From assembly GCA_947495055.1 (NCBI GenBank), contig CANLXO010000004.1, positions 1 through 64,000 of the forward strand: a stretch of 64,000 bases of DNA, written 5' to 3'. A program made the position numbers and the translations under genes. The stretch is from an uncultured Psychrobacter sp. GTDB lineage: Bacteria > Pseudomonadota > Gammaproteobacteria > Pseudomonadales > Moraxellaceae. Under the pieces are notes generated by a model that was not told the DNA's origin, did not search any database, and worked only from the letters and a program-made list of their open reading frames with translations. Below, piece by piece: positions 1-64,000 of the stretch. Position 1 is the stretch's first letter. Each line of letters opens with the position of its first letter.

Positions 1-61
1 GTGGTTTGATTATTATCGTCAGGCTGCGTAATCAAAATCTCCCAAGTTTATATATACGGGA

Positions 62-412
62 TTGACGGCAGGGGTCAGTAGTGATATTGTCTTTCGTAGA
101 TATAACACCCTTAATAGGCAGCATTCAGGAAGTGACAGTTATATTATGCTGATACTTAGCTCAGTTTTTGCTTTAGGTTATCTATTCCAAGGTAATCACT
201 ACCAATGCACCAAACGAGCTATTTTACATCCTGATGTTCAGAAGTTACTGTCATGGGATGGTCAAGACAACCCTTATCCGATAAAGCCAATCACGCAAGA
301 GGCGGAGAAAGCATTTGAGAGTAAAAATTGGCAAGTTAACTTACGCTGGATCATAGCAATTACGATTAACGTGAGTTTGTTTGCTTGGGCTGTTATGGCT
401 TATAATAGTTGA
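62..412 (+). CDS. Small hypothetical membrane protein
   Basis: I do not recognise this protein. The open frame allows a TTG start at 62, but the ATG at 146 gives an 88-residue product that begins directly with a hydrophobic segment (MLILSSVFALGYLF), and it is the likelier start. The protein would have an N-terminal membrane segment, a polar middle with a DGQDNPYPIKP stretch and a second hydrophobic segment near the C-terminus (WIIAITINVSLFAWAV), so two membrane passes. Neither start has a convincing ribosome binding site. The ten in-frame codons ending at 31 may be the tail of an upstream gene. Function unknown. Confidence 0.4.
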   Translation: MTAGVSSDIVFRRYNTLNRQHSGSDSYIMLILSSVFALGYLFQGNHYQCTKRAILHPDVQKLLSWDGQDNPYPIKPITQEAEKAFESKNWQVNLRWIIAITINVSLFAWAVMAYNS

Positions 413-430
413 TGGGAATTGAGATAAGAC

Positions 431-598
431 ATGCAACTACGCAATGACTTTGCCACTCATATCAGTGAGTTTCGTAACCCTGTCAAGCATCTCTATAGCA
501 AAAATATAGATAATTAACTTTTAGACTATGTTAAAACGTTAATTAAGTCATTGTATGGCTCAGCACAACAAGTGCTAAGCTTATTTAAACAGCAATAA
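431..598 (+). pseudogene. Micro-ORF interrupted by one in-frame stop
   Basis: An ATG at 431 opens a 28-codon frame that stops at TAA 515-517. The same frame then continues for 26 more codons to TAA 596-598. The second part (LLDYVKTLIKSLYGSAQQ) looks like an amphipathic helix. A strong terminator follows 9 bases after the second stop, which suggests the whole stretch was once a single gene of about 55 codons. It could also be chance reading in an untranslated region. No family recognised. Confidence 0.25.
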
Positions 599-607
599 AA
601 TCAATAA

Positions 608-645
608 AGCCAACATCTTAGATATCTAAGATGCTGGCTTTTTTA
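608..645. terminator. Bidirectional rho-independent terminator
   Basis: A 15-bp stem (AGCCAACATCTTAGA against TCTAAGATGCTGGCT, one mismatch) is followed by a T-run on the plus strand and by a weaker T-rich stretch on the minus strand. It can end transcripts from the small plus-strand ORFs and from the metallothionein-like gene on the minus strand. Confidence 0.8.
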
Positions 646-682
646 AATAAACGATTTTATTAAATAGCTTACATTTCCGCCT

Positions 683-820
683 TTAACCACACTGACAGCA
701 GTTGCTACAGCAGCTACAGTTTTTGCAGGTGGCCGTACTACTACAATTACACTTCGTGCAATGACAAGTGTTGTCAGCCATACATACTAGGCTCGGTTTA
801 TTCTTTGATAGAAAAGTCAT
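683..820 (-). CDS. Metallothionein-like cysteine-rich small protein
   Basis: This 45-residue product holds 12 cysteines, 11 of them in the last 27 residues. They form CxC, CxxC and CC pairs: CHCTKCNC, then CKNCSCCSNCCQCG at the C-terminus. Such spacing is typical of proteins that bind clusters of Zn, Cd or Cu(I), as in metallothioneins. The ATG at 820 has a good ribosome binding site (AAGGAG, 5 bases upstream), so the gene looks real despite its size. An internal ATG at residue 14 would give a 32-residue form that keeps 11 cysteines. It lacks the longer histidine-containing layout of cyanobacterial and pseudomonad SmtA/BmtA, so it may be a different class. It lies downstream of a TauE-type exporter but has its own putative promoter. 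Confidence 0.7.
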   Translation of the reverse strand: MTFLSKNKPSLVCMADNTCHCTKCNCSSTATCKNCSCCSNCCQCG

Positions 821-844
821 AATAACTCCTTGCTAATGAAAGTC

Positions 845-872
845 TTATTACTTTAGCAATAATGGCGCTCAA
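845..872 (-). promoter_or_regulatory. Putative sigma-70 promoter of the metallothionein-like gene
   Basis: On the minus strand TTGAGC and TAATAA are separated by 16 bases, with the -10 element 25 bases before the ATG at 820. No metal-regulator operator (MerR- or ArsR-type palindrome) is obvious around it. Motif reading only. Confidence 0.35.
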
Positions 873-918
873 ATCGTGCAGTAGTGTTGTTAACTGAGTT
901 TAAGTGGCTCTAAGTACA

Positions 919-1698
919 TTAAAACAAATCTTTTATATTCGTCAAAATCATTACTATTCCGCTCACGACCATCAGCGCTATTAGCGTTATTCTAAATTGA
1001 TAAATACTCATGCCTGCCAAAAAGCGCTTACCGATGATATTGCCAAGTGCCGCGCCAAGACCAAGTGCCAAACCATAAATCCACAGCTGCGCGGTCAATA
1101 CGCCAAAAAAGGCATAACTACCAATTTGCGCTAGTCCGACAAAGAATGAGTTTGCGGTTTTGGTGGCGATTAAGCGCTCTTTTTGCAAGCCTGTATTCAT
1201 ATAGAATGGATTGAGTACGGGACCAAGTCCACCGACCAAGGTACTAATAAAAGAGGTGACAAACCCTAAGGGTACAAACCCTAACTTTGGCATAGCAAAG
1301 CTCTTATCAATTTTGCCAAAGCGATACTGGAACACGGTAGAGACTAAGAACCCGCCAATCAATAGCTGAATCCAGCTGCCATCTAGCCGACTAAATAACA
1401 ATGCTGCTAGCCACGCCCCAAAGACCGCACTAGGCACATAGTATTTGATGAGTGACCAGTCGATATCCTGCCAGAATAGATACAAGCGCACAGGACGACT
1501 AATAAAAGTGCCTAAGTTGATGACTGGCGGCGCAGCTGATGTCCCTAGCATCCAAGAGGTAATAGGGATCAGTAACAAAGCGCCGCCGCCACCTGATATG
1601 GTGGAGACAATAAAAGCAATCATACCTATAGTAAAAAGGCCCGCTAAATGCCAAGCAGGTACGGTTTGCACCAGGTCAAACATCGCCTCTAAAATCAT
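919..1698 (-). CDS. TauE/SafE-family membrane permease
   Basis: A polytopic inner-membrane protein of 259 residues with about eight hydrophobic segments. The N-terminal half has the family's glycine-rich turn (STISGGGGALLLIP, about residues 32-45) and the second half has its counterpart (STLVGGLGPVLNPFY). This family (COG0730) exports sulfite, sulfoacetate or other small organosulfur anions; the substrate cannot be read from sequence. Its length matches the family norm of about 250-260. The start at 1698 lacks a clear ribosome binding site; an internal ATG at residue 6 is the alternative. It follows the LysR gene on the same strand by 57 bases and may be co-transcribed with it. Confidence 0.8.
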   Translation of the reverse strand: MILEAMFDLVQTVPAWHLAGLFTIGMIAFIVSTISGGGGALLLIPITSWMLGTSAAPPVINLGTFISRPVRLYLFWQDIDWSLIKYYVPSAVFGAWLAALLFSRLDGSWIQLLIGGFLVSTVFQYRFGKIDKSFAMPKLGFVPLGFVTSFISTLVGGLGPVLNPFYMNTGLQKERLIATKTANSFFVGLAQIGSYAFFGVLTAQLWIYGLALGLGAALGNIIGKRFLAGMSIYQFRITLIALMVVSGIVMILTNIKDLF

Positions 1699-1755
1699 AA
1701 TTATTTACTTTATAGTCCTCTACTTTTACTCATTTAGAACCTAATGAAAGCAGAC

Positions 1756-2694
1756 TCATGACAACAGATAATGATCTTCAATATGTTGAACGCACAGCTC
1801 ATAAAAGGCGGTGGCCGCAGGGGAAATGCTTTTGTCTGTCAGTTTAAAAATACCGACCTGCCGCGTCAAAGCAGGCTCAAGTAGTGGTATCCATATGAGC
1901 TCCGACTCATTAGAGGGAAAGGCGAGTTTGGGTAGGGTTGTAATGCCAAGGTCGTGCCGAAGTAGGGAGAATAAAGAGGTAATATTCTCAACCGTATAGC
2001 GCGCCTGCCGGTTTAGCACTTGCGCTTGGGTGTTCTCGAGCAAGCGGCAAGTACCATTATAGATAAATGGCTGACCGACTAACTGTTGCCACGTCAATCC
2101 TTGTTGCGATTTCAATTCTTTATTCGACAAGTTGGAGGTCGTGTGCTTTGGTTGCATCAACTGCTGGCATAATACATTACTCTTTAAGCATACGACACCG
2201 ATAGGGTCTGAGATGAGTGCGGTGAAGTCAATATCTGCTTGATCCACTTGCACATCGTTGCCCAAAGCCACATCGACTTCGCCGGCCAACAACCTATTGG
2301 CGACGCCGACAGAGTTATCATCTATCAATACAATTTCAATATCAGGATACCTCTGCGAGTAGGCGGCTAGCACGCCTGGCAATAATTTTGTGACCAAGGA
2401 TGGCACGCTTGCGATCCTGATCTTACCCTTGTCTCCTGCCGCAACCGATTTCAAGTCCTCCTCAAGTGTCTGAGCATAACTTACAAACTGCTCAATTTTG
2501 GGCAAGCAAGTTTGTCCAAAAGCGCTAAGAATTGCGGTATTACCACTCTCAAACAGTCTTTGACCGAGTGATTTTTCTAACTCTTTAATAGAAGCGGATA
2601 ACGCAGCCTGCGTACGATTGGCGCGATCTGCCGCTGCGCGAAAGCCGCCTGCCTCTACCACTAATAAAAAATGTCTTAACTGCTGTAACTTCAT
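1756..2694 (-). CDS. LysR-type transcriptional regulator
   Basis: A 312-residue LysR regulator. The N-terminal winged helix-turn-helix spans about residues 1-60 (MKLQQLRHFLLVVEAGGFRA, then ALSASIKELEKSLGQRLFE). The C-terminal periplasmic-binding-protein-like effector domain starts near residue 90 (KGKIRIASVPS). It is transcribed divergently from the ridA-aldehyde dehydrogenase cluster across a 226-bp region, the classic LysR arrangement, so it probably controls that cluster in response to a substrate or intermediate. Effector unknown. Between its two effector subdomains is a polar linker (about residues 180-200, rich in Thr, Asn, Ser, Lys and Gln) that appears longer than usual. Confidence 0.9.
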   Translation of the reverse strand: MKLQQLRHFLLVVEAGGFRAAADRANRTQAALSASIKELEKSLGQRLFESGNTAILSAFGQTCLPKIEQFVSYAQTLEEDLKSVAAGDKGKIRIASVPSLVTKLLPGVLAAYSQRYPDIEIVLIDDNSVGVANRLLAGEVDVALGNDVQVDQADIDFTALISDPIGVVCLKSNVLCQQLMQPKHTTSNLSNKELKSQQGLTWQQLVGQPFIYNGTCRLLENTQAQVLNRQARYTVENITSLFSLLRHDLGITTLPKLAFPSNESELIWIPLLEPALTRQVGIFKLTDKSISPAATAFYELCVQHIEDHYLLS

Positions 2695-2780
2695 ACCTTG
2701 TTATCCGATAAATCCCTAGGTGATAAATTCTTATGTATTGAGACAAGCACAAGCTGTGCTATTTATAAGAACTATAGCAC

Positions 2781-2801
2781 ATGATAGATTAAATTTATCA
2801 T
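2781..2801. promoter_or_regulatory. Candidate LysR operator in divergent promoter region
   Basis: An AT-rich interrupted palindrome (ATGATA, 9 bases, TATCAT) lies between the divergent LysR gene and ridA. It fits the T-N11-A style of LysR binding sites. Two GATAAAT copies near 2709 and 2722, closer to the LysR start, resemble the half-site and could be a second contact region. Confidence 0.4.
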
Positions 2802-2920
2802 TATTAATATTTAATGAGTTAGATTTGTTAAAGCCAAAAGAGTAGCATAGATGCTAACCCAAGGAACGTCTAAGTATCTGGCTCAATCTAGATACCTACT
2901 ACTTAAAGGATTAGTGTTTT

Positions 2921-3310
2921 ATGACCACTCACTCACCTAAGCAAGCTGTCAAAACCTCATTATACGCCTCAAAAGCACCCCTTGAGTGGGCAGTCACCAG
3001 TAACGGTACGCTTTATACCGCGCAGATTCCAATTGATGATAAAGGGGAAGTCGTTAGCGGCGGTATCGAGGCGCAAACGCGTCAGACATTGGATAACCTC
3101 AAGCATACGCTAGAGAGTGCTGGCGTTGGCATGGATGCAGTACTGCAAGTGCTCATTTATGTGACTGATCGCGATTATCTAAAGACGGTCAATCAAGTCT
3201 ATGCCGAATACTTTGAAGCGCCTTATCCCAACCGCGCAGCTTTAGTGATCGCAGGACTAGCGCGAGAAGAGATGCTCGTTGAGTTGGTCGTTTATGCCGC
3301 TGTGCCATAA
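2921..3310 (+). CDS. RidA/YjgF-family imine deaminase-like protein
   Basis: A single-domain Rid protein of 129 residues, the usual length. Family members hydrolyse reactive 2-imino/enamine intermediates to keto acids and ammonia, as trimers with the active site at the subunit interface. The C-terminal signature is present: PNRAALVIAGL carries the carboxylate-binding arginine and LVELVVYA the catalytic glutamate. The ATG is preceded by AAGGA about 10 bases upstream. It is the first gene of a plus-strand catabolic cluster and lies 65 bases before an aldehyde dehydrogenase, so it likely handles an imine made by an amine- or amino-acid-degrading step. It belongs to one of the catabolic Rid subgroups; exact substrate unknown. 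Confidence 0.85.
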   Translation: MTTHSPKQAVKTSLYASKAPLEWAVTSNGTLYTAQIPIDDKGEVVSGGIEAQTRQTLDNLKHTLESAGVGMDAVLQVLIYVTDRDYLKTVNQVYAEYFEAPYPNRAALVIAGLAREEMLVELVVYAAVP

Positions 3311-3375
3311 ATTTATAATTATAAAAACGTATGTTAATCATTTATCACGCTCTTAACCTTTATTAAGGATTTTTT

Positions 3376-4851
3376 ATGTCAACTCAAACTGCCAAGCAAG
3401 TATTACAACAAGACCCAAGCCAATCACTCTATATCAATGGGGAGTGGCAAGCGGGCACCGATACTATCAACAACATCAATCCCTCAGACACTAGTGAAAG
3501 CATTGGCGATTTTGCGCAGGCAAGCGCAGATCAAGTCAAAGACGCTATCGCTGCTGCCCGCCATGCTCAGCCAAAATGGGAAGCGACGCCACTTGAGAAA
3601 AAACAATCTATCTTGCAAGCGATCGGCGATGAGATGATCGCCCGCTGTGATGAATTGGGTACATTGCTTTCACGTGAGGAAGGTAAGCCATTTGCCGAGG
3701 GTCGCGGCGAGATTTACCGCGCAGGGCAGTTCTTTCATTACTATGCGGCTGAAGTATTACGTCAAATCGGTGATACCGCAGATTCAGTCCGCCCTGGGGT
3801 CAAAGTCGAAGTCACTCGTGAAGCGGTTGGCGTGGTCGCGATTATCTCGCCTTGGAACTTCCCGACCGCAACGGCGGTTTGGAAAATTGCTCCGGCTTTA
3901 GCTTTTGGTAATAGTGTCATCTGGAAGCCCGCTAATTTGACTCCAGCCAGTGCCGTTGCTTTGGCTGAGATTATTCACCGTCAAGGCATGCCAGAAGGCA
4001 CGTTTAATTTGCTATTGGGCGGCGGCTCATCGGTCGGTGATACGCTTATTCACTCAAAAGATATCGACGCGGTCAGCTTTACAGGCTCAGTACCGACAGG
4101 TCGCAAAGTCGCTGCCGCTACTGCGCCAAACTTTGTGCGTTGCCAGCTTGAGATGGGCAGCAAAAACGCCTTGGTCATCGCTGATGATGCTGATATGCAA
4201 GTCGCTGTGGACGCGGCAATCGCTGGTGCGTTCGGTGGTTCTGGGCAGAAATGTACCGCCTCTTCACGCTTGATCGTCATGGACAGTGTCCACGACGCTT
4301 TTGTTGATGCGATGATCGCGCGGATGAAAACGCTAAAAGTCGGTCACGCTTTAGATGACGGTATCTTTATGGGACCGGTAGTCGATGATAAGCAGCTGAC
4401 AGCAAATATGGATTGGATCGAAAAAGGCAAGCAGGCGGGCGGCAATTTAGCCTTTGGCGGTGAGCGTCTAGAGATGTCACACGATGGCTATTATATGGCA
4501 CCAACCTTGTTCACCGAGACGGATAACAGCTGGGATATCAACCAAGAAGAAGTGTTTGCGCCATTAGCTTGTGTGATGCGCGCCAAAGATTTGGAAGAAG
4601 CGATTGCCATGACTAATGACACGCGCTTTGGTCTGACTGGCGGTATTATCACCCAAAGCTTGCGTAACAGCGCAATGTTTAAAGAGCAAGTACAAGCAGG
4701 CTGCGTCATGGTCAATCTAGCGACAGCGGGTACGGATTATCACGTACCCTTTGGTGGCCGTAAAGAGTCGAGCTTTGGCCCACGCGAGCAAGGTCAATAC
4801 GCTAAAGAGTTTTATACCATCGTCAAGACCGCGTATCAAAAAGCGTATTAA
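3376..4851 (+). CDS. NAD(P)-dependent aldehyde dehydrogenase
   Basis: A full-length (491-residue) ALDH-superfamily enzyme oxidising an aldehyde to its acid. Visible features are the SPWNFP motif (about residue 158), the cofactor loop FTGSVPTGRKV (about 236), the general-base glutamate in LEMGSKNALV, the nucleophilic cysteine in GSGQKCTASSR (about 291) and the late FGGRKESSFGPRE motif. The cysteine context and C-terminus resemble 2-oxoglutarate-semialdehyde dehydrogenases of hydroxyproline and sugar-acid pathways, but I cannot fix the substrate. It lies between ridA and the M19-like gene and is probably part of the same LysR-controlled unit; a 113-bp inverted-repeat element follows it. Confidence 0.85.
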   Translation: MSTQTAKQVLQQDPSQSLYINGEWQAGTDTINNINPSDTSESIGDFAQASADQVKDAIAAARHAQPKWEATPLEKKQSILQAIGDEMIARCDELGTLLSREEGKPFAEGRGEIYRAGQFFHYYAAEVLRQIGDTADSVRPGVKVEVTREAVGVVAIISPWNFPTATAVWKIAPALAFGNSVIWKPANLTPASAVALAEIIHRQGMPEGTFNLLLGGGSSVGDTLIHSKDIDAVSFTGSVPTGRKVAAATAPNFVRCQLEMGSKNALVIADDADMQVAVDAAIAGAFGGSGQKCTASSRLIVMDSVHDAFVDAMIARMKTLKVGHALDDGIFMGPVVDDKQLTANMDWIEKGKQAGGNLAFGGERLEMSHDGYYMAPTLFTETDNSWDINQEEVFAPLACVMRAKDLEEAIAMTNDTRFGLTGGIITQSLRNSAMFKEQVQAGCVMVNLATAGTDYHVPFGGRKESSFGPREQGQYAKEFYTIVKTAYQKAY

Positions 4852-4878
4852 TTTTTGAAGGGATAAAGGATAAAGGCG

Positions 4879-4991
4879 TAGGGTGGGTTAGTTTTTCAAA
4901 CTCTCGCAGAGAGTGCAGATAAAACGTAACCCACCATTTCAAATACAAATTGTTGAATAAAGGTGGGTTACGCTATCGCTAACCCACCCTA
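4879..4991. repeat. 113-bp MITE-like inverted-repeat element
   Basis: The element is bounded by a perfect 12-bp terminal inverted repeat (TAGGGTGGGTTA and TAACCCACCCTA). Inside are two more copies of the core in opposite orientations: GTAACCCACC at 4926 and GGTGGGTTA at 4962, the latter forming a hairpin with the right end. Repeats with the GGTGGGTTACGC..TAACCCACC pattern are scattered in many bacterial genomes. There is no coding capacity and no clear target-site duplication. It sits in the 199-bp gap between the aldehyde dehydrogenase and M19-like genes, where its transcript would fold strongly and could uncouple their expression. Confidence 0.65.
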
Positions 4992-5050
4992 AGCAAACCT
5001 TAAGTTAAAAGCCAGTTCGTAAAATTAAGAAAGCACAATAAGGAATAGGT

Positions 5051-6040
5051 ATGTACCAAGATCATATCGTCATCGACGGCTTGCAATATAGCAACTGGGA
5101 TCGTGATTATTTTAAGATGCTGCAAAATAGTGGTATCAATGCGGTGCATGCGACCTTGGTCTATCACGAAAACGCGCGTCAGACCATGACCCGTTTTGCA
5201 GAGTGGCATGCGCGCTTTGAGCAAAATAGTGATTTGATTATGCCTGTGTATTCTACCAACGATATCAAAACGGCAAAAGAGCAAGGCAAAGTCGGAATCT
5301 TTTTTGGCGCGCAAAACTGCTCGCCTATCGATGATGAGATAGGTCTGATCAGCGTCATGCGCCGTTTGGGGTTACTCATTATGCAGCTGACGTACAATAA
5401 TCAGAGCCTGCTTGCGACAGGCTGTTATGAGTCAAAAGATAGTGGGGTGACGCGTTTTGGTGAGCAAGCCATTAAAGAGATGAATCGCGTCGGAATGATT
5501 GTCGATATGTCACACAGTGCCGAGCAGTCCACGCTTGAGGCGATAGAGGTATCGTCGCGTCCGATCTGTATTAGCCATGCCAATCCGACTACCGCGCACG
5601 ATGCGCTACGTAACAAGTCAGATACGGTCATTAGCGCCTTAACCCAAGCAGGCGGGCTATTAGGCTTTAGCTTATACCCGTTTCATTTGCCGAACGGTAG
5701 CGACTGTACGCTTGATGATTTTTGTACCATGATTGCCAACTGCGCGGACAAGTACGGCGTCGAGCATTTAGCGATTGGTAGTGACTTATGCCTCAATCAG
5801 CCCAAATCAGTGCTGGAGTGGATGCGTAACGGGCGCTGGTCAAAGGCAATGGACTATGGCGAAGGCAGCGCTAACAATTCAGGCTGGCCTGATAACTTGC
5901 CTTGGTTTGCAGGTGAGAAAGGTATGGAGAATATTTATAACGGTCTGCTCCAGCATGGCTTTAATGAGGTTGACGCTGGCAAGATCATCGGACAAAACTG
6001 GTTTGACTTTTTGGAGCAGGGACTTAAGCCTGCGCCTTAG
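5051..6040 (+). CDS. M19 (renal dipeptidase)-family protein with altered metal site
   Basis: A 329-residue TIM-barrel protein of the membrane-dipeptidase family. Family landmarks are VIDG at the N-terminus, VDMSHSAEQ (about residue 155) and CISHANP (about 178), carrying the two later histidines, and IGSDL with the conserved aspartate (about 245). The usual zinc ligands at the start (DGHND) are replaced by DGLQY (residues 9-13), and the bridging glutamate of GIEGG appears as Gln in FFGAQNC (about residue 87). It is therefore unlikely to be an ordinary zinc dipeptidase. A similarly altered M19 protein sits with dimethylglycine dehydrogenase genes in pseudomonads (recalled, not checked). Its place just before a BCCT carrier suggests a role in betaine-like or amino-acid-derivative breakdown. 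Confidence 0.75.
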   Translation: MYQDHIVIDGLQYSNWDRDYFKMLQNSGINAVHATLVYHENARQTMTRFAEWHARFEQNSDLIMPVYSTNDIKTAKEQGKVGIFFGAQNCSPIDDEIGLISVMRRLGLLIMQLTYNNQSLLATGCYESKDSGVTRFGEQAIKEMNRVGMIVDMSHSAEQSTLEAIEVSSRPICISHANPTTAHDALRNKSDTVISALTQAGGLLGFSLYPFHLPNGSDCTLDDFCTMIANCADKYGVEHLAIGSDLCLNQPKSVLEWMRNGRWSKAMDYGEGSANNSGWPDNLPWFAGEKGMENIYNGLLQHGFNEVDAGKIIGQNWFDFLEQGLKPAP

Positions 6041-6223
6041 TACGAAAAGCGTGTAAGCATAGATATTTATTACCGTCAAAAGTCACTTCGCTATAAAGCA
6101 CCTGCTGTTCTATAGCGCTCATTGCCATTTAAAGATACAGATTTTAAGGGTGATTATCCTATTTTGTCTCTCATTTAATTTGTACCTTATTTAATTTTGA
6201 TGCAACAGGACTGGAGCCATATC

Positions 6224-7894
6224 ATGGCAGATTTAAAGGGATTTAACGATAAAGAGCAAGGACGCTCACATAATCTAAGCGCAGCTACGGGACATCTAAC
6301 GCGCACGGAGGTGTCAACAGATACTTTGGGTCTCAAAAACCCTGCCTTTTGGTATAGCGGCGGTTTTATCACTCTCTTTGTCTTGATGGCAATATTTGCA
6401 GAAGAGCAGCTGGGTATAATTGTAAATACTGCTTTTGCATGGTCAGCCAATATCTTTGGCCCCTTTTGGCAGATATTGCTATTGGCAACTTTTGTCATTG
6501 CCCTAGCCGTTGGGGCAGGTCGCACGGGACGAGTTATTCTAGGCAACCTGCCTAAGCCTGAGATGGATAATTTTAAGTGGATGGCGATCTTGTTTTGTAC
6601 GCTACTCGCTGGCGGCGGGGTGTTTTGGGCAGCGGCTGAACCTATCGCGCATTTTGTCTCAGCGCCGCCTTTGTATGGTGAGTCGCCAGATTTGCAGCAG
6701 CGTGCTTTTAATGCGTTATCTCAGTCTTTTATGCATTGGGGCTTTTTGGCGTGGTCGATCGTTGGTAGCTTAACCGCCATCGTTGTCATGCACTTGCATT
6801 ATGACAAAGGTCTACCGCTCAAGCCGCGTACGCTGTTATATCCTGTATTCGGCGAGCGCGTGCTCACCGGTCAGACCGGCGCTATTATTGACGCCTGTTG
6901 TATTATTGCAGTAGCAGCGGGCACGATTGGGCCTATTGGATTTTTGGGATTACAGACGAGCTATGCGCTAAATGAGCTGTTTGGTATTCCTGATACTTTT
7001 GTGACTCAGCTGATTATTATTGTCTTTGCGATTATTCTATATACGATTTCGGCTATTAGTGGTCTGGCTCGCGGTATGCAGCTATTGAGCCGTTTTAACG
7101 TCATATTAGCTGTGGCGCTAATGGTGTTTATCTTAATCTTTGGCCCAACTAATTTCATCACGAATGGCTATATCCAAGGCGTAGGCACGATGGTCCAAAA
7201 CTTCATTCCGATGGCGACGTTTCGCGGTGATGAGGACTGGCTTGGCTGGTGGACGGTATTCTTTTGGGGTTGGTTTTTGGGTTATGGCCCAATGATGGCG
7301 ATCTTTATCGCTCGTATCTCGCGCGGTCGTACCATTCGCCAGCTCATCACAACGGTTTGTATTATCGCACCGCTAGTGACTTGTTTTTGGTTCACTGTCG
7401 TTGGCGGTTCAGGTCTGGCTTTTGAGATTGCCAATCCAGGTAGTGTGAGCGCCGCTTTTGAAGGCTTTAACTTACCAGGCGCGCTCCTTGCAGTCACCCA
7501 GCAATTACCGTTTCCTCTGATTACCTCGATATTGTTCTTAATTTTGACGACTGTCTTTATTGTGACCACCGGGGATTCAATGACTTATACCATTAGTGTC
7601 GTCATCAGCGGTGAGCATGAGCCAAACGCTATGATACGTACCTTTTGGGGTGTGATGATGGGGATTACTGCTATCGTCCTAATCTCTTTGGGTGCAGGCG
7701 GCGTCAGCGCATTGCAGTCCTTTATCGTCATTACTGCGGTGCCTGTGTCCTTTATTTTGCTACCCTCACTTTGGAACGGGCCGCAAATTGCGCAGCAAAT
7801 GGCGCGTGAGCAAGATCTGTATCGCCCGAACCGAGTTGAGACTGATTATAAAATCGCTGAGGAGCAGCTTGCTAAGGATAGACAAGGACGCTAA
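6224..7894 (+). CDS. BCCT-family transporter
   Basis: A betaine/carnitine/choline-family secondary transporter of 556 residues with about 12 membrane segments. I chose the ATG at 6224 because TGGAG lies 7 bases upstream; earlier TTG/ATG codons at 6197-6200 lack one. The family region is clear (WWTVFFWGWFLGYGP followed by ARISRGRTIR). The usual aromatic box of choline/betaine carriers (FYWAWWISWSP) reads FFWGWFLGYGP here, so two of the tryptophans that cradle trimethylammonium groups are replaced; the substrate may not be a simple quaternary amine. It lies 183 bases after the M19-like gene and probably imports the substrate of this cluster. There is no long C-terminal osmosensing tail, which favours a nutrient-uptake role over osmoprotection. 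Confidence 0.88.
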   Translation: MADLKGFNDKEQGRSHNLSAATGHLTRTEVSTDTLGLKNPAFWYSGGFITLFVLMAIFAEEQLGIIVNTAFAWSANIFGPFWQILLLATFVIALAVGAGRTGRVILGNLPKPEMDNFKWMAILFCTLLAGGGVFWAAAEPIAHFVSAPPLYGESPDLQQRAFNALSQSFMHWGFLAWSIVGSLTAIVVMHLHYDKGLPLKPRTLLYPVFGERVLTGQTGAIIDACCIIAVAAGTIGPIGFLGLQTSYALNELFGIPDTFVTQLIIIVFAIILYTISAISGLARGMQLLSRFNVILAVALMVFILIFGPTNFITNGYIQGVGTMVQNFIPMATFRGDEDWLGWWTVFFWGWFLGYGPMMAIFIARISRGRTIRQLITTVCIIAPLVTCFWFTVVGGSGLAFEIANPGSVSAAFEGFNLPGALLAVTQQLPFPLITSILFLILTTVFIVTTGDSMTYTISVVISGEHEPNAMIRTFWGVMMGITAIVLISLGAGGVSALQSFIVITAVPVSFILLPSLWNGPQIAQQMAREQDLYRPNRVETDYKIAEEQLAKDRQGR

Positions 7895-8065
7895 GAAAAA
7901 GAGACTGGCTCACTAGTAAATTATCAATAAAACCAGTAATTTATAAGGGCATGTGTTTATCTTAAGTGACGATATGCCCTAAGTGGATTAAATAGGTAAA
8001 AGAGGTTGTTTGTCGTAACGGTTGAGTCTGTTTAGGTTCAACTCTTTAGGTAAGGTAGTGGCATT

Positions 8066-9829
8066 ATGAATTTGATTGATACAAGTAATAATAGTCTTAA
8101 CGAAGCGGTATTGCCTTTACGTAGCCCTGATGTAGTGATGAACGCTCAAAGGCTTGGGGCGATGCATCAAACGCGCATCAGCTTTGTGCGCACGTTACTA
8201 CGCAAAATCGATAAGGAGCAATGGACGCTCTCAACCCATCTTTGGGATTTGGATGATAGCGGCTATGGGCAAGTGATTTATCGCTTGCAAACGCCCGAGC
8301 ATACTTATCACTTGGTGGTGTTTTGCCAAGAGCTTGCCGATGATGAGCGTAATGATCGGGTTATCGCACAAAAGTGGGATGTCACCTTTGGTCTAGTCTT
8401 TGGCGAGATCGGTCAAGAGCTACTCGATAACCTAAAAGCTAACGTGCCGCTACAAGAAGCCGGACGCAATTCCAACATGGTGATGGTGCTGGCGCGCGCT
8501 AACAAAAGCGTACGCGTCTTTGATCATATCGTCACCTCCTTAGCTAAAGGCGCGCAGCCTGATCTTGATATTTTGGCGCAAGTCGGTTATATCTTGCGTA
8601 CCACGGCGGTCTATGGCAATGGTAAGTTTGGTATCTATGACTTCAAACCACTCGATCACAGCGAGGATTTTAATCAGTCGTTTCGCGCGCAGATGTGCGC
8701 GGTGTATTTGCTGCGTGAATTTAGCCTAGATTGGGTGGATTTTTTGGCGAAGAAAAAAGGCGGCAGCAAAGCGGTCACCTTGCATCCAGAGATTAAGCGC
8801 TATCTAGGTATCGGTAATGCGACAGGTCTGGGTATGGCGCCGTATCTGATTAATCATCCCTGTGTCGTTGATCAATGGCTCACCACGCGTGAAGAGGCGC
8901 TACAATCTGTTTTAGTGTGCACGATTGAGCCTGATAAAGTGGCTTATTTTTCGACTCTGCTAAGCCGCGCCATTCAGCATTTCACTGAGATTGTCACTAT
9001 CGATGCGCAGCAAGTGACGTTGAACAATACTGTCGTCGCAGAGCTCACCCTATTACAGAACAATCTGCTGACAGCAATGAAGGGCTATAAGCGTTGGGGT
9101 GATTTTTTACAAGATTATGATCATCTCAGTTACGAGAGCCAAGAGGTAATAATCTCTTGCTTAATTGAGCTGTATCCTGAGCGCGTGGATAGCTTTCAAG
9201 AAAAGGTGAATGCCGATGAGACGCTATCGCTGCCTAAAGGCAAAACCGTTCAGGACTTAATCTTGGTGCTTGAGACTCACTATCAGTGGGCAATTAAGAT
9301 AGATTTCAGTGCACCTGATAACAGCTACTGGTTTTGGTATCGCTCAGTGGACAAAGAAGAGCCGCGTATGGGCGTACGCGGACAAGAGCCTGGCGATGAT
9401 CGAGAGCTGTTTTTGGATATTGCCCGCCAAACCAACAAGCTATATTTGGCGCTAAAACAGGTCGACCCCAAACAGCTTATCTCGCAGTTTGTCTTAGGTG
9501 CGCCCAAACATCGCGCTATCGCCAGACGCGTCTGGACGATGGGACACAAGCCTATGGGCGACATCCAGATCAACGTGCTCCAAAAAGACACTTTACCTAT
9601 TCATTTACTCCGCTGTAAGCTCTCTATGTTTGGCGCCACCAAGTTTGATCCCAGATCCGATCGCTGGGTACGCGTTACCTTGTTTCAGGGTGCGCCTTTA
9701 TTTGTTGATGTGCATAGTGATGAGTGGTTGTTTCCGCTATTACCTAAGCTTGATGAGTCTGAGACCGACCCTAAACACGACGCAGCGGTATTAACCATAC
9801 CAGCGTCTGATCAGGAGGCGTCGCTATGA
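8066..9829 (+). CDS. Conserved-looking protein of unknown function, 587 residues
   Basis: I do not recognise a family. The protein is soluble (no signal peptide, no membrane segments), rich in charged residues and has no obvious nucleotide-binding loop. Recognisable local features are a basic N-terminal segment (TRISFVRTLLRKIDKEQW), a central GYILRTTAVYGNGKFGIYDF block and a tryptophan-rich part around residues 425-440 (YWFWYRSVDKEEPRMG). Codon use and style match neighbouring genes, so it is a real gene. Its stop overlaps the start of the DUF3726-like gene by 4 bases (ATGA), so the two are translationally coupled and probably act together. It follows the BCCT transporter by 171 bases and is likely part of the same catabolic unit. 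Confidence 0.7.
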   Translation: MNLIDTSNNSLNEAVLPLRSPDVVMNAQRLGAMHQTRISFVRTLLRKIDKEQWTLSTHLWDLDDSGYGQVIYRLQTPEHTYHLVVFCQELADDERNDRVIAQKWDVTFGLVFGEIGQELLDNLKANVPLQEAGRNSNMVMVLARANKSVRVFDHIVTSLAKGAQPDLDILAQVGYILRTTAVYGNGKFGIYDFKPLDHSEDFNQSFRAQMCAVYLLREFSLDWVDFLAKKKGGSKAVTLHPEIKRYLGIGNATGLGMAPYLINHPCVVDQWLTTREEALQSVLVCTIEPDKVAYFSTLLSRAIQHFTEIVTIDAQQVTLNNTVVAELTLLQNNLLTAMKGYKRWGDFLQDYDHLSYESQEVIISCLIELYPERVDSFQEKVNADETLSLPKGKTVQDLILVLETHYQWAIKIDFSAPDNSYWFWYRSVDKEEPRMGVRGQEPGDDRELFLDIARQTNKLYLALKQVDPKQLISQFVLGAPKHRAIARRVWTMGHKPMGDIQINVLQKDTLPIHLLRCKLSMFGATKFDPRSDRWVRVTLFQGAPLFVDVHSDEWLFPLLPKLDESETDPKHDAAVLTIPASDQEASL

Positions 9830-10551
9830 TCGTCTCGCGCAACGAGATCGTCTCTATGGTATACAAGGCGTTTTCAGGCTTACACCGAGAAGTCGGGGAA
9901 GCCGATCTGGTCGCCACTATGGTCGCAGAATTGCAGATGGCAGGACTCGATGGCGTAGGGCAATTTAACAACGCCACGCCCTATATTTTGACTGAACAAG
10001 ATACGCCTATAGAGATTATGCATCAAGATATAGGTGAGGTGAGTTTAAATCTACATGATAGTAGTCTGGCTTGTCATCTGCCTGCGGTGATGGACTATGC
10101 GCTTGAGCTGATGGACAATCGCGATCATTTTAAAGTGACCTTGCACAACTGCCACAATCGCTGGCTGGCCTATAGCGAGCTTGTGAGTTTGGCTGCCAAA
10201 GGCTTAGCTTGCCTTGCAAAATGGGATAACGGTACTGCGCCTAAGCATACGCTATTTACCCTAAATCAAGGTTTTGTTTATCCAGATATCTACTTCTTTG
10301 ATGAGAGGCAAACGCGCCACGATACCAACGATATGGTCATCGAGCTTGCCACGAGTAATTTTGATATCGAGCAGGAGATTGAGCACTTTAGACATAAGAT
10401 ATCGACTGATGAGCTATATGAAACCCATCAGCGTGCATGGAAACAAGGCATCTATGTCGATGATAAGCAGTGGGCGATACTCAAACAGACGGCGGCTGCG
10501 ATACTGGTCGAAAACAGTGAGGCGTCCAGTAAAGGTGCAGGCGGCGTCTAG
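9826..10551 (+). CDS. DUF3726-like protein
   Basis: A 241-residue soluble protein. The N-terminus (MIVSRNEIVSMVYKAFSGL, then GLDGVGQFNN) resembles DUF3726 proteins, which begin with a similar NEIxxLxxKAxxG helix; this is recalled, with moderate certainty. DUF3726 function is unknown. No catalytic motif stands out, although a histidine-rich stretch (TLHNCHNRW, about residue 105) could bind metal. It starts inside the stop of the 587-residue protein (ATGA overlap), so the pair should be made in fixed proportion. It is the last gene of the plus-strand cluster, ending before a strong terminator. Confidence 0.55.
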   Translation: MIVSRNEIVSMVYKAFSGLHREVGEADLVATMVAELQMAGLDGVGQFNNATPYILTEQDTPIEIMHQDIGEVSLNLHDSSLACHLPAVMDYALELMDNRDHFKVTLHNCHNRWLAYSELVSLAAKGLACLAKWDNGTAPKHTLFTLNQGFVYPDIYFFDERQTRHDTNDMVIELATSNFDIEQEIEHFRHKISTDELYETHQRAWKQGIYVDDKQWAILKQTAAAILVENSEASSKGAGGV

Positions 10552-10598
10552 TAGCTAGGGCGCTTGAGCAAAAACACAATTAATTTATAAAATAAAGA

Positions 10599-10632
10599 GA
10601 GCGGTTTGTTATGATAACAAGCCGCTTTTTTG
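10599..10632 (+). terminator. Rho-independent terminator of the RidA-DUF3726 cluster
   Basis: The arms AGCGGTTTGTTA and TAACAAGCCGCT (one G-T pair) are followed by six Ts. It separates the catabolic cluster from ltrA. Confidence 0.85.
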
Positions 10633-10668
10633 TGCGGTTTATCTTAGCCCCTAGTTTGGAGCCTGTAA

Positions 10669-11880
10669 ATGTTTGGTAATGTGACCATCAAAAAAATCTA
10701 TGCCAGAGACCCTAATGAGCCTAACCGGCCCTCAACCACGCTTGAGCTATTGTTTGATTTAGTCTATGTCATAGCCGTGGCAGCAGCGGCAAGTGGTCTA
10801 CATAATCGCTTGAGCGAACATGATTTATCAGGCTTTATTACCTTTATCATTGCCTTTTTTATCTTATGGAACGCGTGGACGAGTTTTACGTGGTTTGCTT
10901 CAGGCTATGATCCTGATGACTGGTTTTATCGCTTGTCGGTGATGTTTCAGATGTTCGGCTCCTTGATGATAGCGGCTAATATTCATCAGTTTTATGAGCA
11001 GGGGCTAACTTGGATTGGAGTGACAGGCTATGCCATTATGCGGCTGGCGAGCTGTAGTCAGTGGTGGCGGGTGTACAAAGATGTGCCTGGGCACAAACAA
11101 GTCGCTGGGCGTAGCATCGTAGGGCTGCTAACTTTGCAAGCGATGTAGATTGGATGGCTGTTTTTGCCGCCGTCTATGCAAATGCCTGCACTGATTATCT
11201 TTATTATCGCGGAGCTCCTCATGCCATTATGGGCGCGAGTTGAGCAGTTTAACAACTGGCATCCTGGGCATATCGCTGAGCGCTATGGCTTACTCACGAT
11301 TATCGTTTTGGGAGAAGGCGTCGTTGGTGTCAGCAACAGTATTCAGTACTTTTTGGTCAACTCAGACTCTGCGGCAAGCTCTATTATGTTTTTAGGCTCA
11401 AGCCTAGTAGCACTAGTGTTCTCTTTGTGGTGGCTATACTTTATCGTACCCTTTGATAGAATATTGAACAAGGAGCGCGAGCGTCATGATCTATTCTTAT
11501 TTGGCTATAGTCACTTTTTTATATTTGCCTCCATAGCCGCACTAGGTAGCGCGCTCAATCTCGTCACTGAAGCCACGGCGAGCGGCACAACGAGCGAGAG
11601 CATGGTATCAGAGCCGTATGCTATGAGCGTATTGATGGTGATGCTGACCTTGTATTTATTGACGCTCACGATTCTCAGAACGCTGATGTGTCGCAAGTCC
11701 AGTCGCAATGCTCAGGCCCTACTGATAGCACTAGTTATCATAGTATTAAGCTACTTTGCAGTCTCGCAAGGCCTGCCGATTACTTTAGGGATTTGGCTAA
11801 GCACTCTTGCGCCCGTCGTGATGATTTGGTTTTTTACTCAAGACAACAAGCATTGGAAAGTAAGTGAGTTTGGAGTATAA
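10669..11880 (+). pseudogene. ltrA: ltrA (low temperature requirement A family), broken by a nonsense codon
   Basis: Two stretches in the same frame (codons 1-159 and 161 onward, 404 codons in all) together make a full-length LtrA-family membrane protein. The family start is intact (STTLELLFDLVYVIAVA, about residues 22-38) and the second part has the conserved HIAERYGLLTIIVLGEG. They are split by one TAG at 11146-11148 (TLQAM*IGWLF). A CAG-to-TAG change would restore glutamine. There is no frameshift and both halves keep good codon structure, so inactivation looks recent; a sequencing error is also possible. The second half could restart at TTG 11164 or an internal ATG. LtrA proteins are multi-pass membrane proteins of uncertain function, first linked to growth in the cold in Listeria. 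Confidence 0.8.
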
Positions 11881-12036
11881 ATTGCGCTTGTTACGGCAAC
11901 ATTTTTAGCGCACTATAGAGCATAACTAGGTGATAAGGCTATGATTTTATTGATAGCTTTTGGCGGGTTAAGTCAGATCTCATCTTAAAGTTGGGACAAA
12001 AAATCTGCAATCTAAATACTCTATATTGGCACTGTT

Positions 12037-13107
12037 ATGACACGCAACTTGTCATCTTACGCATTAAAAGCATCTATTGTGATACTAGTTTTGGTATTAC
12101 ACGGTGCTACGGTATGGGCAATGATGTCTATACAAACGCCTGCGCGCCCTGAGATAACCCCTGTTATTCAACCCATTCAAATAGAGCTCATCACACTCGA
12201 TACGTCTAATAACGCGTTAAGTACAGACACACAACTGGTCACGCCCAAACCTAAAAAAGTAGAAGCAGTAGAGCCTCAATCAACACTAAAGTCAGCTGCA
12301 CCTAAACCACCAGAAGTAAAATCCGTCCAAACGCTTACACAAAAAGAGCCTACCCAAAAAATCTCATCTATTGAACCCACTGTGTCTGAATCCAAAGATA
12401 CAAGGCAAACTGTAGCGTCAGATGTTAAAGACTCTAAACCCAATACAAGCCAAGAGTCATCCGTCATATCTGCTCAAAAACTCTCAACTCATGAGTCCAG
12501 AACCATAACTCGCGCTACAACTCAAACTGATGACTCTGAATTTGATCTCGCTGCGATGATCAGAGCCATTAATGCGCAGTATAAGCGCGAGCAAGCCAAG
12601 CAGCGAAAGTCCTTGGCAAAACAAGCAGATAGAAAGCTTAGACAGCAAGAAGAGTGGCGATTGCAGGCTGAAAACGAAACCATTACTAAAATGCTCGCTT
12701 TAGCTGCTGAGCAAGCTGAAAATCAGCAAGCTGACATAGATACATCAGCATCCAAAAGTGACGAGAACACATCCTTTACAGCAGACTTTGGTAGCTGGCG
12801 TGATGAACGTGAGCCAATCACTAGCATGCCCACGCTTGTATGGCAGAGCGTCGATAGAGACTTGGGCGATGTCTTCATTGTGCTGCTAGAGTTGCAGGTT
12901 GATAAAGAGGGTAGTATCACTGAGGTGCAAATTCTTGAGACATCAGGCAGCCCGATTATCGATGCGATAGCCACTACGCAAGTCAGAAGCGGACAACTCA
13001 ATCCAATACAAAATGGCGGTATCGAAGTTGATGCAGTGGTACCTATGTCTTTAATATACGAGCGACCAACATTCAGAAATAAGCAATTGCAAGTTAGTGG
13101 TGATTAA
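12037..13107 (+). CDS. TonB-like protein
   Basis: A 356-residue protein with TonB architecture: a short cytoplasmic N-terminus, one membrane anchor (about residues 10-30, IVILVLVLHGATVWAMM), a long Pro/Lys/Ser/Thr-rich periplasmic stretch (about 40-165), a charged coiled-coil-like segment rich in Gln, Glu, Lys and Arg (about 175-245), and a C-terminal TonB-type domain (about 265-345; VFIVLLELQVDKEGSITEVQ, then SGSPIIDAIA). TonB proteins carry proton-motive energy to outer-membrane receptors; the C-terminal domain alone is also used in other envelope proteins. No exbB/exbD or receptor gene is adjacent, so it may serve remote receptors or have an envelope role. Confidence 0.75.
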   Translation: MTRNLSSYALKASIVILVLVLHGATVWAMMSIQTPARPEITPVIQPIQIELITLDTSNNALSTDTQLVTPKPKKVEAVEPQSTLKSAAPKPPEVKSVQTLTQKEPTQKISSIEPTVSESKDTRQTVASDVKDSKPNTSQESSVISAQKLSTHESRTITRATTQTDDSEFDLAAMIRAINAQYKREQAKQRKSLAKQADRKLRQQEEWRLQAENETITKMLALAAEQAENQQADIDTSASKSDENTSFTADFGSWRDEREPITSMPTLVWQSVDRDLGDVFIVLLELQVDKEGSITEVQILETSGSPIIDAIATTQVRSGQLNPIQNGGIEVDAVVPMSLIYERPTFRNKQLQVSGD

Positions 13108-13126
13108 ATAGACTACTTATGAGGAT

Positions 13127-13237
13127 AAAGGCCCTGCCTTTGATCTTAAAGTCTATGTCGTATTTCATAAAATAACCCCCAAAAGCTGTGTCCAACTTAT
13201 GGGGATCAGTTCACTTCATTATGAGGGCAGGGCTTTT
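13127..13237. repeat. Imperfect inverted repeat in convergent intergenic region
   Basis: AAAGGCCCTGCCTTT near 13127 is mirrored by GAGGGCAGGGCTTTT near 13223, about 80 bases apart. A second pair (CCCCCAAAAG.. / ..TTATGGGG) lies between them. The gap separates the convergent TonB-like and HupE-like genes, so the fold could end transcription in both directions; it could also be the remnant of a small mobile element. Confidence 0.4.
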
Positions 13238-13244
13238 AAACCTT

Positions 13245-14393
13245 TTAACTAAACGCCCGCTCAAAAAACCACCATAGAGCAATAATGATACTAATCAGCG
13301 ACCCTAAATAAAAAATTGCCCACTTATAAAACTGGGTATGACGCAGCAATAATGCCAGCGGAAAAACAACGGCGATAAATACCAGTTGCCCAAGCTCAAT
13401 ACCAATGTTAAAGCTAAGCAGTGCTAGCACGCGCGCACTAGTCGCTAATGGCAAATCGACGAGGACGTTGGCAAAGCCAAAGCCGTGAATGAGACCAAAA
13501 ATAAAGGCTAAGTATACTGCTCTGACTCGCAGCAAAGGCACCAGGTTATTAAGCGCGGCAAAGGCAATGGACAGCGCAATAATAGATTCGATGATTTGTG
13601 CAGGTATACTAACAACTTGCAAAGCCGCTAGGCTTAGCGTGATTGAATGCGCCAAGGTAAATGAAGTGGCAATCCAAAATACCTCAAGTAACGCCGATTT
13701 TGGTTTTGTCACCGCTACTAGCTGTTTTTGCTTGCGCACGTATACCGCTGGTATCAAGAGCACAAACAAGAACAGCAGATGATCCCAGCCGATGAGCAAA
13801 TGATGTATGCCACTTTTTAAGAAGTTAAAGGCCATAGCCAGCATACTGGTATCTGCCTGCGACCCTAATGAATGCTGTCCTACAGAGAGCACTTGTAGCG
13901 AAGTATCATCACTTGCCTCAGTCAATAGCAAGCGGTGATTGGCATCGATACCTGATAGTATCTGATAATCAAGCATGTCAATAGAAGAGGCGCAGTCAAG
14001 CTTAAAATCTGTATACAGATAGTTAAATCCGCCGCGGGTATTGATCGCTAAAGGCTCAAAAGCAGTGATTTGACAAGGTTGACCACCGCTTTGCAATACC
14101 ACTTGCGAGGCAATCAGCGCCTCTATCAGCGGTGCTTGCGCTTTGACTTCCGCCCAGCTTACATCGCGGTCCTGGTTTGGGTCTATGTCTATAAGTAGCG
14201 CTAAATCTCGAAGCGATAACTCATACTGAGCGGCGTACTGGCTTTCAGAATCGACTGAATTTAGGTTTAGATAAGCAGTACTCGACTCATGCGCCTGCGC
14301 TACAGTCGCCGTTATAGTTAGCAGTATCGCCAGTAAAGATAGCGTCAAATAATGATAAGCATGACGCCATGAGAGTTTTTTATACGTGCTCAT
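13245..14393 (-). CDS. HupE/UreJ-like membrane protein
   Basis: A 382-residue protein with an N-terminal signal or anchor (about residues 15-33), an extracytoplasmic N-terminal domain (to about 175) and a C-terminal block of about six membrane segments. The start of that block (HHLLIGWDHLLFLFVLL, about residues 190-206) is the family hallmark, followed by ATSFTLAHSITLSLA and LIHGFGFANVLVDLP. These histidine-bearing segments are shared with HupE/UreJ, which are thought to carry nickel or other metals; transport is not shown for this subfamily. It overlaps the stop of the TPR gene by 4 bases (ATGA) and is the last gene of the DUF4331 operon. Confidence 0.8.
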   Translation of the reverse strand: MSTYKKLSWRHAYHYLTLSLLAILLTITATVAQAHESSTAYLNLNSVDSESQYAAQYELSLRDLALLIDIDPNQDRDVSWAEVKAQAPLIEALIASQVVLQSGGQPCQITAFEPLAINTRGGFNYLYTDFKLDCASSIDMLDYQILSGIDANHRLLLTEASDDTSLQVLSVGQHSLGSQADTSMLAMAFNFLKSGIHHLLIGWDHLLFLFVLLIPAVYVRKQKQLVAVTKPKSALLEVFWIATSFTLAHSITLSLAALQVVSIPAQIIESIIALSIAFAALNNLVPLLRVRAVYLAFIFGLIHGFGFANVLVDLPLATSARVLALLSFNIGIELGQLVFIAVVFPLALLLRHTQFYKWAIFYLGSLISIIIALWWFFERAFS

Positions 14394-15580
14394 AGAGACT
14401 TATCCTTATTCATCGCCTGCGTGACAGTGCAGTTAAGACACTTATCTATTTTGCCTAAGCGCAGTGCTTGCTCAAGTGCAGGATACTCAAACTGCGTATC
14501 ACTGATAAATTGCTGGAGAATATCGATATCTTGTTGACTACTCGCTTTGATAGCGGCGGTTGCATATAGCACAATATCAGCCGTTTCGCGCTGCTGTTGC
14601 CAGTTGTCCCGCGCAAGTTTAAGCGCGTCGTCCGTTTGCTCAGCGAGCAGAGCATACATCGCTTGCTCGCGAGTATGGGCGTTTTCGCTGCGCAATTGCC
14701 ACACGTCAATACGCTCTTTCATAAGTGCTAGGTTTGTATCCGCTTTGGGGTCTCCCGACTGCATTTGCGCATCGATAAGACGCAGCAGCAGTGCATCTTT
14801 ATCAGTATGATCTTGTAGCAAATCGATTACTTGTTGGTACTCACCGATGCTTAGTAGCCAATCTGCACGCGCCATCAGTGCTGGCACGGTTTGCTCATCC
14901 ATCACCGCAAACACTTGCTTGGCAAGTGCGGTATCTTGGCTACGCAGGGCAGCATCAGCTTGCATCAAATATATCCAGCGAGCCGTTGATGGATCAAGTC
15001 CAGGCGCGACTGCTGCAAGTCCATCTAAGGTCCGCTTAGCTTGACTAAGATCTCCCGTCATACTTTGAATTTGAGCGATACAAGCGGCTTGGTATACACG
15101 TAGCGAGGGATCACTTAATCGGTCACAGTACCCCATAGCCTCATCAAACTGTCCTTGTACAACCAGCAATGAGGAGAGGGTTAATAAGGCATCTGGATAC
15201 GCGGGGTCTTGACTCAGTATTTGACCGAGTATCTCTTTTGCCTCAGCAAACTTGTGATCCGACTGCAATGCTCGTGCTCGCAGCATTAGAGTCTCTATGC
15301 TCTGATCTTCGCTTTGATCCAATTGCGCGCGTGCTTGACCGAGCGCGCGCGGGTCGCCCTCTAAATAAGCGCGTTCTAGTAGCTGCCGAGCATTATCGTT
15401 ATTACCAGTATGAGCAGGAGCTGTCAGATCAGAGGCGCTGCTATAACGAGGAGGCGGGGAGTCTGACGGCAGAGTCTCAAGGATCTGCATATCGTCTGTC
15501 GGTATAAAGGGCGCGGCATACAATATCTGACTACTAAAAAGCAAAATGAGCAAGCCAATCACAGATTTTGTCCATAGCAT
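14390..15580 (-). CDS. Secreted tetratricopeptide-repeat protein
   Basis: A 396-residue exported protein. I start it at the ATG at 15580 because AGGAG lies 7 bases upstream; the reading frame extends 15 bases further to a GTG with no such site. An N-terminal signal peptide (about residues 5-22, SVIGLLILLFSSQILYAA) is followed by helical TPR-like repeats (AEAKEILGQILSQDPAYPDA, then GQFDEAMGYCDRL). The C-terminal end has a CxxC pair (KCLNC). TPRs are protein-docking scaffolds. It is translationally coupled to the HupE-like gene and probably works with it and the DUF4331 protein in the envelope. Confidence 0.75.
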   Translation of the reverse strand: MLWTKSVIGLLILLFSSQILYAAPFIPTDDMQILETLPSDSPPPRYSSASDLTAPAHTGNNDNARQLLERAYLEGDPRALGQARAQLDQSEDQSIETLMLRARALQSDHKFAEAKEILGQILSQDPAYPDALLTLSSLLVVQGQFDEAMGYCDRLSDPSLRVYQAACIAQIQSMTGDLSQAKRTLDGLAAVAPGLDPSTARWIYLMQADAALRSQDTALAKQVFAVMDEQTVPALMARADWLLSIGEYQQVIDLLQDHTDKDALLLRLIDAQMQSGDPKADTNLALMKERIDVWQLRSENAHTREQAMYALLAEQTDDALKLARDNWQQQRETADIVLYATAAIKASSQQDIDILQQFISDTQFEYPALEQALRLGKIDKCLNCTVTQAMNKDKSL

Positions 15581-15607
15581 AAGAGTACTCCTCACAAAAC
15601 GTAAAGA

Positions 15608-15646
15608 AACACCTGATCAGAAGTCCGATCAGGTGTTAGGGTTTTT
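15608..15646. terminator. Intercistronic hairpin between lipoprotein and TPR genes
   Basis: A perfect 11-bp stem (AACACCTGATC / GATCAGGTGTT) with an 8-base loop. On the minus strand, the direction of the operon, only a weak TTTCTTT run follows, so it may act as a partial terminator or mRNA-stability element that lowers TPR/HupE expression relative to the upstream genes. On the plus strand it is followed by six Ts after three bases. Confidence 0.55.
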
Positions 15647-15655
15647 TGCAGAACA

Positions 15656-15937
15656 CTATAAAGAGGCGTTAGGATCTTTGATAGCGATAGGCTCTGCTCG
15701 ATTGGCGTCAGACAACATAATCCTGTCGATGTCTTGCGGCTCATCGGTATTGACATTATTGCTTGCGTCAATCACAGCAGAGGTCTTGTTTACTGCGTCC
15801 TGTGCATTGGCTTGATCTCTGATAAGATCATTATCCACTTGGCTTGGCGGGTCAAAATTGTCGTTATCATTATCACCAAAGCAACCTGTCAGAGCCGCCG
15901 AACCTGTAACCAATACTGCTAAAAGTAAATAGCGCAT
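15656..15937 (-). CDS. Small lipoprotein
   Basis: A 93-residue predicted lipoprotein: a hydrophobic signal peptide ends in the lipobox LTGC (cysteine at about residue 19), followed by an acidic, Asp/Asn-rich tail (FGDNDNDNFDPP) with no recognised domain. AGGAG precedes the start. It lies 27 bases after the DUF4331 gene and is probably co-transcribed with it, so it may be an accessory envelope component of that system. Confidence 0.7.
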   Translation of the reverse strand: MRYLLLAVLVTGSAALTGCFGDNDNDNFDPPSQVDNDLIRDQANAQDAVNKTSAVIDASNNVNTDEPQDIDRIMLSDANRAEPIAIKDPNASL

Positions 15938-15964
15938 CGTATTTCTCCTTGAGTTAGCGTCAGC

Positions 15965-17497
15965 TTATCGGCTGTCTGAATCTGAATCTGAATTTCCGCT
16001 ACCTGCGTTAGGAGTCGTTAGATAAGGAAAGACTGAGTCAAACTCGGTAGCCGTTTTAAGTGCACGATCAGTGAGTAACGCTTTACCCGCTTTTGCATCT
16101 GCAGGTGCACATGGAATAACAGTATTTGGCAAACCTGAATGACACAATGCACCCATAGAGACTCTTAAAGCAATATCGGTGACATCATCACCGGGGCGTC
16201 GACCATTTGGAAATCCAGCAGTATCAACACCAGTACTAGGACGTCCATCACTTTGAACGCTTTGAATAAGACTAAGTAGTCCTAGATCGTTCTGATTATT
16301 AGCGGCTACAGCAGGAATACTAGTATTTAGGCGCAGCATTTCTGATAGCACTTGGTCTGTATTAGCAGGAATAGCAGGTTTGTTGACCGTTGGTACGCCT
16401 GTTAAAAAGGCAGTGACAAGATCCTGACGCGGAAGGTTAGTCGGTGCTGGTGCTGCAAACAAAGTCTCAATGAGTTTTGGAAGCGTAGGGTAGAGGACAT
16501 AAGGTGCAAAGTTGTTAGCGTCATCTTTTGGCTCTGAGGCGTTAAATTTATCTTTGTCTTTTAAACCGATAATCACTTCATTAACTAGCGGCATACCTAA
16601 TCTTGACACTTGTGTCCATGCACCGCCTTTTTTGGCTGTAGTGCTAATACCGGAGCCAGGATTTGGATTGACTAAAGTGGCCTGACGCACACTCGCTGTC
16701 GTCCAAGCACCAATGACAGGGTCAGAACCAGCAGTTAAACAAGATTTGGGTACTTCCATTGCAATAGAGGTGACGTTCTTATCTGCTAATATATTAGTTC
16801 CACCATCACGCGACAGTGTCGGATCAAGATTAATTAGATCGAATACTTTGCCTAAATCAATCGCAAAACCTTCAGCACGCTGACCGACAAACACTTTACC
16901 CTTAGTATTACAGCCTGGAATGGTCAAATCGTTAATAAATCCTCGAGCATAATTAGGATAGTCAGCGAAAGACTTGGTACCGATATAATCAAATGGCTTA
17001 TCAAAAGTACCTAAAGACGTCCGATTGCCACTACGGCGATCGCCTTTCACCATTGTGACTTCATACTTTTCAGTGGTTTGTAGATTTGATTTGTTTGACG
17101 CATCACCAATATTAGACAAAGCAACAGCAACGTCTGGCGTTGATGGATCGTTATCAGTGTCAAGCCCGATGCTGTTCAAATTTTGCGTAAAGTTAAACTG
17201 AAAGGTAATATCTTCGACCGCATCGCCATTGTTGTCGATATGAATCTCATACAGGGCATCGGGATCAAGGGCAAAATAGTTCGGTCCGCCATAGGCATCT
17301 TGTAGCGGTAAATAGTTGGCGATAATCGTGACAAAGTTTGCACGATTATTCTCGTAGCTGTTAAACATATAAAAGTCAGAAGCATCGACTTTAGGAGTCT
17401 TAGTAATAGAAGGGGCTTCGCGGTGACTTGAGGCGACTGCGCTTGCACTCATGCACAGAGTTACCGCTGCTATTAGCGCTTTGGTCGTGTGTTTCAT
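15965..17497 (-). CDS. DUF4331-family exported protein
   Basis: A 510-residue exported protein with a cleavable signal peptide (MKHTTKALIAAVTLCMSASA) followed at once by SSHREAPSIT, the hallmark opening of DUF4331 proteins. The rest is Asp/Asn-rich beta-type sequence with possible calcium-binding patterns (DNNGDAVED) and ends in an Asp/Ser repeat tail (NSDSDSDSR). Function is unknown; the family often sits with a TPR protein and a HupE/UreJ-like membrane protein (recalled), exactly as here. It is the first gene of the four-gene operon, with AAGGA about 8 bases before the start. Confidence 0.85.
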   Translation of the reverse strand: MKHTTKALIAAVTLCMSASAVASSHREAPSITKTPKVDASDFYMFNSYENNRANFVTIIANYLPLQDAYGGPNYFALDPDALYEIHIDNNGDAVEDITFQFNFTQNLNSIGLDTDNDPSTPDVAVALSNIGDASNKSNLQTTEKYEVTMVKGDRRSGNRTSLGTFDKPFDYIGTKSFADYPNYARGFINDLTIPGCNTKGKVFVGQRAEGFAIDLGKVFDLINLDPTLSRDGGTNILADKNVTSIAMEVPKSCLTAGSDPVIGAWTTASVRQATLVNPNPGSGISTTAKKGGAWTQVSRLGMPLVNEVIIGLKDKDKFNASEPKDDANNFAPYVLYPTLPKLIETLFAAPAPTNLPRQDLVTAFLTGVPTVNKPAIPANTDQVLSEMLRLNTSIPAVAANNQNDLGLLSLIQSVQSDGRPSTGVDTAGFPNGRRPGDDVTDIALRVSMGALCHSGLPNTVIPCAPADAKAGKALLTDRALKTATEFDSVFPYLTTPNAGSGNSDSDSDSR

Positions 17498-17583
17498 ACG
17501 TATCCTTGTAAAGAAACTGAAGTGAGGTGGGGTTTAGAACTTTAGTTAAGACATTGAAACTATGATGATTTTAATATATAAGC

Positions 17584-17612
17584 ATCATAGCTGTTATTGA
17601 GTATACGCTCAA
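17584..17612 (-). promoter_or_regulatory. Putative sigma-70 promoter of the DUF4331 operon
   Basis: On the minus strand TTGAGC and TATGAT are 17 bases apart, 86 bases before the DUF4331 start. The -35 element overlaps an imperfect palindrome (GAGCGTATACTC) that could be a regulator site. The rest of the 339-bp gap (17498-17836) is AT-rich and holds no gene, repeat or terminator that I can see. Confidence 0.5.
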
Positions 17613-17836
17613 AAAGTCTTAAATATTTGTATATCTATCGGGTTTATTACTACGTTCGTCAGGTATTACAAATACTTACATTTTGAAAGGTTTGCACTTT
17701 GACAAAAAAATAGCTTAGATAATCGTTTATTAAAATTTTTAATATAAACAAATATTTAGCGGCTTTATTTTGAATTGAGTGAAGGAAAATAGTGAAGTTA
17801 TGGACTGTTAACATTGAGTATTATATTAAAGGTCAA

Positions 17837-18667
17837 CTAAACCCCATAAATATTACTCTCAATATTGTGCTTCATATGCAGCAGTCGCGGAGCAATGTCT
17901 TGCTCAATCTTGGTACGGCTAAGCACAAAGCTTGGCGCGCCGCAGTTAAAGGTGAGTAGGCCCTCAGTGGGATGCATGATGGCCGTGGCCACAGCATTGA
18001 CCTCCTTTTGCCAATCGCCAAATGAAAAGCAATAGCCAAAGTTCTCAAAGTCTTTAAACGCTTGCTCTAGGCTCGACTTGATTTTTGACCAGTCTTTATC
18101 GTGCTTACTACGAATCGCATTCATAATAAAATCTTGTTCGGCGGATGGCATACTCGCTAAGCAAGCACGTCCCATCGCACTAGAGTGCATAGGCAAGTAC
18201 GACCCGACATTACGGCGCATGGTTGTGGTGCTAGAGCCTTGCACGACGTTTAGATACACCATCATCAGCCGATCGCGGGTTGCCATGGCAACGGCGCTGT
18301 CGGCGTACTCTGCTAGCTCCGCCATGTAAGGGGTGACAAGATTATTAATAGAGATATTTGCCATCATGGTATAACCAAAGCCCAACACGCCAGCTGCCAG
18401 TTGGTACTTGCTACTGGTAGTAGATTGCTTTAGATAGCCGAGTTTGACTAAGGTATAGGTAAGACGTGTAATTGTGCCCTTAGGCAGTCCCGTTAATTGG
18501 CTGAGCTCTTGATTGCCAAGCATGGGCTGCTGCGGGGTAAAACATCGTAGCAGCTCAAGCCCGCGAGCGAGTGCGGTGACAAACTGCCGATCGCTTTGAT
18601 CTTTCATCTCACTTATAGGCTCTAGCAGCTCAAGAGGTGCGCTGCTAGTCGTATCAAATAACGTCAT
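17837..18667 (-). CDS. IclR-family transcriptional regulator
   Basis: A 276-residue IclR protein: a winged helix-turn-helix at about residues 25-95 (FVTALARGLELLRCF, then LTGLPKGTITRLTYTLVKLG) and a C-terminal effector domain (LPMHSSAMGRACLA; FGDWQKEVNAVA). IclR proteins of the PcaR/PcaU/PobR branch control aromatic and dicarboxylate catabolism. The gene begins 24 bases after the acyl-CoA dehydrogenase stop on the same strand, so the two form an operon diverging from the hydratase-dehydrogenase-thiolase genes. It likely controls the divergent beta-oxidation promoters. Because the bhc operon has no regulator gene of its own in the window, and BHAC regulators elsewhere (BhcR) are IclR-type, control of bhc is also possible but unproven. 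Confidence 0.88.
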   Translation of the reverse strand: MTLFDTTSSAPLELLEPISEMKDQSDRQFVTALARGLELLRCFTPQQPMLGNQELSQLTGLPKGTITRLTYTLVKLGYLKQSTTSSKYQLAAGVLGFGYTMMANISINNLVTPYMAELAEYADSAVAMATRDRLMMVYLNVVQGSSTTTMRRNVGSYLPMHSSAMGRACLASMPSAEQDFIMNAIRSKHDKDWSKIKSSLEQAFKDFENFGYCFSFGDWQKEVNAVATAIMHPTEGLLTFNCGAPSFVLSRTKIEQDIAPRLLHMKHNIESNIYGV

Positions 18668-18691
18668 AGGGCATAGTATTCTTGGTTGAGG

Positions 18692-19846
18692 TTATTCGCT
18701 CACTTCTTTAATCATATTGCGAGCGATAATAATTTGCTGAATTTGCGTGGTGCCTTCGTACAGACGATACAGACGCACATCACGATAAAAACGCTCAATA
18801 CCGTAATCTGCAATGTAACCGGCGCCGCCATGAATCTGCACTGCGCGATCGGCTACGCGTCCACACATCTCAGTGGCAAACATCTTAGCACAGGAGGACT
18901 CAGTCACCACATCTTTACCTTCATCACGCAGGCGCGAGGCATCGAGTACCATAGATTTGGCCGCATAAATCTCAGCCTTTGAATCAGCAAGCATCGCTTG
19001 TATTAGCTGAAAACTGGCAATTGGTTGACCAAACTGTTTGCGATCGACAGCGTAGCGCAGCGCATCATCTAACATGCGAGAGGCCGCCGCAGTACTGGCC
19101 GCTGCAATATGCAAACGACCTTTATCCAGCACTTTCATCGCCGTCTTAAAGCCGACACCCTCGACGCCGCCGATCAAAGCACTTGCTGGCACCACGCAGT
19201 TATCAAAGATCACATCACAAGTATGCGCGCCTTTTTGTCCCATTTTTTTATCGATTTTACCTAAAGTGATGCCTGGGGTATCGCTTTCAACGATAAAGGC
19301 AGAGATGCCGCCCGCGCGTTTGTTCTCAGGATCGGTACGCGCCATAACGGTGAAGACACCGGCTTGTGGTGCGTTAGTAATATAGCGCTTAGTGCCGTTG
19401 ATGACATAAGTGTCGCCGTCTTTGATAGCGGTAGTGCGCAAGGAGGCAGCATCTGAGCCTGCTTCGGGTTCAGTCAGACAAAACGAGCCGATAATCTCGC
19501 CACTGGCAAGTTTGGGCAAATATTTTTGCTTTTGCTCTTCGGTACCGTCGATGACCAGACCTGAGGAGCCAATGCCGTTGTTGGTACCGATAAGCGAGCG
19601 AAACGCCGGAGAGGTGCGTCCCATCTCAAAAGCGACGATGACCTCTTCTTCCATCGTGAGTCCAAGACCGCCGTATTCTTCTGGTATGGTCAATCCAAAT
19701 AGACCCAGCTCGCGCATTTGACTGATGATCTCTTCTGGCAGGCGATCGTTTTCTGCGACCCAGTCTTCATTAGGTATGAGCTGATCGTTGACAAATTGAC
19801 GAACGGTATTGACGATATGGTCGAGGACTTCTTGATCTCTAATCAT
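18692..19846 (-). CDS. Acyl-CoA dehydrogenase
   Basis: A 384-residue FAD-dependent acyl-CoA dehydrogenase, which introduces the trans-2 double bond in beta-oxidation. I start it at the ATG at 19846, with AAGGAAG just upstream; the open frame extends 40 residues further into non-coding-looking sequence. Visible are EEYGGLGLT (about residue 55), the FAD/substrate motif CLTEPEAGSD (about 125), and near the C-terminus the region with the catalytic glutamate (LYEGTTQIQQ). The sequence fits short-, branched- or dicarboxyl-chain members; chain specificity cannot be read. It is co-directional with iclR and divergent from the other beta-oxidation genes. Confidence 0.88.
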   Translation of the reverse strand: MIRDQEVLDHIVNTVRQFVNDQLIPNEDWVAENDRLPEEIISQMRELGLFGLTIPEEYGGLGLTMEEEVIVAFEMGRTSPAFRSLIGTNNGIGSSGLVIDGTEEQKQKYLPKLASGEIIGSFCLTEPEAGSDAASLRTTAIKDGDTYVINGTKRYITNAPQAGVFTVMARTDPENKRAGGISAFIVESDTPGITLGKIDKKMGQKGAHTCDVIFDNCVVPASALIGGVEGVGFKTAMKVLDKGRLHIAAASTAAASRMLDDALRYAVDRKQFGQPIASFQLIQAMLADSKAEIYAAKSMVLDASRLRDEGKDVVTESSCAKMFATEMCGRVADRAVQIHGGAGYIADYGIERFYRDVRLYRLYEGTTQIQQIIIARNMIKEVSE

Positions 19847-19922
19847 GGGACTTCCTTGTCTGGTGTGACTGAATACGAAAATAGTTTGGATAAGTTTGAC
19901 GCTTATAACTAATAATATAAAA

Positions 19923-19975
19923 AACTGATAATACAAAAAACTGATAGTGCAAATAACCGATAGCACAAATAACGG
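19923..19975. promoter_or_regulatory. Three 16-bp direct repeats, candidate IclR operator
   Basis: In the 270-bp divergent region between the acyl-CoA dehydrogenase and enoyl-CoA hydratase genes, a unit of the form AACTGATAnnnCAAAn occurs three times head to tail (starts at 19923, 19939 and 19955), with a fourth partial copy (AACGG). PcaU and PobR, IclR-type regulators, are known to bind sites made of three repeated 10-bp sequences, so this is a natural candidate operator. Confidence 0.5.
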
Positions 19976-20040
19976 TTTTACATAAAGAGCTTGTATGAGC
20001 CAAATAGCATAATCTATACTAAAGCAGATTACAACAATTT

Positions 20041-20064
20041 CGGTTTTAAGAACCGCAGTGCGGT
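20041..20064. promoter_or_regulatory. Overlapping inverted repeats upstream of enoyl-CoA hydratase
   Basis: Two short palindromes overlap: CGGTT-TTAAG-AACCG and ACCGC-AGT-GCGGT. They lie 53-76 bases before the hydratase start, close to where the promoter should be. This could be a second regulator site or a small hairpin in the leader. Confidence 0.35.
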
Positions 20065-20116
20065 ATTTTAGTAGTATTGTATTAATATACGCAAGACAAC
20101 AAATAAGGATAGCATC

Positions 20117-20893
20117 ATGGAAGAGTCCATCATTACCTGTGAGACATTAGATAGTGGCGTAAGTGTAATAACCCTCAATCGTCCTAAAGTTCGCAACGCC
20201 CTAAACGCTGAGTTACGCGCGCAGATGGCAGAGATATTTATTCGATTAAATAATGACTCAAAGACCAAAGCTATCGTACTCACTGGCGGTGATAAAGTAT
20301 TCGCCGCGGGCGCGGATATCAATGACTTTTTGACTGCAAAGACAGTCGATGTTTATCTGCGTCATAGCGAACAGTACTGGGACGCGATTACCGATTGCCG
20401 TAAACCTATTATCGCCGCAGTTAATGGCTATGCGCTTGGCGGCGGCTGTGAGCTTGCGATGCATGCCGATATTATTGTCGCGGGCAAGTCGGCTAAGTTT
20501 GGACAGCCAGAGATTAAGATAGGTCTGATGCCAGGGGCAGGAGGTACGCAGCGATTGTTTCGCGTGCTTGGCAAGCATAAAGCTATGAAGCTCATCTTAA
20601 CGGGCGATATGATAAGCGCTGATCAGGCGGATCAAATGGGACTAGTGTCTGAAGTGGTGGACGATGAGGCGACTATTAAGCGCGCTGTAGAAATCGCTGA
20701 GCAGTTGGCAGGCTACTCGCCCATTGCTTTAACCCAAATCAAAGAAGTCGCCAACCTTGGGGTGGACATGCCATTGCAAGCGGCTCTAGCTTTAGAGCGT
20801 AAAGCCTTTCAAATTTTATTTGATACCGAAGATCAAAAAGAAGGCGCGAAAGCCTTTTTGGAAAAGCGCGATGCCAACTACAAAGGACAGTAG
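20117..20893 (+). CDS. Enoyl-CoA hydratase (PaaF-like)
   Basis: A 258-residue crotonase-fold enzyme that hydrates 2-enoyl-CoA to 3-hydroxyacyl-CoA. The oxyanion-hole region is seen in FAAGADINDF (about residue 61), and both catalytic glutamates are present: GYALGGGCELAM (about 103-114) and FGQPEIKIGLMPGAGGTQRL (about 127-146). The second block is close to PaaF of phenylacetate degradation as I recall it, which also acts on dicarboxyl-type enoyl-CoAs. AAGGA lies 7 bases before the start. First gene of a three-gene beta-oxidation operon. Confidence 0.88.
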   Translation: MEESIITCETLDSGVSVITLNRPKVRNALNAELRAQMAEIFIRLNNDSKTKAIVLTGGDKVFAAGADINDFLTAKTVDVYLRHSEQYWDAITDCRKPIIAAVNGYALGGGCELAMHADIIVAGKSAKFGQPEIKIGLMPGAGGTQRLFRVLGKHKAMKLILTGDMISADQADQMGLVSEVVDDEATIKRAVEIAEQLAGYSPIALTQIKEVANLGVDMPLQAALALERKAFQILFDTEDQKEGAKAFLEKRDANYKGQ

Positions 20894-20938
20894 TCGTTGA
20901 AGGGATTAAGACACCACTAAATCATATAAAGGAATACT

Positions 20939-22540
20939 ATGACTATCATATCATCAGATATGCAATCATTAGCCATTATTGGCACGGGCATCATGGGTAT
21001 GGGTATTGCCCAAATCGCAGCGCAAGCGGGCATTAACGTATTGTTATTTGATGCCAAAGCAGGAGCCGCTGAGCAAGGACGTCAAGCGCTTCAAGCGACG
21101 CTTGAAAAACTTGCGGCTAAGGGGAAGTTTACTGATGAGCAATTGCAAGCGACTCTATCAAACTTAACCGTGATTGAGGATATCGCACAAATTGCTGAAG
21201 TAGATATTGTTGTTGAGGCCATTATTGAAAATTTAGAGATAAAACAGCAGCTGTTTAAGCAATTAGACAGCCTTGTTCCTACCGACACCATTTTAGCAAC
21301 CAATACCTCATCGCTATCAGTGACCGCCATTGCCTCGGCTTGCCAGCATCCAGAGCGGGTAGCAGGGTTTCACTTCTTTAATCCTGTGCCGCTAATGAAA
21401 ATCGTTGAGGTGATTCCGGGCATCTCTACCGACCATTGTGTTGTAGAGACACTGACCAGTTTAGCCAAACGCATGGGACATTTAGGTGTCGTGGCGAAGG
21501 ATACGCCAGGGTTTATCGTCAACCATGGTGGTAGAGCTTTTGGTACAGAGGCGCTAAAAATACTAGGCGAGGACGTTGCCAGTCTTGAGCAGATTGATCG
21601 TATTTTGCGCGATGGCGCAGGCTTTCGTATGGGACCGTTTGAGCTGATGGATCTGACAGGCGTCGATGTCTCGCATCCCGTCATGGAGTCGATTTATAAT
21701 CAATATTACTTTGAGCCTCGCTATCGCCCGCATCCATTAACCCGGCAAATGCTAGAGGGTAACAAGCTTGGTCGTAAAGTGGGCGAAGGTTTTTATCACT
21801 ACACAGATGGTAAAAAGCAAGATGGTGAAAAGCAAGATGGTAAAAAGATGACAGCAGATACCGCTCAAGAGCCTTTTTCTAACGCTGTATCTGACAAAGC
21901 CGTTAATTCAGTTTGGATTGGCGCGGATTTAGCGGCAGATAAACAACAGCTGGTTGATTACCTAAACGCTAATGACATCACTATCGACGATAACGATACC
22001 CCAAACCCTAGCAGTTTGGTATTACTAGCAATTTATGGCGAAGATACCACCAATGCCGCTATGCGCTATCAAATTGATCCTAAGCAAGCGGTTGCTATCG
22101 ATATGCTAACGGACTTATCCAAGCATCGCACCCTGATGCCAAGTATCGTTACAGAGGACAAATTTGTCACGCAGGCTGATACCTTATTCGGTAAAAGCTT
22201 AAATAATAATTTGAATGAAGGCTCAGATGGTGCTTCGCTAATTAAAGAAAGCACGGGCTTTGTGGCGCAGCGAGTTATGGCGATGGTGATTAATTTGGGC
22301 TGTGATATGGCGCAGCAAGGCATAGCGACGCCTGAGGATATCGACAATGCCGTCAAGCTTGGCTTGGGATATCCGTTCGGTCCTATCTCGTGGGGTGACG
22401 CGCTTGGTGCTGAGCGTATTTTACTTATCTTGGAGCGTATTTATGCTCTAACAGGTGATTCGCGTTACCGTCCTAGTCCGTGGTTACAGCGCCGTGCTAA
22501 GCTTAGTATTTCGCTGTTTACGCAGCAGAGTAATTTTTAA
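20939..22540 (+). CDS. 3-Hydroxyacyl-CoA dehydrogenase (PaaH-like)
   Basis: A 533-residue NAD-dependent dehydrogenase of the two-C-domain type (PaaH-like, usually about 500 residues). The Rossmann motif GTGIMGMGIAQ is at about residue 16; then come the dimer/active-site region ASACQHPERVAGFHFFNPVP (catalytic histidine, about 145), TPGFIVNHGGR (about 188), and the second C-domain (STGFVAQRVMAM, then DNAVKLGLGYPFGPISWGD). Between the two C-domains (about residues 290-325) is a hydrophilic linker expanded by a 15-bp tandem repeat (DGKKQDGEKQDGKKM). It lies 45 bases after the hydratase gene with AAGGA before the ATG. It oxidises 3-hydroxyacyl-CoA, probably a 3-hydroxyadipyl-type substrate. Confidence 0.88.
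   Translation: MTIISSDMQSLAIIGTGIMGMGIAQIAAQAGINVLLFDAKAGAAEQGRQALQATLEKLAAKGKFTDEQLQATLSNLTVIEDIAQIAEVDIVVEAIIENLEIKQQLFKQLDSLVPTDTILATNTSSLSVTAIASACQHPERVAGFHFFNPVPLMKIVEVIPGISTDHCVVETLTSLAKRMGHLGVVAKDTPGFIVNHGGRAFGTEALKILGEDVASLEQIDRILRDGAGFRMGPFELMDLTGVDVSHPVMESIYNQYYFEPRYRPHPLTRQMLEGNKLGRKVGEGFYHYTDGKKQDGEKQDGKKMTADTAQEPFSNAVSDKAVNSVWIGADLAADKQQLVDYLNANDITIDDNDTPNPSSLVLLAIYGEDTTNAAMRYQIDPKQAVAIDMLTDLSKHRTLMPSIVTEDKFVTQADTLFGKSLNNNLNEGSDGASLIKESTGFVAQRVMAMVINLGCDMAQQGIATPEDIDNAVKLGLGYPFGPISWGDALGAERILLILERIYALTGDSRYRPSPWLQRRAKLSISLFTQQSNF
21806..21850 (+). repeat. 15-bp coding tandem repeat, three copies
   Basis: GATGGTAAAAAGCAA occurs three times in tandem with single-base differences, encoding DGKKQ, DGEKQ and DGKKM inside the linker of the hydroxyacyl-CoA dehydrogenase. 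A multiple of three keeps the frame, so copy number could vary between strains without breaking the enzyme. Confidence 0.85.
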
Positions 22541-22629
22541 TGGCAAGTCTTTAATGCTAAAAGCTAAAGCAGTTTGATGAACTCTATATCTCAATCGAAG
22601 CAACTCTTAAAACACAACAAGGAATAGTG

Positions 22630-23832
22630 ATGTTAGACGCCTATATTTATGATGGCTTAAGAAGCCCTTTTGGTCGCCATGGCGGCGCATTAGCCACCGT
22701 ACGTCCTGATGATATGATTGCGGCAGTGATCAAAGCTTTGGTTGAAAAGCACCAATTGCCCAGCGATATCTTTGATGAAGTGCTCATCGGCAATACCAAC
22801 CAAGCGGGTGAAGACTCACGCAACATCGCACGCAATGCCGCATTACTAGCGGGACTAGATGTCACCACGCCCGGTCAAACCGTCAATCGTCTATGCGCGT
22901 CAGGGCTATCTACTGTCATTGATGCTGCTCGTAGTATCACTTGTAACGAGGGGGATATATTTTTAGCAGGTGGCGTTGAGTCCATGACCCGCGCGCCCTT
23001 TGTCTTTGCCAAGACCGAGCAGCCTTTTAGTCGTGACTTTAAAGTATTTGATACCACTATTGGTAGCCGATTTCCTAATCCTGTTTTAACTAAAGAATTT
23101 GGCAGCGACAGCATGCCGCAAACGGGTGATAATGTCGCGCGCAAATACAATATCAGCCGTGAAGAAGCAGATAAATTCGCAGCCGCCTCGCAAGCGAAAT
23201 ATCAAACCGCCAAACAAGCTAGTTTCTTTGATGAGGAAATAACGCCAATCACAGTATCGCAAGGTAAAAAATTACCAGACAAAGCGATAACGGAAGATGA
23301 GCATCCTCGCGCTAGCTCTACGGTAGAAGCACTGCAAAAGCTAAAGCCGTTGAATGAGAATGGCGTGGTCACAGCAGGTAACGCGTCCGGTATTAACGAT
23401 GGCGCAGCGGCGCTGATTATTGGCTCAAAACAAGCAGAAGAAAAACTAGGCTTTAAACCTATTGCTAAGATTTTATCCTCTGGCACGATGGGCGTTGAGC
23501 CAAATATTATGGGCGTGGGTCCTGTTGAGGCGATAAAGCTAGCACTCAAACGCGCTGACTTGACTCTTGATGATATGTCCATCATTGAGATTAATGAAGC
23601 CTTTGCCTCGCAAGTACTAGGCTGCCTAAAGGGTTTGGATATCGACTTTGATGACAAGCGCGTTAATCCAAATGGCGGGGCGATTGCAGTCGGGCATCCG
23701 CTTGGTGCGTCAGGTGCTCGCATAGCCTTAAGTACGGCGCGCGAGCTACAGCGCACGGGCGGACAATACGCGGTAGTTAGCTTATGCATTGGTATCGGGC
23801 AAGGGCTGGCTATGGTGATAGAGCGGGTGTGA
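22630..23832 (+). CDS. Thiolase, 3-oxoadipyl-CoA thiolase-like (PcaF/PaaJ type)
   Basis: A 400-residue thiolase that cleaves 3-oxoacyl-CoA with CoA to release acetyl-CoA. The ATG at 22630 has AAGGA 6 bases upstream. The acyl-accepting cysteine is in NRLCASGLS (about residue 90), the histidine in GHPLGASGAR (about 355) and the second cysteine in SLCIGIGQG (about 385). The N-terminus RSPFGRHGGALATVRPDD and the CIGIGQG ending are typical of the PcaF/PaaJ branch acting on 3-oxoadipyl-CoA, giving acetyl-CoA and succinyl-CoA, although fatty-acid thiolases are related. Last gene of the operon; no CoA-ligase or CoA-transferase gene is nearby to activate the substrate. Confidence 0.85.
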   Translation: MLDAYIYDGLRSPFGRHGGALATVRPDDMIAAVIKALVEKHQLPSDIFDEVLIGNTNQAGEDSRNIARNAALLAGLDVTTPGQTVNRLCASGLSTVIDAARSITCNEGDIFLAGGVESMTRAPFVFAKTEQPFSRDFKVFDTTIGSRFPNPVLTKEFGSDSMPQTGDNVARKYNISREEADKFAAASQAKYQTAKQASFFDEEITPITVSQGKKLPDKAITEDEHPRASSTVEALQKLKPLNENGVVTAGNASGINDGAAALIIGSKQAEEKLGFKPIAKILSSGTMGVEPNIMGVGPVEAIKLALKRADLTLDDMSIIEINEAFASQVLGCLKGLDIDFDDKRVNPNGGAIAVGHPLGASGARIALSTARELQRTGGQYAVVSLCIGIGQGLAMVIERV

Positions 23833-24035
23833 GCGGTTAGATAGTATTTGGTTCATACTCAATATATTTTAAAATAACGCGCAGTCAGTTGCGATAGTTA
23901 ATAATGTAAACTAGAAGGAGAATGTCAGCTTTGTAAAGACAAAGTCTATTCGAAATAGTACAGATTAAACAGTAGAGGCATTGATAATAGTCTGTCACAG
24001 CTGCACGCAAAGCATGTTGGTCGGGTTTAGTTAAG

Positions 24036-24080
24036 CAAAAATAGAACCGCCAAATAAGCTCATGATTTGGCGGTTCTAAA
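24036..24080 (-). terminator. Terminator of the bhc operon
   Basis: On the minus strand the stem AGAACCGCCAAAT / ATTTGGCGGTTCT is followed by TTTTT. It lies 25 bases beyond the bhcD stop. The remainder of the 269-bp gap to the thiolase gene shows nothing else. Confidence 0.85.
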
Positions 24081-24101
24081 ATATAATGGCTAGTTTTCTG
24101 A

Positions 24102-25118
24102 TTATAACGAGATTTGTTGGGCTTCGCCTTTTTCAAGTGCAAGCTTAGCAGCAGCAGAAGCAACTGCTAAATCTTGCAGGCCAACACCAGTACCATCAAA
24201 CAAGGTAATCTCATCATCATTGCTACGACCTGCATGTTCACTGTTGATGACGTCACCAAGCGTAGTGATATCACTTTCTTTGATAGCACCAGACTTAATC
24301 GCATGCTGAGCCTCACCAAGGCTAATCGATTGTGCGATCTCATCAGTAAATACGGTAGCGGCGGCGATCAAGGCAGGATCGACTTCTTGTTTTCCGACCG
24401 TATCAGTACCCATACAGGCGATATGTGTACCAGATTTGATCCACTCTTTCATAAGCAGCGGCTCAAACGCTGAGGTAATCGTGATGATCACATCAGCTTG
24501 CTTGCAAAGCTCTTCGCGCTCCACTGATTTAAACGGTACGCCTATCTCTTCAGCGACGGCTTGTAGGTTTTTAAGACGATCTTTATTCTTATTCCAAGCC
24601 ACTACCTTTTCAAAATTGCGTTGCTCAAGAGCAGCACGCAGCTGAAAAGTAGACTGATGACCGGCGCCGATCATACCTAATACTTTGCTATCTGTGCGCG
24701 CTAAATGAGCAATCGATACGGCAGAGGCGGCCGCTGTACGTACCGCCGTTAGATAGTTACCGCCAACGAGGGCGCGCAACTTACCATTATCTGGATTGAA
24801 TAAGAAAATCGTTGACTGATGATTGGTCAAGCCTTTAGCGGCATTGCCTGGCCAATAACCACCTGATTTTAAACCTAGTGATTTACCAGCACGGTCAAAG
24901 CCAGATTTAAAGCCATATAATGCATCAGCATAGCCAATTGCTTCACGAATCACAGGGAAGTTATACGCATCCCCTCGTGACATTGCCGCGAATACGTTTT
25001 CGACTGCCTCAAAAGCAGACGGACGATCGATAACAGACTTACAAGCCTCTTCTGAGACGATTACCAAACCTTCGTTATTATTAGCTGCTTTATGGTCAGT
25101 ATTATTTGCTTCACTCAT
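24102..25118 (-). CDS. bhcD: Iminosuccinate reductase of the beta-hydroxyaspartate cycle
   Basis: A 338-residue protein of the ornithine cyclodeaminase/mu-crystallin family, which in this cycle reduces iminosuccinate to L-aspartate with NAD(P)H. The Rossmann motif is MIGAGHQS (about residue 152). The substrate-side segment GLKSGGYWPGN (about 82) with NHQSTIFLF matches what I recall of BhcD rather than true cyclodeaminases. The near C-terminal LFDGTGVGLQDLAVA is the family's closing motif. AAGGA precedes the ATG at 25118. It is the fourth and last gene of the bhc set, separated from bhcC by 149 bases containing a strong hairpin. Identity rests mainly on its company with A, B and C; an ordinary cyclodeaminase is the alternative. 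Confidence 0.85.
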   Translation of the reverse strand: MSEANNTDHKAANNNEGLVIVSEEACKSVIDRPSAFEAVENVFAAMSRGDAYNFPVIREAIGYADALYGFKSGFDRAGKSLGLKSGGYWPGNAAKGLTNHQSTIFLFNPDNGKLRALVGGNYLTAVRTAAASAVSIAHLARTDSKVLGMIGAGHQSTFQLRAALEQRNFEKVVAWNKNKDRLKNLQAVAEEIGVPFKSVEREELCKQADVIITITSAFEPLLMKEWIKSGTHIACMGTDTVGKQEVDPALIAAATVFTDEIAQSISLGEAQHAIKSGAIKESDITTLGDVINSEHAGRSNDDEITLFDGTGVGLQDLAVASAAAKLALEKGEAQQISL

Positions 25119-25164
25119 TACAAATTCCTTTTATGATGTATATACAAGATATAGTTAATAATAA

Positions 25165-25195
25165 GGGCTGCTGTAGGCCAAAGCTACAACAGCCC
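25165..25195 (-). terminator. Hairpin between bhcC and bhcD
   Basis: A 12-bp stem (GGGCTGTTGTAG / CTACAGCAGCCC in the minus-strand sense, one G-T pair) followed by TTATTATT. Lying inside the operon, it could partly terminate transcription or protect the bhcABC mRNA, setting bhcD lower than the rest. The opposite strand has a TTTT run, so it can also stop antisense transcription. Confidence 0.6.
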
Positions 25196-25267
25196 CTTTT
25201 AGATCAAACTAATCCAAATATGTTAGCCGCTTTGACGGTTTAAACTTACCCGTCTTTGTGTTAAAAA

Positions 25268-26419
25268 TTAGTAGGCGCGGCCACGAGCAGATACCGGCCA
25301 TACGCTCTCAACCTTGCCGCTGCGCACGCCAACATACCAGTCATGGATGTTGCACGTTGGATCACAATGACCTGGTACTAGTTTTAGTTTTTCATTGATT
25401 TTAAGCACGCCATTTGGATCGCTAACTACGCCATGCTCATCCGAGCACTTCACATACTCCACATCATCACGACCGTAGATGAAGGGTAGGCCACTATCTA
25501 CGGATTGCGCTTTTAGACCTGCATCAACGATAGCTTTGTCTGGCTTGGTATGACTCATTACTGAGGTTAATAAGAATAGCGCGTTTTCCCACTCGCCAGC
25601 ATCGATACGGTTGCCGTCTTCGTCTAGGATACGGCCGTAGTCTGCATCCATAAAGGCGTACGAGCCACACTGCAACTCGTTATAGACCCCTGAGTTGCTC
25701 TCAAAGTAGTAACTCCCCGTACCGCCGCCTGAGACAAACTCTGGTTTTAGACCAATCTTTTCAAGCGCTTCAACCGCCTCTTGGACTTGATCGATAGCGA
25801 CTTGGGTTTTGGCTTTACGGTCGCTATAGCTATCCATATGCTGCATCGCACCTTGATAGGCTTGAATACCCGTGAACTTCAAGTTTTCAGCTGCATCGAT
25901 GGCTTTGGCAATCTCAACAACCGCTTCTGTGGTGGTGACACCGCAGCGGCCAGCCCCACAATCGATTTCAATATAGCAGTTCAGCTCAGTACCGTTTTTG
26001 ACAGCTGCTTCTGATAGTTCAGCCACGTTATTGACGTCATCAAGACAAACGGTGATTTTTGCGCCAAGTTTTGGCAATTTTGCTAGGCGATCAATCTTTG
26101 CAGGGTCACGAACTTGGTTGGATACCAAGATATCTTTGATGCCGCCACGGGCGAACACTTCTGCTTCTGATACTTTTTGGCTACAGATACCTACTGCGCC
26201 GCCAAGCTCTTCTTGCAGCTTTTGTACATCGACGGATTTGTGCATTTTGCCGTGGCTACGGTGACGCATATTATGGTCTTTGGCGTAGTCGCCCATTTTT
26301 TTGATGTTGCGCTCAAGGGCGTCTAAATCAAGGATTAAGCAAGGGGTTTGGATATCTGCTTCATCCATACCGACTTTTGCAGGGACGTTAAAACCAACTT
26401 CTAATTCTTCAGTAATCAT
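25268..26419 (-). CDS. bhcC: Beta-hydroxyaspartate aldolase
   Basis: A 383-residue fold-type III PLP enzyme (alanine racemase/D-threonine aldolase-like), which in this cycle joins glycine and glyoxylate to (2R,3S)-beta-hydroxyaspartate. I start at the ATG at 26419 with GGAG 7 bases upstream; an ATG 30 bases earlier lacks a site. The PLP-lysine region is RSHGKMHKSVDVQKLQ (about residue 50), close to the RxHxKxHK motif of the family. The C-terminal metal-binding part shows PGHCDPTCNIHDWY (His and Cys, about 355), typical of the D-threonine aldolase/DSD1 group. It lies third in the A-B-C-D order, 156 bases after bhcB. Confidence 0.87.
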   Translation of the reverse strand: MITEELEVGFNVPAKVGMDEADIQTPCLILDLDALERNIKKMGDYAKDHNMRHRSHGKMHKSVDVQKLQEELGGAVGICSQKVSEAEVFARGGIKDILVSNQVRDPAKIDRLAKLPKLGAKITVCLDDVNNVAELSEAAVKNGTELNCYIEIDCGAGRCGVTTTEAVVEIAKAIDAAENLKFTGIQAYQGAMQHMDSYSDRKAKTQVAIDQVQEAVEALEKIGLKPEFVSGGGTGSYYFESNSGVYNELQCGSYAFMDADYGRILDEDGNRIDAGEWENALFLLTSVMSHTKPDKAIVDAGLKAQSVDSGLPFIYGRDDVEYVKCSDEHGVVSDPNGVLKINEKLKLVPGHCDPTCNIHDWYVGVRSGKVESVWPVSARGRAY

Positions 26420-26605
26420 CTTCAAGCTCCATTTGTTTGATTGCTTCATTAACGCTACTGCATTAATGATAATTAAGAATATAAAGGCGTTTAAACTTGG
26501 GTATTATTTACACTTAGTTAACGCCAGATTTATGATTTTACTCAGCTCTTTTCACTATTAGCCCTTTACACTAAAAGCTATCTTTTGACGCTTGATGATA
26601 AGTCA

Positions 26606-27586
26606 TTAATTCCAAGGCAACTTATCCAGATCGACGTTACCACCAGTGATGATGACGCCTACTTTTTTGCTGGCAAAAACATCTTTATTTTTTAGGATAA
26701 CGGCAAGCGGGACCGCGCAGCTCGGCTCAATGATAATTTTCATATGTGTCCAAGTCAGCTTCATGGCTTCAACGATTTCTTCTTCAGTTGCGGTCAAAAT
26801 ATCGGTCACGTAGTTACTGACAAAGTGCCAAGTCAAATCTTTAAGCGGCACTTTTAGGCCGTCAGCGATAGTATCTGGCGCGTCATCAGCGATGATGTGA
26901 CCGGCGTGTAGCGAGCGTGCGGCATCATCAGCATTGACTGGCTCTGCGGCATAGATTTTGACATCAGGGGCTAGGTTGGAGAGCGTCAAGCAAGTGCCAG
27001 ATATCATACCGCCGCCGACAATTGGAGCGACAATCATGTCAGGCTTTACGCCGCGCTCGTCCATCTGTTCTAAAAACTCACGCGAGCACGTGGCTTGGCC
27101 AGCGATAACGCGAGGGTCATTGTAAGGATGGACAAAATCGCCGCCAGTCTCCGCCTGCACTTGAGCAAATACCTGTTCACGTGAAGTGGTTGAGGGCTCG
27201 CATTCAGTAATGATGCCGCCATAGCCGCGTACAGCCGCTTTTTTAGCTTCGGGCGCACTATAGGGCATTACCACATTACAAGGAACGCCGCGCTGACCGG
27301 CGGCATAAGATAAAGACAAGGCATGGTTGCCTGAGCTATGGGTACAAACGCCATTTTTGGCCTCTTCATCGCTCAAGCCAAATACGGCGTTTGAGGCACC
27401 GCGCACCTTAAAGGCACCAGCTTTTTGGAAGTTTTCACATTTAAAATACATCTCACAGCCTGCCATCTCATCCAAAAAACGTGAGGTCAGAACTGGAGTA
27501 CGGTGAATGTATGGTTTAATGCGCTCATGCGCTTCTAACATATCATCAAGGGTTGGAATCACTAGTCCATCTTCATTTTTGATCAT
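26606..27586 (-). CDS. bhcB: Beta-hydroxyaspartate dehydratase
   Basis: A 326-residue fold-type II PLP enzyme (serine/threonine dehydratase and serine racemase family). In the cycle it dehydrates beta-hydroxyaspartate to iminosuccinate. The PLP lysine is in KAGAFKVRGA (about residue 60), the phosphate-cup glycines in IVGGGMISG (about 190), and HSSGNHALSL (about 85) is the asparagine loop. Alone it could be called threonine dehydratase or serine racemase; order and company with bhcA, bhcC and bhcD decide the name. No regulatory ACT domain. It lies 80 bases after bhcA; AAGGAATATTTCT precedes the start. Confidence 0.87.
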   Translation of the reverse strand: MIKNEDGLVIPTLDDMLEAHERIKPYIHRTPVLTSRFLDEMAGCEMYFKCENFQKAGAFKVRGASNAVFGLSDEEAKNGVCTHSSGNHALSLSYAAGQRGVPCNVVMPYSAPEAKKAAVRGYGGIITECEPSTTSREQVFAQVQAETGGDFVHPYNDPRVIAGQATCSREFLEQMDERGVKPDMIVAPIVGGGMISGTCLTLSNLAPDVKIYAAEPVNADDAARSLHAGHIIADDAPDTIADGLKVPLKDLTWHFVSNYVTDILTATEEEIVEAMKLTWTHMKIIIEPSCAVPLAVILKNKDVFASKKVGVIITGGNVDLDKLPWN

Positions 27587-27666
27587 AGAAATATTCCTTT
27601 ATTTTTCTGTCGAGTCACTGCTATCTAGGTGTTGCGCGCCTTAGTTTATGTGTTGCGTCGCTTAAT

Positions 27667-28830
27667 TTAAGTGTTCCGATAGTACTCTTGCGCTGCTGTA
27701 ACGCCTTGGCCCAGTTTAATAGGATAATCTAGGTCAACCATCGCCATCTCAATGGTGGCCAGTCCTGCTAGCACCATAACCTCAGTCAATGAGCCTAAAT
27801 GTCCTATTCTAAAGGCGCGACCTGCCATCTCACCTAAGCCCACCCCAAAAGAGATACCGTATTTGTTAAAGGCGTGATCCGTTAATTCATTACTATTGAA
27901 GCCTTCAGGCACGTATATCGCACTCACGGTTTGGGAGTATAGGTCAGGTGATTTTGCCGCAAGCTTAAAGCCCCAAGCACTCACCGCTTGGCGTACGCCT
28001 TCGGCTAGGCGATGATGACGGGCGTAGACATTCTCAAGTCCTTCCTCAAACAGCATATCGAGACTGGCGCGCATCCCATAAATTAGATTAAGTGGCGGAG
28101 TGTAAGGAAAGCCGCCACTTGCATTGGCTTTTAGCATGTCACGAAAGTCAAAATAAGTACGCGGTAGTTTCGCGTGCTCCATGGCGGCAAGCGCCTTTGG
28201 ACTGACGGCTAATATCGCCATGCCTGTTGCGAGCATAAAACCTTTTTGCGAGCCGGCTATAGCGATATCTACGCCCCACTCATCCATCTTAAAAGGTACA
28301 CAAGCGATTGAGCTGACCCCATCAACGAGTAACAGGGCAGGGTGATCGGCGCTATCGATGGCTTTGCGTACCGCACCAATATCGCTCAACACGCCAGTGG
28401 CAGTCTCGTTATGCGTCACCATCAAAGCTTTGATCTCATGATTGGTGTCCGCTGCCAATATGGTCTGAAACTCATCAGCAGGCGCGCCGTCGCCCCATTC
28501 GCATTCGATCACTTGTACATCGAGGCCGTGACGCTGACACATATCAATCCAGCGATGCGAGAACATACCGTAGCGTGCAATTAGCACTTTATCGCCGGGC
28601 GATAGAGTATTGCTGATAGCCGCTTCCCAGCCACCTGTGCCGCTTGAGGTGAATAAAAGCACTTCGCCCTCACTGGTACCAAATACTTTTTTGGCATCTT
28701 GAAGTACTGGTAAAAAGGTGTTTGAAAAGTCAGGGGCACGGTGATCTTGAGTTGGCACGTTCATCGCATGGCGGAGTCTTTCTGGAATATTGGTAGGGCC
28801 AGGGATAAAAATAGGGTTTTGTAGAGACAT
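27667..28830 (-). CDS. bhcA: Aspartate-glyoxylate aminotransferase
   Basis: A 387-residue class V aminotransferase (fold-type I). In the cycle it moves the amino group of aspartate to glyoxylate, giving oxaloacetate and the glycine used by BhcC. The start at 28830 is set by AAGGA 8 bases upstream. Visible are FIPGPTNIPERLRHAMNVP (about residues 7-25), the small-molecule pocket TSSGTGGWEAA (about 68), and the PLP lysine in AGSQKGFMLATG (about 196). Serine-glyoxylate aminotransferases are close relatives and the main alternative name. First gene of the operon. Only about 70 bases separate it from the divergent malic-enzyme remnant; this short region must hold the promoter and contains a small ACAA-CTA-TTGT palindrome (28865-28875) as a possible operator. 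Confidence 0.85.
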   Translation of the reverse strand: MSLQNPIFIPGPTNIPERLRHAMNVPTQDHRAPDFSNTFLPVLQDAKKVFGTSEGEVLLFTSSGTGGWEAAISNTLSPGDKVLIARYGMFSHRWIDMCQRHGLDVQVIECEWGDGAPADEFQTILAADTNHEIKALMVTHNETATGVLSDIGAVRKAIDSADHPALLLVDGVSSIACVPFKMDEWGVDIAIAGSQKGFMLATGMAILAVSPKALAAMEHAKLPRTYFDFRDMLKANASGGFPYTPPLNLIYGMRASLDMLFEEGLENVYARHHRLAEGVRQAVSAWGFKLAAKSPDLYSQTVSAIYVPEGFNSNELTDHAFNKYGISFGVGLGEMAGRAFRIGHLGSLTEVMVLAGLATIEMAMVDLDYPIKLGQGVTAAQEYYRNT

Positions 28831-28899
28831 GATTGACGTCCTTGTATATGTGTATAAAGGTGACACAATAGTTGTATAGGCAGGGTTTCATGCGAATGT

Positions 28900-29403
28900 G
28901 AGGTGATCGAAGCCTTATGCACTAATACGGATAAGCCCATAGTCCTACCGCTATCAAACCCAACGTCTCGTGTTGAAGCCACACCGCAAGAGATTACTAA
29001 CTGGAGCTTTGGCCGCGCTATTATTGCAACGGGTAGTCCATTTCCTCACACTACCTTTAACGGTCAGAGTTTTGAGGTGTCTCAATGTAACAACAGCTAC
29101 ATCTTCCCAGGTATCGGCCTAGGAGTGCTTATATCACGAGCAACGGGAATTAGCGACAATATGCTTATGGCAGCAAGCCAAGCCCTTGCTGATATCTCAG
29201 CAGCGTATGAAAAAGCCCCCGGTGCTATATTGCCTCCTATCAAAGTCATCAGAGAGATCAGTGAAAAAATAGCTTATGCTGTGGCCCTGCAAGCGATTGA
29301 AGACAAACTTGCTCTACCTGTAACGATAGAGAACCTACAACGCCGATTACAAGCCAATTTTTGGCTGCCCAGATACCGTAACTATCGTCGTACTTCTTTT
29401 TAG
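28900..29403 (+). pseudogene. maeA: 3' remnant of NAD-dependent malic enzyme gene
   Basis: The reading frame encodes only the last 166 or so residues of a MaeA/SfcA-type malic enzyme: PLSNPTSRVEATPQEI, IATGSPFPH, the QCNNSYIFPGIGLGV block and the closing RNYRRTSF all match the C-terminal third of a roughly 565-residue enzyme. The N-terminal substrate domain and the front of the NAD domain are absent. There is no ribosome binding site for the GTG at 28903, and homology begins abruptly about 70 bases from bhcA. So a deletion or insertion joined the bhc operon to the middle of this gene. A complete malic enzyme (maeB) lies at 31790-34123 and may cover the lost function. Confidence 0.85.
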
Positions 29404-29424
29404 ATTTATAGAAATATAAAGAGA

Positions 29425-29463
29425 AAAGCCGACTATTAATCAAACATAGTAGTTGGCTTTTTT
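29425..29463 (+). terminator. Terminator following the malic-enzyme remnant
   Basis: The stem AAAGCCGACTA / TAGTTGGCTTT is followed by Ts. It is probably the original terminator of the malic enzyme gene, retained with its 3' end. Confidence 0.75.
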
Positions 29464-29511
29464 GTGAAAATTGCTTTTATAATGTGAATTTTAATTATTT
29501 TTAAGACAACA

Positions 29512-29547
29512 AAAACCCCTCTAAATCTGCGAGATCTAGAGGGGTTT
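29512..29547 (-). terminator. Terminator of the tRNA gene
   Basis: A 12-bp perfect stem (AAAACCCCTCTA / TAGAGGGGTTTT) lies 16 bases beyond the tRNA 3' end, with T-runs on both sides. It fits as the tRNA transcript terminator on the minus strand. Confidence 0.85.
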
Positions 29548-29562
29548 TATACAATCTAAATT

Positions 29563-29639
29563 TGGTGGGCCCAGTAGGACTTGAACCTACGACCAAAGGA
29601 TTATGAGTCCTCTGCTCTAACCAACTGAGCTATGGGCCC
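29563..29639 (-). tRNA. tRNA with CAU anticodon, probably tRNA-Ile2 (lysidine type)
   Basis: A complete 77-base cloverleaf. The acceptor stem GGGCCCA pairs with TGGGCCC followed by an A and encoded CCA; the D-arm is AGCTCAGTTGGTTAGAGCA; the anticodon loop CTCATAA has stem GAGGA/TCCTT; the T-loop is GGTTCAAGTCC. The CAU anticodon could be elongator Met or the Ile tRNA whose C34 becomes lysidine. The GGTTCAAGTCC arm and the TTGGTCG variable region resemble E. coli ileX more than metT, so I favour Ile2, with Met as the alternative. Confidence 0.9.
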
Positions 29640-29737
29640 TAACGGTAGACGGATAATGATACATCATTTTTTTTAATTTTCAAGTAAAAGATAGCAAGAT
29701 ACGCGCTTTGATTGACATATTTTCTTTATTTAAGACT

Positions 29738-30535
29738 TTAGCGAGTGCCTCCTGCTAAGGTCAATCGGCGACCACCGTCAACGTTGATAATCTCGCCTGT
29801 GATATAACTTGCCTTTGCCAAAAATAATACCGCTTCTGCGATATCCTCAGGTGTGCCAACTCGCTGTATAGGGATAGAGGCCACAATGCGCTGCTGGTGA
29901 TCTAGATCAATAGCCTGATCACTATCGGCATCAGGTAAGATATTGACCCCAGGCGCGACACCATTAACCCTTATATCAGGAGCAACTTCCAATGCCAGTG
30001 ACTGTACCAGCATCTGGTGTGCAGCTTTTGCCATATTATAAACCGTATAGCTGTTAAAAGGCTTATTTTGAGCATGAATATCGAGCAGACTGATGATACA
30101 GCCTTGCTGTTGTTTGAGATAAGGCAGTAATGCTTGGCTTAAAAATAGCGGAGCTTTGGCGTTAGTTAACAGCAGCTCGTCCCACTGCGCGCTATCAATA
30201 GTGCCGATTGGAGTTGGGTAGAAGCGTGAAGCGTTGTGAACGAGTACGTCAAGCTGCCCAAAAATGCTAATGACGTCTTGTACGAACTGATTAAGTAAAC
30301 CATTATCATTAATGATGGCTAAGTCTGCCATAATAACTGCGGCAGTATTAGGACGAACATCATTAAGCTTAGCAGCTAGCATTTGTGCTTCTATTTTGCT
30401 GTGATGACAGTGAATAATAACGCGGTAGCCTCGCGTATGGGCAGCTTCAATAATAGCGGCACCAATGCGCTTAGCACTGCCAGTGACTAGCATGACAGGC
30501 GTTTCATTAGGTTCTAAACGGGTTGTATCAATCAT
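29738..30535 (-). CDS. Short-chain dehydrogenase, pteridine reductase-like (FolM/PTR1 type)
   Basis: A 265-residue SDR enzyme. The cofactor loop reads TGSAKRIG (about residues 19-26), the TGxxxRxG form typical of pteridine reductases rather than the usual TGxxxGxG; the arginine favours NADPH. HNAS (about 100) and the catalytic YxxxK in YNMAKAAH (about 165) are present, and the C-terminus ITGEIINVDGGRRLTLAG is typical. It probably reduces dihydrobiopterin- or dihydromonapterin-like substrates, but the substrate is inferred. It starts 5 bases after the cca stop, so both form an operon. Confidence 0.82.
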   Translation of the reverse strand: MIDTTRLEPNETPVMLVTGSAKRIGAAIIEAAHTRGYRVIIHCHHSKIEAQMLAAKLNDVRPNTAAVIMADLAIINDNGLLNQFVQDVISIFGQLDVLVHNASRFYPTPIGTIDSAQWDELLLTNAKAPLFLSQALLPYLKQQQGCIISLLDIHAQNKPFNSYTVYNMAKAAHQMLVQSLALEVAPDIRVNGVAPGVNILPDADSDQAIDLDHQQRIVASIPIQRVGTPEDIAEAVLFLAKASYITGEIINVDGGRRLTLAGGTR

Positions 30536-30540
30536 AACGT

Positions 30541-31701
30541 TTATGCTTTTAAATGTTCTATACGCGCTTGGCGTAGCGCTTCACCAATTGCTGCGCCTTT
30601 ATGATCAGGCGAGATGTCTTGTATACCGATAGCGTGGAAGCTACCGAGCGCCAGCATCATGTCTCGATGAGCTACAGCTAATTGCAACACATGAGCGGTG
30701 ACTAGTAATTGCGAGAGCTTAGCGGGGTCTTTGTGCGCGCTACAGGCTTGAATCAGATCAATCTTTTGCGCGGCATCTAGCTCGTTTACTGCTCTTAACT
30801 TATCGTTTTCGGCAATAAAAAGGCTAGCAAACTGGGTTTGTGCTTTGGGGACTTTTGCACTGTTACCTATGCTGACGATGTCCTGCGCGGCAGTAGAGTT
30901 AGTTAACTTGATATTGAATGATTTCGAAGCTAGACTACTCATCAATAATGCCCAGCGCTGTGACAAATTAAGTTGCATCTGCGCGGCAAAATATAGCGCA
31001 GTTTGTACCGTTTCTCTTATTTGCCCATCACCCCAAGCCTCATGTAGAGGTGTAAAGTAGGGCGTCAATGCGCCAAGCTCAAATAACTGCTGCCAATAGA
31101 TTTGCGGTGAGGATTGCATCATAGCACGGCTCGACTCTTGCCAAATACGCTCCGCACTTAAATGCTCAAGCTCACCTGAGGCGACCAATTGCTGCATTAA
31201 GGTCAATGTCTCATCAGCGATGCTAAAACCATAGTCATAATAGCGACTATAAAAACGCGCGACACGTAGTACCCGCAGAGGATCCTCACTAAACGCCGCT
31301 GACACATGGCGTAGTACCTTGTCCTTGATATCATCAAGGCCACCATAATAATCGACCACGTCTCCTGTGAGAGGGCTGTCATCAAATAAGCTGATCACTT
31401 GTATCGCCATAGCATTGACGGTCAAGTCGCGGCGCTGTAAGTCATCGAATAAGGTGACATCAGGGCTGGCATGAACGCTAAAGCCTTGATACCCATGACC
31501 TTGCTTGCGCTCGGTGCGAGCAAGGGCATACTCTTGCTGGCTTGTAGGGTGCAAAAATACAGGAAAATCTGCACCGACCTGCAAAAACCCAGCGGCAATC
31601 ATCTCATCAACAGTGGCACCAACCACAACAAAGTCTTTGTCTTTAATTGGGCGTCCTAAGAGCTGATCGCGTACCGCACCACCGACGAGATAAACTTGCA
31701 T
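30541..31701 (-). CDS. cca: CCA tRNA nucleotidyltransferase
   Basis: A 386-residue class II nucleotidyltransferase that adds or repairs the CCA end of tRNAs. The active-site motif GGAVRDQLLGRPIKDKDFVV (residues 7-26) carries the two catalytic aspartates; RRDLTVNAMA (about 109) and EDPLRVLRVARF (about 139) are family motifs. The length is slightly below E. coli Cca and no clear C-terminal HD phosphohydrolase motif is seen, so it may be the short form without phosphatase activity. Upstream partner of the pteridine-reductase-like gene. Confidence 0.92.
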   Translation of the reverse strand: MQVYLVGGAVRDQLLGRPIKDKDFVVVGATVDEMIAAGFLQVGADFPVFLHPTSQQEYALARTERKQGHGYQGFSVHASPDVTLFDDLQRRDLTVNAMAIQVISLFDDSPLTGDVVDYYGGLDDIKDKVLRHVSAAFSEDPLRVLRVARFYSRYYDYGFSIADETLTLMQQLVASGELEHLSAERIWQESSRAMMQSSPQIYWQQLFELGALTPYFTPLHEAWGDGQIRETVQTALYFAAQMQLNLSQRWALLMSSLASKSFNIKLTNSTAAQDIVSIGNSAKVPKAQTQFASLFIAENDKLRAVNELDAAQKIDLIQACSAHKDPAKLSQLLVTAHVLQLAVAHRDMMLALGSFHAIGIQDISPDHKGAAIGEALRQARIEHLKA

Positions 31702-31724
31702 GACAACCTCACATTAATGTAATC

Positions 31725-31765
31725 AGTAAAAAACCAGTCAACACTACATAAGCATTGACTGGTTT
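31725..31765 (-). terminator. Terminator of maeB
   Basis: On the minus strand the stem AAACCAGTCAA / TTGACTGGTTT is followed by a six-T run, 25 bases beyond the maeB stop. Confidence 0.8.
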
Positions 31766-31789
31766 GAGTATAACAGACGCTATTTTAGA

Positions 31790-34123
31790 CTATAACGCTT
31801 TTTGTACGTCTTCTAAATCTATTGCTTCAGTAACCGCAAGGGCAGTCATATTGACGATACGGCGCGCTGTCGCTGATGGCGTCAAGATATGCACAGGCTT
31901 ATTTGCACCTAACAGGATAGGGCCGATAGAAGCACTACTGGTTGCGGTTTTAAGCAAATTAAAGGCAATGTTTGACGCATCAAGCGTTGGCAAAATTAGC
32001 AGGTTAGCAGAGCCTTTTAGCGGGCTTGATGGCATATCCTCTAAGCGAATATTCTCATCTAAAGCGGCATCGCCTTGCATCTCGCCTTCAAACTCAAAGT
32101 CAACATTCATATCAGTTAGGATCTGATAGACCTTGCGCATCTTCACAGCACTTGCGCGGTCTGAGGTGCCAAAATTAGAATGTGATAGCAGAGCTACTCT
32201 TGGTGTGATACCAAAGCGGTGCAACTGATCGACCGCCAAGATAGTCATCTCAGCCAATTGCTCTGCTGTTGGGTCTTCATGAATATAGGTATCGGCGATA
32301 AAGATATTGCGGTTTTGCATGAGGATTACGTTCATCGCATAAAAGTCGCTGACGCCTTCTTTTTTGCCGATGACGCTTTGTACATAATCAAGGTGCAACT
32401 GATAATGGCTAAAGGTACCACAGATCATACCGTCTGCATCACCATTATTAACAAGGAGCGAGCCGATCAAAGTAGTTTTACGGCGTACGTCACGGCGAGC
32501 AAGCTCGATACTGACGCCGCGGCGCTTGTTTTGCTCATAGTAGCCCATCCAGTAATCTTTATAGCGAGGATCATCATCTGGATTGACGATGGTAATGTTG
32601 ACACCTTCTTTGAGACGTAGGCCGAGCTTTTCGATATTGTTTTCGATAACAGAGGGACGACCAACCAAGATAGGCTGCGCTAAATGTTCATCGACGACGA
32701 CCTGAACGGCTAGAAGTACGTTTCTATCTTCGCCCTCACAATAAACAATGCGTTTAGGATCTGTTTTTGCACGTGCAAAGATAGGCTTCATTACAAACGC
32801 TGAGTTGTACACGAATTCTGATAGACGCTGACGATAGGCATCAAAGTCATCAATAGGCAAAGTTGCTACGCCTGAATCCATAGCCGCTTGAGCAACAGCT
32901 GGGGCAATCTCGATAATAAGGTTGGGCTCAAGGGCACCTGGAATGAGATAATCACGGCCAAAGCGCTTGATATTATCAATGCTCTTGACATTGCTCATTG
33001 GTGTCGCTTCAACGTGTGCCATAGCAGCGATTGCACGTACGCAGGCAACTTTCATCTCTTCATTAACTGTAGTTGCGCCGACATCGAGTGCTCCGCGAAA
33101 GATATAAGGGAAGCATAAGGCATTATTGACCTGATTGGGATAATCTGAGCGACCTGTTGCCATAATGACATCTGAACGTACCGAATGTGCAAGCTCTGGC
33201 ATGATCTCAGGCGTGGGGTTGGCTAGAGCAAAGATAATAGGGTCTCGCGCCATGCGTAGAACCATCTCAGGGCTTAAGATACCAGGCATCGATAGGCCGA
33301 TGAACATATCGACATCATCCATCACCTCATCGATGGTAGTGGCGTCGGTATCTCGAGCATAGCGCTGCTTTGATTCATCCAAATTCTCACGGCTGGTGCT
33401 GATGATACCGCGTGAGTCCGAGACAAAGATATTGTTTACATCAACGCCAAGCGCGGTGATGATATCCAAGCAAGAGATAGCTGCTGCGCCTGCACCTGAA
33501 CAGACGATCTTGATGTCTTCAATCTTTTTATTGGTGATAATAAGGGCGTTGAGCATAGCAGCGGCAACGATGATTGAGGTGCCGTGTTGGTCATCATGAA
33601 ATACAGGAATGTTCATGCGCTTACGCAGTTCGCGCTCAATCTTAAAGCACTCTGGTGCCTTGATGTCTTCTAGGTTAATACCACCAAATGTAGGCTCAAG
33701 CGAGGCTACTGCTTCGATAAATTTATCAGGATCATTTTGGGCAATCTCTAAGTCGAATACATCGATACCCGCAAACTTTTTGAACAAAACCCCTTTACCT
33801 TCCATAACAGGCTTTGAGGCAAGTGGACCGATATCACCTAGACCGAGTACTGCAGTACCATTAGTTATGACGCCAACCAAATTGCTACGGGCTGTATATT
33901 TGGCCGCTAAGGTAGGGTCTTTTTCAATCTCAAGACAAGGAACGGCAACGCCAGGAGAATAAGCCAATGCAAGATCACGCTGGTTTGCTAACTGCTTGAT
34001 AGGCGTGACCGATATTTTACCCGGTCTTGGGAACTCATGGTAATGCAGCGCCGCTTGTTCAAACTGTTGTTTTTCCGATTCTATTTGGATATCGTCTTTC
34101 ATAATAATGGCCATGGTTGTCAT
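31790..34123 (-). CDS. maeB: NADP-dependent malic enzyme with phosphotransacetylase-like domain
   Basis: A 777-residue two-domain enzyme that converts malate to pyruvate, CO2 and NADPH. The malic N-terminal domain has [15 protein letters not shown] (about residues 47-61), the catalytic region [18 protein letters not shown] (about 93) and HDDQHGTSI (about 176); the NADP domain has [11 protein letters not shown] (about 211). From about residue 440 to the end is a phosphotransacetylase-like domain ([20 protein letters not shown]) that is usually regulatory, not catalytic. Start uncertain: ATGs at residues 1, 4 and 8 are all possible and none has a clear ribosome binding site. It may replace the truncated maeA at 28900. 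Confidence 0.9.
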
Positions 34124-34366
34124 AAATGGAGGTTAAAAAGGGGAGCGCTATCAACCTAAAACTAAGCTGATAAAAAGATCATTTTGAGCAAAAGCATCTG
34201 CAACGCAAGCAGCTTATACTGCGGGCAGCGCATAAAATAGTTATTCTAGCATCAAAGGCAATTGACTTCCTAGTAAACTTGGGCGAAAGTTACCAATCTA
34301 AAAGTAATGTCAATGACAACTTTTTTGTAAGATGTATATGCTAGATTTGATAATCTAAGTGGTTAA

Positions 34367-35836
34367 TTAAGATGAGCAGCTAATAGGCAGTTGCGGCGCA
34401 TCAGGAGCAGGCGGACGCGTATCAAGCTCAGTGGCAATATCTTGCACCTCAAATGGGTTGGCAAGCAAATGGTACAAACGCGCAACCTCATCAAATTGCC
34501 CTTGCTCAGCGGCCGTAATTGCCCGCTGCGCCATATCATTACGCAGAACATAAACAGGGTTATTACCCTTTAGCTCTAAAATAACTTGCTCAACTGCACG
34601 CTCAGAGTGCGTTAAATACTCTAAATAACGCGCTGACCACTCTTGCCACACCTCTACAGCTTGAACCGATAACTCAGCCTGCATGGTACTCAGTAATTGC
34701 GCCTCAAAAGGATGATCATCTGGCGCAACCAACGCCAACAAAGCCCGAAAGCTATTGGTATAGTCAAGGGTGTTATCTTCGATAAAGGTCATAAATTCAA
34801 AAGCGAGACTTAAACTCTCAGAGCTATGCGCTATACCTAGCTTGCGGCACAGGCCTTGCTGGTAATGCTGCATAAAGACGGTTTCATAAGGCGCTAGGCA
34901 CTCAGCTAGCATCTCACGTGTAACATTCAGGCGCATAAAGTGCGGCAACCAAACATTGAGGTTCCAGTAGCCAATAGCAGGCTGATTTTGATAAGCATAG
35001 CGCCCGGTATGATCAGAATGATTGTTGATCCAGCCAGGATTAAAGCGCTCCATAAAGCCAAATGGACCAAAATCGAGCGTACTACCAGTAATCGACAGAT
35101 TGTCAGTATTCATAACGCCATGAGCAAAACCGATCAATTGCCAGTCAGCGATCATGCGCGCAGTGCGCTCGACGACGGCGCCTAAGAACGCCACTATCGG
35201 CTGATCTTGCTCTCGGCACTCAGGGTAATAGGTGTCAATCATATAATCTGTAAACTCGCCTAGTAGCTCAGGGGCGTAGCTGGTAATCCACTCAACGTGA
35301 CCTAAACGAATATGGCTATCTGCCACTCGCATTAGGGCTGCGCCCGCCTCCATACGCTCACGGCGTACTAGCGTCTCGGACACCACAAACCCTAAAGCAT
35401 TAGAAGCAGCAACGCCAAGCGCACTAAAAGCATGACCGCACAGATACTCACGAATCGTGCTACGCAACACCGCGCGCCCATCCCCCATACGCGAGTAGGG
35501 CGTAAGTCCAATACCCTTTAAGTGCAAATCTTGTAATTGATCGTTATTATCAATGACTTGCGCCATGAGAAGCCCGCGCCCATCACCCAATTGTCCTGCC
35601 CACTGCCCAAACTGATGACCAGCATAGGCCATAGCTAGGGGCTCAAAACCCTCTGGCACGTAGACACCGCCGATAATCTCAACCCAGCGCGCCATCAAGT
35701 CCTCATCATCACTAAAACCTAACTGATCGGCGACTTGATGATTAAAATGTCCTGCAGTTGGGTTTTTAAGCGCTGTTGGCGGCTGGCGATGATAAAGGCG
35801 CGGATCTAAAGTAGCATAAGTGTTTTGATAACGCAT
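34367..35836 (-). CDS. selO: SelO/YdiU protein adenylyltransferase
   Basis: A 489-residue pseudokinase-fold protein of the SelO family, which transfers AMP from ATP to Ser/Thr/Tyr residues of target proteins in redox stress. Family motifs seen: YAGHQFGQWAGQLGDGRG (about residues 67-84), HGVMNTDN with the catalytic-loop residues (about 240) and LDFGPFGFMERF, equivalent to DFG (about 253). It ends in SCSS, where the cysteine occupies the place of the selenocysteine of animal SelO. Length matches E. coli YdiU (about 478). Confidence 0.92.
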   Translation of the reverse strand: MRYQNTYATLDPRLYHRQPPTALKNPTAGHFNHQVADQLGFSDDEDLMARWVEIIGGVYVPEGFEPLAMAYAGHQFGQWAGQLGDGRGLLMAQVIDNNDQLQDLHLKGIGLTPYSRMGDGRAVLRSTIREYLCGHAFSALGVAASNALGFVVSETLVRRERMEAGAALMRVADSHIRLGHVEWITSYAPELLGEFTDYMIDTYYPECREQDQPIVAFLGAVVERTARMIADWQLIGFAHGVMNTDNLSITGSTLDFGPFGFMERFNPGWINNHSDHTGRYAYQNQPAIGYWNLNVWLPHFMRLNVTREMLAECLAPYETVFMQHYQQGLCRKLGIAHSSESLSLAFEFMTFIEDNTLDYTNSFRALLALVAPDDHPFEAQLLSTMQAELSVQAVEVWQEWSARYLEYLTHSERAVEQVILELKGNNPVYVLRNDMAQRAITAAEQGQFDEVARLYHLLANPFEVQDIATELDTRPPAPDAPQLPISCSS

Positions 35837-35948
35837 AGAGTCTATTCCTATTAAGACTTGCTAAGAGTAAGCAAGCTTGAGATATAACGCTACTATAGCA
35901 TAGCGCTATAAAGCAGCTAACGTAAAAAATGAGCGTCGCCACATTCAA

Positions 35949-35985
35949 ACAAAAAAAATCCCTTCATCTATGACAGATGAAGGGA
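35949..35985 (-). terminator. Terminator of the desaturase gene
   Basis: On the minus strand an 11-bp perfect stem (TCCCTTCATCT / AGATGAAGGGA) is followed by eight Ts, 66 bases after the desaturase stop. Confidence 0.88.
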
Positions 35986-36051
35986 AGGAGAAAACGATAA
36001 ATTATCAAGCAGTGATTGCGCTTTTTAAATAAGGACTTGCGCGGCTCTCAT

Positions 36052-37437
36052 TTAAGCCGCTTTGGCACTATGACCGATAGAACGAAAAGCGGTCTTTAGA
36101 TTGCTATTATGCTCAAGGATACGCTGTTCAACTTTGGCATATTCGTGCTTGAGCTTATCGTCCACTTCATGCAAGCGATCAGCAAATTCTGTCTTTTTCA
36201 TCTCAACCGCTTTAGCTTTGAGCGCCTGCCACTCTTCAACTGTTTTGGTAAAGGCGTCATACTCAAACTTGATGCGATCTTGGAATTTTTGCATGGCATG
36301 CGGAATATCGATACCGCCTGCATTGATCTCATCAATCTGCTGCTGGGCACGCTTAAACTGCATTTTGACTTCAGCATGTTTGATTGTCGTATCATCAACT
36401 CGGCGCAGATCCGTAGTCAGACCCACTTTTGATAGCGCAGTGATCATCCATTTGGTAGGATCGTACTGCCACCATTTAACGCCATTACGATAATCATACT
36501 GGAAGAAATGGTGGTAGTTATGATAACCCTCACCCCAAGTAAAGATCGCTAAGAAAAAGTTATCACGCGCGGTGTTGGTATCAGTATAAGGACGTGAGCC
36601 AAACATATGACATAGGGAATTGATAAAAAAAGTGAAGTGATGAGTCAGTACTAAGCGTAGCAAACCTGCTAGCACTAGCGTGCCCCAAACATCACCGATC
36701 AACCAACCTACTGCGGCTACCATAGCAACGTTAGTCGCTAGTACCCATAGACCATAGTACTTGTGCTGAATTTGCAATACTTTATCTTTGGTTAAGTCAG
36801 GTATGTTTTTATAATCAAAACGTCCACTTGGATAATTGCGCAGCATCCAGCCAATATGGCTAAAGAAAAACCCACGCTTGGCTGAATACGGGTCTTCCAT
36901 ACGATCATCGACATGACGATGGTGAGTGCGGTGACCCGATACCCAATCAAAAGCTGAGCCTTGTACCGCAAGAGTGGCGCCAAGGAGTAAAAACTTCTCA
37001 ACGACAGGATGCGCTTTGTAAGCACGATGCGCCAAAAGGCGATGATAGCCGCCCGTGATGCTCATACCCGTCCAGACCATAAAGGCACCAAATACGCCCC
37101 AAACGGGCGAGCTCACTTGATGAGTGAGTAAGTACCATGGCGTAATAACGGCTGCTGCAATCGGCGTCGCTATCAAGAATATCGCTGGCACTAAGTTAAT
37201 AGGCGATTTTTTGAATTCAAGCTCAAGGGGATCTACATTCTCGATGTCACTATTAAAAGCAATCTCTTGCCCGCCTTGTGCGTTGGCAGAATTATGCGCC
37301 GTATCCGCTCTGTTACTATCGAGCAGAGTCTTAAAGCGTGTTGCTTGCAATCCTGCGGTCTGAATGAGTGTATCGCCAGATTGAATGGCAAGACGTAAAC
37401 CTTTAAGAGGCAAGCCCAGTGCTTTTTTTAAAATCAT
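36052..37437 (-). CDS. Membrane fatty acyl-CoA desaturase (delta-9 type)
   Basis: A 461-residue membrane di-iron desaturase. All three histidine boxes are present: HRLLAHR (about residue 131), HRTHHRH (about 168) and HNYHH (about 311), between pairs of membrane segments (LVPAIFLIATPIAAAVI; WGVFGAFMVWTGMSI; VLAGLLRLVLTHHF). It introduces a double bond into saturated acyl chains, aerobically, and so helps keep membranes fluid in the cold. The N-terminal 75 residues (polar, Asn/Ala rich) and the last 110 residues (charged, coiled-coil-like) extend beyond the usual acyl-CoA desaturase core. Confidence 0.9.
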   Translation of the reverse strand: MILKKALGLPLKGLRLAIQSGDTLIQTAGLQATRFKTLLDSNRADTAHNSANAQGGQEIAFNSDIENVDPLELEFKKSPINLVPAIFLIATPIAAAVITPWYLLTHQVSSPVWGVFGAFMVWTGMSITGGYHRLLAHRAYKAHPVVEKFLLLGATLAVQGSAFDWVSGHRTHHRHVDDRMEDPYSAKRGFFFSHIGWMLRNYPSGRFDYKNIPDLTKDKVLQIQHKYYGLWVLATNVAMVAAVGWLIGDVWGTLVLAGLLRLVLTHHFTFFINSLCHMFGSRPYTDTNTARDNFFLAIFTWGEGYHNYHHFFQYDYRNGVKWWQYDPTKWMITALSKVGLTTDLRRVDDTTIKHAEVKMQFKRAQQQIDEINAGGIDIPHAMQKFQDRIKFEYDAFTKTVEEWQALKAKAVEMKKTEFADRLHEVDDKLKHEYAKVEQRILEHNSNLKTAFRSIGHSAKAA

Positions 37438-37679
37438 AAATTATTCCTGATAGGATTGATTTCGATGCCCTATATTACCCTATATCGACACTAAAGTGAA
37501 CAGGTATACACTATAAAAATATTGCTAAATAACAATAACTTGTATGAATTAAAAGCGATATTTATGTAAATATGAGCCAAGCTGTCGCTCTTGACATAAT
37601 CGTGTAAGTATTACCTCAAATATGTAGCTTTATAAAGCTACAATTAAGTTCGGTAATATAGGAGTGATTTCAAGAGGTG

Positions 37680-38540
37680 CTATAAAAAAAGCGTTGGTAC
37701 ATCAGTGACAATAACATCAACTTGCCACTCAACGAGCTGCTGCACACTATCAGCGTCATTGACCGTCCAAGCTGTCACAGGCAAGCTATGACGGTGACTG
37801 TGCTCAATAATGGCAGGCGTGATTAGCGGATAGTGAATACCCAATTGTGTACAGCCTAGCTGCATAGCAGTCGTTGGCGCAAGAGGCAAAAAGCTTGACG
37901 TACGCGTGAGCAATCCTCGCGGTATTTGTGATAATGAGTTGTGCCGCTGCAAGTGGGCTAAAAGCTGGCGATCAAAACTGGTCAGTACAATCGGCAAGCT
38001 AGCAAGCGCCGTACCTACCAAATCACGCGCTAATGCGGCAACAAGCTTGCTATAGTTGGTGCGGTCATGGGTCTTTATCTCAAGCTCAATATGGCTAAAT
38101 TGAGTAAGAATAGGAGAAACAGTATTCAAGGTGCTAGCTTGAGTACTTGCAAATACTCCTATTGGCTTAGTTGACGGCTTTGAGAGTGAGCCATGTATAG
38201 ATGCTAATTTAGATACAGGCTTAGACGGCAGAGGCAAAGCTTGCGAGAGCATAGCCAGTGTCAAGATTTGATGCCCCGATTGCAACTGGCGGGCAATCTC
38301 ATTTAAGCTGAGCTGATCAATACGAGATTGCACGCCGCAAAGACGCTCAAGTGTATCATCATGAAAGACCACCAGATGACCGTCGCCACTAAGCTGTACA
38401 TCAAATTCAACACCAGCTAGCCCGCGCGCTTGCAAACTGCGCGCGCGCTGGAAACCTGACAAGGTGTTTTCTAGTATCTCGCTACCTGCGCCGCGATGAC
38501 CAACGAGGCGAGTACGGTTGAGCTTTGGTATCTGTATCAT
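37680..38540 (-). CDS. Glycerophosphodiester phosphodiesterase
   Basis: A 286-residue cytosolic GDPD/UgpQ-type enzyme that cleaves deacylated phospholipids to glycerol 3-phosphate and an alcohol. I start at the ATG at 38540 rather than the TTG 9 bases earlier. Catalytic and metal residues are visible: GHRGAGSEILENT (His, Glu; about residues 15-27), EFDVQLSGDGHLVVFHDD (Glu, Asp, His; about 45-62). Between about residues 100 and 140 is a Ser/Lys/Thr-rich insert (SKPVSKLASIHGSLSKPSTK) not usual for the family. No signal peptide, so it acts inside the cell. Confidence 0.85.
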   Translation of the reverse strand: MIQIPKLNRTRLVGHRGAGSEILENTLSGFQRARSLQARGLAGVEFDVQLSGDGHLVVFHDDTLERLCGVQSRIDQLSLNEIARQLQSGHQILTLAMLSQALPLPSKPVSKLASIHGSLSKPSTKPIGVFASTQASTLNTVSPILTQFSHIELEIKTHDRTNYSKLVAALARDLVGTALASLPIVLTSFDRQLLAHLQRHNSLSQIPRGLLTRTSSFLPLAPTTAMQLGCTQLGIHYPLITPAIIEHSHRHSLPVTAWTVNDADSVQQLVEWQVDVIVTDVPTLFL

Positions 38541-38834
38541 AAGCCTCAAGCCCTTTATTATCGATTATATGACGATATACTTCGCCCATACTATCTTCAC
38601 CTATCTTATATAAGTCGATTTTAAAACGTTCAAAATATTCCTAAGGGTTTGTTATGTTTTTGCAACCAAAACCGACTTTCGCGCTGATATGGATGTTTTA
38701 GGTGCGTATTGATGATGTACAGTGATGACCATCTTAGGTAAACACCGTATAATGACGTATTTTTTACGGCTATTTATTTTAGTATCAATAGAGCAATGTC
38801 GATCGACAATCAACAAAGCAGGAGCAATGCAAAT

Positions 38835-39770
38835 ATGAGCGTAGCAAACAGCATAGAGTTTAAGTGGCAGCATGTGGCAGGTATTAGTCTAGTATGCGGA
38901 CTTGCGCTCGCAGGTTGTAGCCGCTCAGATGAGGAGACAGTAGAGATAGCCGAGGAACCTGTCGTTGTCGAAGAGACGACGCCTGTGATCAGTTGCGACA
39001 ACCCTATGGTACAAGATCGCCTAAAATCTGCGCTTAGAAACACGTTGAATCAGCAAGCTCAAACGCTCGCTGCAAGCTATGCTAACGAGGCTCAAATTAG
39101 TTTAAGTAGTGCAACTATTACCAGTAAAGTGAGCGGTATTTTGATCGATGTGCAAAATACAGCTGTGCTACAAGAGACTAATGACAATGGCATGACGACT
39201 TGTCAAGCGAGCGTCAGTATGACTCTGCCAAGCGAAGATCTGTATCTTGCCAGTCAGTTGCAGGCTGCTAATAACCAGCCAAGCTTGCAGACGCGCCTTG
39301 CGCAAAATGATATCCGTATCAACAATAACATGCTCGTTGATAATGCCTTTACTTATGTCGTTGGTACTCAAGGCGGACAAGTACAGACACGTATCGCAGG
39401 GCAGCCTGCTATGGTGGGCATAGTCGCTGATGTCATCGCTGGGTCTACTTTGACCACAGCTATGAGCGAGCTTCAAGCCCAGCGCGCCGCCCAAGAAGAA
39501 GCACGCCGTCGCCGCGCGCAAGCACAAGCAGCCGAAGAGGAGCGCGCCCGCCAAGCGGCTCGCCAAGCAAGACAACCAGCGATAGCAACGCCGCCTGCGC
39601 CAGCTGTAAAGCCAGCAACTGCGCCAACTATTAATACAGACAATAACCAAGTTGCGGTTGAACCAGGTACTAGTGCTACGTTACCCGCCACGCCTACTGC
39701 ACCAAAAGCAGTTCCTAAAGATGAAACTATTGATATGATAATCGTAGAAGACGAGAGCGCTACTTACTAA
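38835..39770 (+). CDS. Lipoprotein of unknown function
   Basis: A lipoprotein of about 311 residues. I choose the ATG at 38835 because AGGAG lies 10 bases before it and the signal peptide then has normal length; an in-frame ATG at 38796 is the alternative. The lipobox is LAGC. After an acidic stretch (SDEETVEIAEEP) comes a domain of about 150 residues (SCDNPMVQDRLKSALRNTL to AFTYVVGTQGGQ) that I do not recognise, then an Ala/Arg/Gln-rich coiled-coil segment (about 215-245) and a Pro/Ala/Thr-rich tail ending in acidic residues. Probably anchored in the envelope. Confidence 0.65.
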   Translation: MSVANSIEFKWQHVAGISLVCGLALAGCSRSDEETVEIAEEPVVVEETTPVISCDNPMVQDRLKSALRNTLNQQAQTLAASYANEAQISLSSATITSKVSGILIDVQNTAVLQETNDNGMTTCQASVSMTLPSEDLYLASQLQAANNQPSLQTRLAQNDIRINNNMLVDNAFTYVVGTQGGQVQTRIAGQPAMVGIVADVIAGSTLTTAMSELQAQRAAQEEARRRRAQAQAAEEERARQAARQARQPAIATPPAPAVKPATAPTINTDNNQVAVEPGTSATLPATPTAPKAVPKDETIDMIIVEDESATY

Positions 39771-39798
39771 CCTAACTTGCTCGTCTTAATAGACTTAA

Positions 39799-39840
39799 CA
39801 AAAAGCGCCTACGACATCGTAATGTTATAGGCGCTTTTTA
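39799..39840. terminator. Bidirectional terminator between convergent genes
   Basis: The stem AAAAGCGCCTA / TAGGCGCTTTT has A/T runs on both sides, so it can serve the lipoprotein gene (plus) and the cobalamin adenosyltransferase gene (minus). Confidence 0.85.
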
Positions 39841-39853
39841 ATATGATCCAGTT

Positions 39854-40474
39854 CTATTTTTGCAGGTCATCAAACGCTTGTAGTACCTGCGGATTCCATA
39901 GCACTTCTGAGACTTGGCTTGAGTCAGTACAAAAGCGGGCGGCGACAAACAGCCAGTCAGATAATCGATTGACCAGACTGACTGCACTATGACTCATTGC
40001 TTGGGGACGCAGCTCCCTTAGCATGACCGCTTGACGTTCCGCACGGCGGCAAACAGTGCGAGCGACATGCAATTGACTCACCAGCACTGAACCTGTCGGT
40101 AAAATAAAGTCTTTAAGCGGCGGCAACGTGCTATTCATCGTATCTATTTGCTGCTCTAACCATTCTACATGAGCGCCGCTAATACCTTGGTACTCAGGCA
40201 TTGCAAGCTCGCCGCCGATATTGAACAGTAAGTGCTGCACGATGACGAGTGCCTGCGCAAAATCCATGTCTTTTTGCTCATCTAGGCGCTCAGGCAGTTT
40301 GTCTTGCATTTGTGCCAATTGTGCACGTGCCAGTCCGATGTGAGAGTTGAGCTCATCTATATCGCCCATGACACCAAACAGAGCATCTGCCTTACTCATG
40401 CGGCTGCCATCAGCCATGCCGGTACTGCCATTGTCACCAGTACGGGTATAAATCTTGGTTAAGCGATTACTCAT
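39854..40474 (-). CDS. Cob(I)alamin adenosyltransferase, PduO type
   Basis: A 206-residue four-helix-bundle enzyme that makes adenosylcobalamin from cob(I)alamin and ATP. The N-terminal ATP-binding motif IYTRTGDNGSTGMADGSR (residues 8-25) and MGDIDELNSHIGLAR (about 36-50) are typical, as is the later VARTVCRRAERQAV (about 137) with the conserved Arg and Glu. Single gene; no B12-dependent enzyme is adjacent. Confidence 0.92.
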   Translation of the reverse strand: MSNRLTKIYTRTGDNGSTGMADGSRMSKADALFGVMGDIDELNSHIGLARAQLAQMQDKLPERLDEQKDMDFAQALVIVQHLLFNIGGELAMPEYQGISGAHVEWLEQQIDTMNSTLPPLKDFILPTGSVLVSQLHVARTVCRRAERQAVMLRELRPQAMSHSAVSLVNRLSDWLFVAARFCTDSSQVSEVLWNPQVLQAFDDLQK

Positions 40475-40644
40475 TGATACTTCCTTAAATGCGTTGATGC
40501 GTTGGGTAAATAGTCTTAGATTTGCCGCTATTGTAGTATTTTAGCGTCTTTTTAGCTAAGATAGAGTGTTATGTATTCACAAATAAAAAACGCTAAAATT
40601 TTATACTTTTGATCCATTATCAAATTTAAAAGGGCTCTTGTATT

Positions 40645-42105
40645 ATGACCACACCATTCAGTGATGTTAAGTCCACTCTTGTTATTTATGATTCACTTAG
40701 CGCATCTAAACAAGTCTTTACCCCTTTAGTTGAAGGACAGATCAGTCTATATGTGTGCGGCATGACAGTTTATGACTATTGTCACATTGGACATGCACGA
40801 GTGATGGTAGCGTTTGATATGGCAGTGCGCTGGATGACGCAATTGGGCTACAAGGTCAACTACGTGCGTAATATCACTGATATCGATGACAAGATCATTA
40901 CCCGCGCGCGCGAAAACGATGAAGATATAAGTGCCTTAACGCAGCGTTTCATAGAGGCTATGCATAAGGATGCGGCGTCACTTGGCTGCAAGATGCCTGA
41001 TAGCGAGCCGCGTGCGACCGATCATATTGATGAGATGCAGCAGATGATTGAGACGCTGATCACTAAGGATTATGCGTACGCGGTAGACCAAGGTGACGTG
41101 TACTATGCGGTAGATAACTTTGCAGGCTATGGTAAATTGTCCAAACGTAATTTGGAGGATATGCAAGCAGGCCTGCGGGTACAGGTTGATACTGACAAGC
41201 GCAATCCTTTTGACTTTGTACTGTGGAAGGCGGCAAAACCTGATGAGCCGCAATGGGCGTCTGCCTGGGGACAGGGGCGTCCTGGTTGGCATATTGAATG
41301 CTCAGCGATGTCGACCAAATGCCTAGGCAATACTTTTGATATTCATGGCGGTGGACATGATTTGCAATTCCCGCATCACGAAAACGAGATTGCTCAGTCA
41401 GAGGCGGCGACAGGCTGCGAGTACGCGCGCAACTGGATGCATGTTGGCTTTATCAATATCGATGGCGAAAAGATGTCAAAGTCGCTCGGTAACTTTTTTA
41501 CTATTCGAGAAGTCACTGCAAGATATCACCCTGAAACCGTACGCTTTTTTTTGTTATCAAGTCACTACCGCAGTCAAGTGAATTTCTCAGACGTTGCTTT
41601 AGATGAAGCACATAATAGCCTAAGCAGACTCTATCATACCCTCAAAATTACCGAGCAAAAGCAAGGAGCTGATTTAGTCGTCAAGGATCAAGACATTGAC
41701 AGGGCTTACGCTAATGACAGTGGTCATCGTTTTACCACTGCCATGAATGATGACTTCAATAGCTCAGCGGCTATCAGTGAGCTATTCGTGCTAGCACGTA
41801 GTATTAATAAGCTGATAAAAGCAGAGGATATCACAGGCGCATGGCAACAAGCACTTGAGCTCAAAGCACTCGCGCAAGTTTTAGGGTTATTGCAGCAGCC
41901 TGTTACTCAGTTTTTGCAAGCGGCTATCGGTGAGCAGACCGATGACGCGCTTAGCGATGCTGTGATTGAGGATCTAATAGATCAGCGCAATACTGCAAAA
42001 GCAGACAAACAATATGCTCGAGCAGATGAGATACGCGCTCAATTAAAAGAGGCGGGTATAGAGCTTGAGGATGCGCGCTCTGGTACGACTTGGCGCCGCG
42101 CCTAA
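40645..42105 (+). CDS. cysS: Cysteinyl-tRNA synthetase
   Basis: A 486-residue class I aminoacyl-tRNA synthetase. The zinc-binding cysteine in YVCGMTVYD, the HIGH motif (YCHIGHARV, about residue 48), [10 protein letters not shown] (about 214), the [11 protein letters not shown] zinc-ligand region and the KMSKS loop (about 275) are all intact. The length is normal for the family. AAAAGGGCTCTTGT precedes the ATG. Confidence 0.96.
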
Positions 42106-42181
42106 AAGTATCGGCAATCGCTTTAGTGCTGATCTGTCTATAAAGACGGTATTTATTTCAAGTACGTAAACTAACAAATAA

Positions 42182-42211
42182 AGTCGGCACTATGCTGGCT
42201 TTTTTTTTTGT
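42182..42211 (+). terminator. Terminator of cysS
   Basis: The stem AGTCGGCA / TGCTGGCT (two G-T pairs) with a 3-base loop is followed by ten Ts. Confidence 0.8.
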
Positions 42212-42254
42212 ACTGCTTTAGCTTATCTACATACTAAATGGTTAGATAATCACT

Positions 42255-44246
42255 ATGCATAATCACAAAAACGTATTAAAAAATAAAGCAAATGTAAGTT
42301 GCCAATCCTCTGTAAGTACTCGATCTATTATCAAACTAATAAGTAGCGATCAGCACACAGCTAAGGGCTATTCGTTTGCTTTAAAACAACTGCTAGTCAT
42401 TTTTGTGATTATGATGCTTGCGCCCTTATCTTATGCTGCTAGTACAGACAAAGCCGCTGCGTCAAACGCTTCAACCTCGCAAGCTGAGGACACGCCAGAT
42501 GGCTTTGTAGAGTATGCCGCTCAGCAAATTGATACGCTACAAGAAGACGGTATCGATTTTCCTGATTCAGTCAATGAACTGGTTGAATCATCGGATCAAA
42601 AAGCCCTGCAGCAAGTCGGTCAGATGCAAGGTGATGTGGCACTTAGTGGCGAGTATAACGCCAATTACTACGTTTTAGATGAGCTCAATTCTGGACTACC
42701 TGCGCTATCGACGCCTGCAAATCTGGCGACCCCGTTATCCACCTTGGAGTTTTTTCAATCTGCGATAATGAAGCAGCAGTACGATCTAGCTGCGCATGCG
42801 CTTAATCTAAATCTGTTTGATGAAAACACGCAAGCGAGCAGGGGTGTTGAGTTATCAAGGCAACTGGACTTTTTGCTGAGTAAAAAACAGCTCTATGTCT
42901 TTGATGATCTACCAGATCGTCCAGATGGTTTGGTAGAGCCGCCACTGGGTAATAGCAGTAGTATCAACGGTATCCCGCGCCGCTCTATTTTGCTAGGTTA
43001 CATGGATTATCGTGAGCGCCAAGTACCTATCTTTATTCAGCGCGTACGCGTTAAGGATAACGCTCCTGTCTGGGTATTTTCAGCGCAAACGGTTGATAAT
43101 ATTACTAACCTTTATGATCAATACCAGCCAGCGGAGTTTGAGCGCTACCTGCCGCCTGTCATGACTCTTAGGATGCTGGGTATTGCCATATGGGAGTTTT
43201 TAGCTTTAGCGTTTTTCTTTATTCTAACTTTGAGCCTTGGTTGGTTGCTAAGTAAAATTACAGGAAAGCTCATTAACTGGTACGTTGATGATGACCAAGA
43301 AACCCCGCAGACAGGTGGCGAGAAAAGCCTAACCGATATGATTAGTAAGCTGACCGTACCGCTCACCTTTACGATCAGCTTCTCTTTAGTCTTTACCTTA
43401 GTATCAGGCAGCTTTCCTTACGTCGAGGCGATTGCTACTGCAACCAGACCTTTGGTGTGGGTGGGACTGGTGCTCAGCGCAGTATGGCTTGGTATTCGAG
43501 TGATTCATTTTTTTGCCAATCGATATAGAGACTTACAAATCGATGGTCTCGCTGACGATGAGTACAATACTTATCGCGTGCGCATGACCTATTTGTCTAT
43601 CTTTCGACGGGTCTTTATCTTTGTTATGATTTTGGGTAGTTTTTGGATTGGGCTAAGCGAGTTTACCAATATCGAAGGCTTAGGTAAGACGCTACTGACC
43701 TCAGCTGGCATTGCAGGTGTGGTACTTGGCGTTGCTGCGCAGCCAACTTTGGGTAATATTATAGCGGGCATGCAGGTCGCTATCACTCAGCCTGTCCGTA
43801 TCGGTGATACAGTTATGATGGAGGGTGATTGGACAAGTATTGAGGATTTGCGTTATACCTACGCGGTGCTAAAGACATGGGATGAGCGCCGCTTGATCGT
43901 ACCGATGCGCCACTTTGTCACCCAAATCGTAGAGAATTGGTCGCACACTGAGTTCCATCAAACTTGTGTGGTTTACTTATACGTGGATTATGGCGTGGAC
44001 GTTGAGGCTATACGCCAAAAATTTATCGAATTGGTCAAAGACCATGACCTTTGGGATCAAGAGACAGAGCCTGCCATGCTCGTAGTCTCTGTTGACGAAG
44101 ACACCATTAAGCTGCGTGGGGCGCTGGCCTCTGATAGTCCGCTAAATGCATGGACGCTGGAATGCGACGTTCGTGAGCAAATGCTTACTTATCTAAATGA
44201 AGAGCAAAAAGAGTATCTACCTGCTGAGCGTATTACTTTTAAATAG
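42255..44246 (+). CDS. MscS-family mechanosensitive channel with periplasmic domain
   Basis: A 663-residue membrane protein. A signal-like hydrophobic segment (about residues 46-60, LLVIFVIMMLAPLSYA) is followed by a soluble periplasmic domain (to about 300), then about four or five membrane segments and the MscS core (pore-type helix GIAGVVLGVAAQPTLGNI, about residues 490-510; beta domain GDTVMMEGDWTSIEDL). It is related to the larger MscS-type channels that release solutes on hypo-osmotic shock; channel activity is inferred. Monocistronic, between cysS and guaB. Confidence 0.85.
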   Translation: MHNHKNVLKNKANVSCQSSVSTRSIIKLISSDQHTAKGYSFALKQLLVIFVIMMLAPLSYAASTDKAAASNASTSQAEDTPDGFVEYAAQQIDTLQEDGIDFPDSVNELVESSDQKALQQVGQMQGDVALSGEYNANYYVLDELNSGLPALSTPANLATPLSTLEFFQSAIMKQQYDLAAHALNLNLFDENTQASRGVELSRQLDFLLSKKQLYVFDDLPDRPDGLVEPPLGNSSSINGIPRRSILLGYMDYRERQVPIFIQRVRVKDNAPVWVFSAQTVDNITNLYDQYQPAEFERYLPPVMTLRMLGIAIWEFLALAFFFILTLSLGWLLSKITGKLINWYVDDDQETPQTGGEKSLTDMISKLTVPLTFTISFSLVFTLVSGSFPYVEAIATATRPLVWVGLVLSAVWLGIRVIHFFANRYRDLQIDGLADDEYNTYRVRMTYLSIFRRVFIFVMILGSFWIGLSEFTNIEGLGKTLLTSAGIAGVVLGVAAQPTLGNIIAGMQVAITQPVRIGDTVMMEGDWTSIEDLRYTYAVLKTWDERRLIVPMRHFVTQIVENWSHTEFHQTCVVYLYVDYGVDVEAIRQKFIELVKDHDLWDQETEPAMLVVSVDEDTIKLRGALASDSPLNAWTLECDVREQMLTYLNEEQKEYLPAERITFK

Positions 44247-44303
44247 TATTACCGCAAGTTGAATAAGTGATAAGAAATTTATCATGTGGAACTAGGTATT
44301 ATT

Positions 44304-44312
44304 TGCTATAAT
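44304..44312 (+). promoter_or_regulatory. Putative extended -10 promoter of guaB
   Basis: TGCTATAAT is a consensus extended -10 element 120 bases before the guaB start, without a good -35 box. The 119-base leader has no aptamer-like structure that I recognise. Confidence 0.45.
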
Positions 44313-44431
44313 GTGGCGTTATTTTTAAGGGACAGCTGAGAGCGTAGTACCTGAATATGATGCCGCATTGGCGTGATTGACAGATTATCTCAAGCGCCCA
44401 CTCATCAAGATAACCACCACTAGGGGTATGT

Positions 44432-45901
44432 ATGTTACGTATTGTCGATGAAGCTTTGACCTTTGATGACGTTTTATTGTTACCAGCCTATTCTGAGATC
44501 CTACCAAAAGACGCCAGTCTATCCACTCGCTTGACCCAAAACATCACTCTAAATCTGCCACTGATATCCGCAGCAATGGATACGGTTACTGAGTCTGAGA
44601 TGGCAATTACAATGGCGCAGCTCGGTGGTATCGGTATTTTGCACAAGAGTATGGACATTGACAAACAAGCCACGCAAGTTCGCCGTGTCAAAAAGTTCGA
44701 AGCCGGTACTGTTGTTGATCCTATCACTGTGCATCCTGAGATGACTATCGGTGAATTATTACGTCTGACCGAAGACAATAACATCTCAGGCGTACCCGTA
44801 GTCGAAAAAGGCACGGATAAAGTGGTCGGTATTGTTACCCATCGTGACTGGCGTTTTGAGACCAATCTTAAACAGCCAGTTAGTCAAATTATGACTCCTA
44901 AAGATCAGCTGGTCACCGTCAAAGAAGGTGAGAGCAACGAGAATATCAAAAAGCTGTTACATGAGCATCGTATCGAAAAAGTCATCGTTATTGATGATGA
45001 TTTTCGTCTGCGTGGCCTGATTACCGTTAATGATTTTGCTAAAGCTGAAAACAATCCCAATGCCTGTAAAGATGAAAAAGGTCGTTTGCGTGTAGGCGCG
45101 GCTGTCGGTACTGGCGCTGATACCGAATCTCGCGTTGAGGCTTTAATCGCCGCTGACGTCGATGTCTTAGTCGTAGATACCGCGCACGGTCACTCAAAAG
45201 GCGTCATCGATAAAGTCTCTTGGATTAAAAATACTTTTCCGCATATTCAAATCATTGGCGGTAATATTGCCACTGGTGATGCTGCTTTAGCGCTACGTGA
45301 TGCAGGTGCTGACGCGGTAAAAGTCGGTATCGGCCCAGGCTCTATCTGTACCACTCGTATTATCGCCGGTATTGGTGTACCGCAGATATCAGCTATTGAT
45401 AATGTCGCAAGCGCGCTCAAAGACAGCATTCCCCTGATTGCTGACGGCGGTATTCGCTATTCAGGCGATATGGCTAAAGCTATCGCGGCAGGGGCTTCTT
45501 GTATTATGGTTGGCTCCTTAATGGCTGGTACCGAAGAAGCCCCCGGTGAAGTTGAGCTATTCCAAGGTCGCTACTACAAGGCTTACCGCGGCATGGGCAG
45601 CTTAGGCGCGATGTCAGGCTCAAACGGCTCATCAGATCGCTACTTCCAAGATGCCAAAGATGGCGTGGAAAAACTAGTACCAGAGGGTATCGAAGGCCGT
45701 GTTCCTTACAAAGGCCCTGTCGCTGGTATCGTCAATCAGTTGGTTGGCGGTTTGCGCTCTTCAATGGGTTATACAGGCTGCGCAAGTATCGAAGATATGC
45801 GCACTAAACCACAGTTCATCAAAGTAACCTCTGCTGGCATGAAAGAGTCGCATGTGCATGATGTGCAAATCACTAAAGAAGCGCCAAACTATAGAGTGTA
45901 G
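44432..45901 (+). CDS. guaB: IMP dehydrogenase
   Basis: A 489-residue enzyme that oxidises IMP to XMP with NAD, the committed step to GMP. It has the TIM-barrel start [15 protein letters not shown] (about residue 11), two CBS domains (about 95-210), the catalytic cysteine loop [12 protein letters not shown] (about 297-308) and the flap region ending [10 protein letters not shown]. Standard length. Confidence 0.97.
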
Positions 45902-45997
45902 GTTTATGACCTGATACATAGCGGGCGTAAAAATCACCTATTTGTACAATATAATAGTAGCACCAAGCGGTTAATGCGCTATGATTAACTAAACCTA

Positions 45998-46035
45998 AAA
46001 AGCCAACAATGCTAATTCGTTGTTGGTTTTTTTTT
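45998..46035 (+). terminator. Terminator of guaB
   Basis: The stem AGCCAACAA / TTGTTGGTT is followed by nine Ts. Confidence 0.82.
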
Positions 46036-46121
46036 ACAAAATAATTTATTGAGTAGACAGATGTGGTTTTATTCAATATCTTGTATGCTATCGTAAATAT
46101 AAGAAAAAGGACACAAAGGCA

Positions 46122-47483
46122 ATGAGCTACTTTGGCACAGATGGTATTCGAGGCAAATTTGGACAACTGCCCATTACTCCAGATTTTATTATGAAGTTAG
46201 GCTATGTCACCGGTCGCGTGCTGGTCGAGGGTAATGTTAACCCTGCACGTAGACCTAGCGTGATCATCGGTAAAGACACAAGGCTCTCAGGCTATGTGAT
46301 TGAAGGAGCATTGCAAGCAGGATTTAATGCCGCGGGCGTCGACGTTCATATGCTAGGCCCATTACCGACGCCAGGTATCGCTCACTTAACGCGTAGCTTC
46401 AACGCGGCAGCTGGCGTAGTTATATCTGCCTCACATAACCCCTATTATGATAACGGTATCAAGCTATTCTCCGCTGATGGCAAAAAACTCTCTGATGAGG
46501 TACAAGATGCTATCAATGATAAAATGAAAGCGATCATGGAGACGGGTGATGAGGTGCCGATGCCTATTCATGACCCTGCGCAGCTAGGCAAAACCAGCCG
46601 TATTAATGATGCTAAAGGTCGTTATATCGAGTTTTGTAAAGGCAGCTTTCCTTATCAGTATGATCTCAGTGATATCACCGTTGTCGTCGACTGCGCTAAT
46701 GGGGCCGGTTATAGCGTCGCGCCTCGCGTATTGCGCGAGCTTGGCGCTAACGTCATTGCAATGCATCATACGCCTGATGGTATGAACATCAACGCCGATT
46801 GCGGCTCGACTCATCCCAAAGGGCTGCAACAGGCGGTTATAGATCACAACGCAGATGTTGGTATAGCGCTAGACGGTGATGGTGACCGTATCGTTATGGT
46901 CGATGATCAGGGCAAGCTGGTAGACGGCGATGGTATTATTTATGTGCTTGCCACTCAGGCGCAAAATAAAGCTGATGGCGTCGCAGGGACGCTGATGAGC
47001 AACATGGGATTGGAGCTAGCGCTACAAAAACATGGTATTGCGTTTAGCCGTGCTAAAGTAGGTGACCGTTATGTCATGCAAGACTTGGAGGCTAATGGCT
47101 GGATACTCGGCGGTGAGCCCTCAGGGCATATCTTGTGTTTAGATAAGAGCCGTACAGGAGATGCTATCATTGCAGGTCTGCAAGTTTTGGCTGTGATGAA
47201 AGCGCAAGACAAAGCATTGAGCGAGTTGACCGATGGCTTTAATTCTCTGCCACAAAAACTGGTCAATGTGCGTCTGTCTGATATGAAAGACCCGTTTGAA
47301 TATGAGGAGTTGGTCGCAGAGTTTGACAAAGCGCGTGCAACGCTCAAGGGCCGCGGTCGTCTACTTATTCGTCAGTCAGGTACTGAGCCTATGATTCGAG
47401 TCATGGTTGAATCTGATGACGAGATAGAGTGCGATGTCATGGCAAACGATTTGGCAGATAAAATCAAAGCCGTATTAGGCTAA
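46122..47483 (+). CDS. glmM: Phosphoglucosamine mutase
   Basis: A 453-residue alpha-D-phosphohexomutase that converts glucosamine-6-P to glucosamine-1-P for peptidoglycan and LPS. The start [11 protein letters not shown] (residues 4-14), the phosphoserine loop [14 protein letters not shown] (about 103), the metal loop [11 protein letters not shown] (about 251), the sugar-binding GGEPSGHI (about 329) and the phosphate-binding [12 protein letters not shown] (about 422) are all present. Confidence 0.96.
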
Positions 47484-47511
47484 CTATAAAACAGCTAAAA
47501 AAGGATGAATC

Positions 47512-48162
47512 ATGAGCATGGATTTTACCGATCAACGTTTATCTTACGAAAAAGGTGAGCTGGATCAAAACGATATACCAGCGTCGCCACTTGAGCTACT
47601 CAAAACATGGATGAGTCAAGCACTTGAACAAAAGGTACAAGAGCCCTATGCGATGAGTTTGGCAACTTGTGGCACTGATATGAAGCCTAGCGTACGCATC
47701 GTTTTGCTGCGTGAGATTACTGACACAGGCATCATCTTTTATACCAACTACGAGAGCGCTAAGGGCGAGGATATAAAAGAGAATCCTAATGCTGAGGTAT
47801 TGTTTTTTTGGCATGAGCTGGAGCGTCAAGTGCGCATTAGTGGCGCTATCGCTAAGATAGCAGCGGATAAATCTGCAGCTTATTTTCAAAAGCGTCCGCA
47901 TGACAGTCAAGTTGGGGCATGGGTTAGCGAGCCGCAAAGCGGTGAGGTAGTTAATCGTGCGGTTATGGAAGAGCGCTTTGAGCAACTAAAAACCGATTAT
48001 CCTGAAAACGTGCAAGTGCCTACGCCCAAGTTTTGGGGTGGTTATGAGATTACTATTGAAAAGATTGAGTTTTGGCAGGGCCGCGCCAATCGTATGCACG
48101 ACCGTATTGTCTATACTAAAGGTAATGACGCCGATTGGAGTACCAAACGTTTATTGCCGTAA
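47512..48162 (+). CDS. pdxH: Pyridoxamine 5'-phosphate oxidase
   Basis: A 216-residue FMN flavoenzyme that makes pyridoxal 5'-phosphate. Family motifs: SVRIVLLREITDTG (about residues 62-75), YTNYESAKGEDIKENP (about 82), FFWHELERQVRISG (about 102), and the C-terminal signature EFWQGRANRMHDR (about 188). Located 28 bases after glmM with AAGGA before the ATG, probably co-transcribed. Confidence 0.96.
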   Translation: MSMDFTDQRLSYEKGELDQNDIPASPLELLKTWMSQALEQKVQEPYAMSLATCGTDMKPSVRIVLLREITDTGIIFYTNYESAKGEDIKENPNAEVLFFWHELERQVRISGAIAKIAADKSAAYFQKRPHDSQVGAWVSEPQSGEVVNRAVMEERFEQLKTDYPENVQVPTPKFWGGYEITIEKIEFWQGRANRMHDRIVYTKGNDADWSTKRLLP

Positions 48163-48173
48163 ACGCGCAATAG

Positions 48174-48213
48174 CTTAAGGTTTAAAAGTATAACTTAAGG
48201 TTTAAAAGTATAA
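48174..48213. repeat. Perfect 20-bp tandem duplication
   Basis: CTTAAGGTTTAAAAGTATAA occurs twice head to tail directly after the pdxH stop and before its terminator. Probably a slippage duplication in untranslated sequence. Confidence 0.85.
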
Positions 48214-48243
48214 ATAGCCTAAGTCAATCTTGGGCTATTTTTG
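48213..48243 (+). terminator. Terminator of glmM-pdxH
   Basis: The stem AATAGCCTAAG / CTTGGGCTATT (one G-T pair) is followed by five Ts. Confidence 0.82.
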
Positions 48244-48349
48244 GTTTATACTTAACTTTGTTGATCCTTTGCATTATTATTTTTTTAATTTAAACTGTAA
48301 AAGCATACGATTTAACGCCACGGGTAAATCAAAATATACGGAGAGCAAA

Positions 48350-49528
48350 ATGGATTTTGCTAGTATTACCGCGCCTAAAGTGCCGAGCGCTTGGCTCGAT
48401 ATGGACGCCCTTGATCATAATATTGCACTGGTCAACCAAAAGTCTCAAGCGGTCAATCTACGCTTGGCTACTAAGTCTATTCGCTCTATCGATGTCCTAA
48501 ACTATATTAAAGACAACTCACCTAACTTCATTGGTCTTATGTCCTATGCGGCTGATGAATCAGTTTATTTGCTTGAGAATGGCTTTGACAATATTCTTTG
48601 TGCTTATCCGGCACTAGATATGATCAGCGTGGCTAAAACCTTTGAGTACACTAAAAATGGCGCGACCATGATATGGATGGTGGATCGCCCTGAGCATGTT
48701 GATGCGCTTAATCAAATAGCTAGATCGCATGGCGTCAAGGTCGATGTCTGCTTCGATATCAATATGTCGATGCCACTGCCCAAATTATATTTTGGTACTA
48801 AGCGCTCGGCCTTAATGACTAAAAAGGCGGTTAAAGCCTTACTTAAACATATCAAAAAATCAGCCCATGTGAATCTCGTTGCGGCAATGGGTTATGAGGC
48901 GCAAATTGCAGGCGTTGCCGAGTATGTGCCGGGTAAAACGCTATTGACACCGGTTGTCAAGCTCCTCAAAAAACGCTCAAAAAAACAAGTCATCCAGCGC
49001 CGCAGCTCAATCGTCAAGTGGTTAAAAAAGCAAGGCTATCCGCTAGCGCTTGTCAATGGCGGTGGTAGCGGTAGTATCGACTTTACCGCAAGCCAGCCTG
49101 AAATTACCGAAATCACCGTAGGCTCAGCCTATTATAAGCCGGCGTATTTTGATTATATAGAGAGTATGGGCGGCTTTCAGCCAGCAGCAGGATTTGTATT
49201 GCCAGTCACGCGCCAGCCTGAAAAAGGAATTGTTACTTGTCATGGCGGCGGCTTTATTGCCTCTGGTGCAACAGGAGTAGATAAAGCGCCTGTGGTGCAT
49301 TATCCACCTGGTCTAACCATACGAGAAGAGGAAGGGTTCGGCGAGGTGCAAACCCCTATGAGAGTAGAGAAACCACTTGCAAAGAATATCAACATTGGTG
49401 ACGCAGTCTGGTGCCGCCATGCCAAAGCCGGCGAACTATGTGAGCATTTCCATACGCTTATTTGCTACAGTGATGACGCAGTGCAGTTGATGACCACTTA
49501 CCGCGGAGAGGGCAAATGTTTTCATTAA
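48350..49528 (+). CDS. Alanine racemase-like (D-threonine aldolase/amino acid deaminase type) PLP protein
   Basis: A 392-residue fold-type III PLP protein. I start it at the ATG at 48350 (CGGAGAGCAAA upstream); the open frame extends 40 residues further into sequence without coding character. The N-terminal PLP-lysine motif reads LRLATKSIRS (about residue 37), NGGGSGSIDFT (about 235) is the phosphate-binding glycine loop, and the C-terminal metal site shows CRHAKAGELCEHF (His/Cys, about 362-375). It belongs to the same broad family as BhcC but is clearly distant. The substrate is unknown. It overlaps the following FAD oxidoreductase gene by 13 bases, so the two are coupled. Confidence 0.75.
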   Translation: MDFASITAPKVPSAWLDMDALDHNIALVNQKSQAVNLRLATKSIRSIDVLNYIKDNSPNFIGLMSYAADESVYLLENGFDNILCAYPALDMISVAKTFEYTKNGATMIWMVDRPEHVDALNQIARSHGVKVDVCFDINMSMPLPKLYFGTKRSALMTKKAVKALLKHIKKSAHVNLVAAMGYEAQIAGVAEYVPGKTLLTPVVKLLKKRSKKQVIQRRSSIVKWLKKQGYPLALVNGGGSGSIDFTASQPEITEITVGSAYYKPAYFDYIESMGGFQPAAGFVLPVTRQPEKGIVTCHGGGFIASGATGVDKAPVVHYPPGLTIREEEGFGEVQTPMRVEKPLAKNINIGDAVWCRHAKAGELCEHFHTLICYSDDAVQLMTTYRGEGKCFH

Positions 49529-50859
49529 GGCAGTGGCACGGCAATAGTAACTGGCAAAACTGGGTGGGTTACGTCACAGCAGAGCCTGAGCAAAAGCTTG
49601 CGCCATCTTCGGTTGCAGAGTTACAAGATATTATCAAAAACGCAAGGCGCAATAGTAAGCGCGTCAGAGTGACGGGTGCGGCGCATTCCTTTAGTGGCTG
49701 CGCCAAACCTGAAGAGATTGCTATCAGTCTGCACAATATGCGCGGGCTTATCTCGGTAGATACTGAGGCCAAGCTCGCAACTATGCACGCAGGAACCTAT
49801 CTATACGAGATTGGCAAGGCTTTAAAACAGCATGGTCTGGCACTAGAGAATATGGGGGATGTGCAAGCACAGACCATCGCAGGCGCTGCTAGTACGGCGA
49901 CGCATGGTACAGGGCTGACCCTTGGCTCTATCGCCAATCAGGTCGTGGCTTGGGAGTGGGTCGATGGCAGAGGGGAGGTACACACTCATCAGCGCGGTAA
50001 TCCACAAACAGACGATTTGGGCAATGCCCTCCATGCCAGCCTTGGTATGCTAGGCGTCTTTACTAAATTAACGCTAAAAGTCGTGGACTTATACGGATTG
50101 CAAGAGCGCAACGAAGTGCTTGATTTTGAAGAAGGGTTGGCAAGGTTCGATGATACGGCTCATGCTCATCGGCATTTAGAGTGGTTTTTGTTTCCAGGCA
50201 CCAATAAATTGCAGCAAAAAACCTTGTCAGTCATAGAGTCAAAACCGATGAGCAGTACGCAAAAGCTCAAAGATAAATTTGATAGTGCGGTCACCCTTAA
50301 TGGCGCTTTTTATATGCTATGTGAGCTGGCAAGGATGAAACCGTCACTCACCCAAAAGGTGAGTCAAATATCGGCAAGCTCTATTCCAAATACCAAGCGT
50401 GAGGGCTATAGCTATGAAGTGTTTCCAACGCCGCGCGGGGTCAAATTTAACGAGTCAGAATATTTTATTGCCCTCTCAGATTTTGAGGCGTGTATCACTG
50501 AAATTAACCAGATATTGCTCAAGGACAATAAAGGCTCGCACTTTCCGATAGAGGTGCGCACCCATAAGGGTGAGACTGGCATGCTAAGCCCAACCCAAGG
50601 TGAGGACTGTGCGGTACTGTCCTTTCATGTCTATAAAGGGATGGACTCTGAGCCTTTATTCAACTGGCTGTATGAGTATATGAAAAAATGGCAAGCGCGC
50701 CCGCACTGGGGCAAAGTCAATAAGCTTAGCCATGTCGAGCTACAACACCTGTATCCCAAGCTTGATCAGTTTTTGCAGATTCGCCATGAGTATGATCCAG
50801 ACAATGTGTTTATGAATAGCTGGCTTGAACAAAAATTCTTGGGTCATGCCTCTTCTTAA
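49516..50859 (+). CDS. FAD-linked oxidoreductase (aldonolactone oxidase-like)
   Basis: A 447-residue VAO-family flavoprotein. The FAD-binding domain shows VRVTGAAHSFSGC (about residues 49-62), GDVQAQTIAGAASTATHGTG (about 114-133), and the C-terminal aldonolactone-oxidase domain ends with ARPHWGKVN (about 394) and DPDNVFMNSWL (about 430). L-gulono- or D-arabinono-lactone oxidases oxidise sugar lactones, but bacterial relatives have diverse substrates. Translationally coupled to the PLP protein upstream (13-base overlap), which suggests they act in one pathway, perhaps on a hydroxy-amino acid or sugar-derived compound. Confidence 0.8.
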   Translation: MFSLRQWHGNSNWQNWVGYVTAEPEQKLAPSSVAELQDIIKNARRNSKRVRVTGAAHSFSGCAKPEEIAISLHNMRGLISVDTEAKLATMHAGTYLYEIGKALKQHGLALENMGDVQAQTIAGAASTATHGTGLTLGSIANQVVAWEWVDGRGEVHTHQRGNPQTDDLGNALHASLGMLGVFTKLTLKVVDLYGLQERNEVLDFEEGLARFDDTAHAHRHLEWFLFPGTNKLQQKTLSVIESKPMSSTQKLKDKFDSAVTLNGAFYMLCELARMKPSLTQKVSQISASSIPNTKREGYSYEVFPTPRGVKFNESEYFIALSDFEACITEINQILLKDNKGSHFPIEVRTHKGETGMLSPTQGEDCAVLSFHVYKGMDSEPLFNWLYEYMKKWQARPHWGKVNKLSHVELQHLYPKLDQFLQIRHEYDPDNVFMNSWLEQKFLGHASS

Positions 50860-51039
50860 ACAGCCTTTTGAGCTATAGCCAGTTCACTATAAAAACGATA
50901 CAGCCGAACTGGAATATATTTTTTGCAGCCTCTGTCTGCGTAGGCACAGCAAGCAAGAAAAATTTATACCAGTTCTGCGTTGATACATAACATATCTATT
51001 TTATTTGGTTTCAACTATACAAGAACAAATTTTAAAGTT

Positions 51040-51072
51040 AAAAAAAGCGACCTATCACAGGTCGCTTTTACG
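51040..51072. terminator. Bidirectional terminator
   Basis: The stem AAAAGCGACCT / AGGTCGCTTTT with A/T runs on both sides separates the FAD oxidoreductase gene (plus) from the GST gene (minus). The rest of the 249-bp gap shows nothing else. Confidence 0.88.
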
Positions 51073-51108
51073 TCATTATTTACATTAAATTAATATTAGC
51101 TGTGACTA

Positions 51109-51738
51109 TTAATTTGACTCATCATAATTGGCTTCTAAGCGCATTGTACGCTGATAGCTATCTAAGCTCGCTAATTGCATCGCGTAGTCTTTGATATGCG
51201 GATAGTCATCTAACTCATCATTTTTTGCTAGCATAATTAAATCAAACGACAACATAAAATCAGCGCCAGAGAGCTTATTGCCAACGATAAACGCTTTGCC
51301 TTTAACTTCGTCATTTAGGTAGCCAAGCAGCTTGTGTTTCTCAGCTGCGATGTAACCATTTAGGAACTTGCTATCGGTGATACCTGCTTTTGTCGTAAAC
51401 AACTCAAGCAACAAGGGCACCATCAACGAGCTTTCGGCAAAATTAATCCACTCAAGATAGCGACCATAATCACTGCTATCTGTTGCAGGGCGCAAACGCT
51501 CAGGCGCAAAACGCTCAATTAACAACTCAGTGATGGCACCAGACTCTGTGACCACTTCACCATCGATTTCGATAACCGGCGATTTGCCAAGCGGATGAAC
51601 TGATTTTAAACTATCGGGCGCAAGGTTGGTCTTGGCATCGCGCTGATAACTTATCACTTCGTAAGGCTCGCCGAGCTCTTCAAGTAGCCAAAGAATACGC
51701 AAAGAGCGCGAGCGATTAAGATGATGTAAGCGAATCAT
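51109..51738 (-). CDS. Glutathione S-transferase
   Basis: A 209-residue GST: thioredoxin-like N-terminal domain (MIRLHHLNRSRSLRILWLLEELG; the glutathione-contacting VIEIDGEVVTESGAI at about residues 56-70) and an all-helical C-terminal domain (LSGADFMLSFDLIM, about 160). The SRS motif offers the catalytic Ser/Arg near residue 10. It conjugates glutathione to electrophiles. It is the last of four same-strand genes related to carbonyl and electrophile defence. Confidence 0.88.
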   Translation of the reverse strand: MIRLHHLNRSRSLRILWLLEELGEPYEVISYQRDAKTNLAPDSLKSVHPLGKSPVIEIDGEVVTESGAITELLIERFAPERLRPATDSSDYGRYLEWINFAESSLMVPLLLELFTTKAGITDSKFLNGYIAAEKHKLLGYLNDEVKGKAFIVGNKLSGADFMLSFDLIMLAKNDELDDYPHIKDYAMQLASLDSYQRTMRLEANYDESN

Positions 51739-51799
51739 AGTGTTAACCTTTTAATAGTGTTGAGCTTTTAATTTTGTACAGATGAATCAAAAACAAAGT

Positions 51800-52477
51800 C
51801 TAACCCTGAAGTTTGGCAATCAGACGTTTAGCGGCTTCTTCTGATGACGCTGGGTTCTGACCTGTAATAAGAAGACCGTCTTCGACCACAAACGATTCCC
51901 AATCAGCTGCTTTTTCATAGTTGCCGCCGTTGGCTTTTAGCGCATCTTCTACTAAGAAGGGCACGACATCGGTTAGACCAACTGCGTCTTCTTCCGTGTT
52001 GGTAAAGCCCGTTACCGTTTTACCTTTTACTAAGTATTCGCCATCAACCTTGACGTTTTTGAGTGCAGCAGGAGAATGACAGACAAAGGCAACTGGCTTA
52101 TCTTGCTTAACAAAAGTTTCAATTAAATCGATAGAATCTTTATCAACTGCCAAATCCCATAATGGGCCATGACCGCCTGGATAAAATACGGTATCAAAGT
52201 CTTGTGCTTTTACGTCAGCCAGTTTTTTGGTGTTAGCAAGATGCTCTTGTGCCTCTTTATCATCTTTAAAACGCTTAGTATCTTTAGTTTGGTTATCGGG
52301 CGTATCACTACCTGGATCTAGCGGCGGCTGACCACCTGCAGGAGAAGCTAGCGTAACGTCTGCACCTGCATCAAGAAAAGCATAATAAGGAGCGGCAAAT
52401 TCTTCTAACCAAAATCCCGTTTTTTTACCTGTATCGCCTAATTCATCATGTGAAGTGAGTACCATTAAAATATTCAT
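51800..52477 (-). CDS. DJ-1/PfpI family protein, Hsp31-like (putative glyoxalase III)
   Basis: A 225-residue class I glutamine-amidotransferase-fold protein. The nucleophile elbow AFVCHSPAAL (cysteine and histidine, about residues 131-140), the FYPGGHGPLWDLAVD block (about 98-112) and the conserved acidic residue near the N-terminus (GFWLEEFAAPYYAF) match the Hsp31 subgroup, known for glutathione-independent conversion of methylglyoxal to lactate. It lies 61 bases before the GST gene and 95 after the reductase gene, consistent with an aldehyde-detoxifying role. Confidence 0.85.
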   Translation of the reverse strand: MNILMVLTSHDELGDTGKKTGFWLEEFAAPYYAFLDAGADVTLASPAGGQPPLDPGSDTPDNQTKDTKRFKDDKEAQEHLANTKKLADVKAQDFDTVFYPGGHGPLWDLAVDKDSIDLIETFVKQDKPVAFVCHSPAALKNVKVDGEYLVKGKTVTGFTNTEEDAVGLTDVVPFLVEDALKANGGNYEKAADWESFVVEDGLLITGQNPASSEEAAKRLIAKLQG

Positions 52478-52572
52478 AGTTATCCTTAGATTGTTTGTTG
52501 TTTAACTAAGTGCTACTTAACATAGCACTTTTTTGCTCATTTGATTTTTTAACATAGTCTACGTTGCGTAAG

Positions 52573-53622
52573 TTACTCAACGTCAGCTACTTTGACGACG
52601 GTTTTACCAAAGTTCTCACCATTTAACATGCGTACAAAGGCATTTGGAGCCTCATCTAGACCCTCAGCGACGTATTCTTTGGTCTTTACAGCGCCTGACT
52701 CTACCCATTTGCTCATCGTTTTAAGGAACTCGGGGAAGTGGTCACCGTATTCTTCGTGAATGATAAAGCCTTTAATTGTTAAGCGATTGCTTAGTACATG
52801 GCGGAATAATAGACCCAAACGATCTTTTCCGTCAGGTAGTTCAGTGGCGTTGTATTGTGAGACCAGACCACATACTGGAATACGAGCATGAGCATTTAAT
52901 AAAGGTAGGACTGCGTCAAATACTTTACCACCGACGTTTTCATAATAGATATCAATACCATCTGGGCAAGCGGCTTTTAATTGTTCAGCGAAGTCGTCCG
53001 CCTTGTGGTCAATACAAATATCGAAGCCTAGCTCATTGACAGCGAAGTCACATTTTTCTTTACCGCCTGCGATACCAACGGTGCGTACACCATATTGATT
53101 ACCAACTTGACCAACCGTTGCACCAACGGGACCTGTTGCGGCAGCGACGACGAGCGTCTCACCTTTTTGTGGTTTACCGATATCCGTCAACCCCATATAA
53201 CCAGTAAAGCCTGGCATACCAAGTACACCTAAACCATAAGAGGGGTTAGCCATTTCTTTATCTAGTTTCAGTACGCCTTCGCCATCACTGACGCTATAAT
53301 CCTGCCAGCCTGAATTTGATACCACCAGATCACCAACGGCAAATTTATCAAGGTTAGACTCTACGACTTGAGCGACCGTACCACCGACAATGACGTCGCC
53401 AACGTCTAGCGGATCAGCGTAGCTTTTAGCATCGCTCATACGCCCGCGCATATACGGGTCTAAGGATAAATAGACAGTACGTAGTAGCATCTCATTATCA
53501 TTAGGCGTTGGTATATCAGTAGTCACGAGATCAAAGTTTTCAGCTTTTGGTTCACCATGAGGGCGGCTAGCCAATTTGATTTGACGGTTTGTTTTATCAT
53601 TTTGTTGTTTATCAAAGTTCAT
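52573..53622 (-). CDS. NADP-dependent enone/alkenal reductase (CurA/MDR family)
   Basis: A 349-residue zinc-free medium-chain reductase. The N-terminus has the YLSLDPYMRGRMSD motif (about residues 51-64) typical of CurA and leukotriene-B4-dehydrogenase-like enzymes. The nucleotide-binding region is VVAAATGPVGATVGQVGNQYG (about 158), and YYENVGGKVFDAVLP (about 226) is the second signature. These enzymes reduce the activated double bond of enones and alkenals. It lies 100 bases after the YqhD-like gene and is likely co-transcribed. Confidence 0.88.
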   Translation of the reverse strand: MNFDKQQNDKTNRQIKLASRPHGEPKAENFDLVTTDIPTPNDNEMLLRTVYLSLDPYMRGRMSDAKSYADPLDVGDVIVGGTVAQVVESNLDKFAVGDLVVSNSGWQDYSVSDGEGVLKLDKEMANPSYGLGVLGMPGFTGYMGLTDIGKPQKGETLVVAAATGPVGATVGQVGNQYGVRTVGIAGGKEKCDFAVNELGFDICIDHKADDFAEQLKAACPDGIDIYYENVGGKVFDAVLPLLNAHARIPVCGLVSQYNATELPDGKDRLGLLFRHVLSNRLTIKGFIIHEEYGDHFPEFLKTMSKWVESGAVKTKEYVAEGLDEAPNAFVRMLNGENFGKTVVKVADVE

Positions 53623-53722
53623 TTTGTGCTCCTTGTGCTCATTATTATTTTAAGATTTTAGAGTAGTAGCCACTCACTATGAACGGCTACTATATTTTTT
53701 ACGACTACTAGGGTTATAACTA

Positions 53723-54940
53723 CTAAGCGGCGCTGGTTAACGAGCGCTCTAAGATACGACGTGATACTTCTAAGTCATTGTTACCATGTTCGCCCAGTTT
53801 TACCATATTATGCGCCTCTAACTGCTTAATGACTGGGTCAATCGCAGACTCATCTAGTTCAGCATCTGCTAAGCTAACTGGTAGGCCAAGGCTACGGAAG
53901 AAGTTCTCAGTCTTAACAATAGCAGTCTCAATGATGCTATCGTCGTCTTGTTTGGTATCAGTATTGCTATCGATAGCCCAGACATTACGCGCATATTGAA
54001 GTAACTTGTCTATTTTACTGTCTTTGAGCTCACGCAATACTGATGGCAATAAAATAGTAAGGGTACGGGCATGATCAATGCTATGTAATGACGTGAGCTC
54101 ATGACCCACCATGTGTGTCGTCCAATCTTGTGGTACACCCGTGCCAATTAGGCCGTTAAGCGCCATGGTAGCTGTCCACATAATATTCTTACGGGTCTCT
54201 AGATTCTCAGGATCAGCTTTAACCGCTGCGCCTTCTTCAATCAGAATCTTAAGTAAACTCTCAGCAAAGGCATCTTGTACTTTTGCATTGACTGGATAAG
54301 TCAGGTATTGCTCCATCACGTGGACAAAGGCATCGGCAACACCGTTCATTACCTGACGTTCAGGTAGAGTGAGCGTCTTAGTCGGATCTAAAATTGAGAA
54401 TTTAGGGAAGGCAAGTGAATTACCAAAAGGTAGTTTGGCTTGACGTTCGCTGTGATTGACCACGCCGCCTGAATTCATCTCTGAGCCCGTTGCTGGAATG
54501 GTGAGTACTGCACCCAAATCAATTGCTGAGTTGATATTTCTGGTGTAGCTGGTGAGCGCATCCCATGCTTTTTCACGTGAGACTGTGCCATCTTGGTCAG
54601 TGAGTGACGATACGAGCGCGACAAACTTACTACCATCAATGACTGAACCGCCGCCAACCGCTAATAGAAAGTCAATGTTGTGCTCATTCACCATATCAGC
54701 GGCTTTAAGCAAAGTATTAAATTCTGGGTTTGGTTCAATACCACCGAACTCAAAGACTTCGCGATTTCCGCTCGCTGATAACGCTTTTCTGACTTCATCT
54801 AAAGTACCTGTGCGTTCAGCTGAACCGCCACCATAGGTGATGAGTACTTTGGCATCGTTGGGTACCAAATCTGCTAATTGTTCGATTTGGCCTTCACCGA
54901 AGACGATACGTACTGGATTGTAATATTGAAAGTTTTTCAT
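53723..54940 (-). CDS. Iron-containing alcohol dehydrogenase, YqhD-like aldehyde reductase
   Basis: A 405-residue group III alcohol dehydrogenase. I start at the ATG at 54940 (TAGGAAATTT upstream); the frame runs 18 bases further. Cofactor site LLAVGGGSVIDGSKF (about residues 87-101) and metal ligands in DAFVHVMEQY (about 192) and HELTSLHSIDHA (about 262-273) are present. Overall similarity to E. coli YqhD is strong as recalled (VLITYGGGSAERTG, FGGIEPNP, GVPQDWTTHM). YqhD reduces many toxic aldehydes with NADPH. First gene of the GST-containing string, with a palindromic operator 90 bases upstream. Confidence 0.9.
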   Translation of the reverse strand: MKNFQYYNPVRIVFGEGQIEQLADLVPNDAKVLITYGGGSAERTGTLDEVRKALSASGNREVFEFGGIEPNPEFNTLLKAADMVNEHNIDFLLAVGGGSVIDGSKFVALVSSLTDQDGTVSREKAWDALTSYTRNINSAIDLGAVLTIPATGSEMNSGGVVNHSERQAKLPFGNSLAFPKFSILDPTKTLTLPERQVMNGVADAFVHVMEQYLTYPVNAKVQDAFAESLLKILIEEGAAVKADPENLETRKNIMWTATMALNGLIGTGVPQDWTTHMVGHELTSLHSIDHARTLTILLPSVLRELKDSKIDKLLQYARNVWAIDSNTDTKQDDDSIIETAIVKTENFFRSLGLPVSLADAELDESAIDPVIKQLEAHNMVKLGEHGNNDLEVSRRILERSLTSAA

Positions 54941-55029
54941 AAATTTCCTAGGGAACATCGAGCAAAATTGTCAAAAATTTTAAATTTGAAAGAACGGTTA
55001 TTTTTCAACTATGGCTATTGTATATAAAT

Positions 55030-55044
55030 TAGACCGGTCGTCTA
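55030..55044. promoter_or_regulatory. NemR-like operator upstream of the YqhD-like gene
   Basis: TAGACCGGTCGTCTA is an inverted repeat (TAGAC, 5 bases, GTCTA). It differs by one base from the site at 55886. It resembles the E. coli NemR box (recalled as TAGACC-N4-GGTCTA) but with one base less between the half-sites. It overlaps the expected promoter of the dehydrogenase gene (TATACAAT 6-13 bases downstream on the minus strand). Confidence 0.7.
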
Positions 55045-55134
55045 GTAGTTTTTACAAAACGCTCTCATAAATAAATTATATCGTCTAATCTTTTTATACT
55101 TTAACTAAGTGTCAACTGATCACTGAATGTATCG

Positions 55135-55773
55135 TTAACGACCCAGTTGTGACGTAGTCATTTGCCATACTTCTGCCAGCGGAGTATTGGTCTGACTGAT
55201 CTTGGCAACGAGGCTCGCGCCAAGCCAAGCAAAGTACCAGCGCTTGGCCATACTCTCAGCTGCAATGTTATCAGGCTTTGGTACTGAACCATCACTCCAG
55301 CCTGCTTTAATCTGCTCTGCCAGCCATGTAATATTCTGCTGATAGCCTGCGTTTAACGCAATGCGCATAGGTTCTGATATATCAGCGACTTCTGCGCTGA
55401 GCTTTACGACCAAGCATTTTTCGTGATCGCAGCCATTTTGCTGCGTGTCATACCACCCTTGAAAATAATCATAAAGCTTTTGCTGAGCGTTATTATCTAA
55501 AGCGCCAATAGTATCAAGACGCACTTTATAGTTTTCAAAGTAATGGCTGATAATCGCTTCACCAAAGGCTTCTTTTGAGGCAAAATAATGATAAAAAGAG
55601 CCTTTGGGTACGCCTGCGGTATCTAATATCTGCTTAGTACCAACTGCGCTAAAGCCCTTCTTTGCAAGTATCTGATAGCCAATCTCTAACAGATGATCCT
55701 TGGTATCTACTGATTTTGCTTTGGAGGTAGTTGTTGACAGTTTATTATTTGGTTGCGTGTTAATTGTAGACAT
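55135..55773 (-). CDS. TetR-family regulator, NemR-like
   Basis: A 212-residue TetR repressor, starting at the ATG at 55773 (GGAGGA about 11 bases upstream; an earlier ATG at 55791 overlaps that site). The DNA-binding domain has GFSAVGTKQILDTAGVPKGS then FYHYFASKEAFGEAI. The ligand domain carries EKCLVVKLSAEVADISEPMR, nearly the same as E. coli NemR around its redox-sensing Cys106 (recalled); the second NemR cysteine (Cys116) is alanine here. NemR senses bleach, quinones and reactive carbonyls. It lies between the YqhD-like gene and a divergent aldehyde dehydrogenase gene, with matching operators at both promoters, so it probably represses them and itself. Confidence 0.85.
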   Translation of the reverse strand: MSTINTQPNNKLSTTTSKAKSVDTKDHLLEIGYQILAKKGFSAVGTKQILDTAGVPKGSFYHYFASKEAFGEAIISHYFENYKVRLDTIGALDNNAQQKLYDYFQGWYDTQQNGCDHEKCLVVKLSAEVADISEPMRIALNAGYQQNITWLAEQIKAGWSDGSVPKPDNIAAESMAKRWYFAWLGASLVAKISQTNTPLAEVWQMTTSQLGR

Positions 55774-55885
55774 AAAATATGTGTCCTCCATAAAGTGGTA
55801 TAAACAAAGAATAAGAAAGCGTTACGTTTTTTCAACAGTATTGGATATAGAATTATTCTTATTTTTATATCCCTTATGATACCAT

Positions 55886-55900
55886 TAGACCAGTCGTCTA
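55886..55900. promoter_or_regulatory. NemR-like operator in the regulator/aldehyde dehydrogenase divergent region
   Basis: TAGACCAGTCGTCTA has the same half-sites and spacing as the copy at 55030; flanking bases also agree (TT before, G-A after). It lies between the divergent TetR and aldehyde dehydrogenase genes, so one repressor could control both. Confidence 0.7.
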
Positions 55901-55996
55901 GCAAATTAGATTCAATCGATATAGTATATGAGTTGATAAGAATAGATGTTTATCTGATGCTAGTCTTTTAAAACAATTACTTAAATAAGGATTTAT

Positions 55997-57481
55997 ATGT
56001 CAAACAATAATAATACGCAGAATATTTATAGCGATTTTGACCGTCAATTCATTGCTGGAGAATGGGTCGAGGGTCAAGATAATAGTGTCAATACCGATAC
56101 TAACCCTTTTAATGGTGAGACTTTGATAGAGATCCAGCAGGCGACAGAAGATCAACTTGATGAGGCTTATCAAGCGGCAAGCAAAGCACAAGTTGAATGG
56201 GCGAAAAAGACGCCAGCTGAGCGTGCAGGGCTACTATACAAAGTCGTTGAAGTGCTCGATCAGCGCCAAGATGAGATCGTTGATTGGCTTATCAAGGAGT
56301 CGGGCAGCACTCGTATCAAAGCGATGGTAGAGTTTGGGACTGCGCGTGCTATCACTCTAGAGGCCGCCACGATGCCAAATCGTGTGCATGGTGAGACTCG
56401 CCCATCCAAAATTCCTGGTAAAGAAAGCTTCGTCTATCGAGAGCCTATCGGCGTCATCGCGGTAATTAGTCCTTGGAACTTTCCGTTTCATTTAACCCAG
56501 CGCTCGATTGCACCTGCTATTGCGCTTGGTAACGCAGTTGTGCTCAAACCAGCAAGCGATACACCAATCACAGGCGGCTTGTTACTTGCCAAGATATTTG
56601 AAGAAGCAGGGTTACCTAAAGGTTTACTCAATGTCGTTGTCGGCGCAGGTAGTGAGATTGGCGATGCTGTGGTCACTCATGATGTACCAAGACTGGTATC
56701 ATTTACAGGCTCGACGCCTGTAGGCAAGCATATCGGCGAGCTGGCAAGTAGTGGTAAATATCTCAAAAAAGTAGCGCTAGAATTGGGCGGTAATAATCCA
56801 TTTGTGGTGCTCAAAGACGCCAACCTAGATAACGCGGTAAAAGCGGCAGTCTTCGGTAAATTTTTACATCAAGGGCAGATCTGTATTGCCATCAACCGTA
56901 TCATCGTTGAAGACGCCATTTATGATGACTTCGTCGCGCGTTTTACTGAGCATGTCAAAACGTTGAAAGTCGGTGATCCTAATAATGAAGATACAGCTAT
57001 TGGTCCTATTATTAATAAAGATCAGCTCGAGTCGCTACAGGATAAAATCACAAAAGCGGTCGATGAAGGCGCTAACCTGATCATTAGTGGCGAGATTGAG
57101 GGTCAACTGGTGCCGCCTCATGTGTTTACTGAGGTTACGGCTGATATGGATCTGTTCCGTAATGAAATATTTGGACCACTCGTAGGTATCATACGTGCCA
57201 AAGACGAGGACGAGGCACTAGCACTTGCCAATGATACTGAGTACGGCCTATCAAGCGCTGTATTCACCGAAGATATGCAAAAAGGTCTGCGATTTGCGCG
57301 TGGTATCAAAGCTGGCATGACTCACATCAACGACATTACGGTAAACGATGAGAGCAATGCGCCCTTTGGCGGTGAGAAAAATTCGGGTCTTGGTCGTTTT
57401 AATGGGGAGTGGATACTAGAAGAGTTCACCACTTTGCACTGGATATCAGTTCAGCATGAGCCGCGCGATTATCCGTTTTAA
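55997..57481 (+). CDS. Aldehyde dehydrogenase
   Basis: A 494-residue ALDH-superfamily enzyme. [12 protein letters not shown] (about residue 158), cofactor loop [12 protein letters not shown] (about 236), base glutamate in [12 protein letters not shown] (about 259) and nucleophilic cysteine in [11 protein letters not shown] (about 293) are in place. The LELGGNNP and CIAINR forms resemble benzaldehyde/vanillin dehydrogenases. Its position facing the NemR-like gene, with an operator between them, suggests induction by reactive aldehydes, complementing the YqhD-like reductase. Confidence 0.88.
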
Positions 57482-57535
57482 AAGCACTTTTAGGTACTGA
57501 TTGCTTTATCGTTAAACTTTACTATATTCAAATAA

Positions 57536-57563
57536 AAAGACCGCTACGATAGCGGTCTTTTTT
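57536..57563. terminator. Bidirectional terminator
   Basis: The stem AAAGACCGCTA / TAGCGGTCTTT with a 3-base loop and A/T runs separates the convergent aldehyde dehydrogenase and 76-residue genes. Confidence 0.88.
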
Positions 57564-57572
57564 GCTTTAGGG

Positions 57573-57803
57573 CTACTTTAAAGTAAAACCTAGCATAACC
57601 TCGATATCTTTCATGGTCATTCGGCGTACCAAAGCTTGCTCTTCAACAGAGAGGCGATTGGTGTGCTCTTTTATCATCAAATGGATACTACGGGCAATCT
57701 CAGAGGTGGTTGCATAATACATTTGTGGTTCATCGCGGGTTAATTGTTGCAAGAAGCGATTGACTATTTTGCGTTTTTTTACAGGATCACTGTCTTCGTT
57801 CAT
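57573..57803 (-). CDS. Small hypothetical protein, 76 residues
   Basis: A charged, helical, soluble protein with no family I recognise. The N-terminus has a basic KKRKIVNRFLQQL segment and the C-terminus MTMKDIEVMLGF. AGGAGAATGAC precedes the ATG, and the terminator sits just beyond the stop, both supporting a real gene. It could be a small regulator or adaptor; nothing in the sequence decides. Confidence 0.6.
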   Translation of the reverse strand: MNEDSDPVKKRKIVNRFLQQLTRDEPQMYYATTSEIARSIHLMIKEHTNRLSVEEQALVRRMTMKDIEVMLGFTLK

Positions 57804-57957
57804 GTCATTCTCCTAGGTATCCATCATCTAATCACTCGCGCTCTTTTTAGTCAATACTTAGGTAAAAAATTGCAACAATTCACACGCCTTATACGGTGTT
57901 TTTTGATTTTACTATTATAGTAATTAAAAAGAGATATTTGAATACTAAAGGATAAGT

Positions 57958-59304
57958 ATGACAAACGAGCAGGCAAGTGATGAGTCAGATAATAAAGTCG
58001 TATTAATGCTGTTTCATAATGATTTGCGAGTACATGACAATCAAACTTTGTGTACTGCTGCCAGATTAGCTGATAATGGATGTTTACTGCTCGCTTATAT
58101 ATCAAAACTCGCTGACAGCGTAACGCCAAACTGGGGACAGGCTTATCACTTTGCCCAGAGGGGTTTGGCGCGCCAGCAATTTTTGACGGAGAGTTTGGCA
58201 GATTTGGATGCCTCGCTTCAAGATTTAGGCAATAGACTGCTATATCTAAACGAAGAAAGTGTTCATCAAGATTCAAGCACTACGCCATTGTCCGAGCTTA
58301 TTGAAACGCAGCAAGTGAGCGATATTTGTGTCAGTGACAGCGCAGATTATGCTCAGAACTTAGCTTATAAGGCTCTGCAAGATAGATACCCTCATATCAA
58401 ATGGCATTACGAATCAACCGCGACGCTTTTTAAGTCTATGCCAACCAAAGAGCTACCCAAAAGCTTTACTCAATTTCGCAAAAAAGTAGAGTACGAGCAT
58501 GATTTATTAAGTGCTCATAAGGATCTTGTAATCAGTCAAACGCCTGCTAGATTACCGCCTGTACCTAAAACACTAAGTAGTAGCGATTATGTCTTTGAGC
58601 CCAAAACCTTTGATGACTCTGTGCAGTTAGAGCCGAACTTTAAAGGCGGAGAAGAGCAAGCATTAGCGCACTTAAACGTCTACTTTGAGTCAGATGCGCC
58701 AAGTGATTATAAGGTTACACGTAATGCTCTTGATACTTGGGGTCATTCAACCAAGTTCTCGCCATGGCTTGCCAATGGGAGTTTGTCGGTCAAGGTTCTA
58801 TTAAACCGTTTGCGTCAGTATGAGCAAGAAGTGGTCGCTAATGACTCAACCTATTGGATATGGTTTGAGCTGTTATGGCGCGAGTATTTTTATTGGTATG
58901 GCGTCATTCATGACAAGGATTTGTTTTTATTTAAAGGTATCACCCAGCAATCGCCGTCTAATCGTCACAATAAACAGCGCTTTGAGCAGTGGCAAAATGG
59001 CGAGACCAAGTATCCTATTATCAATGCCTGTATGAAGCAGCTAAATAGCACCGGTTACATGTCCAATCGGGGTCGCCAGCTGGTTGCCAGCGCTTTTATT
59101 CATGAGTTGGGACTAGATTGGCGCTATGGTGCGACCTATTTTGAGCAGCAGCTGATCGACTATGACGTCAGCAGTAACTGGGGCAATTGGCAGTACCTAG
59201 CTGGTGTTGGCGCTGATCCTAGAGGCTGTCGTCAGTTCAATCTAAAAAAACAAACGCAGCAGCACGATCCAGATGGCATATTTATGGATAAATGGTTGTC
59301 TTAA
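57958..59304 (+). CDS. DASH-type cryptochrome/photolyase
   Basis: A 448-residue flavoprotein of the cryptochrome/photolyase family. The N-terminal photolyase domain starts with LMLFHNDLRVHDNQTL (about residues 16-31). The FAD domain shows KFSPWLANGSLS (about 267), WFELLWREYFYWYG (about 300), MSNRGRQLVASAFIHELGLDWR (in two parts, about 365-390) and SNWGNWQYLAGVGADPRG (about 405), the last typical of the DASH group. DASH proteins repair cyclobutane dimers in single-stranded DNA using blue light. The cytoplasmic protein lies 38 bases before a DUF3429 gene, likely the same transcript. Confidence 0.88.
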   Translation: MTNEQASDESDNKVVLMLFHNDLRVHDNQTLCTAARLADNGCLLLAYISKLADSVTPNWGQAYHFAQRGLARQQFLTESLADLDASLQDLGNRLLYLNEESVHQDSSTTPLSELIETQQVSDICVSDSADYAQNLAYKALQDRYPHIKWHYESTATLFKSMPTKELPKSFTQFRKKVEYEHDLLSAHKDLVISQTPARLPPVPKTLSSSDYVFEPKTFDDSVQLEPNFKGGEEQALAHLNVYFESDAPSDYKVTRNALDTWGHSTKFSPWLANGSLSVKVLLNRLRQYEQEVVANDSTYWIWFELLWREYFYWYGVIHDKDLFLFKGITQQSPSNRHNKQRFEQWQNGETKYPIINACMKQLNSTGYMSNRGRQLVASAFIHELGLDWRYGATYFEQQLIDYDVSSNWGNWQYLAGVGADPRGCRQFNLKKQTQQHDPDGIFMDKWLS

Positions 59305-59342
59305 ATAGTTTTATTCGTGCAAATAACTTACAAGTATCAATT

Positions 59343-59780
59343 ATGAAAAAGCCTAGTCCTTATCTCACTTTTGCAGGTACGATCCCATTTATCGCTTGTG
59401 CCATCATGATTACTTTGGGTATCGATGCGGTCATCGCGCTTGGTACGACTGCCGAGATTCTATCCGCTTATGGACTTGTCATCGCCTCTTTTATGGCAGG
59501 TGCGCATTGGGGCAATCATTTAAGCCTGACCGACAATAACCCTTGGGCAGTTCGATTGCCTATATTTAGCAATATTATCGCGCTGCTCTTGTGGCTAGGG
59601 TTCTTAACCTTATCGAGTGCTGGATTTATCTGGTTACTGATCAGCACATTTATCGCTTTATTGGTCATTGACTATGGTTTAAGAGATGCTCAAATTATCA
59701 CTGCTAATTATCTAAAGGTTAGAAAATACGTGACATTAATAGTGGTGATATCTTTAGTGCTGTCAGCGCTGCAATTGTAA
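59343..59780 (+). CDS. DUF3429-family membrane protein
   Basis: A 145-residue inner-membrane protein with four or five hydrophobic segments. I start it at the ATG at 59343, giving MKKPSPYLTFAGTIPFIAC; the frame runs 51 bases further upstream into the cryptochrome 3' end. GLVIASFMAGAHWG (about residues 44-57) is the family's most conserved stretch. Function unknown; DUF3429 genes often accompany photolyase-type genes (recalled), as here. Confidence 0.75.
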   Translation: MKKPSPYLTFAGTIPFIACAIMITLGIDAVIALGTTAEILSAYGLVIASFMAGAHWGNHLSLTDNNPWAVRLPIFSNIIALLLWLGFLTLSSAGFIWLLISTFIALLVIDYGLRDAQIITANYLKVRKYVTLIVVISLVLSALQL

Positions 59781-59863
59781 AGAGTCATTAAGAGCTAAAT
59801 CTTGTTAGGGCAAGAAGGATAAATCTCAAATAAGCGACGATACACCGTTGTTTACTTTATAAC

Positions 59864-59880
59864 ATTCATTTAAAATGAAT
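59864..59880. promoter_or_regulatory. NsrR-type operator upstream of nnrS
   Basis: ATTCATTTAAAATGAAT is a perfect 8-1-8 inverted repeat, 42 bases before the nnrS start. It fits the ATGYATTT-N-AAATRCAT pattern known for NsrR with one symmetric change (G to T). A related half-site (ACTTCATTTT) follows 20 bases later. The NsrR-like gene lies just downstream of nnrS, so nitric-oxide-sensitive repression is likely. Confidence 0.7.
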
Positions 59881-59922
59881 CTTTGAAGGTAATTTTATAA
59901 ACTTCATTTTAAGCAGAGGGTT

Positions 59923-61176
59923 ATGCAATCTATCAACTTACCTAGCAAGCCACCAAGCTCGCCTCATCCTATTCTGAATTTAAGCTTTCGCATTTTCTTT
60001 AGTGCAGCAGCGGTGTTTGCCGTAGTGATGATGATGCTATGGTCATTTGTGTTCACCGGTCATACCGATATCGATGCGCAGGTTCTAAATCCGCTGTATT
60101 GGCACGGTCACGAAATGATTTATGGCTATGCTTTAGCAGTGGTTGCGGGGTTTTTGCTGACAGCGGTCAAGACTTGGACAGGGGTGATGATGCCGCATGG
60201 CTACCAGCTGCTCAGTATCTTTGGCTGTTGGTTGCTGGCACGTTTATGCTGGCTTGCCTTTGGTCTGGGTATGACAATGGCGGGCACGAGTATATCGTTG
60301 TTATATGTCGGCGCTGTGTTTGATTTATTGTTTATGACTTTGATGGCTTACGCAATTTTTCGAGCCGTACTGCAAGTCAAGCAGTACAAGCAAATGGGTA
60401 TTTTAGCTAAACTGGCGCTGTTAACCTTGGGCAACGCCTTGTGTTATTGGGGTATTATCAGTGCAGACATGAATACGACTAGAGTAGGGGTCTACTTAGG
60501 GTTTTACTTAATTATCGGTTTGGTGTTGACCATAGGTCGGCGCGTGATGCCTTTTTTTATCGAGCGCGGTCTGAGCGTGACCAATGATAAGGGCATTACA
60601 GAAACTGTCGCCTTACGTAATAGCAAAGTGCAAGATATCGCTAGTCTTTTATTCTTTTTAGCCTTTTTTATCGTGGATGTATTTTATCCTAACAAGTACT
60701 TGCTGACGGTCACCGCGCTTGGGGTGGCAGTGGTCAATATCGTACGCCTAATCGGTTGGTATCACCGCGGGATTTGGCAAAAGCCATTGCTCTGGTCGTT
60801 ATATATTGCCTTTACGGGTATGTGTTTGAGTTTTTTGTTGTACGCATTGCAGCCGTGGCTTGGGTACGCGCATAGTATTGCGATGCATGGCCTTGCGATT
60901 GCAGGGGTTGGGATGATGACGGTGGCGATGATGACGCGGGTAGCGCTTGGGCATACGGGACGCAATATTCATCAGCCGCCCAAAACTGTGCCTATCATGT
61001 ATGGTCTGATGGTACTGGTATTTGTGAGCCGAGTACTATTACCGCTTACGGATATGAGTCATTATCTGCTCTGGATTATGATCGCTCAAAGCGCGTGGAT
61101 TGCCTGCTTTGTGCTATTTTGCATAAGTTATCTACCGATGCTTGCTCGTCCTAGACCTGATGGGTTATTTGGGTAA
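59923..61176 (+). CDS. nnrS: NnrS-family haem-copper membrane protein
   Basis: A 417-residue polytopic protein with about 12 membrane segments. Conserved histidines are seen in YWHGHEMIYGYALAVVAGF (about residues 45-63), SIAMHGLAIAGVGMMTVAMM (about 318) and ALGHTGRN (about 340). NnrS relatives bind haem and copper and protect against nitric oxide stress, and are usually under NO-sensing regulators. Here an NsrR-type palindrome precedes it and an Rrf2 regulator follows it. AGAGGGTT precedes the ATG. Confidence 0.88.
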   Translation: MQSINLPSKPPSSPHPILNLSFRIFFSAAAVFAVVMMMLWSFVFTGHTDIDAQVLNPLYWHGHEMIYGYALAVVAGFLLTAVKTWTGVMMPHGYQLLSIFGCWLLARLCWLAFGLGMTMAGTSISLLYVGAVFDLLFMTLMAYAIFRAVLQVKQYKQMGILAKLALLTLGNALCYWGIISADMNTTRVGVYLGFYLIIGLVLTIGRRVMPFFIERGLSVTNDKGITETVALRNSKVQDIASLLFFLAFFIVDVFYPNKYLLTVTALGVAVVNIVRLIGWYHRGIWQKPLLWSLYIAFTGMCLSFLLYALQPWLGYAHSIAMHGLAIAGVGMMTVAMMTRVALGHTGRNIHQPPKTVPIMYGLMVLVFVSRVLLPLTDMSHYLLWIMIAQSAWIACFVLFCISYLPMLARPRPDGLFG

Positions 61177-61177
61177 C

Positions 61178-61219
61178 AAGGTTTGAACAATAAGGTTTGA
61201 GCAATGAGGTTTGAACAAT
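61178..61219. repeat. Three 14-bp tandem repeats between nnrS and nsrR
   Basis: AAGGTTTGAACAAT, AAGGTTTGAGCAAT and GAGGTTTGAACAAT follow each other directly after the nnrS stop. The repeats lie just upstream of the regulator gene and could be a protein-binding array or a slippage product. Confidence 0.8.
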
Positions 61220-61248
61220 AAGACTGGTAACATTTAGTAGGATACATG

Positions 61249-61755
61249 ATGCGACTGACCAACTATAGTGATTATGCGCTGCGCTCTTTGATTTATTTAG
61301 CAGTCAAGTCTGAGCCTGATGTGCTTACCAACATCAGTGATATCGCCAGCAGCTATGATATTTCTAAAAGCCATTTGACCAAGATTATTCATAAGCTAGG
61401 ACAGATGGGTTATATAGAAAGCGTGCGCGGTAAAAACGGCGGAATCAAGCTGGCTGCCGCGCCTAAAGACATTAATTTAGGGCTGTTGATTAAACAGATA
61501 GAGCCTGATTTTGAGTTAGTCGAGTGCTTTGTTACGCCAGCCAACAGTGATGATAGAGAGCCGCGCACGACAGGTTTGCCAATCACCCTTATCAATGAAG
61601 AGGTCGATAAATCTGTAGGCTGCGTGATTACGCCAGTATGCGAGCTCAAAGGGGTGTTTTTTGAAGCATTGACGGCGTTTATTACGGTTCTTGAAAAATA
61701 TACTTTGGCAGACATTATTACCAATAAAGATAAGCTTGCGACTTTATTGTTTTGA
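61249..61755 (+). CDS. nsrR: Rrf2-family regulator, NsrR-like
   Basis: A 168-residue Rrf2 repressor. The winged helix begins MRLTNYSDYALRSLIYLA and includes ISKSHLTKIIHKLGQMGYIE and GKNGGIKLA; I use the second of two adjacent ATGs to fit this family start. Three cysteines match the Fe-S ligands of NsrR: VECF, then GCVITPVCELK. In typical NsrR the first two cysteines are about four residues apart; here 31 residues lie between them, an insertion of about 27. NsrR derepresses its targets when NO damages its cluster. It follows nnrS closely and an NsrR-type palindrome precedes nnrS, so it is probably the local NO sensor. Confidence 0.82.
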   Translation: MRLTNYSDYALRSLIYLAVKSEPDVLTNISDIASSYDISKSHLTKIIHKLGQMGYIESVRGKNGGIKLAAAPKDINLGLLIKQIEPDFELVECFVTPANSDDREPRTTGLPITLINEEVDKSVGCVITPVCELKGVFFEALTAFITVLEKYTLADIITNKDKLATLLF

Positions 61756-61795
61756 GACTCTTTAAATTTTAATCACTTTATAACCTAGTACTCAT

Positions 61796-61832
61796 AAAAA
61801 GAGAGCTATCCTGTTGATAGCTCTTTTTTTTG
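61796..61832 (+). terminator. Terminator of nnrS-nsrR
   Basis: The stem AGAGCTATC / GATAGCTCT with a 5-base loop is followed by eight Ts; A-rich on the other side, so it may also serve the convergent MBL-like gene. Confidence 0.88.
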
Positions 61833-61850
61833 GTATTTAACTTATATTAA

Positions 61851-62597
61851 TTACGCCTTTTCAAGCTTAGGGCGGGCTTTGCTTACTGCCTTTAATAATG
61901 CTTTTTCAAAACCGCCCACCTCAAACTTAATCAAGTTTGAATGTGCCGCACAAAAGTTGCTGACATCGCGCCACTCGTGAGCAATATCGGTTGCCCAATC
62001 ACAGAACTGCTTGCCTGCATCAGGCTCATCTTTGAGTGCTTTTTTGGTGGTTGGATGTAGCATAAGCTCTGGCAGTATCCCCTCCAATAACTTGTGCGGT
62101 GGACTCATAAAAGTGTCATCGACATGCAAGCTTTGACTGGCAGGATGATAGGCGAGTAAGGAGCCTGCATGGATCATCTCATTAGCTGAGATATAATCGA
62201 TACCGCGCGGCATAGAGAACTTGAGCTCAGGGTAACGCTGTGCGACGGCATCGCTCTCGACTAGATCCTCACTCCAATTGATCTCAGGGACTTGTTTGCT
62301 ATGGCGGCTACTGCCATAAAATATCGCTTGCGGAAAGTCTTTTGCCATACGCTCGCAGTGTATGGTATGGAACGGATGCAAGTTTAAAACAGCCTCGACA
62401 TCTGCGCCTTTGTTAGTCAGCGCCATGACTTGCTCGCGTACCTCTTCGGTTAAGGTATAACTGTCCAAAAAGATAAAGCGTCCTGACTCAAGCTTAATGA
62501 GTGAGCACTGAGTACCAATGTTCAGCACGCCGCCAATCCGAAAGCTGCCTCTAATGTTCCAAAATCCTGCGCCTAAATCGATTATTTTATCTGACAT
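61851..62597 (-). CDS. MBL-fold-like (DUF4336-like) protein, copy 1
   Basis: A 248-residue soluble protein that looks like a divergent metallo-beta-lactamase fold: DLGAGFWNIRGSF start, FIFLDSYTLTEEVREQV (about residues 42-58), a histidine motif LHPFHTIHCE (about 73-82) that replaces the usual HxHxDH, and a later HPASQSLHVDDTF (about 151) where a metal-bridging aspartate would sit. The family assignment is tentative and catalysis uncertain. A paralogue about 70 per cent identical by eye lies 186 bases upstream on the same strand, indicating tandem duplication. Confidence 0.6.
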   Translation of the reverse strand: MSDKIIDLGAGFWNIRGSFRIGGVLNIGTQCSLIKLESGRFIFLDSYTLTEEVREQVMALTNKGADVEAVLNLHPFHTIHCERMAKDFPQAIFYGSSRHSKQVPEINWSEDLVESDAVAQRYPELKFSMPRGIDYISANEMIHAGSLLAYHPASQSLHVDDTFMSPPHKLLEGILPELMLHPTTKKALKDEPDAGKQFCDWATDIAHEWRDVSNFCAAHSNLIKFEVGGFEKALLKAVSKARPKLEKA

Positions 62598-62726
62598 ACG
62601 GTTTGCTCCTTTATATATAAATTTTAAAAATCATTACCAAAAATTGTTTGGAGAGTATGACTGACTCCAAATAACAAGTCTGTTATAAAAAAGATATGAG
62701 TTTGTAGAGAAGTCACGCCCTACTGA

Positions 62727-62758
62727 TTAAAAAGACCATCGATAATGATAGTCTTTTT
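62727..62758 (-). terminator. Terminator between the two MBL-like paralogues
   Basis: The stem AAAAAGACTATC / GATGGTCTTTTT (one G-T pair) has T/A runs both ways. It follows the upstream copy by 26 bases, so the two copies probably have separate transcripts. Confidence 0.75.
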
Positions 62759-62783
62759 GATTATTGAGTATAAGGCTTAGCTA

Positions 62784-63527
62784 TTAGCCCTCAAGCTCTG
62801 GTCGAGCTCTCTCTAAAGTCGCTAGGAGTGCCGACTCAAATTGACCATCTTCAAAAACCACTAAACCTGAGTGCGCGCCGCAAAAGTTACGTACCTCGCA
62901 CCAGTCGTGTGCTAGCTGCGTCACCCAGTCGCCATATTGTTTGCCTGCGTCAGGCTCCTCTTTGAGCGCTTTGATAGTCGTTGGGTGAAAGTCTAAGTCA
63001 GCTTGTACTTCATTAAAACGCTTTGACGGCGGGATCTCAAAAGTATCATCCACATGTATCGTTTGACTAGCAGGGTGAAAGACAAGTAACGAGCTGGCAT
63101 GAACGCTATCATCAGGAGCAATGTAGTGAATGCCCTTGGGTACAGAAAATTTCAGCTCAGGATAGCGTTTGGCCACCGCATCGCTTTCAACCAAGTCCTC
63201 TGACCAGTCGACTTTGGGCGCTTGTTCAGGGTGGCGGCTACTGCCATAAAACGTTGCCTGCGGAAAATCTTTTGCCATCTGCTCACAGTGCACAGTATGA
63301 AAGGGATGCACGTTTAATACGGCTTCAACGTCTGCGCCATCGTTAGTGAGCGCCATGACTTGCTCGCGTACCTCACCAGTTAAGGTATAGCTGTCTAAAA
63401 AAATAAACTTTCCTGATGCTAGCTGTATCAACGAGGTCTGATTGCCTATGTCGATAATGCCGCTTCTGACAAACGAGCCGCGAATGCTCCAAAATCCTGC
63501 GCCTAAGTCGTGTATTTGATCTTTCAT
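62784..63527 (-). CDS. MBL-fold-like (DUF4336-like) protein, copy 2
   Basis: A 247-residue paralogue of the gene at 61851. It has the same DLGAGFWSIRGSF start, LHPFHT-type motif (VHPFHTVHCE) and HPASQTIHVDDTF. The blocks FIFLDSYTLTGEVREQVMAL and WSEDLVESDAVAKRYPELKF are almost unchanged between copies, while the segment after VDDTF (about residues 165-180) diverges. AGGAGCACTATTT precedes the start. It lies 71 bases after the polyester-hydrolase-like gene on the same strand and could be co-transcribed with it. Confidence 0.6.
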   Translation of the reverse strand: MKDQIHDLGAGFWSIRGSFVRSGIIDIGNQTSLIQLASGKFIFLDSYTLTGEVREQVMALTNDGADVEAVLNVHPFHTVHCEQMAKDFPQATFYGSSRHPEQAPKVDWSEDLVESDAVAKRYPELKFSVPKGIHYIAPDDSVHASSLLVFHPASQTIHVDDTFEIPPSKRFNEVQADLDFHPTTIKALKEEPDAGKQYGDWVTQLAHDWCEVRNFCGAHSGLVVFEDGQFESALLATLERARPELEG

Positions 63528-63598
63528 AAATAGTGCTCCTTAAATTGTGTGTGGGTGTTGCTACTTACAAATTGTATTTGTTTACTGGCGCTACAAAA

Positions 63599-64000
63599 TT
63601 ACAAGCACTGTGCATAATCATAAGCTGAGATGCGAGGGCTTAGACTGTAGTCCTTATTACCGCATAAAAACTGATCAAAACGCTTATCATTGTTTAGATA
63701 GCGCTGCATCCAAGCGATACTAGGTGTGCTCAGTAGTTTCTCATTAAAGCGGTAGCTGGGACAAAAATGACTGGCATTATTGACCTCGATTTTCATCTTA
63801 GGACCTGCCGCATGGTTATAAAAAGTATTAGTGTATTTCTCATTACGGGCGATACGATCATTTTGACAAGCGATGATTAGGGTAGGCGTCTTTATTGTGC
63901 CGTAGTCCTTATCATAATAAGGCGCTGCAGGGATAATAGCGCGAATGGCATCACGCTCGCCCGCTAGTTTTAGCGCCCCGCCGCCGCCCATTGACCAGCC
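63599..64000 (-). CDS. Polyester hydrolase (PETase/cutinase-like lipase), C-terminal part
   Basis: The gene runs off the window; about 133 C-terminal residues are present, starting GWSMGGGGAL, which holds the nucleophilic serine. The acid (CQNDRIA) and the histidine (NASHFCPS) complete an alpha/beta-hydrolase triad. Order and spacing follow bacterial cutinases and Ideonella PETase: PTLIIACQND, then ASHFC, AWMQRYLNND, and a final cysteine pair (FLCGNK .. AQCL). The extra cysteine pair (ACQND with SHFC) matches the second disulfide of type II PETases. The position of the PETase tryptophan after the serine (APW) is APY here. Antarctic Moraxella and Psychrobacter lipases belong to this group (recalled). 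The missing half should hold a signal peptide. Confidence 0.85.
   Translation of the reverse strand, partial: GWSMGGGGALKLAGERDAIRAIIPAAPYYDKDYGTIKTPTLIIACQNDRIARNEKYTNTFYNHAAGPKMKIEVNNASHFCPSYRFNEKLLSTPSIAWMQRYLNNDKRFDQFLCGNKDYSLSPRISAYDYAQCL

Follow-up and report, generated by a model that had tools for sequence, protein, structure and literature searches.

What lies at this locus? On the minus strand of the window, the whole 64,000-nucleotide stretch analysed here, positions 24102–28830 hold four complete and adjacent open reading frames in the order bhcA-B-C-D. Upstream of bhcA a short flank ends at a deletion junction, beyond which lies a remnant of maeA, the gene for malic enzyme (table 1).

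Table 1. Features of the bhc locus, numbered from the first nucleotide of the window.
Feature	Position	Strand	Basis
bhcD, iminosuccinate reductase, 338 aa	24102..25118	-	NF045643, 574.3 bits (cut-off 500)
bhcC, 3-hydroxy-D-aspartate aldolase, 383 aa from ATG at 26419	25268..26419	-	NF045642, 750.6 bits (cut-off 690)
bhcB, beta-hydroxyaspartate dehydratase, 326 aa	26606..27586	-	NF045641, 572.4 bits (cut-off 550)
bhcA, L-aspartate–glyoxylate aminotransferase, 387 aa from ATG at 28830	27667..28830	-	NF045640, 709.1 bits (cut-off 650)
5' flank of bhcA still present, with ribosome-binding site and TATACA box	28831..28897	-	blastn of junction against relatives; alignment
Deletion junction, about 1.9–2.05 kb lost relative to relatives	28898..28899	.	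blastn; maeA and element searches
maeA remnant: malic enzyme residues 394–560 of 560, without its own start	28900..29403	+	family scan; blastn

Identity of the four genes

In a profile scan of the window's open reading frames, BhcA, BhcB, BhcC and BhcD each exceeded the NCBIfam equivalog cut-off. The scan was run on longer frames with upstream starts; the final starts were read from the sequence. The ATG of bhcA is preceded by AAGGACG and that of bhcC by GGAG. The gaps between successive genes, at 80, 186 and 149 bp, are wide for an operon.

Might these be four unrelated catabolic enzymes, a serine–glyoxylate aminotransferase, a threonine dehydratase, a D-threonine aldolase and an ornithine cyclodeaminase, lying together by chance? 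Each protein does belong to the corresponding broad superfamily. However, all four pass the Bhc cut-offs, whereas the next-best family of each, in the same scan, fell below its own: pyridoxamine–pyruvate transaminase for BhcA (177 bits), threo-3-hydroxy-L-aspartate ammonia-lyase for BhcB (333 bits), alanine racemase for BhcC (35 bits) and alanine dehydrogenase for BhcD (205 bits). By family score, none groups with the four enzymes named above. The closest solved structure to BhcC is the D-3-hydroxyaspartate aldolase 6qkb (E 7.8e-212), with D-threonine aldolase far behind, and that to BhcD the iminosuccinate reductase 6rqa (E 1.8e-121), with alanine dehydrogenase far behind. For BhcA and BhcB the PDB listings held no solved orthologue, the best matches being named serine–glyoxylate aminotransferase and probable serine racemase, respectively. 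Also against a chance assembly, 70 of the 80 named loci retained after the BhcC scan have the same four genes in this order (loci counted by tblastn). We consider such an assembly extremely improbable and conclude that, judged by their sequences, the four genes are a genuine beta-hydroxyaspartate cycle operon. The earlier note had claimed just this, a complete bhcABCD operon in the gene order of Paracoccus denitrificans within a Psychrobacter-like genome; protein comparison bears out both operon and order, and the source genome is indeed a Psychrobacter.

Five short motifs, which we take to surround the expected lysine, metal and NAD sites, were all found in the window's Bhc proteins. Two of the five are not universal among 82 operons, the bhcB motif being absent from 10 and the bhcD motif from 27.

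The activities predicted for the four enzymes follow the scheme of the cycle in the available text of PMC8307300. BhcA would transaminate glyoxylate with aspartate as amino donor, yielding glycine and oxaloacetate. BhcC would condense that glycine with another molecule of glyoxylate into (2R,3S)-beta-hydroxyaspartate, from which BhcB would remove water to form iminosuccinate. Reduction by BhcD would then return aspartate to the cycle. The predicted net outcome is the conversion of two glyoxylate to one oxaloacetate with no loss of CO2.

The sequence upstream of bhcA

The 5' flank of bhcA is homologous to that of its relatives only up to 28897, so that 67 bp are left. What has been lost comprises maeA codons 1–393, two thirds of the gene, together with the conserved region upstream of bhcA. 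In 11 of 19 bhc-positive Psychrobacter relatives maeA is the divergent neighbour of bhc, two of these cases being imperfect (in G067 bhcA is in fragments; in G081 the maeA–bhc pair lies on a separate contig and maeA contains one stop codon), whereas the window keeps the C-terminal fragment only. This fragment, residues 394–560, is the sole maeA match in the genome. In this assembly, then, comparison with kin shows that most of maeA and the conserved region above bhcA have been deleted. The deletion is read from a single draft assembly of 47 contigs, with no reads behind the junction, and an assembly error in a strain whose maeA and upstream element are intact would look the same. Against such an error, the first two thirds of maeA and the element are on no contig at the thresholds used, the genome was scored 99.98% complete, and homology to the two flanks stops 2 bp apart. 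An artefact at the junction thus seems improbable to us.

Which regulator, if any, accompanies the operon? In P. denitrificans bhcA is flanked by the divergent gene bhcR, whose product is an activator of the IclR type, and it is through BhcR that bhc regulation has been studied there, according to the available text of PMC11323563. A divergent frame resembling one of two IclR-type references lies within 1.8 kb in 66 of the 71 named loci that include bhcA; the references were themselves taken from bhc loci, without scoring by the BhcR family model. The earlier note had remarked that no divergent regulator gene lies beside the present operon, and this holds, the neighbour being the malic enzyme fragment. 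Nor does any BhcR elsewhere in the genome pass the family cut-off of 350 bits: the best match reached 100.1 bits and is not adjacent to bhc. Its four IclR genes, considered as candidate bhc regulators, were set aside at some 19–29% identity to the Marinobacterium and reference IclR proteins. The Psychrobacter relatives that we inspected likewise have no bhcR as divergent neighbour; the gene in that place is often maeA.

These relatives share a conserved element upstream of bhcA. Of the 20 bhc-positive Psychrobacter genomes 18 have it, and of the 85 bhc-negative ones none. Our own lacks it; it is present in 18 of the other 19 bhc-positive genomes, among them every one of the 16 relatives whose bhcA is complete. 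The search used Infernal with stricter filters, 42 candidates being scored per genome. Of the 18 sequences that it recovered, 17 had gone into building its model, R1, so the search shows where the element occurs, at bhc alone, and does not speak to structure.

A structured RNA or riboswitch was rejected. Changes on both sides occurred in 0 of 23 pairs of the named hairpin and in 1 of 35 pairs of the consensus fold; the stability z-scores of six sequences, from -0.70 to -1.86, were not significant; the single Rfam match, at E 1.1, lay far under the gathering score; and one relative (G005) lacks the outer helix's 5' half. Small open reading frames, viewed by eye only, were broken in some relatives and were likewise dropped. 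A 19-base palindrome pattern matches exactly in 18 of 105 Psychrobacter genomes, all of them bhc-positive, and in 0 of 65 non-Psychrobacter bhcA upstream regions of 500 bp each; a reversed control pattern also matches some genomes. With one or two mismatches it occurs in 15 further genomes, but as a regulon marker these were discarded, the eight opened each placing it within the same coding gene. By regular expression, 11 of 17 elements contain the site TTGTTA-N17-TATATT some 300 bp upstream of bhcA, and a promoter scan listed it also in two loci (L124 and L115). We make no promoter claim from it, since site totals did not clearly exceed those of shuffled sequences (3 against 4.4; 5 against 3.9).

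The element is nonetheless a new regulatory lead at bhc. One tentative proposal is that these roughly 300 bp act as a switch dedicated to bhc and responsive to glyoxylate or glycine, either as a leader RNA or as an operator with several sites, and that this switch replaced BhcR after transfer; the window organism would then be a natural deletion mutant that keeps the four enzymes.

Glyoxylate supply and expression

From what might the glyoxylate come? In this genome the glycolate oxidase gene glcE gave no match at E 1e-40, and glcD, for another subunit of that enzyme, is taken as absent, its best GlcD-family match reaching only E 1.6e-87; 20 other genomes have a match of 528–543 bits, and at E 1e-50 a match of some kind is present in 104 of 105. 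Across the 105 Psychrobacter genomes 15 carry both bhc and glcDE, 5 bhc only, 5 glcDE only and 80 neither, as raw counts that ignore kinship. Damage to the operon does not clearly accompany loss of glcDE (2 of 5 against 1 of 15, Fisher p 0.14), and we do not claim that it does. Isocitrate lyase (NF005074, 981 bits) and malate synthase G (1147 bits) are present in the genome. At 5051–7894 the window also contains an M19 dipeptidase gene and a BCCT transporter gene.

The operon may yet be fully working, served by a new or remaining promoter near bhcA and supplied with glyoxylate by isocitrate lyase or by glycine and betaine breakdown rather than from glycolate. The genes for isocitrate lyase and malate synthase G fit this account, as do those for the dipeptidase and the transporter, and a TATACA box and ribosome site survive upstream. 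The four frames are intact, and their dN/dS is low at 0.024–0.056 against three relatives, although at the dS of these comparisons, 0.86–1.57, a recent loss of constraint would stay invisible. On the other hand, the element of all relatives with a complete bhcA is gone, and a sigma-70-type scan listed no site directed towards bhcA between a terminator-like hairpin at 29512–29548 and the gene; the scan is a weak tool, giving 15 sites in the region against 11.0 (sd 2.9) in shuffles. We hold full function to be possible but the less favoured account, and a working cycle in this strain appears less certain than the title of the earlier note suggests.

Our preferred explanation, in which we have considerable confidence, is that this is a beta-hydroxyaspartate cycle operon of a Psychrobacter lineage, in which it often lies beside maeA below a conserved element and without bhcR, and that here, with the element and most of maeA deleted and glcD and glcE absent, induction by glyoxylate derived from glycolate has probably been lost. 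The upstream element would regulate bhc. If bhc is expressed, isocitrate lyase would be the most likely source of glyoxylate. From its sequence context, we take the operon to be genuine but disconnected from the switch and the substrate supply that usually go with it. The maeA linkage suggests that oxaloacetate from the cycle may be drawn off to pyruvate.

Distribution and comparison with known systems

BhcC occurs in 20 of 105 Psychrobacter genomes, the present one included. In a tree of 82 concatenated BhcABCD sequences (bhc operons only, with no non-Bhc outgroup, by a quick method with SH-aLRT support only) the 17 Psychrobacter rows fall on one side of a branch with SH-aLRT 100, and the window operon adjoins that of G046. 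Among 16 complete Psychrobacter operons the Bhc proteins are 85–95% identical, and a comparison of loci sets an empty bhc site in G054 against the filled site of G055. As part of the explanation favoured above, and with the same confidence, the sequences assign the window operon to a single bhc lineage of Psychrobacter, whose relatives are found among operons of other Gammaproteobacteria and of some bacteria of Ruegeria type.

The earlier note had held a gammaproteobacterial operon to be notable. The available text of PMC11323563 already describes the cycle as the predominant route for glycolate in Alpha- and Gammaproteobacteria, so the class is not new; the operon is nevertheless uncommon there, the BhcC cut-off being passed by 5 of 369 sampled gammaproteobacterial genomes, ours included. 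Neither gene identity nor class is new, and Psychrobacter is a less usual genus for a known pathway; our literature search found no paper linking hydroxyaspartate with Psychrobacter. According to the portions available of PMC11323563 and PMC12214560, the cycle is important in the turnover of glycolate in the sea, and it has been exploited in plants and in Pseudomonas. Psychrobacter provides a clade with no bhcR beside the operon and with a conserved element, in which intact genomes and a natural deletion can be compared.

How does the operon compare with known systems? That of Paracoccus denitrificans and other Rhodobacterales has the same four enzyme families in the same order. In the P. denitrificans type of cluster, however, bhcR is divergent, whereas here that position is held by the maeA remnant and no BhcR passes the cut-off in the genome. 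The operons of Marinobacterium (L028 and L078) are gammaproteobacterial, have the same gene order and share a 31-row part of the tree with the window operon. The Psychrobacter upstream element was not found at them; they have a divergent IclR-type gene, only about 30% identical to the alphaproteobacterial references. The other Psychrobacter operons (G046, G083, G019 and others) lie on the same side of the branch as the window operon, and 15 of the 19 genomes that carry them have the glcDE that ours lacks.

Identity and condition of the operon

Four complete minus-strand ORFs lie where the earlier note had placed the four enzymes of the beta-hydroxyaspartate cycle, and that identification holds: all four window proteins pass the NCBIfam equivalog cut-offs for BhcA, BhcB, BhcC and BhcD. 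By sequence search, the best PDB match of BhcC is D-3-hydroxyaspartate aldolase (6qkb, E 7.8e-212), well ahead of D-threonine aldolase (1.2e-95), and that of BhcD is iminosuccinate reductase (6rqa, E 1.8e-121), well ahead of alanine dehydrogenase (2e-46); the proposed comparison with characterised enzymes thus comes out on the Bhc side for both. No solved orthologue of BhcA or BhcB was found in the PDB listings, where their best matches are labelled serine-glyoxylate aminotransferase and probable serine racemase, respectively, so the case for these two rests on the family models.

All four reading frames are open. The window proteins contain five short motifs that we take to belong to the active sites; three of them occur in 82 of 82 operons, the bhcB motif being missing in 10 and the bhcD motif in 27. 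We conclude that the operon is, to judge by its sequence, a genuine bhcABCD whose enzymes are very likely competent.

Features of the window and of two related loci
Feature	Position	Remarks
bhcA-B-C-D	24102-28830 (-)	starts: bhcA 28830, bhcC 26419 (read from sequence)
End of homology to relatives above bhcA	28897	67 bp above start codon
maeA remnant	28900-29403 (+)	match begins at codon 394
Terminator-like hairpin	29512-29548	
Aldehyde dehydrogenase, M19 dipeptidase, BCCT transporter genes in a row	3376-7894	possibly uptake and breakdown of betaine or a related amine, which could yield glycine
Genes for IclR-type regulator (PcaR/PcaU family, under cut-off), acyl-CoA dehydrogenase, enoyl-CoA hydratase (by eye), 3-hydroxyacyl-CoA dehydrogenase, 3-oxoadipyl-CoA thiolase	17837-23832	predicted dicarboxylate- or adipate-type beta-oxidation set
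Another protein with alanine-racemase N-terminal domain (Pfam)	48353-49528	no NCBIfam name at E 1e-30
FAD-linked oxidase-like, next ORF	49516-50859	by eye only
Locus L118 (G011), bhcBCD unit	1784-13087	
Locus L113 (G067, Psychrobacter sp. FME6), upstream element kept	8168-8330	bhcA as two short fragments before intact bhcBCD

The upstream element and its loss

What lies above bhcA in other Psychrobacter genomes? Some 330 bp are well conserved among relatives, also where bhc does not adjoin maeA, the malic enzyme gene (G027, G028, G073, G077, G101, G102); the conservation thus belongs to bhcA. Within this element are an extended -10 type site, TTGTTA-N17-TATATT (11/17), a block of 84-89 bp (70 bp in G005) and the inverted repeat GTATGAGTC-AGGAA-GACTCTTGC, with A or G at its centre and one G/A variant. 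Measured from the start codon, the centre of the repeat lies 83-86 bp upstream in 15 of 16 sequences; in G065 the distance is 72 bp. RNA-structure evidence was looked for in the element and none was found; we take it for putative promoter and operator DNA, possibly with a transcribed leader.

A model of the block found one copy in each of 18 of 105 Psychrobacter genomes, precisely the bhc-positive set minus G000, the genome of the window, and G011. When 17 sources were searched locally, namely the window, L118, locus L163 of G081 and 14 non-Psychrobacter loci, L163 alone gave a match. Since G011 also lacks bhcA next to bhcB, G000 is the sole genome with a complete bhcA yet without the element.

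Full-length maeA (560 aa) stands divergent to a complete bhcA in 9 of 19 bhc-positive relatives. G067 keeps this arrangement with bhcA in fragments, and G081 carries the palindrome together with a maeA bearing one internal stop codon, on a different contig from bhc; counting these two, linkage extends to 11 of 19. The remaining eight have maeA elsewhere, downstream in G065. G054, which has no bhc, shows the same four genes as G055 and then directly maeA, where G055 has bhcDCBA between; the pair represents the empty and the filled site. On its right, the window operon is followed by the maeA remnant and then by pteridine reductase, cca and maeB; G016 has a flank of this kind, and so, but for one extra ORF, does G019.

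From match coordinates, the stretch missing at the junction measures about 2,050 bp in G046, 1,995 in G083, 2,010 in G019 and 1,870 in G005. The sole maeA match in G000 covers residues 394-560. Although maeA is matched in 84 of 105 genomes (three with split copies, one ending at residue 462), no other genome lacks its first part yet keeps the rest. Might the junction be a simple misassembly? The assembly comprises 47 contigs with a completeness score of 99.98%, and neither the missing part of maeA nor the element was found on any of them, which argues against this. Rather, the operon of this strain appears to have lost both its upstream element and the malic enzyme gene linked to it.

Glyoxylate supply and expression

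How, then, might the window operon be read and fed? The gene for the usual IclR-type activator, BhcR, does not stand beside bhc in Psychrobacter; in G000 the best match to the BhcR family reaches 100 bits, the cut-off being 350. From the terminator-like hairpin to the gene, the scan listed no promoter-like site reading into bhcA. In two Marinobacterium loci (L028, L078) an IclR-type gene, about 30% identical to alphaproteobacterial reference proteins, is divergent to bhcA and is perhaps a different regulator.

GlcD-family scores leave a gap between 20 genomes, which score 528-543 bits, and the next one at 369, with none reaching the curated cut-off of 567.9; GlcE exceeds its cut-off in the same 20. 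The bhc genes and glycolate oxidase (glcDE) tend, by these scores, to co-occur: 15 genomes have both, 80 neither, five only bhc (G000, G019, G067, G081, the last merely 83% complete, and G102) and five only glcDE (G004, G022, G054, G091, G093), with Fisher p 3e-10 when relatedness is ignored. In G000, where no glycolate oxidase was found by these measures, isocitrate lyase scores 981 bits and malate synthase G 1147; glyoxylate carboligase is under its cut-off (333 against 711 bits), as in 13 of 14 control genomes.

The operon may be expressed constitutively at a low level, with isocitrate lyase feeding the cycle, or it may be a silent relict. Against three relatives its dN/dS is 0.024-0.056, at a dS of 0.86-1.57 that would render a recent end of selection invisible.

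Distribution and origin

BhcC was found in 20 of the 105 genomes of the genus, in 18 of 249 of a family sample, all within one of 16 genera, and in a class sample of 369 genomes, where eight match at E 1e-100 and five, G000 counted, exceed the cut-off. The operon is uncommon in this sample of the class, but a gammaproteobacterial case, which the earlier note had called notable, is in itself not new: a passage of PMC11323563 already describes the cycle as the route by which glycolate is dominantly used in Alpha- and Gammaproteobacteria. In the open library we found no paper pairing 'hydroxyaspartate' with 'Psychrobacter'. The best 80 loci kept from a scan of named records are mostly of Rhodobacterales. 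Among them is an 11-kb contig recorded as the cyanobacterium Spirulina subsalsa (L046), whose bhcB and bhcC are 70-82% identical to those of the window; contamination from an associated proteobacterium is likely.

Of 103 loci checked for complete BhcABCD, 82 were retained, L021-L023 having been excluded beforehand as copies of G098, G067 and G065. A tree of the concatenated proteins was built by a quick method, with SH-aLRT as the only support measure, midpoint rooting and Bhc sequences alone. In it, a branch of SH-aLRT 100 separates 17 Psychrobacter rows from the rest, the window adjoining G046. These rows fall in a part of the tree with 31 rows, which also includes four from other Gammaproteobacteria, nine from Ruegeria, Nioella and strain KLH11, and Limibaculum. 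This fits a single entry of bhc into Psychrobacter followed by losses, and implies no direction of transfer; nor does composition signal transfer, the GC content of the operon (47.0%) being close to that of the window (45.3%).

At L118, bhcBCD, without bhcA or the element, is flanked by two inverted 923-nt copies, 99% complementary, that carry pieces of an IS630-type transposase. This unit of about 11 kb resembles a composite transposon.
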